Source: an uncultured bacterium (GTDB lineage Bacteria; Planctomycetota; J058). Taken from it: a stretch of 39,833 nt of DNA. Position 1 is the first letter of the stretch, and each line of letters opens with the position of its first letter. Location of the stretch: the NCBI GenBank assembly GCA_937911525.1, contig CALDQK010000409.1, positions 1-39,833 on the forward strand, written 5' to 3'. Under the pieces are notes generated by a model, which saw only the letters and a program-made list of their open reading frames with translations, did no database searches and was not told the origin of the DNA. Both the position numbers and the translations under genes were made by a program. This document shows, piece after piece, positions 1 through 39,833 of this stretch.

Positions 1-268
1 TCTCGCGAGCTTCGCCCAGGCACACCTCGAAGAGCGCCTTGAAGCGGGCCGCGTCGAAGGACTCCCAGGGCTCGACCAGGTCGAGCCCGCGCCAGCGCTC
101 GCGCTCCTCGAGCGGGGGCTTGGCGGTCCCCACGTCCATGCGCCGGTAGACCTTCATGCTGTCGCAGGAGAGCAGGATCGCGTCGCAGCGATCCGCCAGC
201 GCACGCGCGAGACGCGCCTTGCCAGAGCCGGTCGGACCGACGACCGCGACCACGCGGGGAACCTTCAC
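1..268 (-). CDS. miaA: tRNA dimethylallyltransferase MiaA, N-terminal part
   Basis: This is the first 89 codons of MiaA, which adds the dimethylallyl group to A37 of tRNAs reading UNN codons. The gene runs off the left edge. The frame shows the P-loop GPTGSGK at residues 11-17, then the substrate-binding stretch DSMKVYRRMDVGTAKP and the GLDLVEPWESFDAARF region, all diagnostic of the family. The start is the GTG at 268-266, chosen because GGAGG sits 9 bases upstream. It is divergent from the secreted protein at 351. The second half, with the rest of the catalytic domain, is outside the window. Confidence 0.93.
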   Translation of the reverse strand, partial: MKVPRVVAVVGPTGSGKARLARALADRCDAILLSCDSMKVYRRMDVGTAKPPLEERERWRGLDLVEPWESFDAARFKALFEVCLGEARE

Positions 269-350
269 GGAGAATTTCCTCCACCAGAGGAGAGTCCAAG
301 GAGGACGTGCACTTCGACCGGGGTTTTGAAGTTGACGAGGAGAGACGCGA

Positions 351-1484
351 ATGCTAGGTTACCCGGCTTCTAAGCCACTGCAAGTATTGGATTTACCGCA
401 GGTGAGCGCTTCCGCGCACCCAGCTACCCGACCTGGCCTGATCTCCCTGCTCTTCGCGTTGCTGGTGAGCTCGCTCGCTGGCGTGGCGCAGGCGGACGAC
501 CCCAAGCCCGCCGACGCCAAGCCCCAGGGTCCCGCGCTCCCGCCCGCGGTCGTGATCGTTCAGGAGTCCAACGGCTTCCCCGGCGGCGAGCGCGCGACGC
601 GCCTCGCGCCCCAGCGGGTCGCCGTGCAGGGCTCGCACCTGCGCGTGCTCGACCCGACCCACGGCTACGCGCTCTACGTGGACCTGGCCAAGAAGGAGGT
701 GTTCGAGGTCGACGTCTCCCGCAAGGAATACGTCCACCGCCCCTTCGCCTACTACGAGAAGTATCGCGACCAGCGCAACAAGACCCTCGACGACCAGAAG
801 AACGAGTTCGTGCAGGGCCTGAAGCGGCGCGAGGGCAAGGTCGGCGAGCTCCGCTCCTGGAAGAACGAGTACCGCAAGATCGGCGGCGACCCCGAGGCCC
901 CCGGCAAGCTCGTCGCGCGGCTGCAGCACTACGCCAACGAGAGCAAGAAGATCACGCTCCTCGTCGACCGCGAGCCCAAGGAGGTCACGGTCGAGCACTA
1001 CGTGATCCGCGAGAACCAGGCCGACCGGCCGATCTTCGACCTCTGGGTCACGCGCGACGTCGAGCTCCCCGTCGACCTGTTCCGCTTCTATCGCGAGCTG
1101 GGCACCTTCAGCAAGCCGGTCACCGACAAGCTGCTCGAGCTCAAGGGCACGATCGTCCACTGCGACGCGGTGCTCGACACGGGCACCTTCTTCCGGGTGT
1201 TCAAGACGCGGGTCAAGGAGATCCGCCACGAGCGCCCGACGCTGGCGCCAGTGTTCACGCCGAAGCCGCCCTTCACCAAGGTCGACCCGGACGCCAAGAA
1301 GGTCACCGTGGGCTCGCCCACCAAGGGCACGATCAAGTGCGCCCAGTGCGGCGAGACGATCGAGGGCAAGGTCACCGAGTTCCGCGAGCCCTGGGGAAAG
1401 CGACGCCGCTTCCCGCTCTGCGGAGCCGACTGCCGGCGCAAGCTGATTCGCAAGCTGGTCGCCGAGCGGAAGAAGGGGAACTAG
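351..1484 (+). CDS. Secreted protein with C-terminal zinc ribbon, unknown function
   Basis: The 377-residue product has a hydrophobic export segment at about residues 29-46 ending AGVAQA. A charged middle region of unknown family follows (about 60-300). The C-terminal module is CAQC...LCGADC, four cysteines in a CxxC / CxxxC arrangement, like a treble-clef or zinc-ribbon fold. The ATG at 351 has a GAGGAG ribosome site. However, the first 17 codons (351-401) use CTA, TTA, GTA and CAA, which the rest of the gene avoids, and a TTGACG-N17-TAGGTT promoter-like pair spans 332-360. The GTG at 402 would give a more ordinary signal peptide. It ends one base before the FHA gene at 1486, so the two are probably cotranscribed. 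No enzyme motif is visible. Confidence 0.8.
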   Translation: MLGYPASKPLQVLDLPQVSASAHPATRPGLISLLFALLVSSLAGVAQADDPKPADAKPQGPALPPAVVIVQESNGFPGGERATRLAPQRVAVQGSHLRVLDPTHGYALYVDLAKKEVFEVDVSRKEYVHRPFAYYEKYRDQRNKTLDDQKNEFVQGLKRREGKVGELRSWKNEYRKIGGDPEAPGKLVARLQHYANESKKITLLVDREPKEVTVEHYVIRENQADRPIFDLWVTRDVELPVDLFRFYRELGTFSKPVTDKLLELKGTIVHCDAVLDTGTFFRVFKTRVKEIRHERPTLAPVFTPKPPFTKVDPDAKKVTVGSPTKGTIKCAQCGETIEGKVTEFREPWGKRRRFPLCGADCRRKLIRKLVAERKKGN

Positions 1485-1485
1485 C

Positions 1486-3240
1486 GTGGCGAGCCTCGAG
1501 ATCCTCTCCGGCAAAGGCGCCGGCACCGTCGTGGACCTCGGGGCTTTCGCCGGCACGGACAAGATCCTGCTCGGCAACCGGCGCACCGCCCAGATCCAGG
1601 TCCGCGATCCCTGGGTCTCCTTCGTGCACGCCGAGATCCGGCCCGACGGGGACCGCTACCTGATCGCGGACAAGCGCTCCAAGGCCGGCACCTTCCTGAA
1701 CGGGAACAAGATCGGCACCACGGGCAACCTGCTCAACGACGGCGACAAGATCGGCCTGGGCCGGACCGAGATCCGCTTCGTCGGCGACGCCGCGGCCGCG
1801 CCCGCCGCCAAGGCTCCCGCCAAGAAGAAGAGCGGGGGGGGCCCGCTGACGCCCGCCGCCGCGCCTGCTGAGCCGGCCCCGATCGGCGGCATGACGCCCC
1901 ACGCGGGCGGCCCCTTCACGCCGGTCGCCGAGCCCGAGGCGGGCGACGCCAAGCAGCTGGCGCGCGACCTCAAGGCCTCGCAGAGCGAGGTCGAGGGCCT
2001 GCGCGAGGTGCTCGCCAGCCGCGAGCGCGAGCTGGCCGAGGTCCAGTCGCGCCTCGTCGAGTACGAGGGCAGCGACGTCCAGGCGCGCCTGGAGGAGTCG
2101 GCCACGGTCCGCGCCGCCGAGCAGCGCGTCGCCGCGGCCGAGGCCGCGGCGGAGGAGACCAAGGCCAAGGCGCGGATCCGCTTCGAGGAGCTGACGCGCC
2201 TGAACCAGTCGCTCGAGCAGCGCCTGGCCCAGGGCGGCGGCGGCGACACCGTCGCGCTCGAGCGCCAGCTGGCCGCCGCGCGCGAGCAGGCCCGCACCCT
2301 GCAGGAGCAGGGCCGGATCCGGCTGGAGGCGCTGGTCGCCGAGAAGGCCGCCCTCGAGGAGCGCCTCGCGAAGGCCGGCGGCGGGGCCGACCCCGAGGAG
2401 CTCGCCTCGCTGCGGGGTCAGCTCACGGTCGCCGAGCAGCGCGCCGAGGACGCCGAGACCAAGCTCGACGAGCTCGAGGACCAGGTCGGCGCGGTCCAGT
2501 CGAGCAAGCGCGAGATGGAGCTCGAGCTCGAGGACCTGCGCAAGCAGCTCTCAGCCGTGAGCGACCAGGCCGCCAGCGCCGCCAACCAGGGCGGACAGGA
2601 GGTCGAGGCGCTCGAGAAGGCGATCGCCGAGCTGAACGAGGAGCTGCAAGCCGTCCGCGAAGAGCGGCGCGAGGCGATCCAGGCGCTGCAGGAGAAGGAC
2701 GCCGCGCTGGCGGCCTCCCGCACCACGCAGCGGATCGACCCCAGCCAGATCAGCGGCCTGCGGCTCAAGCTGAGCGACCTCGAGGACAAGCTCCAGGCCG
2801 CCACCAAGGAGCTCGAGCAGGCGCGCAACGAGCGCGACGTGGCCCAGGCCAACTACGAGGCCTCCCAGGGCGAGGGCGGCGCGGACCTCGCGGCCAGGGT
2901 CAGCGAGCTCGAGACCCAGCTGAGCAAGAGCGAAGCGGCGCGCAAGGCCGCCGAGGCCGAGGCGTCAGCGGCCAAGCAGGCCGCGGCGGAGGCCAAGCAG
3001 GCCGCCGAGGCAGCCCAAGCCGCCGCAGCAGCCGCGCCCGCGGCGGCTCCCGCGCCTGGGCCCGCCCCGGCCGCGGGCGGCGGCGGCGGCGAGGAGCTCG
3101 AAGCCCTCAAGCAGCGCGTGCAGGACCTCGAGGAAGAGAACGCCTCGCTCCTGCGCGACCTCGAAGAGATCAACGAGGACATGCTCGCTCAGGAAGAGGA
3201 ATACCAGGAACGGATCGCCGAGCTGGAGAGCAAGGGCTGA
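1486..3240 (+). CDS. FHA domain / long coiled-coil protein
   Basis: The product has 584 residues and starts at the GTG at 1486, directly after the upstream stop. Residues about 5-100 form an FHA domain, a phosphothreonine-binding module, recognisable from VSFVHAEI and the GTFLNGNKI turn. A Pro/Ala-rich linker follows to about 155. From there to the end the protein is heptad-rich, Glu/Ala/Arg/Leu coiled coil, broken by an Ala/Pro patch near 510-530. There is no membrane segment or signal peptide, so it is cytoplasmic. The architecture suggests a scaffold recruited by a Ser/Thr kinase; the kinase genes in this window lie more than 20 kb away. Partner and pathway are unknown. The antisense frames here are low-complexity shadows. 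Confidence 0.9.
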   Translation: MASLEILSGKGAGTVVDLGAFAGTDKILLGNRRTAQIQVRDPWVSFVHAEIRPDGDRYLIADKRSKAGTFLNGNKIGTTGNLLNDGDKIGLGRTEIRFVGDAAAAPAAKAPAKKKSGGGPLTPAAAPAEPAPIGGMTPHAGGPFTPVAEPEAGDAKQLARDLKASQSEVEGLREVLASRERELAEVQSRLVEYEGSDVQARLEESATVRAAEQRVAAAEAAAEETKAKARIRFEELTRLNQSLEQRLAQGGGGDTVALERQLAAAREQARTLQEQGRIRLEALVAEKAALEERLAKAGGGADPEELASLRGQLTVAEQRAEDAETKLDELEDQVGAVQSSKREMELELEDLRKQLSAVSDQAASAANQGGQEVEALEKAIAELNEELQAVREERREAIQALQEKDAALAASRTTQRIDPSQISGLRLKLSDLEDKLQAATKELEQARNERDVAQANYEASQGEGGADLAARVSELETQLSKSEAARKAAEAEASAAKQAAAEAKQAAEAAQAAAAAAPAAAPAPGPAPAAGGGGGEELEALKQRVQDLEEENASLLRDLEEINEDMLAQEEEYQERIAELESKG

Positions 3241-3298
3241 TCCTGCGGAAGGAACACTGCGGGCGCGCCCGCTAGGGAAGGAACGGTAACGAGCTCTT

Positions 3299-4000
3299 AT
3301 GGCCTATCGCTATAGCGCCTGCGGAACCCTGGAGGTCCCGCAACGCCACGTCGCGGCGGTGTGTGACATCCTCCAGCGCAAGTCGATCAACTTCGAGACG
3401 GACGGCACCACGATCCGGATCGACCACAAGACGCGGGCGACCTCACCGGCCCCCGCGCGCCCCGGGGAGCCCTTCGAGGAGATCGCGCCCTACCTCGAGA
3501 CGCCCCAGTCGCTCGTGGTCAACAGCGAGCTGCTCGGCGAGCACGAGATCGGGTTCCTGAACGGCAAGGTCCGCAGCGACACCGCCGAGAAGGTGTGGAG
3601 CCGCGCCGGCGAGGCGCCCACGCCCGACCGCCTGATCGAGGCCCTGCGCGAGCGCGGGATCGCGGCCCAGATCACCTACGTGAAGGGCAGCCGCAAGAGC
3701 GGCCGCCGCTCGCGCGTGTTCGAGATCGCCCCCGGCTCAGGCGGCCCGGCCTGCAAGATCACGATCCGGCGCCGCTTCTGGGACAGCTACGACCTGTTGG
3801 CCGTGCCCGACGTCTACCAGCCCCTGTGCCGGAAGTACCACGTCAGCCCCGACCAACTGCGTCAGGACCTCCACTCCGCCGAGTTCGGCGTCGAGGTCCG
3901 CAACCCGGCCCTCGGCGGCCCCAGCGCGGACATGCTCTTCGACAACCTGCTCGAGATCATCGAGGAGCAGACCGAGGGCATTCGCACCGAGCTGGGATAG
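3299..4000 (+). CDS. Conserved-looking protein of unknown function
   Basis: This 233-residue soluble protein matches no family I recognise. It has no signal peptide or membrane segment. The N-terminal 60 residues look like a small alpha/beta unit (MAYRYSACGTLEVPQRHVAA). The middle is basic around KGSRKSGRRSR (about 125-135). The C-terminal half is mixed helical and ends in an acidic helix. It lies 58 bases after the FHA/coiled-coil gene, and the spacer contains a GC palindrome (GCGGGCGCGCCCGC). Only a weak AACGAG precedes the ATG. It may share the operon beginning at 351. The strong hairpin at 4022-4046 lies just after its stop. Confidence 0.75.
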   Translation: MAYRYSACGTLEVPQRHVAAVCDILQRKSINFETDGTTIRIDHKTRATSPAPARPGEPFEEIAPYLETPQSLVVNSELLGEHEIGFLNGKVRSDTAEKVWSRAGEAPTPDRLIEALRERGIAAQITYVKGSRKSGRRSRVFEIAPGSGGPACKITIRRRFWDSYDLLAVPDVYQPLCRKYHVSPDQLRQDLHSAEFGVEVRNPALGGPSADMLFDNLLEIIEEQTEGIRTELG

Positions 4001-4021
4001 ACCGCAGAGGTTGCAGTCGAG

Positions 4022-4046
4022 GGAGCTGTCGCTTGGCGACAGCTCC
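4022..4046. terminator. 11-bp hairpin after the 3299 gene
   Basis: GGAGCTGTCGC (4022-4032) pairs perfectly with GCGACAGCTCC (4036-4046) across a 3-base loop. It lies 22 bases after the stop of the 3299 gene. No long T run follows, only TTCG, so termination is inferred from position. The same stem sequence recurs at 10165-10191. Confidence 0.6.
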
Positions 4047-4124
4047 TTCGCGTTCCGGAGCTCGAACGGAGAAAACTCGAAAGCCGGAAGTCGGCAGGGT
4101 GTGCCTGGGCGGCGTGCGCGGGGC

Positions 4125-4142
4125 GAGCTGTCGCTGGGTTCG
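4125..4142 (+). repeat. 18-base dispersed intergenic repeat, copy 1
   Basis: The sequence GAGCTGTCGCTGGGTTCG is identical at 10006-10023. The first ten bases also form part of the left arm of the hairpins at 4022 and 10165, so GAGCTGTCGC occurs four times, always in these two spacers. Confidence 0.7.
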
Positions 4143-4166
4143 AGACCGCCTCGTCGTGGCCAGAAA

Positions 4167-4267
4167 GAACCACAGAGAACACGGAGGACACAGAGATTCA
4201 CAGAGAGGCGCCAGCTTGCGCTCCGGAACGCCAGGCCCGCTCTCCGTGACTGTGTTCTCTGTGGTTC
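4167..4267. repeat. Imperfect inverted repeat with CACAGAGAACAC units
   Basis: The outer 16 bases GAACCACAGAGAACAC (4167-4182) are perfectly inverted at 4252-4267. Inside, the ATTCACAGAGAG stretch (4196-4207) matches the complement of 4240-4251 with two mismatches. The left arm carries an additional 13-base GGAGGACACAGAG unit absent from the right. The arms are separated by a GC-rich core. It resembles a REP- or MITE-like folded element; no transposase gene is nearby. Confidence 0.65.
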
Positions 4268-4321
4268 CATCTTCGAACCGGCAGAGCGCGGCGGCGGCTC
4301 AGCGAAGCTTGCTCCTTTCGT

Positions 4322-4340
4322 TTGGCCCCCCGTGGGCCAA
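4322..4340. other. 7-bp hairpin in the 4001-4420 spacer
   Basis: TTGGCCC (4322-4328) pairs with GGGCCAA (4334-4340) over a 5-base loop, about 80 bases before the SGNH hydrolase start. It has no T tail, so it may be part of the repeat cluster and not a terminator. Confidence 0.4.
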
Positions 4341-4420
4341 TCCCCGTCATTCGCCAACGAGCGGATAGGATCCCGCTGAACACCACCCAGGGCGGCGGGT
4401 ATCCGCCCTCGTGAGCGAGC

Positions 4421-5650
4421 ATGTCGGACGCGCTCAACCAGGATCCAGCGCCCCCGAGCGCCCCCGACCCGGCCAGCGAACAGGCGGCCGCGGCCGGGAC
4501 CAGGCGCATGCGGCGCAAGCGCTGGCGGCGGCGCTTCTTCGCGTTGGGCTTCGGCTGCCTGCTGCCCCTCTTCCTGGTCGAGTGCACGGTCCAGGTGATG
4601 TGGTCCAAGCTCGTCCAGCCGAGCGAGACCCCGCTCCTGCGCGGGACGCAGACCTCCCTGGGCCGCGCCCTGATCGAGGAGAGCCTGCGCGGACCCGGCG
4701 ACTACATTCGCAGCTGGGGCGACGCGCACCCGATCTACGTCGCCGACGACCTGCGCAGCCTGCGGCTGAAGCCCAACCTCGACACGACCAAGGAGCTGAA
4801 GGCCGTCCCCGGCGGCCTGGTGTTCAAGGTCACCAGCGACGCGCGCGGCCTGCGCGGACCCGTCGCGCCGGACCCTCCGCCCGAGGGGCTGCGGATCCTC
4901 TGCGTGGGCGACTCCATGACCTTCGGCGAGGGCGTCGACGACGCGGACACCTATCCGCACCAGCTGGAGCTGATCCTCGCCGAGCAGCTGCAGCGCCCCG
5001 TGCGGGTCTACAACGCCGGCGTGATCTCGCTCGGGCAGCAGGAGCAGAAGGACGTGGTGCGCGAGTTCGTGCCCAAGCTCGAGCCCGACCTGGTCCTGCT
5101 CCAGTTCACCGTCGCCAACGACGTGACCGACAACTGGCGCTGGAAGGACCAGCCCGGGCCGCTGCGGCGGCGCCTCGACGCCTGCGAGACGCTCGAGCAC
5201 CACATTCTGTTGATCAACCCGCTCGCCCGCTGGAGCCGGGCCTACCGGCTCGGGATCTGGCGCTGGGGACGCCACGCGATCAAGTATCGCTACATGGTCG
5301 AAGACGAGAACCTCGCCCGCAGCGCCAAGCTGCTGGTCGAGCTGCGCGACCGGATCCGCGAGCTCGCTGGCCGCGAGCTCCCGGTCGGAGTGCTGATCGC
5401 GCCCTCGGTCGTGCAGGTCGAGCGCGGCCTGGCCGAGGCGCTCTTGCGCACCGAGCGGATCAACGAAGGGATCCGCTCGCGCCTGGAGCAGGCTGGCGTG
5501 CCGGTGCTCGACCTCCTGCCGCCCCTGCGCGAGCGAGCCGACGCGGGCGCCTCGCTCTACATTCCCGTCGATCGCCACTGGAACGTCGAAGGCTCCCGGG
5601 CGGTCGCCGAAGAGCTCGCGCCCTTCTGCCAGGAGCTGTTGGGGAAGTGA
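4421..5650 (+). CDS. Membrane-anchored SGNH/GDSL hydrolase, AlgX/AlgJ-like
   Basis: The 409-residue product has a basic N-terminus (RRMRRKRWRRR), one membrane anchor at about residues 40-58, and an extracytoplasmic SGNH domain. Block I is GDSMTFGEG with nucleophile Ser165; a VANDVTDN stretch could supply the block III Asn; the C-terminal DRHWNVEG gives Asp384 and His386, in the DxHWxxxG form typical of AlgX/AlgJ-type acetyltransferase-hydrolases. It probably adds or removes acyl groups on an envelope polysaccharide. It sits five bases before a lipid-linked glycosyltransferase gene, which supports a glycan role. The exact substrate cannot be read from sequence. Confidence 0.85.
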   Translation: MSDALNQDPAPPSAPDPASEQAAAAGTRRMRRKRWRRRFFALGFGCLLPLFLVECTVQVMWSKLVQPSETPLLRGTQTSLGRALIEESLRGPGDYIRSWGDAHPIYVADDLRSLRLKPNLDTTKELKAVPGGLVFKVTSDARGLRGPVAPDPPPEGLRILCVGDSMTFGEGVDDADTYPHQLELILAEQLQRPVRVYNAGVISLGQQEQKDVVREFVPKLEPDLVLLQFTVANDVTDNWRWKDQPGPLRRRLDACETLEHHILLINPLARWSRAYRLGIWRWGRHAIKYRYMVEDENLARSAKLLVELRDRIRELAGRELPVGVLIAPSVVQVERGLAEALLRTERINEGIRSRLEQAGVPVLDLLPPLRERADAGASLYIPVDRHWNVEGSRAVAEELAPFCQELLGK

Positions 5651-5654
5651 TCGC

Positions 5655-6716
5655 GTGAAGCTGATCATTCAGATCCCCTGCTGGAACGAAGAGGAAGCGC
5701 TCCCGACCACCCTGGCCGCGCTCCCGCGCGAGGTCGAGGGCTTCGAGCGGGTCGAGGTCCTCGTGATCGACGACGGCAGCACCGACCGCACGGTCGAGGT
5801 CGCCCGCGAGCACGGGGTTCAACACGTGGTCCGCCTGGTGACCCACCAGGGCCTCGCGCGCGGCTTCGAGCGGGGGATCCTGGAGTGCATTCGCCGCGGC
5901 GCCGACGTGATCGTCAACACCGACGCGGACAACCAATACTGCGCTGAGGACATCCCCAAGCTGGTGGCCCCGATCCTCCGCGGCGAGGCCGAGCTGGTCG
6001 TCGGCGACCGCGACGTCCCCAACCTGGCGCACTTCTCCTGGCTCAAGAAGAAGCTGCACGGGGTCGGCAGCTACGTGGTCCGGGTCGCGAGCAACACCGA
6101 GGTCCCCGACGCCCCGAGCGGATTCCGCGCGATCTCGCGCCGGGCCGCGCTGCACCTCTCGGTGCACTCGGAATACACCTACACCCACGAGACCCTGATC
6201 CAGGCCGGCCGCAAGGACCTGCCCGTGGTCTCGGTCCCGATCCGGGTCAACCCGGTCACGCGCCCCTCGCGGCTGTTCAAGAGCATCTACCGCTACGTGA
6301 CCCGCTCGGCGAACACGATCGTGCGGATCTACCTGCTCTACAACGCGTTCCGCGTGCTGAGCCGGCTGGGGCTGCTGCTCCTGGCCGCGAGCCTGGTCCT
6401 GCTCGGCTTTCACTTCGGCCTCCCGGCCGACCTCCTGCCCGAGGGCAACACCCTGGCCTGGGCAGGCGGGCTGACCTTCTTCGCCGCGAGCCAGCTCCTG
6501 CTGGTCGCCATGGTGGCCGACCTCCTGGCCGTGAACCGCCGCCTGCAGGAGGAGAACCTGGCCCACCTGCGCGCGCTGCGCTTCGGCGAGGGCGCGCTCG
6601 GGCGCGCCGCGGCGAGCGAGCCCCCCGCCGAGGAGCCCTCTCCCGCGGCCCCAGACGCCGCGCCCGAGCCCGCCCGCGACGAGCCCGCCCCAGCCGCCGT
6701 CGACTCAGGCGAGTAA
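5655..6716 (+). CDS. Family 2 glycosyltransferase, polyprenol-phosphate (DPM1/DPG) type
   Basis: The product has 353 residues with a GTG start and GGGGAAG just upstream. It opens with the GT-A fold: IPCWNEEEALP at the N-terminus, VIDDGSTDRT at about 36-45, and the metal-binding NTDADNQY. The DAPSGFRAISR segment is characteristic of dolichol/polyprenol-phosphate sugar transferases. Two membrane helices follow at about 237-255 and 268-292, then a Glu/Ala/Pro-rich cytoplasmic tail. It most likely charges a lipid phosphate carrier with a hexose for envelope glycan assembly. It is spaced 4 bases from the SGNH gene and forms a two- or three-gene operon with it. Confidence 0.9.
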   Translation: MKLIIQIPCWNEEEALPTTLAALPREVEGFERVEVLVIDDGSTDRTVEVAREHGVQHVVRLVTHQGLARGFERGILECIRRGADVIVNTDADNQYCAEDIPKLVAPILRGEAELVVGDRDVPNLAHFSWLKKKLHGVGSYVVRVASNTEVPDAPSGFRAISRRAALHLSVHSEYTYTHETLIQAGRKDLPVVSVPIRVNPVTRPSRLFKSIYRYVTRSANTIVRIYLLYNAFRVLSRLGLLLLAASLVLLGFHFGLPADLLPEGNTLAWAGGLTFFAASQLLLVAMVADLLAVNRRLQEENLAHLRALRFGEGALGRAAASEPPAEEPSPAAPDAAPEPARDEPAPAAVDSGE

Positions 6717-6785
6717 GGCCTTACCCGGCGACCACGGGCCCCGCACGACTTGGGCCCGGGCACGACGCCTGCTGGATCTGCGTCC

Positions 6786-7265
6786 ATGAGAGACGAAGAA
6801 CGCCCACCGCCCCACCGTCGAGCTCGCTGGATCCTCGGCGGGGTGATCCTGGCCTCCTTGCTCGGCGCCCTGCAGGTGTTCGTGCTCGGCCCCAACCTGC
6901 GCGAGGCTCGGATCCACGGACTCGAGAGCGGGGCGATCCGCTCGCTGCGCCGCTTGAGCCTGGTCCAGAGCCTCTATCGCGAGCGCCACCCGGAGGTCCG
7001 CTACGGGAGCGTGAGCGAGCTGATCCAAGCCGGCCTGCTCACTCCAGCCGAGGCCCAGCCAGAGGGCTACCAGCTCGAGCTGCGTCGCGGGCCCGACCCC
7101 CACTTCTGCTGGGCCGCGATCGCGACGCCTCACACCGGCAGCCTCGCGCGGCGCCACTTCGCGACCGACGTGAGCGGGGTGATCCACTACCGCGAGCAGC
7201 CCTACGTGTTTCGACCCGAGGGCTCGCTCGACCTCCCCCTCCGGCCACTGACCCCGGACGGCTGA
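6786..7265 (+). CDS. Small membrane protein with pseudopilin-like periplasmic domain
   Basis: The chosen ATG at 6786 gives 159 residues. A TTG 36 bases upstream is open too but adds an unlikely leader. There is one membrane helix at about 15-35 (WILGGVILASLLGALQVFVL). A soluble domain follows with an N-terminal helix and a YGSVSELIQAGLLTP...GYQLEL...F.TDVSGVIHY layout, which matches the C-terminal domain of planctomycete type II pseudopilins. No prepilin peptidase site (G/FTxxE) is seen, so it is probably not processed like a pilin. It follows the glycosyltransferase by 69 bases; a terminator at 7250-7288 overlaps its last codons. Confidence 0.72.
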   Translation: MRDEERPPPHRRARWILGGVILASLLGALQVFVLGPNLREARIHGLESGAIRSLRRLSLVQSLYRERHPEVRYGSVSELIQAGLLTPAEAQPEGYQLELRRGPDPHFCWAAIATPHTGSLARRHFATDVSGVIHYREQPYVFRPEGSLDLPLRPLTPDG

Positions 7266-7288
7266 ACCCGGCCCGGAGGGGTCTTTTT
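7250..7288 (+). terminator. Intrinsic terminator ending the 4421-7265 operon
   Basis: GACCCC (7250-7255) pairs with GGGGTC (7278-7283), followed at once by TTTTT. The stem starts inside the last codons of the 6786 gene. The loop is GC-rich and may fold further. Confidence 0.65.
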
Positions 7289-7342
7289 CCTTGCTTCGCG
7301 GGCGCCCCGAGGGCCAGAATCGCCCCCCCTCGGAGGAACCCC

Positions 7343-9178
7343 ATGCCGTCGCTTCGCCTCGCTCACGTGGGCGCGCTCTTGCTCGCGCTCGCCCTGCCCG
7401 CCGCCGCCCAGTCGACCGTCGCCACGATCGTCGAAGAGACCCCGCTGCGGGCCGGCCCGGGCGCCGACTTCGGCGTCCTGACCACGCTCGAGCAGGGCCT
7501 GCGGGTCGACGTCAACGAGGCCCAGAGCGGCGACGCCTTCGTGCGCCTGAACCAGCGCTACTACGTGCGCAGCAGCGACGTGGACCGGCCCCGCGGCACG
7601 ACCACCGTCCAGGGCGCGGCCCTCGTCTACGACAGCCAGGGCCGTCGCGTCGGCCAGCTCGCCGCGGGCGCCAAGGTCGAGGTCTCCTTTCGGCGCGGCC
7701 ACCTGGTCGGGCTGCGCGGCTGGGCGCCGGCCAGCGCGGTCCACGCCCCCGCCAAGCGCATCGACGCGCTCCCCGGCCGCTGGCACACCACCGGCAAGCT
7801 GACCCCGGGCGGCGACTTCACCGGCACGGTCACCGTGACCCAGTCCGGCGCCGACTACGCCTTCACCGCTGAGCTCGAGCTCGCCGACGGCAAGAAGGTC
7901 AGCTGGAGCGCGACCGCCAAGGCGGACAGCGACCGCCGCCTGAGCCTGGAGGTGAACCTCGACGCCCCCGGCCTCGCCGGCGCCCTCTCGGGCCAGACCA
8001 AGCTCGAGGGCAGCGGCAGCTACGACGTGCGCCGCTACGTCCGCGGCACCTGGCGGAGCAAGGACGGCAGCGTCAGCCTGCGCGACCGCTGGACCCGCTG
8101 GAGCCCCGCCAACGACGCTGGCCAGCCCGGCGACGGCGGCAGCGCGACCCCCGACGACGGCGGCACGACGGCCCCCGCGGTGGCCTGGGCGACCAAGGGC
8201 GAGATCAAGGCCCCCGCCCGCGCCCTGGCCGTGCCCGGCACGCCCGCGGCGGGTCACCAGAAGGTCGAGGTCACCGTCGAGGGCGGCAAGGCCCAGCTCG
8301 TGGTCAGCGGCGCGGGCCGCCTGCTGCGCGGCAGCGAGGCCCTCACCAGCCCCGTCGAGCTCGAGGCCGGCACCCACGAGCTGATCCTCGAGGGCAGCGC
8401 GGACGGCGAGCTGAACCTGAAGCTCAGGGCCGACAGCGACTCCCTCGCCAGCGCCAAGACCACCGTCGCGGTCGAGCGGCTCTACCTGCTCCTCTTCGGC
8501 TACCAGGGCACCGAGGAGCACTACCTCGTCGGCGACGTGGGCAAGACCCGCAACAACATCGCCCCGCACCTGCGCGGCTACCGCGTCGTCGAGGACGGCA
8601 CGAGCTACGACCAGGCCAAGATCGACCGCCAGATCAACGACCCCGCCGAGCACCGCAAGGTGATCGTCGACTGGGCGACCAACCGCGACGACCTGTTCCG
8701 CTACCTGAAGCGCGGCACGGTGCGCGGGATCGTGTGGGGCAGCCACGGCTTCATGGAGCCCTTCCCCGGCTGCCCCGACGAGGAGCTCGACCTGCTGGAG
8801 AGCCGCGTGTGGTCGTCGCAGGGCAGCGACCCCCGCTTCACGGGTCACCGCAACTTCGTGCGCGAGTGGAAGGCTGCGATCGAGGCCTCGATCAAGACCC
8901 ACGGCAAGCTGGACTTCATCCTGATGCACAGCTGCTGCACCGGCGCGATCGGCTCCTACGCCGACGAGGTCTGGCACTACACCAAGGCCGAGACCAAGGC
9001 CCGCGCGATCCAGGTCCTCGGTGATCCGCTGCCGGAGCACGACAAGCTGCGCTACAACTCCTTCGACGCGCTCAAGAGCCAGGCCGGCTACCTCAAGACC
9101 TACGTCGGCCCCAGCTACTACGGCTTCAGCGACGTCTCCTGGTGGTCGATCCGCCGCAGCCTCAACCCCACCCGGTGA
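7343..9178 (+). CDS. Secreted SH3b protein with caspase/CHAT-like C-terminal domain
   Basis: The product has 611 residues with a clean signal peptide (ALLLALALPAAAQS, cleavage near 23) and a CGGAGG site before the ATG. Residues about 24-80 and 85-133 form two bacterial SH3 domains. Residues about 145-250 are a beta-rich lipocalin-like region. A Gly/Asp/Ala linker follows, then a beta module at about 275-375. The C-terminal 230 residues contain GIVWGSHGF with His468 and LMHSCCTGA with Cys531/532. That His-Gly then Cys spacing resembles the dyad of caspase-like and CHAT peptidases (clan CD). I infer a cell-surface protease or a structural relative; similarity outside the two motifs is weak. The next gene overlaps its stop as GTGA. 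Confidence 0.82.
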   Translation: MPSLRLAHVGALLLALALPAAAQSTVATIVEETPLRAGPGADFGVLTTLEQGLRVDVNEAQSGDAFVRLNQRYYVRSSDVDRPRGTTTVQGAALVYDSQGRRVGQLAAGAKVEVSFRRGHLVGLRGWAPASAVHAPAKRIDALPGRWHTTGKLTPGGDFTGTVTVTQSGADYAFTAELELADGKKVSWSATAKADSDRRLSLEVNLDAPGLAGALSGQTKLEGSGSYDVRRYVRGTWRSKDGSVSLRDRWTRWSPANDAGQPGDGGSATPDDGGTTAPAVAWATKGEIKAPARALAVPGTPAAGHQKVEVTVEGGKAQLVVSGAGRLLRGSEALTSPVELEAGTHELILEGSADGELNLKLRADSDSLASAKTTVAVERLYLLLFGYQGTEEHYLVGDVGKTRNNIAPHLRGYRVVEDGTSYDQAKIDRQINDPAEHRKVIVDWATNRDDLFRYLKRGTVRGIVWGSHGFMEPFPGCPDEELDLLESRVWSSQGSDPRFTGHRNFVREWKAAIEASIKTHGKLDFILMHSCCTGAIGSYADEVWHYTKAETKARAIQVLGDPLPEHDKLRYNSFDALKSQAGYLKTYVGPSYYGFSDVSWWSIRRSLNPTR

Positions 9179-10002
9179 GGCGTTCGCCAGCTCTTGGGTT
9201 TGGGCTCTCGCTCGCCCTCTTGCTGGGGGCGAGCGCGCTGGCTGCGGCCCAGGGCGAGCCCCCGCTGCCGCCTTGGGATCGCCCCGTGCGCCAAGTCGAA
9301 GCTCGCCGCGTCGTCGGCATGATCCAGCAGCTCGTCGAGAGCAGCAGCCAGCGAGACGGCCGCCCCGCCCTGGCCGCCCTCGGCGACGACAGCTGGCTGG
9401 TCCGCCAGGCCGCCGTGATCCGCTTGAGCGTGCTCGAGCTCGACGCCGCGACCTGCGAGGGCCTCCGCAGGCAGAGCGGCCCGGGCAGCAAGCCGCTGCC
9501 GGGGGTCGATCCGCTGCGCAAGAAGGCCGCGGCGCATATCGCCACGATCCAGCCCGACCCCCAGGCGCCCGCCGAGGAGATCGACGAGCTGGAGGCCGTG
9601 CGCCTGGTGTGCGCGATCCTGAGCGACCAGATCTCGCGCAAGAGCGCCTCGGACGCCCTGCGCCGCCGGCTCGTCGAGCAGGGGCTGAGCTATCGCCACG
9701 CGCTCAAGCGCAAGGACCGCCCTTGGATCGGCCGCCAGCTCCTGGCCTGGACCGACCAGGCCCAGGCGCTGGCGGACCTCGAGCTCCAGACCGCCCAGAA
9801 GGCCGCGGCCGACGGGGGGATCAAGCTCGGCGCCTGGTACGTCGACAACCGGGACTACCTCTACTGGCAGCCCTCCGAGCGCCGCTTCCGCCTCGACGCG
9901 GCGGCCCGCAAGGCGAAGACGCCGAGCGCCGAGTTCCGCAAGAAGACGCCCTGGGGTAAGGAAGAGGGTCCGAACAAGCGGAGCGAGTCTCCCAGCCGAT
10001 AG
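9175..10002 (+). CDS. Secreted helical protein, HEAT-like, unknown function
   Basis: The start is the GTG at 9175, overlapping the upstream TGA, because it yields a textbook signal peptide (RRSPALGFGLSLALLLGASALAAAQG). An upstream GTG at 9142 is open but would hide it. The mature protein is alpha-helical. The stretch PALAALGDDSWLVRQAAVIRLSVLE (about 60-85) looks like a HEAT-type repeat. The C-terminus is basic. Translational coupling to the SH3b/caspase-like gene suggests a partner in the same periplasmic or surface process. No catalytic motif is seen. Confidence 0.75.
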   Translation: MRRSPALGFGLSLALLLGASALAAAQGEPPLPPWDRPVRQVEARRVVGMIQQLVESSSQRDGRPALAALGDDSWLVRQAAVIRLSVLELDAATCEGLRRQSGPGSKPLPGVDPLRKKAAAHIATIQPDPQAPAEEIDELEAVRLVCAILSDQISRKSASDALRRRLVEQGLSYRHALKRKDRPWIGRQLLAWTDQAQALADLELQTAQKAAADGGIKLGAWYVDNRDYLYWQPSERRFRLDAAARKAKTPSAEFRKKTPWGKEEGPNKRSESPSR

Positions 10003-10005
10003 GGG

Positions 10006-10023
10006 GAGCTGTCGCTGGGTTCG
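10006..10023 (+). repeat. 18-base dispersed intergenic repeat, copy 2
   Basis: It is identical to 4125-4142 and in the same orientation. As there, an imperfect inverted repeat follows within about 30 bases. Confidence 0.7.
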
Positions 10024-10049
10024 CTGGGGCCTTGCGTAGGGCGAGATTA

Positions 10050-10148
10050 GAAGGAAAGCAGGAAGGCAGGAAGAGAGGAAGGCGAGCCCGATTGCGGTGT
10101 CCCACCGTCGCCTCTTCCTTCTTTCCTCTGTTCCTGCTTTCCTACTTC
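10050..10148. repeat. Imperfect purine-rich inverted repeat
   Basis: The left arm (10050-10085, AGGAAAGCAGGAA core) is complementary to the right arm (10108-10148, TTCCTGCTTTCCT core) with gaps. Both arms are built from short AGGAA-type units around a GC-rich middle. The layout parallels the element at 4167-4267 but with different units. Confidence 0.6.
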
Positions 10149-10164
10149 AATCCTGAAGTGCAGA

Positions 10165-10191
10165 GGAGCTGTCGCTAGCTGCGACAGCTCC
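10165..10191. terminator. 11-bp hairpin between convergent genes
   Basis: GGAGCTGTCGC (10165-10175) pairs perfectly with GCGACAGCTCC (10181-10191) over loop TAGCT. The stem is identical to the 4022-4046 hairpin. It lies between the convergent 9175 and uspA genes, so it may stop transcription from both sides. Confidence 0.6.
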
Positions 10192-10195
10192 TTCC

Positions 10196-10651
10196 TTACG
10201 CGGGCGGCGGCGCCTTCCAGATCAAGACCGGCTTGGGCGAGGAGCGCGCGAGCTCCTCGGCGACCGAGCCCAGCAGCAGGCGCTTGAAGCCCGTCCGGCC
10301 CGAGCTCGAGATCACGAGCAGGTCGGCCTGCTCCTTGTTGGCGATCGAGAGGATCGTGGAGATCGCCTCGCCGCGGCCGATCACGGCCTTCCACGCCAGG
10401 CCTTCGTAGCGCTTGAGCCGCTCCTCGAGCTCGGCGAGGTGCTTGGCCTCTTGCTCCTGGTCGGTCTCGTAGATCGCCTTGGCGGCCTTGTAGTGGCCCG
10501 CCTTGGGGTCGGGCTTGGGCGGCCGGGCCTCCATCACGTGGACCAGGATCAGGGTCGCCTCGCTGTCCTGGGCCATTTGGGCGGCTGGCTCGATCGCCTG
10601 CTCGGCGATCGGCGAGAAGTCGGTCGTGACCAGGATCCGCTGCAGGTTCAT
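10196..10651 (-). CDS. Universal stress protein, UspA family
   Basis: The 151-residue product has the single Usp alpha/beta domain. It starts with LQRILVTTDFSPIAEQAI and ends with the ATP-binding signature GRTGFKRLLLGSVAEEL, the G-2x-G-9x-G-S pattern of nucleotide-binding Usps. The middle holds a charged helical insertion (about 45-85). It starts with an ATG overlapping the terC stop (ATGA at 10651-10648), so the two are translationally coupled. It probably binds ATP and acts in stress or energy-status signalling. Confidence 0.9.
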   Translation of the reverse strand: MNLQRILVTTDFSPIAEQAIEPAAQMAQDSEATLILVHVMEARPPKPDPKAGHYKAAKAIYETDQEQEAKHLAELEERLKRYEGLAWKAVIGRGEAISTILSIANKEQADLLVISSSGRTGFKRLLLGSVAEELARSSPKPVLIWKAPPPA

Positions 10652-11892
10652 GCGCCGCTCGTGTCCGCGGGGGGGGGATCGCTCGCGCCCGCCTCAGCGG
10701 GCTTGGGAGGGGTCGCCTCGGCCGCCTCGCCGACCGGCTTCCCCACGGCGTCGCCGTCGTCGCTCGGCACGCCGAGCTCGTCGCCGGCGTCGTCGCCCTC
10801 GACGTAGGCCCGCAGCTCGGCGCTGCTCGAGGAGAGCGAGGTCTCGGGCTCCTCCTCCTCGGCGGGGGCGAGCACGATCGAGAGCACGATCGTGATCGCG
10901 AGGATCCCCACGATCACCCCCAGCGACTGCGCAGTCGTGAGGTGCAGGCCCTTGGCTGGGACCCAGCCAGGGACCGCCATCTCGCGCCACTGGCAGAAGC
11001 TGGTGATCGCGTGGGGCGCCTCGCCGAGGATCATCTTGAGCCCGATGAAGGCCAGGATCAGCGAGAGCCCGTAGTTGAGGTACTGCAGCTTCTGGATCGC
11101 GCCCGAGAGCCCGAAGTAGAGCGAGCGCAGGCCCAGGATCGCGAACATGTTGCTCGTGAACACGATGAAGGGGATATCGGTCACGCCGAAGATCGCCGGC
11201 ACCGAGTCCACGGCGAACATCACGTCGCTGGCCTCGATCACGAGCACGACCAGGAACAGGCGCGTGAAGAGCGTCTTGACCCTGCCCGTGGAGTCGGCCT
11301 CCTTGACCACGAAGCTGTCCCCGCGGTAGCCGTCGGTCAGCGGCAAGCGCTTCTCGAGGAAGCGGACCCACCACTTCTCGCTCGGGTCTTCGTCCTCGTC
11401 GTGGAAGAGCATCATGATGCCCGAGTAGAGGAGGAACACGCCGAAGAAGACGAGGACCCCCTTCCACTGCTGGATCAGCGCGGCGCCGAGCAGGATCATG
11501 GCGGCGCGCAGGACCATGGCCCCGACGATCCCCCACACCAGCGCCCGGTGCTGCAGCTCCGAGGGCGTGCGGAAGAACGCGAACACCAGCACGAACACGA
11601 ACAAGTTGTCGACGCTGAGGCTGTACTCGAGCAGGTAGCCGGCGAAGAACTGCTCGGCGTAGACGGCCCCGTAGGCGTACCAGATCCAGGCGTTGAAGAG
11701 CAGCGCCAGGCTGACCCAGATCGCGCACCAGGTGAGCGCGGTCTTGGTCGTCATCGCCTTGCCGCTCTTGCCCACGTTGAGGTCGACGACCATCGCGAGC
11801 AGGATGAACACGGCGAAGGCCGCCCACGCATACCAGGGGAAGCTGGGTGCGACCGGCGGGATCGGAGCGGCTTGGGCCAGAGTCCAGAGCAA
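10648..11892 (-). CDS. TerC family integral membrane protein
   Basis: The product has 414 residues with about nine membrane helices. Family landmarks are EYSLSVDNLFVFVLVF near 90-105 and VIEASDVMFAVDSVPAIFG near 220-240, with acidic residues buried in helices. Members have been linked to metal-ion export and to tellurite resistance. The C-terminal ~75 residues form an acidic Ser/Pro-rich tail not found in short homologues. The start is a TTG with AGAGG 7 bases upstream. It is coupled to the Usp gene by an ATGA overlap. Confidence 0.9.
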   Translation of the reverse strand: MLWTLAQAAPIPPVAPSFPWYAWAAFAVFILLAMVVDLNVGKSGKAMTTKTALTWCAIWVSLALLFNAWIWYAYGAVYAEQFFAGYLLEYSLSVDNLFVFVLVFAFFRTPSELQHRALVWGIVGAMVLRAAMILLGAALIQQWKGVLVFFGVFLLYSGIMMLFHDEDEDPSEKWWVRFLEKRLPLTDGYRGDSFVVKEADSTGRVKTLFTRLFLVVLVIEASDVMFAVDSVPAIFGVTDIPFIVFTSNMFAILGLRSLYFGLSGAIQKLQYLNYGLSLILAFIGLKMILGEAPHAITSFCQWREMAVPGWVPAKGLHLTTAQSLGVIVGILAITIVLSIVLAPAEEEEPETSLSSSSAELRAYVEGDDAGDELGVPSDDGDAVGKPVGEAAEATPPKPAEAGASDPPPADTSGA

Positions 11893-11931
11893 GAGCGACC
11901 TCTGCTTCGCAGCGAGAAGGGCAATAACCTA

Positions 11932-11955
11932 CCTCACGCCTGGCAGGGCGTGAGG
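11932..11955 (-). terminator. 9-bp hairpin downstream of the 12001 gene
   Basis: CCTCACGCC (11932-11940) pairs with GGCGTGAGG (11947-11955). Reading the minus strand, TAGGTTATT follows. It separates the unknown gene at 12001-12414 from terC. Confidence 0.5.
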
Positions 11956-12000
11956 GGGCAGCGAGGTTTGGGCTGTGCGCGTCGCCGAGCGACGCTGAGG

Positions 12001-12414
12001 CTACTTCGCGCCGGGCAGGCTCAGGGGCGGGTGCTCGTGCATCAGCTCCCGGATCGTGGTCCGCCGCTCGTTGCGCAGCTGGGCGGCGAGGGCCCCGACG
12101 TCGTCGTCGTCGGTGTCGCGGGCGATCCCGTCGAGCTCGAACACGTCGCGCTCGAGGATCCGCACGATCCGCGGGCGGGGGTCCGAGTAGTTGGCCATGA
12201 GCTGCCACTGGTAGGGCTTGCGCTCGTCGAGGCTCCACTCGCGCTCGCGAGCGAGGGACACGATCTCCTCCGCCATGGCGCGGTCGTTGGCCGCGCCGCG
12301 CTCGAGGATGGGGCTCTGGAGCAGGGCGCGGTCGCCCACGACCTGGCAGATCGAGGCCGAGGTGACCATCTCGTGCATGCGGCGCAGGTGGCGCAGAGCG
12401 AGCGGACGCTTCAT
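12001..12414 (-). CDS. Small soluble protein of unknown function
   Basis: The 137-residue product is mostly helical, charged, and without signal peptide or membrane segment. The ATG is preceded by GGAGGG nine bases away, which supports a real gene. Visible stretches include ILERGAANDRAMAEEIVSLAR and an acidic DTDDDD run. I recognise no family. It is divergent from the glycosyltransferase at 12533 and followed by the hairpin at 11932-11955, so it is probably transcribed alone. Confidence 0.7.
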   Translation of the reverse strand: MKRPLALRHLRRMHEMVTSASICQVVGDRALLQSPILERGAANDRAMAEEIVSLAREREWSLDERKPYQWQLMANYSDPRPRIVRILERDVFELDGIARDTDDDDVGALAAQLRNERRTTIRELMHEHPPLSLPGAK

Positions 12415-12521
12415 GGATCAGAGCCCTCCGGCGGAATGGCCTGGGATCCTACGGATGGCTCCGGCTCCCCGCAACCAGGGGCGCGGCAGCCCCGAGAGGT
12501 AACCCCCGGCGCGAGCAGGGC

Positions 12522-12527
12522 TACACT
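12522..12527 (+). promoter_or_regulatory. Possible -10 box, leaderless start of the 12533 gene
   Basis: TACACT ends six bases before the GTG at 12533. A transcript starting about seven bases after it would begin at or next to the start codon. No Shine-Dalgarno sequence is visible and no good -35 is seen. Confidence 0.35.
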
Positions 12528-12532
12528 TCGAC

Positions 12533-14071
12533 GTGCTCGTCACCGCCGCCTACCTCTGCGTGCTGACCTCGCTGGCCGTGTTCGGCCTGCACCGCCTGCA
12601 CCTGGTGTGGCTGGCCTGGCGCCACGAGGAAGGCCCCGCCCCGCCCGCGCCCAGCAGCTGGCCGCGAGTCACCGTCCAGCTCCCGCTCTACAACGAGGCG
12701 GCGGTGGCGCGGCGCCTGATCGAAGCCGTCTCGGCCCTGGATTACCCCGCCGACCTGCTCGAGGTCCAGGTCCTCGACGACTCGAGCGACGAGACCCAGG
12801 CGATCGTGGCCGACGCCGTCTCCCGCGCCGCGGCGAGGGGGCTGAGGATCCGCCACGTCCGGCGCCCGACCCGCAGCGGCTACAAGGCGGGGGCCCTCGC
12901 GCACGGGCTCCAGACGGCCGAGGGCGAGCTGATCGCGATCTTCGACGCCGACTTCGTGCCGGCCCCGGACTTCTTGCGTCGGACCGTCCCCTGGTTCCAG
13001 GAGCGCGAGCTGGGCCTGGTCCAGGGCTGCTGGACGCACCTCAACCGCGACGCCAGCTCGCTCACGCGCCTGCAGGCCCTGGCCCTCGACGCCCACTTCC
13101 GCGTCGAGCAGGCCGCCCGCAGCCGCAGCGGGCGCTTCTTCAACTTCAACGGCACCGCGGGCGTGTGGCGGCGCGAGGCGATCGAGGCGGCCGGCGGCTG
13201 GGCCAGCGACACGATCACCGAGGACCTCGACCTCTCCTTGCGCAGCCAGCTCTGCGGCTGGCGCTTCCGCTTCCTCGAGGGGGTCGAGGTCCCCAGCGAG
13301 CTGCCCGAGGACCTGGCCGCCTTCCGCGCCCAGCAGCGGCGCTGGACGCGCGGCTCCGGCCAGACCGCCCGCAAGCTGCTGGGCCACGTGTGGCGCACCC
13401 CAGGCGTTCCCCTGCGCGCCCGGGTCGAGGCGACCTTCCAGCTGCTGCTCAACGCTGCCTACCCGCTCTCGCTCCTGCTGGCGCTCTTGACCGTGCCCCT
13501 CGTCCTGGCCGAGCGCACGGAGCTGCTCGCGCTCCAGTGGGCGCTCTTCGCGCTGGCGACCGCCTCGGTCACTCTGTTCTACGTCGCCTCCCAGGCGCAC
13601 CGCGGCGCACGCGGCCTCCTGGCCGGCCTGCGGGACACGCCCCTCCTCTTCGCCTGCGGACTCGGCCTGAGCCTGAGCAACGGCCTGGCCTTCCTGCGCG
13701 GCCTCGGCGGTGGCCGCGCGGACTTCGTGCGCACCCCCAAGCGAGGGGACGCGTCCGCGCGCTACCGAATCCCAGCGAACGCTGGCTTCGGGGTCGCCGA
13801 GCTGGGGCTGGGCCTCTACGCCTGCGCCGGCCTGGGCTGGAGCCTGTGGCGCGGTCTGCCCTGGGCAGCGCCCTTCCTGGCCCTGATCGCGCTCGGCTTC
13901 CTGGCGGTCGGCCTGGGGACCTTGTGGCCCAGCGAGCCGGCGCCGCTAGAGCTCGAAGATCACCTTCTCCTGGCCGTCGACGACGATCGTGATCCGACTC
14001 ACCGAGCGGCGGAGGGGGAAGAGCTTGGACATGGCGAGGTCCCAGTCGCGGAGCGGGTCCCCGTTGCGTGA
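12533..14071 (+). CDS. Cellulose-synthase-like family 2 glycosyltransferase
   Basis: The product has 512 residues. One N-terminal membrane helix is followed by a processive GT2 domain: LPLYNEAAVARRLIEA, VLDDSSDET, DADF (metal site), ITEDLDLSLR (catalytic TED) and QQRRWTRGS (QxxRW). Three or four membrane helices come after residue 300. This set matches CslA/BcsA-like enzymes that polymerise or transfer beta-linked sugars. The start is a GTG without a ribosome site. The last ~42 residues (13946-14071) are read from DNA antisense to the 3' end of the pentapeptide gene and look unlike the rest, so the ancestral stop was probably near 13945. Confidence 0.87.
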   Translation: MLVTAAYLCVLTSLAVFGLHRLHLVWLAWRHEEGPAPPAPSSWPRVTVQLPLYNEAAVARRLIEAVSALDYPADLLEVQVLDDSSDETQAIVADAVSRAAARGLRIRHVRRPTRSGYKAGALAHGLQTAEGELIAIFDADFVPAPDFLRRTVPWFQERELGLVQGCWTHLNRDASSLTRLQALALDAHFRVEQAARSRSGRFFNFNGTAGVWRREAIEAAGGWASDTITEDLDLSLRSQLCGWRFRFLEGVEVPSELPEDLAAFRAQQRRWTRGSGQTARKLLGHVWRTPGVPLRARVEATFQLLLNAAYPLSLLLALLTVPLVLAERTELLALQWALFALATASVTLFYVASQAHRGARGLLAGLRDTPLLFACGLGLSLSNGLAFLRGLGGGRADFVRTPKRGDASARYRIPANAGFGVAELGLGLYACAGLGWSLWRGLPWAAPFLALIALGFLAVGLGTLWPSEPAPLELEDHLLLAVDDDRDPTHRAAEGEELGHGEVPVAERVPVA

Positions 14072-14878
14072 GCCGCGCTGGCTGACGCGCGAGTTGCGGC
14101 CGCTCGGCGGCCCCAGCGCCTGGCTCGGTCGAGGCGCTCCCCGTCCGGTCGGCTGAGGGCCACGAGCCGGCGGACGCCCGCCGCCGCGCGGAGCGCGCCC
14201 CGAGGGGCGCCCCATGGGTTGGCCGGTGCGGCGCGCCGAAGCCCGCGACATGCTGCGCGAGGGCCGCGGCGGCGGCGGCTGGTCGACGATCACCTCGCCC
14301 AGGTTGGGCGGCGGGACCGCGCAGCGATCGAGCCCGCCGGGCGACACGATCATGCGGTCGCAGCCGGCGTTGGTGAAGTCGGCCTGCTCGAGGTTCGACT
14401 TGCGCAGGTCGACCTCGGCCATGTTGGCGCCCGCGAAGTAGGCGTCGGCGCAGGAGGTCCCGAACAGGATCGCGCCGCTCAGCTCCGCCCGGTCGAACAT
14501 GGCGCTGTCGAGGGCCGCGCCCTTCAGCGTCGCCCCCAGCAAGCTCGAGTTGCTCAGGTAGGCCTCGCTGAGGTCGGCCTCGTCGAGGACGGTCCCGTCG
14601 AGGTGGGCGTCGCGGATGTCGGCCTTGCGCAGGGACGCGCCGCCGAGGAAGGCTCCGGTCAGGTCGACCTCGTAGAGGTTGACCTCGTCGAGCTGCACGC
14701 CCTCGAGGGGGGCGTAGCGCAGATCGAGGCCGTTGGCGACCTCTGCGGTGCCTTCGAGTTCGCTCAGGATCGCCGGCAGGTTGAGGCCGCCTTCGTCGTG
14801 AAGGTCAGCCAGGACCCGCTGAAGGACGGCCCGACCCTGCGCGGTGACCCAGCGCGTTTCCAGTTGCTCGGGGGTCAT
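13946..14878 (-). CDS. Pentapeptide-repeat protein with basic Gly/Pro/Arg tail
   Basis: The product has 310 residues. Residues about 50-165 are tandem A(D/N)LxX-type pentapeptides (NLYEVDLTGAFLGGASL, ADLSEAYLSNSSL and so on), enough for a right-handed quadrilateral beta helix of about six coils. Residues 195-280 are a disordered Arg/Gly/Pro/Ser tail. The end is a short beta segment, SRITIVVDGQEKVIFEL. The ATG has GGAG nine bases upstream. It converges on the GT2 gene and overlaps it by 126 bases. There is no signal peptide. Function is unknown; such proteins often act as binding scaffolds. Confidence 0.85.
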   Translation of the reverse strand: MTPEQLETRWVTAQGRAVLQRVLADLHDEGGLNLPAILSELEGTAEVANGLDLRYAPLEGVQLDEVNLYEVDLTGAFLGGASLRKADIRDAHLDGTVLDEADLSEAYLSNSSLLGATLKGAALDSAMFDRAELSGAILFGTSCADAYFAGANMAEVDLRKSNLEQADFTNAGCDRMIVSPGGLDRCAVPPPNLGEVIVDQPPPPRPSRSMSRASARRTGQPMGRPSGRAPRGGGRPPARGPQPTGRGAPRPSQALGPPSGRNSRVSQRGSRNGDPLRDWDLAMSKLFPLRRSVSRITIVVDGQEKVIFEL

Positions 14879-14964
14879 GCCCGCTCCGTTGAGAGCCAGG
14901 CCAGAGCATAGGGCTCCTACAGACGCTCAGCAAGACGTTAGCGGGCAGTGGTCTTTCCCAGCGC

Positions 14965-15303
14965 TCAGCCCGCGCGAGGCCGGCGCTCCGTATCCCGCTT
15001 CAGGCCTGGGCTGGCGAGGCGCGCACGAGCAGGGGGCCGCGCAGGAAGGGGGGGCGCGGGGGCGCGCTGGGGCGGCTCCTCCCACTCCTCTTCGACGAGG
15101 CTGGCCAGCTCGCCGGGCTCTTCTCGCTCCCAGGCCTCTTCGGCGCGGATCCGACTCCGCTCGCGCTGAGTCGTCCCGAAGAAGAGCTCGGGGGGAGGCT
15201 CGGGGCGCTCTTCGGAGGGGAGGGCCTTCTTCAAGCGCTGGGCGCGGAAGCGGGCGAAGTCGTCGTCGAGGTAGCCCTCTTGGGGCAGGTCTTGGTCGTT
15301 CAT
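14965..15303 (-). CDS. Possible small acidic protein, unknown
   Basis: The ATG at 15303 gives 112 residues beginning MNDQDLPQEGYLDDDFARF. The first half is acidic and amphipathic, which looks coding (ELFFGTTQRERSRIRAEEAWEREE). The last 30 residues are a Pro/Ala/Arg tail. The open frame extends upstream to 15381, but that extension reads poorly. No clear ribosome site precedes any candidate start, so this call is tentative. It is divergent from the amidohydrolase gene. Confidence 0.42.
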   Translation of the reverse strand: MNDQDLPQEGYLDDDFARFRAQRLKKALPSEERPEPPPELFFGTTQRERSRIRAEEAWEREEPGELASLVEEEWEEPPQRAPAPPLPARPPARARLASPGLKRDTERRPRAG

Positions 15304-15590
15304 GCGCGGGAACAGAACAACCGACATGCCGAAAGGCTCGGGACTGTATTCAAGGCACTTAGGTCGCACTCGCTGCCCCAAATTTGCCGACTCGGGCAGG
15401 CTGGGGTGTATCGCGAACCTGCAGGGGCACGCCCCTCAGCGCGCGCCGTCCGCACGGGGCACTCGCCCCAAATGCGCACCGTTTCAGCAAAGCGCCCATA
15501 AACCTTGAGCCCATCTGCGAAAAGAGGTCTCGCTGGACGACGACGGGCTTAGAGTTCCGCCAGGCCTGCGCCTTGCGTTGGAGAGAGACG

Positions 15591-17402
15591 ATGACCAAGT
15601 CGATCTTGCTCGCCCTGGCGACCCTCCTGCTCGCGCTCGCTCCGGCCTCCGCGCAGTGGACCCCCGACACGACGCTCGTCCTCAAGGGGCGCGTCGTCTC
15701 CATGCACTCCAAGCGGATCTACCGCAAGGCCGTGGTCGTGCGCGGCGGCAAGATCGTCGCGATTCAGCGGACGACGGCCCCAGTCCCCGCAGACGCGATC
15801 GTGATCGAGACCGAGGGCTATATCTACCCCGGCCTGATCAACCTCCACAGCCACCCCCTCTACAACTTCCTCCGCCTCTACGAGGTCCCCCGCCACACCA
15901 CCAACAGCCTGCAGTGGCCCTCGGGCAAGGACTACGAGCGCGACGTCAACAACCCCGCGGTCGTGCTGACGGGCGCGGGGCACCTCCGCCTGGAGGACGA
16001 GGCCCTCAAGTACGCCGAGGTCAAGGCGATCGTCGGCGGCGAGACCGCGATCCAGGGCGTCCCCGACAACGTGGCCGTCAAGTCGACCCTGGTCCGCAAC
16101 GTCGAGGGCGAGAACTTCGGCCGCGACGAGATCGGGGCCCGGACCCTGGTGCTCTCGGCGCGCATGTGGCGCGCGATCGAGACCGTCCGCCCTCAGGTGC
16201 GCGCGCACACCGCCTGGTTCTTCCACCTCTCGGAGGGGATCGACGAGCGCGCCCGGCGCCAGTGGACCTTCCCCTCCTTCGACCCCGACAAGACCTTCAG
16301 CACCGCCAAGTCGCGCTTCAACGTGCCCGGCCTCGTCCAGGCCGAGCTGGTGTGGCCGGGCCTGGTCGGGATCCACTGCACGGGCATGGAGCCGAGCGAC
16401 TACCTGGACTGGGCGCAGATCTCGAGCGCCGCGCCCAAGGTCGTGTGGTCGCCGCTGAGCAACCTGCTCCTCTACGGCAAGACGACGGACGTGCGAGCCC
16501 TGCGCCAGGCTGGCGCCACGATCGGGCTCGGCACCGACTGGTCGCCTTCAGGCACCAAGAACCTGCTCTGGGAGCTCAAGGTCGTCGACCGCCTCAACAA
16601 GCAATCCAGCCCGCGGATCTTCCGCTACGACCGCGAGATCGTGGAGCTCGTCACGAGCAACGCGGCCAAGATCCTCGGCTGGGAGAACGAGGTCGGCCAG
16701 ATCCGCGAGGGCTTCCACGCCGACCTGCTCGTGCTCGACCGGATCGACCGCTCGGGCTATCGCAACCTGATCGAAGCGCGCGAGGAGCACGTGCAGCTCG
16801 TGCTCGTCGGCGGCGAGCCCCTCTATGGCGACGAGGCGCACCTCGCGCAGCTGAAGGTCTACGGCGGCCAGCCGCGCTACGAGGTCCTGCCCGACTCGCC
16901 CGCGGGCCGGGTCAAGGCGATCGACATGCGCCAGGACCCGAGCGCGCGCAAGGGCGATATGAGCCTGGCCGAGGTCAAGCAGGCGCTGCTCGAGGGGCTG
17001 AAGTTCGACCCGCAGCAGCTCGCGGACGTCGTCAACCGCGGCGTCCCCGAGACCTCGACCCGCAACAGCTACTCGGGCCGGGACGCGATCCGGGCCTGGG
17101 TCACGCGCTACCTGACCCGCAAGGGGCTGCCGCTCTCGCCCAGCCTGCAGGACGAAGACGGCGACCTCAGCGCCGACGACGTGCGGCTCTACCTGGAGGA
17201 GAAATACCCGCACCTGCGCTCGATCGCCAAGCTGGACACGATCTTCACCGACGACACCTTCCTGGCGGACGTGCAGCGCAACCTCCACTTCCAGCCGCCC
17301 TATTCGCTCGAGCTCGACCTGCGCCGCTACGTCCCCGCCGACGACGGGACCGGCCTGTTCAACGGCTTGAGCGACGCCGTGAGCGGGACGACCAACGACT
17401 GA
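15591..17402 (+). CDS. Secreted metal-dependent amidohydrolase
   Basis: The start is the ATG at 15591, with GGAGAGAG upstream and a classic signal peptide (MTKSILLALATLLLALAPASA). The open frame runs up to 15384 but that extension has poor codon use. The 603-residue product is an amidohydrolase-superfamily TIM barrel: NLHSHP gives metal ligands His86 and His88, then HCTGM in the middle and GLGTDWSPSG carrying the late Asp. The flanking beta domain is VLKGRVVSMHS...GLINLHSH and later GFHADLLVLD, as in imidazolonepropionase and cytosine-deaminase relatives. C-terminal residues ~460-603 are extra, with DEDGDLSADD, a shortened EF-hand-like loop. The substrate is unknown; export is unusual for this family outside scavenging enzymes. 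Confidence 0.88.
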   Translation: MTKSILLALATLLLALAPASAQWTPDTTLVLKGRVVSMHSKRIYRKAVVVRGGKIVAIQRTTAPVPADAIVIETEGYIYPGLINLHSHPLYNFLRLYEVPRHTTNSLQWPSGKDYERDVNNPAVVLTGAGHLRLEDEALKYAEVKAIVGGETAIQGVPDNVAVKSTLVRNVEGENFGRDEIGARTLVLSARMWRAIETVRPQVRAHTAWFFHLSEGIDERARRQWTFPSFDPDKTFSTAKSRFNVPGLVQAELVWPGLVGIHCTGMEPSDYLDWAQISSAAPKVVWSPLSNLLLYGKTTDVRALRQAGATIGLGTDWSPSGTKNLLWELKVVDRLNKQSSPRIFRYDREIVELVTSNAAKILGWENEVGQIREGFHADLLVLDRIDRSGYRNLIEAREEHVQLVLVGGEPLYGDEAHLAQLKVYGGQPRYEVLPDSPAGRVKAIDMRQDPSARKGDMSLAEVKQALLEGLKFDPQQLADVVNRGVPETSTRNSYSGRDAIRAWVTRYLTRKGLPLSPSLQDEDGDLSADDVRLYLEEKYPHLRSIAKLDTIFTDDTFLADVQRNLHFQPPYSLELDLRRYVPADDGTGLFNGLSDAVSGTTND

Positions 17403-17430
17403 GTGACGGCGAGGGAAAACCCCTTATGAT
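17403..17430 (+). promoter_or_regulatory. Promoter of the 17449-clpS-rsmG operon
   Basis: GTGACG (17403-17408), a 16-base spacer, and TATGAT (17425-17430) form a sigma-70-like pair. Transcription would start near 17437, just before GGAGG and the ATG at 17449. Confidence 0.5.
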
Positions 17431-17448
17431 CCCGCCGCGGAGGTCCTC

Positions 17449-17805
17449 ATGGAGATCGACTACGGCCAGCTGAAGCGCGCTTTGCGGGAAGTCCTCGACG
17501 AGCAGGGCGCCACCAGCGATCCGGTGCTAGCGGCGAAGTATCAGGGCGGCTCCCTGGTGCTCAAGCCCGCGGACACGAGCTTGAAGCCGAAGGAGGTCCC
17601 GATCGAGGACTTCTTCAAGAAGCTGACCCGTGTGCGCGATCAGCTGCGGGTGCTCGAGCAGAAGGTCAACTCGAACGAGAAGCTCGACGCCGAGGACAAG
17701 CGGGTGCTGCAGGGCTACATCACGCGCTCCTACGGCACCCTGACGACCTTCAACCAGCTCTTCCGAGACAAGGAGGACTGGTTCGTCGGCCAAAAGGGCA
17801 AATGA
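17449..17805 (+). CDS. Small protein of unknown function upstream of clpS
   Basis: The 118-residue product has a GGAGG site and is probably soluble and helical in its C-terminal half (FFKKLTRVRDQLRVLEQKVNS). The N-terminal half holds a YQGGSLVLKP beta unit. No family is recognised. Its stop overlaps the clpS start (ATGA at 17802-17805), so synthesis of the two proteins is coupled. That suggests a link to ClpAP/ClpCP adaptor function or merely shared regulation. Confidence 0.82.
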   Translation: MEIDYGQLKRALREVLDEQGATSDPVLAAKYQGGSLVLKPADTSLKPKEVPIEDFFKKLTRVRDQLRVLEQKVNSNEKLDAEDKRVLQGYITRSYGTLTTFNQLFRDKEDWFVGQKGK

Positions 17806-18137
17806 CTTCGACGCTCGCTAGCTCGATTCCGGGGCTCGACGAGCAGACGGACGTCGCGGTCGAGACGCGGCTGATCCCGCCCTACAACCTGATCCTGCTC
17901 GACGACGACGACCACACCTACGAGTACGTGATCGAGATGCTCCGCGCCGTGTTCGGCTGGAGCGACGAGCGCGCGTATCTACACGCCTGCGAAGTCGACA
18001 CCAGCCAGCGCACGATCCTGATCACGACCTCCAAGGAGCACGCCGAGCTCAAGCAGGAGCAGGTGCACAGCTACGGCCCGGACCACCGGATCAAGGGCTG
18101 CAGCGGCTCCATGACGGCGATCATCGAGCCCGCCTAG
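17802..18137 (+). CDS. clpS: ATP-dependent Clp protease adaptor ClpS
   Basis: ClpS delivers N-degron substrates to the Clp ATPase. The 111-residue product carries the family core: PPYNLILLDDDDHTYEYVIEML, where the DDDDH stretch replaces the usual NDD-type N-degron pocket edge, then a helix and ILITTSKEHAELKQEQ. The first ~22 residues form the flexible N-terminal extension needed to modulate the ATPase. The C-terminus is longer than in E. coli (GPDHRIKGCSGSMTAIIEPA). It is coupled to its neighbours on both sides by stop/start overlaps. Confidence 0.9.
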   Translation: MTSTLASSIPGLDEQTDVAVETRLIPPYNLILLDDDDHTYEYVIEMLRAVFGWSDERAYLHACEVDTSQRTILITTSKEHAELKQEQVHSYGPDHRIKGCSGSMTAIIEPA

Positions 18138-18859
18138 TGACGAGCTTCGCGCAGCTGGGTGAGCTCGCCGCTGCACGCGGGCTGACCCTCTCGCCCGAGA
18201 CGATCCAGGAGCTCGCCGCCTTCCACGCGGCCCTCGAGCGGGCGAACCAGACCACCAACCTGACGCGGATCACCGGCGAAGCCGACTTCGTCGAGCGGCA
18301 CGCCCTCGACGCGCTGGTCGCGCTGCCCCTCCTGGGGGAGGCCGCCGAGGCCCGCCTCGTCGACGTCGGCTCGGGCTGCGGCGTGCCGGGGATCCCCTTG
18401 GCGATCGCGCGCCCTGGCTGGCGCGTGACGCTGGTCGAGACCGCGAACCGCAAGGCCCGCGCGCTGCGCCAGCTCCTGGACGAGCTGGGCGAGCTCGCGC
18501 AGCGCGTCGACGTGATCGCCGAGCGCGCGGAGGTCTGCGGCCAGGACCCCGACCTGCGCGAAGCCTTCGACCTCGCCGTGGCGCGCGCGGTGGGGAGCGT
18601 CCCCCTCGTGTGCGAGCTCTGCCTGCCCCTGGTGCGGGTCGGCGGCGCGCTCGTGCTCTATCGCGGCAGCGAGGGCGAGGCCGAGGAGGCGCTCGCGGCG
18701 CGGGTGGCCCCCAAGCTGGGCGGCGGGGCCGTCGAACGGCGCACGCTTCAGCTCCCGAGCGGCGCCGAGCGCAGCCTGCTGCGGATCGAGAAGGTCGGCC
18801 CGACGGGTCGGCACTACCCGCGCCGACCTGGGCTCCCGGCCAAGCGACCCCTCTCCTGA
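18137..18859 (+). CDS. rsmG: 16S rRNA (guanine-N7) methyltransferase RsmG (GidB)
   Basis: RsmG methylates G527 of 16S rRNA using S-adenosylmethionine. The 240-residue product has the GidB N-terminal helices (NQTTNLTRITGEADFVERHALDAL) and the SAM-binding motif LVDVGSGCGVPGIPLAIARP at about 74-93, followed by VTLVETANRKARALRQLL. The start is a GTG overlapping the clpS stop. It is not next to mnmG or parAB, its common neighbours elsewhere. The C-terminal tail is short and basic. Confidence 0.93.
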   Translation: MTSFAQLGELAAARGLTLSPETIQELAAFHAALERANQTTNLTRITGEADFVERHALDALVALPLLGEAAEARLVDVGSGCGVPGIPLAIARPGWRVTLVETANRKARALRQLLDELGELAQRVDVIAERAEVCGQDPDLREAFDLAVARAVGSVPLVCELCLPLVRVGGALVLYRGSEGEAEEALAARVAPKLGGGAVERRTLQLPSGAERSLLRIEKVGPTGRHYPRRPGLPAKRPLS

Positions 18860-18919
18860 GCTCCGGCCCGTACGAGCCTCGACGCTCCTGCACGACTCGG
18901 GCCTGTTTCCGAGCGAGGG

Positions 18920-18948
18920 TTGCCAGGCAGCCGGCTTGCTCGTTTAAT
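18920..18948 (+). promoter_or_regulatory. Strong sigma-70-like promoter of the 37-residue basic protein
   Basis: TTGCCA (18920-18925) and TTTAAT (18943-18948) are exactly 17 bases apart. Transcription would start near 18955, placing GGAGG (18960-18964) in a short leader before the ATG at 18972. Confidence 0.65.
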
Positions 18949-18971
18949 GGCCGCCCGACCGGAGGAACGCG

Positions 18972-19085
18972 ATGGGAATTCGTTACCGCTATCGTCAGAG
19001 GCTCAAGCGCAAGAAGGCCTACCACAAGCGTCGTCAGGCTCGCCTGAAGGCCGTGATCGAGGCCCAGCGCAAGTCCAAGAAGTAG
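18972..19085 (+). CDS. 37-residue highly basic microprotein
   Basis: The ATG at 18972 follows GGAGGAACGCG, a near-ideal ribosome site, and a consensus-like promoter. The product starts MGIRYRYRQRLKRKKAYHKR and about half of its residues are Lys or Arg, with Tyr near the N-terminus. It would form a single basic helix. The composition recalls small ribosome-bound proteins such as bS21-like or bTHX-like peptides, or a nucleic-acid-binding peptide; I cannot assign a family. It sits 112 bases after rsmG. Two good expression signals make it more than a chance frame. Confidence 0.75.
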   Translation: MGIRYRYRQRLKRKKAYHKRRQARLKAVIEAQRKSKK

Positions 19086-19097
19086 GCCTTCGCCTGC

Positions 19098-19301
19098 TTA
19101 CTCGTCGAGCACGAAGGTGATGGCCAGGTAGACGCGGTACTCCGCGATCTTGCCGTTGACGATCTTCGCCTTCTGCTCGATGACCTTGAGCCCCGTCATG
19201 CCCCGCAGCGTTCGCGAGGCACGGTCGACGCCTTGTTCAACGGCGTCCTGGAAGCTCACGGTCGACGACGCGACGATCTCCGTCACTCTCGCTACAGCCA
19301 C
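19098..19301 (-). CDS. Dodecin family protein lacking the flavin Trp
   Basis: Dodecins form hollow dodecamers that bind flavins or related ligands. The GTG at 19301, with GGAGGAGAG upstream, gives 67 residues. The typical pattern VTEIVASSTVSFQDAVEQGV then RASRTLRGMTGLKVIEQ then a YRVYLAITFVLDE beta strand is present. The residue that stacks on flavin in archaeal and Thermus proteins is Trp; here the corresponding position reads GMTGLKV with no Trp. It may therefore bind another ligand. It converges on the 18972 microprotein. Confidence 0.87.
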   Translation of the reverse strand: MAVARVTEIVASSTVSFQDAVEQGVDRASRTLRGMTGLKVIEQKAKIVNGKIAEYRVYLAITFVLDE

Positions 19302-19417
19302 ACTCTCCTCCGATCTTCCCCGCCGGTTCTCCACCGCGCCTACACCCTCGTAGCCCACGCGGGCGAGGCGCGTAAGCAATTGGCAGGCAGGGGTTTGGGG
19401 CGTGTTTGCCGCAAGGC

Positions 19418-20221
19418 TTACCCCGAGTTTTCCACATCGCTCGCGGCGTCGATCACCGGCAGGCTCCGCCCCCGCTTCTGCTCGGCAGGAGCGGGAGCGT
19501 TCGAGCTCTCCGCGGTGACCGAGGGCGCCGCGGCGCCTTCAGCAGGACCCGGGAAGGCGAGCACTCGCCGCTGCCGGGCCAGCCATGCGCGACGACTGGC
19601 CCCCAGCGCCCGGGCAGCGTGGCCCAAGCCAGCGGCCCAGCCGAGGGCCTGAGCCTCGCGGGCGCCCACGGCGACCTCTGCAGGCTGAACTCCGCGCTCC
19701 GCGAGGGCGTAGACGACCTCGCTGGTGAACGAGCCGTACGAGCTCAGCTCGTGCACGTGGATCTGCTCGAGCAGCTCCAGACGCAGGCCCCAGGCGCCGG
19801 CGTGCAGGTCGCCCACCGCGACTCCCGAGAGCAGCCCTTGAAGCAGGCCGACGCTCATGACCAGCGCGCCCTGGAGGAGCCCGCGCTCGCGGCGCGCCAG
19901 GACGAGTCCCTGCGAGCTCAGCGCCGCGCGCAGGGGCTCGACCGCGGCAGCGAGGGCCGGGTCGGCGCGCAGCAAGACGGCCCCCTCCCAGCCCAGCTCA
20001 CGCGCGCGCCGCAAGCCAGCCTTCTGCCGCGCCCCGCAGGCCCGCAGGCCGAGGTTGTGCGCGAGCTCCAGGCCGGACTCCGCGAAAGCGGCGAGCTGCT
20101 CGGGCTCGTCGCAGACGAGGAGCAGGGGGAGGGAGCCCCGGAGCGCGGACAAGAGCGCGCGCGCGCGCTCCCCGCAGTCGCCATGCACGATCGCGCCGAT
20201 CACAGGGGCAGAAACTACCAC
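19418..20221 (-). CDS. Degenerate DPM-like glycosyltransferase fold protein
   Basis: With the GTG at 20221 (GGGGAGG upstream) the product has 267 residues; an open GTG at 20299 would leave only 17 bases before the divergent TM2 gene. The order of elements matches polyprenol-phosphate glycosyltransferases: a first strand VVVVSAPVIGAIVHGD, LLLVCDEPEQL where DDGSTD should be, GARQKAGLRRARELGWEGAVLL then RADP in place of DxD, then VGDLHAGAWGLRLELLE and FTSEVVYALAERG. The key metal and nucleotide motifs are altered, so it may be inactive or use a different donor. The C-terminal ~60 residues are disordered. Identification is by fold pattern only. Confidence 0.6.
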   Translation of the reverse strand: MVVSAPVIGAIVHGDCGERARALLSALRGSLPLLLVCDEPEQLAAFAESGLELAHNLGLRACGARQKAGLRRARELGWEGAVLLRADPALAAAVEPLRAALSSQGLVLARRERGLLQGALVMSVGLLQGLLSGVAVGDLHAGAWGLRLELLEQIHVHELSSYGSFTSEVVYALAERGVQPAEVAVGAREAQALGWAAGLGHAARALGASRRAWLARQRRVLAFPGPAEGAAAPSVTAESSNAPAPAEQKRGRSLPVIDAASDVENSG

Positions 20222-20316
20222 GACTTGCGGAGAATCCTCCCCACCTCGTGGTGCTGGCTCAGATACCCGCTTGGCGACGAGGAAGGTCGCCGTGGGCACG
20301 ACAAGAGGAGGACCCC

Positions 20317-20550
20317 ATGCATGACCGTCGCAGCTTCGTTCTGGCCTATCTGCTCTGGGCCTTCTGCGGATTCCTGGGGATCCACCGCTTCTACCTGAAC
20401 CGCCCCTACACCGGCGTGCTGTGGCTCGTCACGGGTGGCCTGTTCGGCGTCGGCTGGTTCTTCGACCTGTTCTGGACGGCGGTGATGGTCCACGACGAGA
20501 ACCAGGAGGCGCACTACTACGCGCCCTACGCCTATCACGCCGCCTATTGA
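20317..20550 (+). CDS. TM2 domain membrane protein
   Basis: The ATG at 20317 has AGGAGG upstream and gives 77 residues. It holds the whole TM2 signature: a first helix AYLLWAFCGFLGIHRFYL, the NRPYTG turn, then a second helix TGGLFGVGWFFDLF. A short Tyr-rich tail ends the protein (YYAPYAYHAAY). TM2 proteins are small membrane proteins of poorly known function. It is divergent from the degenerate glycosyltransferase gene and followed by a clear hairpin terminator. Confidence 0.9.
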   Translation: MHDRRSFVLAYLLWAFCGFLGIHRFYLNRPYTGVLWLVTGGLFGVGWFFDLFWTAVMVHDENQEAHYYAPYAYHAAY

Positions 20551-20574
20551 GCCGAACCTCCCCCTCCGACCCGC

Positions 20575-20605
20575 GCGAGCCCATCTGCCCAGCAGATGGG
20601 CTCGC
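20575..20605 (+). terminator. 13-bp hairpin terminator after the TM2 gene
   Basis: GCGAGCCCATCTG (20575-20587) pairs perfectly with CAGATGGGCTCGC (20593-20605) over a 5-base loop, 24 bases after the stop. Only TTGCGTT follows, so the T tract is weak. Confidence 0.65.
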
Positions 20606-20612
20606 TTGCGTT

Positions 20613-20705
20613 CGCGACACCGACAGTGACAGTGTTAAGCGCCTGCAGCCAAACCACTAGCAAAAACACTGGCGCATTATCTTGACAGTGTCGCGCGACG
20701 CTGTC
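20613..20705 (+). promoter_or_regulatory. Operator cluster of the MerR-VIT/VWA operon
   Basis: The core is a 22-base palindrome at 20684-20705: GACAGTGTCGC followed by GCGACGCTGTC, with one mismatched pair. TTGACA (20682-20687) overlaps its left edge, so a regulator bound there would sit where MerR proteins sit, between -35 and -10. Half sites recur upstream: CGCGACAC (20613-20620), two overlapping GACAGTG (20622-20634) and ACACTG (20666-20671). The -10 is unclear (TCGTTA, 19 bases after TTGACA). The pattern suggests autoregulation by the 20718 gene product. Confidence 0.6.
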
Positions 20706-20717
20706 ATCGTTAGGGCC

Positions 20718-21335
20718 ATGAAGCGATGGACGCTGGATCAGTTGGGAGAGGAGGTCGCCTGCGCCCTGGAGCGCGTCGACTACGTCCCTTCGGCCAGCGG
20801 TCGGGTGCGCGCGGTCCCGGACCGACGCACGATTCGCTACTACACGACGATTGGGTTGGTGGATCGCCCCAGCGAGATACGGGGCCGGACGGCCTACTAC
20901 GGGCGCCGGCACCTGCTTCAGCTGGTCGCGATCAAGCGGCTGCAGGCCGAGGGCCTCAGCCTCCGCCGGGTGCAGGAGCGCCTGGGTGGGTTGGACGACG
21001 CCGCGCTAGCGGAGCTCGCTCAGCTCCCGGCGGCCTCGGAGGCAGGCGAGGAGGCGGAGCGCGAACGCGCGCCCGCCCCTCCCCGCCCCCCGGAGCGCGA
21101 GGCCTTCTGGGCCGCTCGCCCTCCGGCGCCGGCGCCGGCCCCACCGAGAGAGCCGCAGCCGTCCGTAGAGGCGGCGTGGAGTTTGAAGCTGGGCGCAGAC
21201 GTGACGCTCCTCCTGCCGGGAGGTCACGAGCTCAGCGAGGCGGATCTGCGCGCGCTCCAGCGCGCTGCAGAGCCGCTGCTGCGCGAGCTGAGGCGGCAGG
21301 ACCGACTGCAAGACACCAACGGGGAGGATCTCTGA
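20718..21335 (+). CDS. MerR-like transcriptional regulator
   Basis: The ATG at 20718 gives 205 residues. The N-terminal domain is a winged helix of MerR type: WTLDQLGEEV, then RTIRYYTTIGLVDRP, GRTAYYGRRHLLQLVAIKRLQAEGLSLRRVQERL. About 20 extra residues (VDYVPSASGRVRAVPD) lie between the first helix and the recognition helix, which is not usual. A disordered Pro/Ala segment follows (about 120-160). The C-terminal module DVTLLLPGGHELSEADLRAL resembles a sensor or dimer cap of unknown ligand. Its stop overlaps the VIT/VWA start (TGATG at 21333). The palindrome upstream is its likely site. Confidence 0.82.
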   Translation: MKRWTLDQLGEEVACALERVDYVPSASGRVRAVPDRRTIRYYTTIGLVDRPSEIRGRTAYYGRRHLLQLVAIKRLQAEGLSLRRVQERLGGLDDAALAELAQLPAASEAGEEAERERAPAPPRPPEREAFWAARPPAPAPAPPREPQPSVEAAWSLKLGADVTLLLPGGHELSEADLRALQRAAEPLLRELRRQDRLQDTNGEDL

Positions 21336-23971
21336 TGACGACGATTACGCTCTTGGGCGCCGACGAGCTGGCGCGCGCCTTTCCGCCCGAGGCGGACGAT
21401 GAGTCCGGCCTGGGCGCGCTCTCGACCGAGCAGGGCAACCTCCCCCTCAAGCTGCTGGACGTCTCGGCCCGGATCACGGGCCTCGTGGCCGAGACCCGCG
21501 TCCGGCAGACCTTCGTCAACACGCTCGGCGTCCCGCTGGAGGCGACCTACATCTTCCCGCTCCCCTCGCGAGCCGCCGTCAGCCGCTTCCGCTTCGAGGT
21601 CAACGACCGCGTGATCGAGGGTGAGCTGCAGGAGCGCGGTCAAGCCCGCCGAGCCTACGACCAGGCGATCCAGACGGGTCACCGGGCGGCGATCGCCGAG
21701 GAGGAGCGCCCCGGGGTGTTCACCATGCGCGTGGGCAACCTGATGCCGGGCGAAGAGGCCACGGTCCACCTGACCCTCAGCGGTCCGCTCCCCTTCTCCG
21801 AGGGCGAGGCGACCTACCGCTTCCCCCTGGTCGTCGCCCCCCGCTATATCCCCGGCGCCGCGCTCCCCGGCTCCTCGGTCGGCCAGGGGACGGCCCTCGA
21901 CACCGACGCGGTCCCCGACGCCTCCCGGATCAGCCCCCCCGTTCTCCTGCCTGGGTTCCCCAACCCCGTCCGCCTCGGCATCGAGGTCGAGGTCGAGGGG
22001 ATCCCGCTCAGCTCGCTCCGCTCGAGCCTCCACGCCGTGCTGCTCGAGCAGACGGGCGAGCGGAAGGTCGTGCGGATCCAGCCGGGCGAGCGGCTCAACC
22101 GCGACTTCGTGCTTCGCCTCGGCCTCGCCGGCGACGCGATCCGCCAGGAGCTGGTGCTGCACCCCGACGCCTCGGGTGAGGAGGGCACCTTCCAGCTCAC
22201 GCTCCTCCCGCCCAAGGGACTCCCGGCCTCGAGCCAGCCGCGCGACGTGGTGTTCGTGCTCGACCGCTCGGGCAGCATGGGCGGCTGGAAGATGATCGCG
22301 GCCCGCCGCGCCTGCGCCCGCCTCCTCGACGCCCTGGACGAGCGCGACCGCTTCGCGGTCTTGGCCTTCGACAGCCGCGTCGAGCGGCCGACGACCCTGA
22401 GCAGCGAGGGCATGATCTCCGCCAGCGACCGCAATCGATTTCGCGCGGTCGAGTTCCTCTCTCAGGTCGAGGCCCGCGGCGGCACGGAGATGGCGGAGCC
22501 GATCCGTCAGGCGCTCGACGACCTCTTCGAGGCCGAGCGCGCCGGGCGTGAGCGGATCCTGATCCTGATCACGGACGGCCAGGTCGGCAACGAGGACCAG
22601 ATCCTGCGGGCCCACGGCGGTCGCTTGCAGAGCGTCCGCACGTTCACCTTGGGGATCGACCGGGCGGTCAACGAGGGCTTCTTGCAGCGCCTGGCGGAGC
22701 TCGGCGGCGGCGGCTGCGAGCTCGTCGAGAGCGAGTCCCGCCTGGACGAGGTCATGGACTCGATCCACCGGCGCATCGGCGCGCCCCTCTTGACCGATCT
22801 TCGCCTCGCGGGCGCACCTGGGCTGGAGCTCATTCCCGACACGCTGGCTCCCGCGCGCCTGCCGGACCTCTTCGCGGGCCAGCCCGTGCGGATCGCCGGC
22901 CGCTACCGCGGTCCGGGCGGTCCGCTCCAGGTCCGCGCCTTCTCCCCCAAGACGGGTATCTGGGCCGAGCAGCTCACTCCCCGCGAGAGCGAGAACCCGG
23001 CCCTGACCCGGGTCTGGGCTCGCGCCCAGGTCCGCGCGCTCGAGGACCGCTACGCGATCGAGGGGGGCAGCGCGCTCCCCGAGCAGATCGTGGCGCTCTC
23101 GCTCGCGCACCAGGTCATGTGCCGCTTCACCGCCTTCGTGGCCGTCGACCGGAGCGAGGTCGTCAACGAGGGTGGCGAGCAACACCACGTCACGCAGGCC
23201 GTCGAGCAGCCGGAGGGCTGGGAGAAGAGCGAGCTCCAGGCGGATCCCTTCGGGGCCGCCTCCCTCGTGCCCCACGTGGCCAGCGACCCCTTCGCTGCCC
23301 CGCCCAGCTCTGCCCCCAGCGGCTTCGCCTCGAGCGACCCCTTCGCGGCGAACGGAGGCGACCCCTTCGGCGGCGGCGATCCTTTCGCTGCCCCGGCCGC
23401 GGAAGCGTTCGGCGGCGGGCCCTTCGCCGCTCCGGCGGCGGACGCCTTCGCCCTGCCCTCCGACGCCGCCGGCGGAGGTTTCGGCGCCCCCGCTGGCCCG
23501 CCTCCGGCCCCGCGCGGAGCTCCACGTCGGAGCGGCAGCAAGAAGAAGGTCAAGGAGCGGGTGAAGCGCGAAGAGCGTCAGCAGCGCTCCCTCCTCGGCG
23601 AGCTCTTCGACAAGGTCAGCGGGCGTGACCGGCGTGAGCCGCCCCGTCCCTCCAAGCCCGCGCCTGCCGGCGACGACGCGCCGAGCCAGGTCGAGGCGAT
23701 CCGCCGCGCTTTGGCCAAGGACCCCAGCTACGCCGGCTTGCTGGCCTGCCTGGGGGAGGTCCGTCGCCTGATCGAGCGCCTCGAGCGCGAGGGCAGCGAC
23801 GACAAGCTCCTCGAGGGCCTCCGCGACCTGCGCGACGCCCTGACCGCGGCCCTGGGCCCGGGGGAGCCGCCTCTCGCCGAGGTCAGCCGTCTGGCCAGCG
23901 ACGCCGAGCAGAAGCTCGCCGCCCTGGCCAAGGAGCAGCCTCTCTCGCGCGGAGAGAGCTTCTGGTTCTGA
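21335..23971 (+). CDS. VIT and von Willebrand A domain protein with DPF repeats
   Basis: The ATG at 21335 has GGGGAGG upstream and overlaps the regulator stop, so expression is coupled. The 878-residue product has a VIT domain at about 25-150 (ARITGLVAETRVRQTFVN, EATYIFPLPSRAAVSRF). A VWA domain lies at about 300-480 with an intact MIDAS, DRSGSM (Asp310, Ser312, Ser314), and LITDGQVGNE. Residues about 635-710 carry five DPF motifs, three of them DPFAA or DPFGG, in Ala/Gly/Pro-rich sequence. A basic patch (RRSGSKKKVKERVKREERQQR) and a C-terminal helical region follow. No signal peptide is seen, unlike many VIT/VWA proteins. It is probably a metal-dependent adhesion or scaffold protein; the DPF segment looks like a multivalent peptide. 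Confidence 0.9.
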   Translation: MTTITLLGADELARAFPPEADDESGLGALSTEQGNLPLKLLDVSARITGLVAETRVRQTFVNTLGVPLEATYIFPLPSRAAVSRFRFEVNDRVIEGELQERGQARRAYDQAIQTGHRAAIAEEERPGVFTMRVGNLMPGEEATVHLTLSGPLPFSEGEATYRFPLVVAPRYIPGAALPGSSVGQGTALDTDAVPDASRISPPVLLPGFPNPVRLGIEVEVEGIPLSSLRSSLHAVLLEQTGERKVVRIQPGERLNRDFVLRLGLAGDAIRQELVLHPDASGEEGTFQLTLLPPKGLPASSQPRDVVFVLDRSGSMGGWKMIAARRACARLLDALDERDRFAVLAFDSRVERPTTLSSEGMISASDRNRFRAVEFLSQVEARGGTEMAEPIRQALDDLFEAERAGRERILILITDGQVGNEDQILRAHGGRLQSVRTFTLGIDRAVNEGFLQRLAELGGGGCELVESESRLDEVMDSIHRRIGAPLLTDLRLAGAPGLELIPDTLAPARLPDLFAGQPVRIAGRYRGPGGPLQVRAFSPKTGIWAEQLTPRESENPALTRVWARAQVRALEDRYAIEGGSALPEQIVALSLAHQVMCRFTAFVAVDRSEVVNEGGEQHHVTQAVEQPEGWEKSELQADPFGAASLVPHVASDPFAAPPSSAPSGFASSDPFAANGGDPFGGGDPFAAPAAEAFGGGPFAAPAADAFALPSDAAGGGFGAPAGPPPAPRGAPRRSGSKKKVKERVKREERQQRSLLGELFDKVSGRDRREPPRPSKPAPAGDDAPSQVEAIRRALAKDPSYAGLLACLGEVRRLIERLEREGSDDKLLEGLRDLRDALTAALGPGEPPLAEVSRLASDAEQKLAALAKEQPLSRGESFWF

Positions 23972-24033
23972 GCTAGCCGCCAAGCACCAAGACAAGCGCG
24001 CGCCGGGTCGATTCGCCTCCGGTCCGGTGCGGG

Positions 24034-24170
24034 CACGCCGAAGGGCTGTCGTGAGGGAGGTCCTCACGCCTTCGGTGTTCCCTTGCCGTAGCCAAACCCC
24101 ACGGCAAGGGAACGAGGGTTGATTCCCCGGGCGAGCGAGGACGGTCCTCGTTCGCCCGGGGATTTCTTTT
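24034..24170 (+). ncRNA. Candidate structured RNA: three adjacent hairpins
   Basis: Hairpin 1 (24034-24077) has an outer 9-bp stem with a 2-base bulge, then an inner 7-bp stem CGTGAGG/CCTCACG. Hairpin 2 (24077-24113) is a perfect 13-bp stem, GTTCCCTTGCCGT with its complement over an 11-base loop. Hairpin 3 (24124-24162) is an 18-bp stem with one G-U pair and a 3-base loop, followed by TTTCTTTT. No gene fits here. It could be a small RNA, or a structured leader and attenuator of the kinase at 24244. I match it to no known RNA family. Confidence 0.5.
24124..24170 (+). terminator. Strong intrinsic terminator
   Basis: Bases 24124-24141 pair with 24145-24162 over CGG, followed at once by TTTCTTTT. 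It ends the MerR-VIT/VWA operon or the candidate RNA, 73 bases before the kinase gene at 24244. Confidence 0.8.
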
Positions 24171-24243
24171 CCCAGGCCTTGGCTCTGGGGACTCGCCCAA
24201 GGCACGTCCCAGCGACCTCGCCCCCGCTTCAAGATCGACTCGG

Positions 24244-26451
24244 GTGCGTCGCGAAGACCCGCGGGATAGGCTGCTCGAGGTGACGATCGGCTTGGTCTAC
24301 AGCGGCTGCCGGGTCGAAGAGCGGCTCGGCCACGGCGCCATGGGTGACGTGTTCTTGGCCACCCGCGAACGCGACGGCGCGACCGTCGTCGTGAAGCTCC
24401 TCGATCGCGTCCTCGCCGCCGACAGCCACTACCGCGACCGCTTCGAGCGTGAAGCGCTGGCCCTGCTCAAGCTCCCCCCTCACCCCAACGTCGTGCCCGT
24501 CCTCGCGGTGGGAGCCGACCAGGCGGAGCCGCACCTGATCCTGGAGTGCGTGCCGGGACCCACCCTCGCCCAGAAGAGCCTCGGCGGCCCCCTGCCCTTG
24601 GAGGTCGCGCTCCGCTATGCGCGCGACGCCGCGCTGGGCCTCGCCTCGGCGCACGCCCACGGGCTGATCCACCGCGACGTCAAGCCCGCCAACATCCTCG
24701 TGGACGGCGAGCGCGACCTCGCGCGGGTCCTCGACTTCGGGCTCGCCAAGGACGTCTTCCTCAGCGGCGTCACGCAGCCCGGCCAGCTCGTCGGGACCGC
24801 CCCCTACATGTCGCCCGAGCAGTGGGAAGAAGACTCGGAGGAGGACGGGCGCATCGACGTGTTCGGCCTGGCCGTGACCCTCTACGAGCTGATCGCCGGC
24901 AAGCTCCCCTTCGACGCCCGCGAGCCCTTCGCGATCGCGGAGCTGATCCTCGCGGGCGACTACGAGCCGCTCGACGAGGTCGTCGACGACGCCGATCCAG
25001 CCGTGGCGCGCCTGCTCGACTGGGCCCTCGAGCCCGACCCCGAGCTGCGCCTGCCCCGCATGGACGTGTTCGCCGCCGACCTCAGCGCCCTGCTCGAAGG
25101 GCGCCCGACCCAGGTCCCCGCGCTCGTCGAGGTCGCGACCGGGAGACGCCACTACCTCGTCCGCCCCCTGCGCCTGCGCTGCGGCAGCAGCCCCAGCTGC
25201 GAAGTGGTGCTCGACGACACCGCCCCCCAGCACGCCGAGCTGGTCCGCGAGCCGGGCGCCTTCCTCGTCAGCGACCTCTGCTCCCCCCGCGGCACCTTCG
25301 TCGAGGACGAGCGCCTCCCCGAGGGGCGCCCGCGCCGGATCCAACACCAGGCCCGCCTCCGCTGCGGCGAGGTCGAGCTGCGCCTGCACCTCCCCGTCAC
25401 CCGCGCTCGCGCTGCCTTCCTCGACGACGTCGAGCGCCTCTCGCTCCCCGACCCGCTCCTCCGAGCGGCCCTCCCTGGCCCCCCTCGTCGCCTGCGCTCC
25501 TGGCTCCTCGAGCTCAGCGCCCCCTCGCTCCCCGAGCAGGCCTACACGCGCGCCGCCCTGGCCGCGCTGCTCGGCGCAGAGACCGCCGCGGCCGCGGAGC
25601 AGCGCGTGCTCGCCCGCCTCGAACCCCTGCGACAAGCCGCCCGCGAGCGCTGCGCGACCTGGGGCGGAGAGACCTGGCGCGCCTGGGCTCAGGCCTGGGT
25701 CCAGGAGTGGCGAGAAGCCGGGCCGCAGCTCGGTCCGAGCCCGAGCGTCGCCTGGGTCCTGCACGCCTCTCACCAAGGCCGCCAGCTCGCTCAGCGCTCC
25801 CTGGCCGGCGAGGGCCTCCTCCTCGTGGGGCGCGACGAGAAGTGCCACCTCCGCCTGCCGCGCAAGGACATCTCCCGCCGGCACGCCACCCTGCTCCGCC
25901 TCCACCGCGGCTGGCTCCTCGTCAACGAAGGCCGCCAGAGCGCGACCGTCGCGGGCCGCCCGCTCAGCTCCCCCCTGTGGCTCGAGCCCGAGACCCCCGT
26001 GTCCCTCGGAGCCGTCGAGCTCTGCCTGCGCCCCAGCGCAGAGCCTCGGCTGCAGCGCGCCGGCGTCGGCCTCTTCGCCCTCGACCCGGACTGGTTCTGG
26101 GCCCTGGCAGGCCTCGGCCACCCCGCCGTCGCGACGGGCCTGGTCGGCCTCCTTCACGAGCCGCGCCACCTCGCTTGGCTCGAGCCGGCGGCGCGGACCC
26201 TGCACCCCGAGGCCCCCGAGGCCGTCGAGACCCTCCGCCGCGCGGTGGGCTCGGACCTCGCGGAGAAGGTCGCCGGCGCGCGCTCCGTCCTGACCGTGCT
26301 CCTCGGCGCCGACCCAGGCGACGACCTCGCCGCCTGGGGAGACCTCCTCGCCCGCCGCCGGGGAGAGCTCGGCCCGCAGGTCCTCCCCCAAGGCTGGCTC
26401 CGCGCGACCCGCCGCAGCAGCACGACCACGCGCCTCAGCCCGCCCGCCTGA
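24244..26451 (+). CDS. Ser/Thr protein kinase with two FHA domains
   Basis: The product has 735 residues. The Hanks-type kinase domain spans about 20-285: glycine loop GHGAMGDV, Lys51, HRDVKPANIL with Asp145, DFGLA with Asp164, and SPEQ. FHA 1 is at about 300-380 (GSSPSCEVVLDD, ending in CSPRGTFVEDERL). FHA 2 is at about 515-600 (GRDEKCHLRLPRKDISRRHA). A helical segment separates them and another 130 residues close the protein. There is no membrane segment. The start is uncertain: GTG at 24244 lacks a ribosome site; GTG at 24280 is an alternative. Two FHA domains on one kinase suggest binding of its own or another kinase's phosphothreonines. It converges on the 26462 kinase with 10 bases between stops. 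Confidence 0.88.
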   Translation: MRREDPRDRLLEVTIGLVYSGCRVEERLGHGAMGDVFLATRERDGATVVVKLLDRVLAADSHYRDRFEREALALLKLPPHPNVVPVLAVGADQAEPHLILECVPGPTLAQKSLGGPLPLEVALRYARDAALGLASAHAHGLIHRDVKPANILVDGERDLARVLDFGLAKDVFLSGVTQPGQLVGTAPYMSPEQWEEDSEEDGRIDVFGLAVTLYELIAGKLPFDAREPFAIAELILAGDYEPLDEVVDDADPAVARLLDWALEPDPELRLPRMDVFAADLSALLEGRPTQVPALVEVATGRRHYLVRPLRLRCGSSPSCEVVLDDTAPQHAELVREPGAFLVSDLCSPRGTFVEDERLPEGRPRRIQHQARLRCGEVELRLHLPVTRARAAFLDDVERLSLPDPLLRAALPGPPRRLRSWLLELSAPSLPEQAYTRAALAALLGAETAAAAEQRVLARLEPLRQAARERCATWGGETWRAWAQAWVQEWREAGPQLGPSPSVAWVLHASHQGRQLAQRSLAGEGLLLVGRDEKCHLRLPRKDISRRHATLLRLHRGWLLVNEGRQSATVAGRPLSSPLWLEPETPVSLGAVELCLRPSAEPRLQRAGVGLFALDPDWFWALAGLGHPAVATGLVGLLHEPRHLAWLEPAARTLHPEAPEAVETLRRAVGSDLAEKVAGARSVLTVLLGADPGDDLAAWGDLLARRRGELGPQVLPQGWLRATRRSSTTTRLSPPA

Positions 26452-26461
26452 GCCCCGAGCC

Positions 26462-28381
26462 TCAGTCCTCGCCGAAGGCCCGCTTCATGAGGTCGGGGTC
26501 GTCGCGGACCAGGAGCCGGATCAGACGCACGGCCCGCCCGCCCTCGAGCCGCTGCCCCTTGCTCTCCAGGTTCCGGGCCAGGAAGCCCAGCATGCGCGCC
26601 ATGAGCTCCGGCCGCGTGCCAGGCCGCAGGCGCCGCGCCGGGACCGGCCGCCCCCGGAAGCGGGCCTCGCTGAAGCGGGCGAGGGTCTGCACGCTCCCCG
26701 CGAAGGCGTCCACGATCAGGGGCGGCTCCCCCGGCGTGCGCGCGAGGAACTGGCCGGGGAAACACACGCCCTGGAGCTCGACGCCGAGCCTGCGCCCGAG
26801 CGCGATCGCCAAGAGCGAGCAGGTGAAGTGGATCCCCTCGCGGCGATCGAGCACGCAGTGCAGGCAGCTCGTGAAGGGAGAGTAGTAGGCCTCGCGCGTC
26901 CCGGTCGCGACCTCGGCTCGGAACCAGCCGACGAAGGCGCGCAGGCGCGCCTCGCCCTCGAGCCCTGCCAGGACCGGGGCCCGCGCGGCCAGCTCGTCGA
27001 GGCGACGCAGCTCCCGCGCGAGGTCCAGCGTCCCCCCGTGCAGCACGTAGTCCGCGGCGAGCAAGGCCAGCTCCTCGAGTTCGCCCTCCGGCAGCCATGT
27101 CTGCCAGAGAATGCGCCGCACGCGGGGATCCTCGTCCCACTCCTCGAGCTGCTCGGGGCCGACCTCGCCGCCCAGCTCCCGGGCGCGTCGATAGTCGGCC
27201 CAGCCACGCGCTGGCTCGCCGAGCTGCAGCGCCGCCTGGGCCCGCAGCGCGTAGGCGCGCGGATCCCGCGGGCGCGCCGCCAGCGCCTCGTCCGCCGCGT
27301 CCCGCGCCTCGCGCCAGCGCCGCGCCTGACGCGCGGCCTCGGCCCGGGCGAGCGCCGCCGCGCCAGGCTCGGGAGCGGCAGCGCTCGCGCTCGCGCTCGG
27401 GCTCGGGCTGGGTCGCGGCGAGGCCGAGGCCGACGCCGACGCCGACGGAGCAGGCTCTGCTCCGGGCTGCGCGTAGAGGTAGCCGAGCAGGAAGAGCAGC
27501 AGGACGATCACCCCAGCCAAGGCAGGACCGACCCGCGCCAGCGAAGCGCGCTCGGCCCGCGCTTCCCACGCGAGCAAGGCCTCGCGCAGCTCGGCCGCGC
27601 TGGCGTAGCGCGCGCTCGGCTCCTTCTCCAAGCAGCGCAGGCAGATCGCCTCGAGCCCGCTGTCGAGGTCCGCCCGCAGCGTCCGCGGAGAAGGCGCCGG
27701 CTCACCGACGACCTGCTCCAGGACCTCCAGGGTCGTCGCTCCGCCGAAAGGCCCCTGGCCCGTGAGCAGGAAGAAGAGCGTCGCGCCCAGCCCGTAGACG
27801 TCGGTCGCGGGGCTGAAGTCGCGCCGCAGCCCCAGCGCCTGCTCGGGAGCCATGTAGAGCGGCGTGCCGAGCAGGTCGCCGGTCTGGGTCAAGCGCTCGG
27901 TCGGGGTCAGCGAGCTCGCGAGCCCGAAGTCGGTCAGGCGAGCCTCGCCGCGTTCGTCGATCAACACGTTGCCGGGCTTGACGTCCCGGTGCAGGACGCC
28001 GGCCCGGTGCGCCGCCTCCAGCGCGTCCGCCAGGCCGACGCAGAGCTCGACCGCGTCGCGCTCCGGCAGCGGACCGCCGCGGTAGACGAGCTTCTGCAGG
28101 TCCTCGCCCCGGATCCAGGGGGTGACCAGGAAGGGACCCTGGGGCGCGACGCCCGCCTCGATCAAGGGCACCAGGTTGGGGTGCTTGAGCAGCGCGGTGA
28201 TCCGCGCCTCATTGTGGAAGCGAACCAGGGACTCGTCGTCGGTCGCTTGCTCGCGCAGGAGCTTGATCGCGACCTCGTTCCCGCCCCGGTCCTCCCCCAG
28301 GAACACCACGCCCTGGCCGCCGCGCGCCAGCTCGCGCAGGACCCTGTAGCGACCGATCCGCTGTGAGGGGGAGGGCTTCAC
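26462..28381 (-). CDS. Membrane Ser/Thr kinase fused to TPR-like and SirB1/transglutaminase-like domains
   Basis: The product has 639 residues. The kinase domain (about 12-275) is complete: GGQGVVFLG, Lys40, HRDVKPGN with Asp133, DFGLA with Asp151, APEQ. One membrane helix is at about 285-305. A Ser/Ala/Pro low-complexity linker follows, then a TPR-like region (about 340-405). The C-terminal 150 residues match the SirB1 / Transglut_core2 pattern: LDRREGIHFTCSLLAIALGRRLGVELQGV, PGQFLAR, then LIVDAFAGS. In SirB1 proteins the second motif is normally PGHF; His is replaced by Gln here, so catalysis may be lost. By topology the SirB1-like part is outside and the kinase inside, a receptor-like layout. 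It is last in the 33226-26462 run. Confidence 0.88.
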   Translation of the reverse strand: MKPSPSQRIGRYRVLRELARGGQGVVFLGEDRGGNEVAIKLLREQATDDESLVRFHNEARITALLKHPNLVPLIEAGVAPQGPFLVTPWIRGEDLQKLVYRGGPLPERDAVELCVGLADALEAAHRAGVLHRDVKPGNVLIDERGEARLTDFGLASSLTPTERLTQTGDLLGTPLYMAPEQALGLRRDFSPATDVYGLGATLFFLLTGQGPFGGATTLEVLEQVVGEPAPSPRTLRADLDSGLEAICLRCLEKEPSARYASAAELREALLAWEARAERASLARVGPALAGVIVLLLFLLGYLYAQPGAEPAPSASASASASPRPSPSPSASASAAAPEPGAAALARAEAARQARRWREARDAADEALAARPRDPRAYALRAQAALQLGEPARGWADYRRARELGGEVGPEQLEEWDEDPRVRRILWQTWLPEGELEELALLAADYVLHGGTLDLARELRRLDELAARAPVLAGLEGEARLRAFVGWFRAEVATGTREAYYSPFTSCLHCVLDRREGIHFTCSLLAIALGRRLGVELQGVCFPGQFLARTPGEPPLIVDAFAGSVQTLARFSEARFRGRPVPARRLRPGTRPELMARMLGFLARNLESKGQRLEGGRAVRLIRLLVRDDPDLMKRAFGED

Positions 28382-28411
28382 CCCTTCAAGCTACTCCTTC
28401 GCGCCTCGCCC

Positions 28412-28862
28412 TCAGCGCTCGAGGCGCTCGAGGGGAATCCAGAGCGGGTTGCGCCCGAACCACGCGGCCAAGTGCCCTCGCGCTTCCTTGTCCCCGTAGC
28501 GGACGAGGCGCTGGCCCGGCAGGACCAAGCCAACCGGCTGCCCCACGTCCTCGCCCCAGGGGCTCACCCGCAGACGCACCAGCTCGCCCGCCCCGCCCTT
28601 GGCCACTCGCACGAGCCTCGAGCACCAGGAAGGGGCGCGCTCCCTGCTGCCCCGCCTCGAGCAGGCGGACGACGTGCGGGTGGCTGACCTTGGCCAGGGC
28701 GCGGACCTCGCGCTCGAAGCGGGTCCGCTGCCGCTCGCTGGGGTCGTTCAAGAGCTTGAGCGCGGCCTCGGCGCCGGTCTCGGGGATCCGCACCCGGTAG
28801 ACGGCGCCGGCCGCGCCGCGGCCGAGGCTGCCCAGGACCTCGAAGCGGCCGATCCGCTCCAC
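28412..28862 (-). pseudogene. Broken Ser/Thr kinase, N-lobe only
   Basis: The frame from the GTG at 28862 encodes a good kinase N-lobe: RIGRFEVLGSLGRGAAGAVYR, a Lys in AALKLL, HPHVVRLLEAG, PFLVLE. After about residue 83 that frame turns into Arg/Gly/Ala-rich nonsense. A second frame then reads well to a TGA at 28412 (LVRLRVSPWGEDVGQPVGLV, YGDKEARGHLAAWF). The catalytic HRD, DFG and APE parts are missing. An internal deletion plus frameshift near 28612-28625 best explains this. It could also be a sequencing error combined with an unusual short gene. Its start abuts the TPR gene stop (TAG-GTG), so it was part of the operon. Confidence 0.65.
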
Positions 28863-29990
28863 CTACTTGCCGAACTTGTCTTGCACGCCCTCCAGCGAGT
28901 TCACCGCGTCGCCCTCCCCCTCGAGCTCGGCGCGAACCTCGGCGATCCGCGGGTAGTCCGGGGCGAGCTCCTCGGCCTCGTCCAGGGCCGCGGCCGCCTC
29001 CTCGCCCCTCCCCAGGGCCGCCAGCGCGCGGGCTGCGCCGAGCGCGTAGTCGGGGTCCTCGGGGTCGAGCGCGCGGCCCGCTGAGAAGTGGCTCAGGGCC
29101 GCGCTCGGGTCGCCGCCCAGCTCGAGCACGCCCAGGTTGTAGTGGGCGGCCGCGGCGTCGTCGCCCTGGTCGAGCTCGATCACGCGCGAGAGGTCGGCCC
29201 GGGCGGCCGCCTCGTCACCCGCCATGCGGTGCAGGGCTGAGCGGGTCATGAGCGCCATGCACATGTCGGGGTCGAGCTCGAGGGCCCGCCCGACCTCGTT
29301 CAGCGCCTCCTGGATCCCCTCGGGCCCGACGGCGCCGTAGTTGATGCACTGGCTGAGGATCTCGCCGACCCAGGCGTGGCCGCGCGGGTCCTCGGGGTAG
29401 GCCAGCGCGTGAGTCTGGGCGATCTGCCCGGCCGTGTCGGCGCGCCCGTGCTCGAGCAAGGGGCGCAGCAGCTCGAGCAAGAGCGGGTGCCCCGGGACCT
29501 GCGCCAGGGCGTCCTCGCAGGTCTCCACCAGCTCCTCGACCTCCCCGTTCATGCCGAGGAAGGCGGCCCGCCGGCAGAGGACCCCGAGCGCCAGGTAGAG
29601 CTGCTCCTCGTCGTCCAGCTCGCTGACCGGCTCGAAGCCCTCGACCTCGCTCCACCAGCCGGTCTCGACCGCCTCGCCCTGGCAGCGCGCCACGAGGTCC
29701 CGCCCGCGCCCCTCGTGGTAGCCGTGGTAGTCCGAGCCGACGTATTCGCCCGGCTGCTCGCACTCCTCGCAGAGGGGCTCCTCGCCCTGGCCCACCGAGG
29801 CCACGACCTCCTGGGCGAACACCACGAACTCCGGCAGGTTGCCGTAGTGCGAGTCGGGGATCACGTTCAGCGCGCCCGGCAGCTCGCTCGAGCAGCCCGG
29901 GCAGCGCCAGTGCTCGACCACGAGGTCGAAGCTCGAGGCTCCGTATTCGTCGGTCATGCCGGTGCGATAGGGGTGAAGGGGATGGCGCAC
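28863..29990 (-). CDS. Zinc-binding, TPR repeat protein
   Basis: The product has about 375 residues. The start is either the GTG at 29990, with GAGG five bases upstream, or the ATG at 29957, which has no ribosome site; I prefer the first. The N-terminal 90 residues hold HWRCPGC and PLCEEC, two CxxC pairs of a zinc ribbon. The rest is helical TPR repeats, clearest in HYNLGVLELGGDPSAALSHFS, DYALGAARALAALGRGEEAAA and the EELAPDYPRIAEVRAEL end. There is no signal peptide. It is likely a cytoplasmic adaptor that links partners of the neighbouring kinases. It lies two bases after the M64 peptidase gene and directly before the broken kinase. Confidence 0.85.
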   Translation of the reverse strand: MRHPLHPYRTGMTDEYGASSFDLVVEHWRCPGCSSELPGALNVIPDSHYGNLPEFVVFAQEVVASVGQGEEPLCEECEQPGEYVGSDYHGYHEGRGRDLVARCQGEAVETGWWSEVEGFEPVSELDDEEQLYLALGVLCRRAAFLGMNGEVEELVETCEDALAQVPGHPLLLELLRPLLEHGRADTAGQIAQTHALAYPEDPRGHAWVGEILSQCINYGAVGPEGIQEALNEVGRALELDPDMCMALMTRSALHRMAGDEAAARADLSRVIELDQGDDAAAAHYNLGVLELGGDPSAALSHFSAGRALDPEDPDYALGAARALAALGRGEEAAAALDEAEELAPDYPRIAEVRAELEGEGDAVNSLEGVQDKFGK

Positions 29991-29992
29991 GT

Positions 29993-32900
29993 TCACCTCG
30001 GGGGGACGGTCAGGATCCAGCGATGCGTCTGGGTCAGCTCGGCGCGGTGCTCGTCGCGGACCCACGGAGTCGGGTCCCACACCTCGGCCGAGATCTCGTA
30101 GCGGCCGGGGTCCAGCTTGCGCGGGAGCACCTTTATGTAGTGGACGAAGCGGCCCTCGATCACCTGGAGCTTGCCCGAGACGTCCTGGGTCGCCGGGCCC
30201 GCGTCCTTGGGTGGCATGGGCCCGCGCTCGCGCGTCTCGTCCTCGTCCTGCCCCTCCCCGGCGCCCGTCTCGGGGCGCTTCCACTCGAGGCGCTTGCGCC
30301 GCCAGTGGACGAAGAGCGGGTGGTTGGTCGGCTTCATGACCAGGACCCGGAAGGTGATCGGCTCGCGCCCGGCGCTGAGCTCGGTCTCAGCGGGCCAGGT
30401 CTGGTCGATCGGCTTCACGATCCGATAGAGCCCGCGGACCATGACCTCCATGCACACCGCGCAGAAGGGCGAGCCCACGTCGCGCATGACGCACTGGCGC
30501 TGCGGTCGCCAGTAGCCCTTGGGCTGGCGGTTCGCGCCCTCGAAGGCGCCGATCGGCTTGCCCGTCCAGTTCTTCTCGCCGCTCGGGTCGAGCCAGGCCT
30601 GCCAGGGCGCGGCGCCCTCGGCCCCCTTGCGCGTCGGCGCCGCGACCACGTTGACCCGGACCGCCCGCGGCGCGCCCGTGTAGGGGGTGGGCGGCCCCGC
30701 GTTGGGCGTCGGCTCCTGGTCGTATTCGTCCGCCAGCCCGCCGAAGGCGTGCCCGATCTCGTGGGGCGTCGCCTCGAGCATCGTCTTGCACACCGCGACC
30801 GTGCCCCCGCCGCCCGTCGCCACGCTGGCGTGGTCGTTGCCGAGCACCACTGCCAGCCGGTCGTGCTCGCCGGGGAAGAGCCGGTCCAGCAGCCCGAACA
30901 CCCGCCCGCGGTCGCCGACGGTGTGGACCCCGCCGTTGACCTCGCTCCCGAGCACGGTCTCCTTGCGCTGGCCGTCCCGCGTCAGCCCCTCGTCCTTGGA
31001 CTCGAGGTTCAGCGCCCAGTAGTTGATGTACTGGTCGTATTCCTTGAAGAAGTCCTGCAGCTGGCAGAACTTCGCCGCGCTGTCGGCGTGGCGGTCGAAC
31101 TGGAGCTGCTTCTTGTCGTCGAACACGTAGCCGTCGCCGAGGAAGTAGATATCCAGCCGGTTCTTGGGCGGCCCGTTGCGCCCCAGCTCCTTGCTCAGCC
31201 GAAGGTCGCGCCGCCGCAAGAGCGGGCTCTCGAGCCGCGCCTTGGCCTCGTCGCCGACCCCCGGCACGTCGGCGTGGCGCTCGGCCAGCTTGGCCAGGGC
31301 CGCGCGGCCCGCCTGGTAGTGCCCCTGGTCCATGAAGGCCAGCACCTTGGCGAGCACCCGCCGCAGGCGCGCCGCGTCGTCCTCCTCGCGCGCCTGCTGA
31401 GCCAGGGCCCGCGCCGCCTCGCGCGCCTCGCGCCGCTCCTGGCGGATCTCGTCCCGGCGCGCAGGCGAGACCAGCTGGCCCTCGAACACGACGAAGCCGC
31501 CCTCGGGCACCGGCACGCCGGTCACGAGGCTGTAGAGCGACCAGGCCTCGCCCTGGCTGCGCTTTCGCCCCGCCCAGGGCAGGAGCAGGCTCACGCCGCG
31601 CTCGTCCAGGCCGGTGCGGAAGGCGTGGAAAGCCTTGGCCAGGGTCAGCTCGAGGTCGTCCGGCCGGACCTCGGCGAAGAGCTCCTGCAGCTGGCTGGGC
31701 GCGAAGCGCGTCCAGGGCCAGGTCAGCTCCCCCGCCGACTCGCCCGGCGCCGCCGCTGTCTTCAGCTGCGCCTCGCGCCCGGCGCTCCCGACCAGGCGCA
31801 CGACCAGGTTCCCCGGCAGGGTGCAGCTCGGCCGCCGCTCGCGCGGGAGCTGGGGGTCCTTCGCCGCCGCCAGGGTCGCCTGGAAGAGCGCCTGCAGCCC
31901 GCGCAGCCGGTGCCGCAGCCAATGGGCCCGCAGGCGCTGCTCCTCGTCGAGGGGCAGGCGCAAGAGCGCGTCCGCGTGCCGCCAGGCCAGCTCGTAGTCC
32001 TGGCGCAGGGCCGCGTTGACCAGGTCCTGCTCGAGGGTGAAGGCCTCGCCGCTGCGCTGCGCCAGGACCGGCCCGCGGCGGGCGGCGGCCTGGGCCGCCT
32101 CCTCCTCCAGGCCGGCCACCAGCTGATCCAGCTCGCCGTCGACCCCCAGGCCGCGCAGGCGCGGGCTCGCCTCGAGCACCGCCACGATCGCCTGGACCGG
32201 CGAGAGCCGCGCCGCGACCTCGCGGGCGTGCGCGCTCAGCTCGGCGAAGGCCTCCTTGGCGACCTCGGCCAGCTTGGCCTGCTCCAGGGTCGCCCGGCGC
32301 GCCTGCGGGCTGCCCGGCAACAGGGCGCCGACCAGCTCGAGCACGGCGCTGGCGCGGGCCGGCTCCTTGGCCGCGACCAGGCGCTCGGCCTCCTTGAGCA
32401 TCGCGTCCACCACGGCGCTCAGGGCGCGGGGGGCCTCGCTCCGGGCCGGCGCCGCGCGCAGCCGCTCCGCGAAGAAGCGCGCGTCGCCGGCGCGCGGGTC
32501 GTCGGGGTAGGCGGCGGCGAAGGCCTCCAGCGCAGCCCCCAGGCCCGTCGGGGCGCTCTCGCGCACCGCCTGCCAGGCCCCGTCCGCCGCGCGCGTCGCG
32601 GCCGGCGGGGCGGGGGCCTCGCTGGTCGAGGGGCGCGCCGGCTGCTCGCGCCCCGCCACGGGCGAAGGCTCGGCGCTGGGGGCGCGCCGCGAGATCACCC
32701 AGGCGACCGTGCCCAGGGCGACGAGCCCGCAGAGAGCGAACACCGCGCGCCGGAAGAGCTGCTCTTGCCGCTTCCGCGCCAGGAAGGCCTCGGTCGCGGC
32801 CCGCGGATCGCGCCGCTCGGGCTCGGCGCTCGCCTCCTCGGCGCTCTCCTCCGCCGAGGAGGAGGCAGCCGCGGGGGCCGGAGGCTCAGGCTTGGCCCGC

Positions 32901-33226
32901 TCTCGCTTGCGCGGGGCCTCGGCCGCGGGCGGCTGAGCCGCCTGGAACACGAGCACCACCTCGCCCACGCTGACCTCGTCGCCAGGGCTCAACTCGGCCA
33001 GCCCCTCGACCCGCGCCCCGTTGAGCTGGGTCCCGGCCTTGGTCGAGGAGTGGTTCTCCAGGCGCACCTGGTCGCCCTCGACGCTGAGCGTGCAGTGGTG
33101 CCGCGAAACGCCGGGGCCCCCCAGGACGAGGTCGCAGTCAGCCGTGCGACCGATCCGCAGGGTGAGGCCAGGCTCGAGCGGGACGCGCCGCGTCTCGCCC
33201 ACGCCCTCGTAGAGCTCGAGGAACAT
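29993..33226 (-). CDS. FHA domain - membrane helix - M64-family metallopeptidase fusion
   Basis: The ATG at 33226 gives 1077 residues; the open frame extends upstream but reads poorly. FHA lies at about 23-95 (LTLRIGRTADCDLVLGGPGV, then SRHH). A charged linker and one membrane helix at 161-179 follow, so the FHA domain is cytoplasmic and the rest outside. Residues 200-650 are long, mostly helical. The peptidase domain (about 660-1000) begins LDIYFLGDGYVFDD and holds HEIGHAFGGLADEY with His822, Glu823 and His826, the zincin HExxH in the M64 form. FCAVCMEVMVRGLY then precedes a beta-rich C-terminal region. An FHA sensor joined to a surface M64 peptidase is not an arrangement I know. It leads the operon. 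Confidence 0.9.
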   Translation of the reverse strand: MFLELYEGVGETRRVPLEPGLTLRIGRTADCDLVLGGPGVSRHHCTLSVEGDQVRLENHSSTKAGTQLNGARVEGLAELSPGDEVSVGEVVLVFQAAQPPAAEAPRKRERAKPEPPAPAAASSSAEESAEEASAEPERRDPRAATEAFLARKRQEQLFRRAVFALCGLVALGTVAWVISRRAPSAEPSPVAGREQPARPSTSEAPAPPAATRAADGAWQAVRESAPTGLGAALEAFAAAYPDDPRAGDARFFAERLRAAPARSEAPRALSAVVDAMLKEAERLVAAKEPARASAVLELVGALLPGSPQARRATLEQAKLAEVAKEAFAELSAHAREVAARLSPVQAIVAVLEASPRLRGLGVDGELDQLVAGLEEEAAQAAARRGPVLAQRSGEAFTLEQDLVNAALRQDYELAWRHADALLRLPLDEEQRLRAHWLRHRLRGLQALFQATLAAAKDPQLPRERRPSCTLPGNLVVRLVGSAGREAQLKTAAAPGESAGELTWPWTRFAPSQLQELFAEVRPDDLELTLAKAFHAFRTGLDERGVSLLLPWAGRKRSQGEAWSLYSLVTGVPVPEGGFVVFEGQLVSPARRDEIRQERREAREAARALAQQAREEDDAARLRRVLAKVLAFMDQGHYQAGRAALAKLAERHADVPGVGDEAKARLESPLLRRRDLRLSKELGRNGPPKNRLDIYFLGDGYVFDDKKQLQFDRHADSAAKFCQLQDFFKEYDQYINYWALNLESKDEGLTRDGQRKETVLGSEVNGGVHTVGDRGRVFGLLDRLFPGEHDRLAVVLGNDHASVATGGGGTVAVCKTMLEATPHEIGHAFGGLADEYDQEPTPNAGPPTPYTGAPRAVRVNVVAAPTRKGAEGAAPWQAWLDPSGEKNWTGKPIGAFEGANRQPKGYWRPQRQCVMRDVGSPFCAVCMEVMVRGLYRIVKPIDQTWPAETELSAGREPITFRVLVMKPTNHPLFVHWRRKRLEWKRPETGAGEGQDEDETRERGPMPPKDAGPATQDVSGKLQVIEGRFVHYIKVLPRKLDPGRYEISAEVWDPTPWVRDEHRAELTQTHRWILTVPPR

Positions 33227-33312
33227 GCGCAGGATCGTCTCCGCTCCGCGGGCTCGCCGCAAGCCGCTCACAGCGCGGAAGCGTGCGCCGCTGACATCCA
33301 TCTCAGCCGAGG

Positions 33313-33341
33313 TTTCTGACGGCGGAGTTGGGGGCTACAAT
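33313..33341 (+). promoter_or_regulatory. Promoter of the DEAD-box helicase gene
   Basis: TACAAT (33336-33341) is a good -10. TTTCTG (33313-33318), 17 bases upstream, is a partial -35. Transcription would start near 33348, giving a ~24-base leader before the TTG at 33372. It overlaps the open frame upstream, so an earlier start is unlikely. Confidence 0.55.
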
Positions 33342-33371
33342 GCGCGCCCTCTTCAACCGGATAGAGATCCC

Positions 33372-35030
33372 TTGGGCATCGAGTTCTCGAACCTCTACGA
33401 CGGCGACGACGACCAGAGCGAGGAGCGCCCCGCTCGGACCGCGCGCCCACGCAACGACGGCAAGCGACGTCGGCGCAGCATCTATGAAGCCGCCCTGGGC
33501 GGCCTCCACCGCGACGACCTCGACGAGGAAGAGGTCGACGAGCGCCCGCGCCGCAAGCGGAAGCGCAGCCGGAAGCGCAGCGAGCGGCGCAAGGAGGGCA
33601 AAGCCGTCGAGCGCAAGCGCGAGTCAGCGCGCTTGGCCGAGGCCCGCGCCAGCGCCGAGGAGATCCCCGAGGACGGGGACTTCGGCGGCGAGTTCCAGAA
33701 GTTCGACCTCTCGCCCCAGCTGCTCAAGGCGATCCACGACATGGGCTGGTCGACCCCCTCGCCGATCCAGGACCTCGTGATCCCGATCGTGCTCTCGGGC
33801 AACGACGTGGTCGGGCAGGCCCGGACCGGCACGGGCAAGACCGGCGCCTTCTCGATCCCGCTGATCGAGCTGCTGCGCGACCGCGAGCTCGAGCCCGGCC
33901 GCCTCCCGGCTGCCGTGATCCTCAGCCCGACCCGCGAGCTCGCGCTCCAGATCTACCGCCAGATCGAGCAGCTCAGCGCCTACTCCGGCCTGCGCTGCGT
34001 GCCCGTCTACGGCGGCGCGCCCATGGAGCCGCAGCTCCGCGCCATGCGCAACGGCGCTGACGTGGTCGTCGGCACGCCGGGGCGCGTCATGGACCACATT
34101 CGCCGGCGCACGCTCCGCCTCGACGAGGTCCGCTTCTTCATCCTCGACGAGGCCGACCGCATGTTCGACCTCGGCTTCCGGGACGACATCTACTGGGTCT
34201 CGCGGCGCCTCCCCGAAGACGGCCGCCAGACGCTGCTCCTCTCGGCGACCATGCCCGACGAGGTCCTGCGCCTGAGCAAGCAGGTCACCGACGATCCGGA
34301 GCTGATCTACACCTCGCAGAAGGGCGAGGAGCGGATGACCGTCAAGACGGTCGAGCAGTTCGTCATCTCGGTCGACCCCGAGCGCAAGATGGGCCTGCTC
34401 ACGCACCTCCTCAAGGACGAGGACCCCGAGAAGGGGATCGTGTTCACGCGCACCAAGCGCGGCGCGGACAAGGTCACCGAGCGCCTGCGCAAGGCTGGCC
34501 TCGACGCGGGCCCGATCCACAGCGACCTCAATCAGCGCAAGCGCGAGCAGATCCTGCGCAAGTTCCGCGAGGGCAACCTCGACCTCCTGATCGCGACGGA
34601 CGTCGCGGCTCGCGGCCTCGACATTCAAGGCGTGACGCACGTCGTGAACTTCGACGTGCCCGAGAACGCCGAGGACTACGTGCACCGCGTGGGGCGGACG
34701 GCGCGCATGGGCCAGACCGGCCGCGCCTTCACCTTCATTACGCCCAACGACGGCAGCTTCCTCACCGAGATCGAGAAGCTGATCAACCTCCAGGTGCCGA
34801 CCTACGAGGTCGAGGGCTACCGCACCCAGGCCAACGAGGAGGAGCGCGCGCGCCGACGCGAGCGCGAGGGCGGGCGCACCAGCCAGCACCCCATGGCCAA
34901 GCAGCTCTCGCCGGCGCTGCTCGACATCCTCAACCGCAGCGCCCGCGGACGCGGGGGCAAGGGCGGCGGACGCGGCCCGGGCAAGGGCGGCGGCCGCAAG
35001 GGCCGCGGCCGGGGCGGCCGGGGCCGCTGA
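33372..35030 (+). CDS. DEAD-box RNA helicase
   Basis: The TTG at 33372 is chosen because the promoter at 33313-33341 lies inside any longer frame. The 552-residue product has an N-terminal ~110-residue acidic/basic extension (DDLDEEEVDERPRRKRKRSR). The helicase core follows: Q motif FDLSPQLLKAIHDMGWSTPSPIQ, ARTGTGKT, PTRELA, TPGR, DEAD, SAT, then VFTRTKRGAD, ARGLDI and HRVGRTARMG. The tail is Gly/Arg/Lys-rich (RGRGGKGGGRGPGKGGGRKG), an RNA-binding RGG-like end. It should remodel RNA in ribosome assembly or mRNA turnover. It is divergent from the M64 gene. Confidence 0.93.
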   Translation: MGIEFSNLYDGDDDQSEERPARTARPRNDGKRRRRSIYEAALGGLHRDDLDEEEVDERPRRKRKRSRKRSERRKEGKAVERKRESARLAEARASAEEIPEDGDFGGEFQKFDLSPQLLKAIHDMGWSTPSPIQDLVIPIVLSGNDVVGQARTGTGKTGAFSIPLIELLRDRELEPGRLPAAVILSPTRELALQIYRQIEQLSAYSGLRCVPVYGGAPMEPQLRAMRNGADVVVGTPGRVMDHIRRRTLRLDEVRFFILDEADRMFDLGFRDDIYWVSRRLPEDGRQTLLLSATMPDEVLRLSKQVTDDPELIYTSQKGEERMTVKTVEQFVISVDPERKMGLLTHLLKDEDPEKGIVFTRTKRGADKVTERLRKAGLDAGPIHSDLNQRKREQILRKFREGNLDLLIATDVAARGLDIQGVTHVVNFDVPENAEDYVHRVGRTARMGQTGRAFTFITPNDGSFLTEIEKLINLQVPTYEVEGYRTQANEEERARRREREGGRTSQHPMAKQLSPALLDILNRSARGRGGKGGGRGPGKGGGRKGRGRGGRGR

Positions 35031-35034
35031 GCGA

Positions 35035-35835
35035 GTGGGGGCGCTGAGCGACCCGGCGGGCTGCGCCGATTCGGTCACGATCGCGATCCCCAACTGGAAC
35101 ACGGGATCGCTGCTGCGCCTGTGCCTGGCGAGCCTGGTGCGCTTCACCAAGCACCCCCACCGGATCCTGGTCGTCGACAACGACTCCGACGACGCCTCGC
35201 GCGTCACCGTCGACGGAGCGGCCGAGCGGGGCCTGATCGACCTGATCCAGCGGGAGGGCGCGGTCCACGACGGGGCCCCGGAGCACGGCGCCTCGCTGGA
35301 CGCGGCCCTCGCCGCCTGCGAGACGCCCTACCTGCTGACCCTCGACAGCGACGCCTGGGTGCGCCGCGAGGGCTGGCTGGCCGACTTCGTGGCGGCCCTC
35401 GGCGACGAGGCCAGCCACGCCGGCGCGCTCAAGTTCCCTGGCGGGCGCGCCAAGCGCTTCGTGCAGTGGGTGCGCCGGGAGCCCCCTCGCCCCGAGGCCA
35501 GCTACGTCCGTCCCTGCCACGCGATCTACCGAGTGGAGCTGCTGCGCCGCTACGGGCTGAGCTTCGCCCCGCGGCTCGGCTCCGACGAGCAGTGGCGCAC
35601 CACGGGCCAGACGATCCACGAGGAGCTGGTCGCCAAGGGGCACCAAGCTGCTCTGATCCCCCACGCCGAGATCGAGCGCCTGGTCGGCCACCTGCGCCAC
35701 GCCACCTTCGTGATCAACTTCGACGCCTTCCCGACCCTCAAGGCGCGCGCGCGCCGCAAGGGGGAGCGCCAGATCAAGGACCTCCTCGAGAGCCGCGAAG
35801 CGCGCGGGATCCTGGCCGAGACCCCGGTCCCCTGA
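35035..35835 (+). CDS. Family 2 glycosyltransferase, soluble
   Basis: The 266-residue product opens with VTIAIPNWNTGSLLRLCLASL, then ILVVDNDSDDAS and, after a stretch of helix, LLTLDSDAWVRREGW (the DxD-type site). The rest is a GT-A fold with no membrane segment. The GTG start lies five bases after the helicase stop, so the two are cotranscribed. The acceptor and donor are unknown; rhamnosyl- or galactosyl-type relatives share this outline. Confidence 0.85.
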   Translation: MGALSDPAGCADSVTIAIPNWNTGSLLRLCLASLVRFTKHPHRILVVDNDSDDASRVTVDGAAERGLIDLIQREGAVHDGAPEHGASLDAALAACETPYLLTLDSDAWVRREGWLADFVAALGDEASHAGALKFPGGRAKRFVQWVRREPPRPEASYVRPCHAIYRVELLRRYGLSFAPRLGSDEQWRTTGQTIHEELVAKGHQAALIPHAEIERLVGHLRHATFVINFDAFPTLKARARRKGERQIKDLLESREARGILAETPVP

Positions 35836-35896
35836 GCTGGCCGGAAAGCCTATTCCAGCCACCACTTAGCGCAATCTGCTGATAGACTCCTCGCCC

Positions 35897-35914
35897 CGCA
35901 GCCGAGGGGCTGCG
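35897..35914 (+). promoter_or_regulatory. Hairpin beside the efp ribosome site
   Basis: CGCAGCC (35897-35903) pairs with GGCTGCG (35908-35914), ending two bases before the perfect AGGAGG (35917-35922) of efp. It may tune translation or mark a short leader. A possible -10, TAGACT (35883-35888), lies upstream, without a clear -35. Confidence 0.35.
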
Positions 35915-35927
35915 CTAGGAGGTCCAA

Positions 35928-36500
35928 ATGGCTGGCATTCCCGTAGCTCAGGTGCGCAAGGGCCAGGTGGTCAAGATCGATGGGCAAGCCTTCAAGGTGC
36001 TCGATCACCACCTGAACACCCCTGGCAACAAGGGCGGAATCGTCACCTTCAAGCTCAAGAACGTGGAGACGGGCGCCAACATCTCCAAGCGCTACAACTC
36101 CAACAGCAACATCGAGACGCTCTGGGCCTCCAAGCGCACCTGCCAGTACCTCTACGAAGAGGGCAACGGCTGGGTGTTCATGGACAACGAGACCTTCGAG
36201 CAGTTCACCCTCGACAAGGACCTCGTCGGCGAGGTCATGCCCTATATCCCCTACAACGCCGAGGTCCAGGTCCTCTATGTGGAGGAGAAGCCGGTCGACA
36301 TCGAGCTCTCGGCCTCGGTCGTGCTCGAGGTCACCGAGGCCGAGCCCGCGATCCGCGGCGACACCGCGACCAACGTCACCAAGCGCGTCGTGTGCGAGAC
36401 GGGGCTCGAGGTCAAGGCGCCTCAGCACATCAACGTGGGCGACAAGATCCAGGTCGACACCCGCAGCGGCGACTTCCTCGGCCGCTACAAGGGCGACTAG
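35928..36500 (+). CDS. efp: Elongation factor P, Asn at the loop tip
   Basis: EF-P relieves ribosome stalling at polyproline. The 190-residue product has all three domains, the length of normal EF-P, and a perfect AGGAGG seven bases from the ATG. Domain I holds LNTPGNKGGIVTFKLKN. The residue at the tip of the peptidyl-transferase loop, Lys34 in E. coli, is Asn34 here, with Lys35 next. That rules out simple EpmA-type lysylation at position 34. The C-terminal domain ends VDTRSGDFLGRYKGD. It has its own leader after the glycosyltransferase gene. Confidence 0.95.
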   Translation: MAGIPVAQVRKGQVVKIDGQAFKVLDHHLNTPGNKGGIVTFKLKNVETGANISKRYNSNSNIETLWASKRTCQYLYEEGNGWVFMDNETFEQFTLDKDLVGEVMPYIPYNAEVQVLYVEEKPVDIELSASVVLEVTEAEPAIRGDTATNVTKRVVCETGLEVKAPQHINVGDKIQVDTRSGDFLGRYKGD

Positions 36501-36528
36501 GGACACCCCCTATTCCGCGCGCGGCGGA

Positions 36529-36534
36529 TATAAA
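36529..36534 (+). promoter_or_regulatory. Possible -10 box before the FHA-DUF4388 gene
   Basis: TATAAA stands out in GC-rich sequence 24 bases before the ATG at 36558. The -35 region is not recognisable. Confidence 0.3.
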
Positions 36535-36557
36535 GAAAGCCAAGACGTCGGGGGACG

Positions 36558-37322
36558 ATGAGTCAGGATGAGCGCCGCTGCGTGATTCACAGCCTGGAGT
36601 TCGGGGATTTCGATCTCCGACCTGGGCAGAGTCTGCGGATCGGCCGCCACCGCGACAACGACATCGTGCTCGAGGACGCCATGGTGTCGCGCTTCCACGC
36701 GCGGATCACCTGGGACCCTTCGATCGAGCGCCCGGTGATCTTCGACAACGGCAGCCAGAACGGCACGACCGTCGACGAGCAGCCCGTCGGCGCGGCCGAG
36801 CCCCTGCGCAACAAGGCCAAGATCGGCGTCGGGCCCTTCATCTTGCGCATCCAGCTCCTCGGCTGCGGCGAGACCCCCGCGATCCTGCGCGAGACCGACG
36901 ACTTCGTGACCCTCTTCTCGGACGACATGCCGGACCTCTCCGGCCTGCTCGGACCTGGGATCCTCAGCTCGCGCGAGCTCTTCGAGCGCCTCGAGAGCGA
37001 GCGGCGCACGGGCACCCTCGAGTTCACCTTCGACCCCAACAAGTCCAAGGGCGACAAGGGCCGCGGCAAGGTCGTCTACTGCCTGGGCCGGATCATGACC
37101 GCCGACGTCCCCGGCTACGGCAGCTCGCTGCGCGCGCTCGAGCACCTGCTCAACCTCCGGCGCGCGGAGTACCGCTTCACCCGAGAGCTCGAGCCCCAGG
37201 AGGACTCGCTCAACATGTGGTTCTCCGACTTCCTGCGCGCGCGCGAGCGCACCGACGAGGAGACCACCCAGCGCTTCAAGCCGACCAAGCGCATCCCCCG
37301 CCCCGACCCTGGGGCGCGGTAG
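36558..37322 (+). CDS. FHA domain protein with DUF4388-like C-terminus
   Basis: The product has 254 residues. The FHA domain (about 10-105) is well formed: LRIGRHRDNDIVLEDAMVSRFHARI, then NGSQNGTTVDEQPV. Residues about 130-230 resemble DUF4388 (PatA/GspE-N-like): SSRELFERLESERRTGTLEF, GRGKVVYCLGRIMTADV, ALEHLLNLRRAEYRFTREL. Such modules occur in gliding and signalling proteins and may bind other regulators. The tail is basic. It is soluble, so it could receive signals from any of the window's kinases. Its stop abuts the tatC stop (TAGCTA, convergent). Confidence 0.88.
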   Translation: MSQDERRCVIHSLEFGDFDLRPGQSLRIGRHRDNDIVLEDAMVSRFHARITWDPSIERPVIFDNGSQNGTTVDEQPVGAAEPLRNKAKIGVGPFILRIQLLGCGETPAILRETDDFVTLFSDDMPDLSGLLGPGILSSRELFERLESERRTGTLEFTFDPNKSKGDKGRGKVVYCLGRIMTADVPGYGSSLRALEHLLNLRRAEYRFTRELEPQEDSLNMWFSDFLRARERTDEETTQRFKPTKRIPRPDPGAR

Positions 37323-39029
37323 CTAGCCCTTCGGCCCCTCCTCCTCAGAGGAGGGCTCCTCCTCCCCTCCCTCGTCCGGGCTCGCCTCCTCTGCAGAGCT
37401 CGCGTCCTCGGTGGCCTCACTGGCCGAGTCCTCAGCAGCGGGCTGCTCGGCTGGGACCTCGAGCCCGCCGCGGGGCACGATCGCGCCCTCCGGCGCCCGC
37501 AGCACGGGAGCGTAGGGGTCGTAGTCGGGGTCTTCGTCGTAGGGATCCACCTCAGGCTCGACCGGGGTCGCCTCCTCGGGCGGCGCGACGGTGGGCTCCT
37601 CGGAGTCGGAGGGCTCCTCGACGAGGCCAGCGTAGGGATCGTCCGAGTCACCGCTCTCCGCCGCTCGCGCCGCGATCTGGGCCGCGTAGGGGTCGTAGTC
37701 GGGGTCCTCGTCGTATGGGTCCACCTCCGGCTCAGGCGCCTCCTCGGGCGCCTCCCCAGGCGGCTCCTCGGCCGACTCCTCGACGGGCGGCTCCTCGCTC
37801 GACTCCTCGCTCGACTCCTCTCGGGCAGGCGCCTCAGCGGTCGGCTCGACCAGGGGCTCGATCCGGCGCGGATCGCCAGCGCTCGCAGGCGGAGGCGGGC
37901 CCTCCTCCTCCTCCTCGTCCTCGGCAGCGCGGCGAGAGCCTATGACCACGCTCGAGAGGATCCCGATCTCGTAGAGCAGGATCATCGGCAGCGCGAGCAA
38001 GACCTGCGTGAAGGGGTCTGGAGGCGTGAAGACCGCCCCGATGATCGGCGCCGCGAGCAGGAAGTACTGGCGGTAGTTGCGATAGGTCTCGGCATCGAAC
38101 ACCCCGATCAGGGTGAAGAAGCTCATCACGAGCGGGAGCTCGAACACCAGCCCAACCACCACCGTCAGCGTCATGAAGAGCGAGAGGTAGTCCGAGAGGG
38201 CGAAGCTGCCCGCCATCATTTCGGGCGGCGCGTAGGTAGCCAGGAAGTAGAGCCCCACCGGGATCAGCACGAAGTAGCCGAAGATCCCGCCGCACACGAA
38301 GAGCCCGAGCGAGATCGGGGCCAGCAGGTTCACGTAGCGCTTCTCGTGCGGATAGAGGCCGACCGCCACGAAGCCCCACAGCTCGCGCGCCACCAGCGGC
38401 GAGGCGACGAAGATCGCGCACACCAGGGCCAGCTTGAGGTAGCTGAGGAAGGGGCCCTGATACTTGATATCCATCAGGCGCATGTCGGGCGCCCGGCTGC
38501 GCAGGTCGACGTAGGGCTTCGCCTCGCGCTCATAGCGCAGGTGGAGCTTGGCCGCCTCCGCCAGGAGCGCCTCGCGCTCGGCGCGCAGGGGCGCCAGCAC
38601 CTCGGGCGTCGGCGAGCTGACTTCGCCCAGCCGACGGTTGAGCGAGCGCACCTTGGCCATGATCTCGGCCTGCTGGCGACGCAGCTCCTGCAGCTTGGGG
38701 ACCGCGCTGGCGAAGTCCTCTGCCAGGCGCAGCTCGGCGCGGCGGGCCTCTTCGAGCTCCCCGGCCAGGGCCTCGTTGGTCTCCGTCAGCTCCGCGAGGA
38801 CGTCCCGGGCTTCGTCGGGCGCCTTCCCGAAGCGGACCTCGTCCCGCAGCGTGTTGGTCACCTTGCGGTGCGGGTAGGTCGCCCAGTCCATGAGCTTCTG
38901 CTGGACCGAGAGGCAGCCGATCGCCGCCAGCAGGATCCAGCCGATCGCCTTGAGCAGGCGCCAGCGCAGCTCCTCGAGGTGCTGCCCGAGGGTCATGCGC
39001 GGGTCTTCCGAGTTCTCCTCACTGCTCAT
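37323..39029 (-). CDS. tatC: Sec-independent translocase TatC with coiled-coil insertion and acidic tail
   Basis: TatC is the twin-arginine signal receptor. The 568-residue product is over twice the family's usual ~250. It keeps HLEELRWRLL (17-26), six membrane helices, and PHEKRY with Glu229. The first periplasmic loop (about 55-185) is expanded by ~100 residues of coiled coil (LTETNEALAGELEEARRAEL, EREALLAEAAKLHLRYERE). After the last helix, residues 366-568 form an acidic cytoplasmic tail with two copies of VDPYDEDPDYDPYA. The start has TATACT ten bases upstream and no clear ribosome site. The gene follows the Hsp70-like gene by 49 bases. Confidence 0.93.
   Translation of the reverse strand: MSSEENSEDPRMTLGQHLEELRWRLLKAIGWILLAAIGCLSVQQKLMDWATYPHRKVTNTLRDEVRFGKAPDEARDVLAELTETNEALAGELEEARRAELRLAEDFASAVPKLQELRRQQAEIMAKVRSLNRRLGEVSSPTPEVLAPLRAEREALLAEAAKLHLRYEREAKPYVDLRSRAPDMRLMDIKYQGPFLSYLKLALVCAIFVASPLVARELWGFVAVGLYPHEKRYVNLLAPISLGLFVCGGIFGYFVLIPVGLYFLATYAPPEMMAGSFALSDYLSLFMTLTVVVGLVFELPLVMSFFTLIGVFDAETYRNYRQYFLLAAPIIGAVFTPPDPFTQVLLALPMILLYEIGILSSVVIGSRRAAEDEEEEEGPPPPASAGDPRRIEPLVEPTAEAPAREESSEESSEEPPVEESAEEPPGEAPEEAPEPEVDPYDEDPDYDPYAAQIAARAAESGDSDDPYAGLVEEPSDSEEPTVAPPEEATPVEPEVDPYDEDPDYDPYAPVLRAPEGAIVPRGGLEVPAEQPAAEDSASEATEDASSAEEASPDEGGEEEPSSEEEGPKG
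37511..37559 (-). repeat. 49-base repeat in tatC tail, copy A
   Basis: It matches 37685-37733 with four mismatches, mostly silent. It encodes the EPEVDPYDEDPDYDPYA unit of the acidic tail. Confidence 0.85.
37685..37733 (-). repeat. 49-base repeat in tatC tail, copy B
   Basis: This is the partner of 37511-37559, lying 125 bases away in direct orientation. The two copies indicate a duplication inside the tatC tail. Confidence 0.85.
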
Positions 39030-39038
39030 GGCCGCGCA

Positions 39039-39044
39039 AGTATA
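39039..39044 (-). promoter_or_regulatory. Possible -10 box, near-leaderless tatC
   Basis: Read on the minus strand this is TATACT, nine bases before the tatC ATG. Transcription would begin next to the start codon; there is no Shine-Dalgarno. The -35 is poor. Confidence 0.4.
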
Positions 39045-39078
39045 GGCGTCGCGAAGGGTCGAGGAGGCGCCGAGCGCG

Positions 39079-39833
39079 CTACCTGCATACCCCGTCGAGC
39101 CACTGGGCCGCGGCGGCCATTTCGCGCCGGTCCAGCGAGCCCTCGCGCTTGAGCTCCACGCGGGCCTGGATCCCCGAGCCGAGGTCGACCGCGGTCACGA
39201 GGATCTGACCGTCCTCGTCGTAGCTGTAGCCGATCTCGACGGGCTGGCCCTTGGGCCGCGCCGGCAGGCCGCTGATGATGCACTCGCCGATCCGAGTGCA
39301 CATCTCGGGGTCGCGCTCTTCTCCCTCGAGCACGACCACCTTCACGCCCGTCTGGTTGTCGTTGAGCGTATAGAACTGCTGCCGCTCCGTCGCCGGGAGC
39401 TTGGTGTTGCGCGGGAGCATGATCTTGACCGCGGGCTGGCCCTGGCGGTGGATCAGCACCCCCAGGCTGCGCGCGTTGACCTGCTGGACCGCGCGCTGCC
39501 GGCGCTGAGGGATCGGCTTGGGCGGCGCAGGCGGAGCGCCTGGTGTCGGCAGCGGGGGGCTGCTCGAGTCCTCGATTTGGATCTCCTCGAGGGCGACGAG
39601 GTCGCGGAAGTCGAAGGTCGCGGTGTCGGTGATCCCCCCGATCGAGTCCCCCATGCCCACGGCCGGCAGCGCCGGCAGCAGGTCCGAGCTCGCCGGCGCG
39701 CGCGGAGGCCGCGCCCCGCCTGGGGCGGGCGCCGGCGCTGGACGCCCCGGAGCCCCGCGCGGCGCGCGCGGGGGGCGCGCCTGCTCGGCCGAGCTGGGGG
39801 CGCGCCGCTTGGCCGCGGCTGGCGGCAAGGCGT
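39079..39833 (-). CDS. Hsp70-like protein, C-terminal part
   Basis: The gene enters from the right edge and is open at its 5' end. The last ~130 residues match the DnaK substrate-binding beta domain: ARSLGVLIHRQGQPAVKIMLPRNTKLPA, a FYTLNDNQTGVKVVVLEGE strand pair, IGECIISGLPARPKGQP and ILVTAVDLGSGIQARVEL. The alpha-helical lid is absent or very short. Before it lies ~110 residues of Pro/Ala/Arg-rich sequence, where a compact hydrophobic linker is usual. The ATPase domain presumably lies beyond the window. It may be a specialised chaperone rather than housekeeping DnaK. Confidence 0.8.
   Translation of the reverse strand, partial: ALPPAAAKRRAPSSAEQARPPRAPRGAPGRPAPAPAPGGARPPRAPASSDLLPALPAVGMGDSIGGITDTATFDFRDLVALEEIQIEDSSSPPLPTPGAPPAPPKPIPQRRQRAVQQVNARSLGVLIHRQGQPAVKIMLPRNTKLPATERQQFYTLNDNQTGVKVVVLEGEERDPEMCTRIGECIISGLPARPKGQPVEIGYSYDEDGQILVTAVDLGSGIQARVELKREGSLDRREMAAAAQWLDGVCR

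Follow-up and report, generated by a model that had tools for sequence, protein, structure and literature searches.

A planctomycete family of predicted membrane metallopeptidases combining a cytosolic FHA domain with a periplasmic M64 domain

Phosphothreonine-guided recruitment is, on balance, the reading that we favour for P0005, a 1077-residue protein of an uncultured planctomycete that we assign to a family of bitopic membrane metallopeptidases in this phylum; the kinases encoded alongside it do not appear to be its dedicated partners. Each domain of P0005 is already known and their combination is a new variant. The family is recognised by its domain order, by the conservation of its putative phosphate-reading and zinc sites and by its recurrence, all read directly from sequence. 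Judged by genome comparison, this is a real protein family, and the four-gene signalling module proposed around it by a first-pass annotation is not supported.

A compact five-gene locus

The locus lies on contig C409 of a 10.2 Mb Planctomycetota metagenome-assembled genome (MAG) of 1342 contigs. The window, that is the whole stretch of DNA analysed, comprises 39,833 nucleotides and contains these five genes:

24244-26451, plus strand: P0001, soluble Hanks kinase with two FHA domains (ORF, Pfam)
26462-28381, minus strand: P0002, kinase-TM-TPR-Transglut_core2 protein (ORF, Pfam)
28386-28862, minus strand: P0003, kinase N-lobe fragment with an out-of-frame tail (ORF, Pfam)
28863-29996, minus strand: P0004, Zn/TPR protein with two CxxC pairs and TPR repeats (ORF, Pfam, sequence)
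29993-33226, minus strand: P0005, FHA-TM-M64 membrane metallopeptidase, 1077 aa (ORF, Pfam)

The first-pass annotation had described a double-FHA kinase converging on four closely spaced minus-strand genes, and this description holds: all five ORFs are present, Pfam agrees with the domains named, and the minus-strand genes are separated by overlaps or gaps of a few bp. P0005 and P0004 overlap by 4 bp, if P0004 starts at the GTG at 29996, the P0004 stop is followed by the P0003 start with no spacer, P0002 starts 4 bp beyond P0003, and the convergent P0001 and P0002 are 10 bp apart. With such overlaps and short gaps, co-transcription of the minus-strand run is plausible in the source genome. This operon-like run was met only there.

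P0001 matches Pfam Pkinase at 1.3e-38 and FHA in two stretches, while P0002 matches Pkinase (6.1e-43), TPR and the SirB1-type domain Transglut_core2 (3.5e-20) and has a single TM helix at residues 284-302; both contain all of the Hanks motifs VxxK, HRDxKxxN and DFG. Planctomycete kinases typically have TM regions in 70-80% of cases, and TPRs are among their commonest accessory domains (PMC11032199). The general design of P0002 is therefore ordinary and corresponds to a very common planctomycete type, membrane Hanks kinases whose periplasmic part has TPR/WD40 domains (PMC11032199), beyond which it carries the C-terminal Transglut_core2. Its best relative (G002:C891, 650 aa) has the same kinase-TM-TPR-transglutaminase order. 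P0003 had been called a broken kinase, correctly so: the Pfam kinase match is limited to the N-lobe (residues 7-85, 8.3e-11), and HRD and DFG are absent from the sequence, which thus lacks part of the Hanks motif set. The truncation may be a real deletion or a short-read assembly error of the MAG, as either fits. After the truncated kinase, an out-of-frame stretch with coding-like codon use (window 28412-28606) may be the remaining end of a gene that was otherwise deleted, or a junction created by the assembly; it has no relative among the loci retrieved from related genomes. P0004 has Pfam TPRs and visible CPGC and CEEC pairs, and it is best described as a neighbour of the FHA-M64 gene and at most a candidate functional partner.

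Directly upstream of P0001 lies a gene for a VIT-VWA protein (window 21335-23971). Two more FHA proteins are encoded in the window (1486-3240 and 36582-37322), in neither of which Pfam shows a kinase domain. The second belongs to a block of DEAD-box helicase, glycosyltransferase, EF-P-like and small FHA genes at 33372-37322, which is partly retained in two related genomes (G001 and G004) with altered order and strand; in both, FHA-M64 is on another contig than the block.

FHA domain, membrane helix and peptidase domain of P0005

From the N-terminus, P0005 consists of an FHA fold, one TM helix, a helical middle part and an M64 domain with an intact zinc motif:

32936-33217, minus strand: FHA domain, residues 4-97 (Pfam, alignment, structure model, Foldseek)
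32690-32746, minus strand: single TM helix, residues 161-179 (hydropathy 2.21)
30422-31192, minus strand: M64 (igalysin) catalytic domain, residues 679-935 (Pfam, homology, M64 tree)
30728-30763, minus strand: zinc motif HEIGHAFGGLAD, residues 822-833, fitting HEXXHXXXGXXD (alignment; motif from PMC12402451)
30452-30493, minus strand: structural-zinc residues C912, C922 and C925, with E834 (invariant in nine members; site from PMC12402451)

Both terminal domains are well above their Pfam cut-offs (FHA, 1.3e-14, 54.7 bits against 20.7; Peptidase_M64, PF09471, 3.9e-19, 69.4 bits against 26). The phosphothreonine-site residues Arg, Ser, His and Asn are complete in P0005 (4/4; G26 R27, S41, H44, N69). 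In an alignment of nine FHA-M64 members, a small set drawn mostly from draft assemblies, G26, R27 and H44 occur in 9/9, S41 in 8/9 and N69 in most, and the M64 residues H822, E823, H826, D833, E834, C912, C922 and C925 are likewise found in all nine. Linker and TM sequence drift among the same members, and the TM helix is weaker by hydropathy in the G001 and G010 homologues than in P0005. With the linker and TM so variable, the retention of the key FHA residues points to selection acting on that domain. Since P0005 keeps both the FHA phospho-site and the M64 zinc site, it is reasonable to think of a cytosolic reader coupled to an extracytoplasmic peptidase; this part of the earlier proposal stands, while its extension to a phospho-signalling module of the neighbouring genes does not.

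The structure model of P0005 has a mean pLDDT of 47.8, with the M64 domain not folded and only the FHA and helical parts usable. Its N-terminus is nearest to phosphothreonine-binding FHA structures, FhaA first and including the FhaA-Rv3910 complex, and a Foldseek match at 3e-7 is to an FHA domain whose structure was determined for its phosphothreonine-dependent binding. The mycobacterial envelope FHA proteins nearest in fold, FhaA with Rv3910/MviN and the FHA-bearing ABC transporter Rv1747, place a cytosolic phosphothreonine reader on membrane or envelope machinery, as proposed here for P0005, but unlike P0005 they have no peptidase. Known kinase partners exist for these mycobacterial proteins.

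The FHA domain might instead have a purely structural role at the inner membrane, in scaffolding or oligomerisation, as in SctD/YscD proteins, and do no phospho-reading. P0005 shares an N-terminal FHA-like domain, a single TM helix and a large periplasmic part with SctD/YscD and GltG-type proteins, which have structural or motility roles and, unlike P0005, no peptidase; moreover, Pfam Yop-YscD_cpl is also above cut-off (57.8 bits) and TIGR02500 matches weakly. However, this TIGR02500 match (35.4 bits against a cut-off of 86) does not place P0005 among the SctD/YscD proteins, and the top NCBIfam match is FhaB, although under its cut-off, as the P0005 FHA domain is for the other NCBIfam models. 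Together with the invariant R27 and H44, the near-invariant S41 (8/9) and the phosphothreonine-binding FHA domains as best fold matches, this makes a purely structural role unlikely in our judgement.

On the peptidase side, P0005 is homologous at about 1e-9 to the M64 igalysins (Thomasclavelia ramosa IgAse, Bacteroides BF3526; PDB 4df9, 3p1v), with which it has in common HEXXHXXXGXXD and the structural-zinc residues, three Cys and one Glu. It thereby matches the M64 signature and second zinc site described for the family (PMC12402451, PMC12237041). The characterised igalysins are exported and have no cytosolic domain, whereas P0005 adds an N-terminal FHA domain and a TM helix. Clusters confined to Planctomycetota are named in a survey of the M64 family, whose main text contains neither the word FHA nor the word kinase (PMC12402451). 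No paper describing the FHA-M64 architecture was found in the literature searched, which takes in few subscription journals, and searches there on M64 in planctomycetes likewise gave nothing relevant.

The surface location given to the M64 domain by the first-pass annotation goes further than the sequence, which leads only to the outside of the inner membrane. Planctomycetes have a periplasm, and a protein held in the inner membrane by a single TM helix would place its M64 domain there, not necessarily at the surface. The suggested phosphorylation of the juxtamembrane region also finds no backing, as the linker sequence differs among members, most of which have only one or two Thr, at positions that do not align. 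GarA-like self-docking via a phosphorylated juxtamembrane Thr was considered and rejected, since no threonine is conserved in the linker.

Another possibility is that the M64 domain does general scavenging or housekeeping proteolysis in the periplasm and that the fused FHA domain serves as a neutral anchor. M64 proteins that stand alone, without FHA, coexist in the genomes that carry FHA-M64, and one M64 copy without detectable FHA (G009) groups inside the FHA clade of the M64 tree. The retention of the key FHA residues against the drifting linker and TM speaks against a neutral role, and we regard it as improbable. The tree needs two changes of the FHA label and fits one gain plus a loss or two gains; a single origin of the fusion was thus not accepted as settled.

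Other membrane M64 proteins were also seen. One of 1560 aa (G030:C123, L122:6621-11303) has a long, different N-terminal region, a TM helix and an intact M64 domain. Another (G007:C603, L044:5295-9629) joins a Hanks kinase, a TM helix and M64 in one protein of 1444 aa. Its zinc motif is degenerate, with HEVGS in place of HExxH, so that the M64 domain is probably inactive and the protein possibly a pseudo-peptidase fused to a kinase.

Recurrence of the fusion and its neighbourhoods

A search for the fusion across genomes had been set beforehand as the test of whether its neighbours recur with it. The fusion does recur: with the family alignment it was matched in 8/12 genomes of the class, some copies being split by a frameshift or gap, and a phylum-level search with the alignment, covering 59 genomes, found it also in two genomes of the distant planctomycete family f20 (G053 and G026). 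One copy (G003:C212, L040:8240-11523) is split over two frames, by a frameshift or a draft-assembly error, either being possible; in G004 the gene is uninterrupted. The other genes have homologues at scattered positions, and no shared set of neighbours recurs beside FHA-M64 among the homologue loci compared. A kinase gene lies upstream in G008 and overlaps FHA-M64 by 4 bp; in G003 and G004 an O-methyltransferase-like gene precedes FHA-M64 and the kinase is two genes off and divergent; in G001 two opposite-strand genes separate it from the nearest kinase. No kinase is near FHA-M64 within the stretch read in G009, G010 and G011, nor beside it in the neighbourhoods read in the two f20 genomes, where the adjoining genes look, by eye, like those of a metal ABC transporter and a MinD-like ATPase.

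These neighbourhoods have to be seen against a high background of kinases, of which at least about 100 per genome are found in 10/12 class genomes. In 400 kb samples of few contigs each, processed with a purpose-made gene caller and thus giving estimates, kinase genes amount to 37.5 per Mb in G004 and 80 per Mb in G008, and 15% and 43% of non-kinase genes, respectively, have a kinase within two genes. At this density a kinase near FHA-M64 in 3/8 lineages is unremarkable (binomial P about 0.11-0.74), and adjacency does not exceed the genome background. Moreover, kinases adjoining FHA-M64 are generally not mutual best relatives, each being at least as similar to unrelated kinases as to the others. 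Thus, as far as genome comparison detects, the kinases beside P0005 are not dedicated partners.

A conserved module, in which P0001 and P0002 phosphorylate a partner read by the P0005 FHA domain, with a sensory role for the P0002 outer domain and an adaptor role for P0004, could draw on the tight same-strand run in the window, on the kinases near FHA-M64 in G008 (overlapping) and in G003/G004 (divergent), and on the kinase-TM-M64 fusion in G007, but we consider it very unlikely given the differing neighbour sets, the non-orthologous and statistically expected kinases, the full-length P0004 relatives, which occur only in G003/G004 and there on contigs unrelated to FHA-M64, and the best P0002 relative, whose genome yielded no FHA-M64 in the family-alignment search. 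As a conserved system the module thus appears largely refuted. In some lineages a genuine link to kinases may nevertheless exist, given the kinase gene that overlaps FHA-M64 in G008 and the fusion of kinase and M64 in G007.

A possible route from cytosolic phosphorylation to periplasmic proteolysis

For the favoured reading of P0005 as a recruited membrane peptidase, we infer phospho-binding, topology and proteolytic activity, as well as recruitment itself, from domains and sites. A Hanks kinase of the cell would phosphorylate a threonine on an inner-membrane or cytosolic protein, and the cytosolic FHA domain of P0005 would dock on that phosphothreonine. Past the one TM helix, the helical spacer and the predicted active M64 domain would lie in the periplasm, and docking might concentrate, place or gate the peptidase beside its substrate. 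More tentatively, and with the odds rather against it, FHA-TM-M64 proteins could represent a new class of phospho-regulated transmembrane proteases in which cytosolic Thr phosphorylation controls periplasmic proteolysis; the G007 protein, in which a kinase replaces the reader and M64 is degenerate, would then hint at a wider phospho-linked family of membrane M64 proteins.

P0005 is a defined and testable protein, with putative phosphate-reading and catalytic sites on opposite sides of the membrane. Planctomycetota have many kinases and few known outputs. If the FHA domain gates the peptidase, there would be a direct path from cytosolic Hanks signalling to proteolysis in the periplasm.
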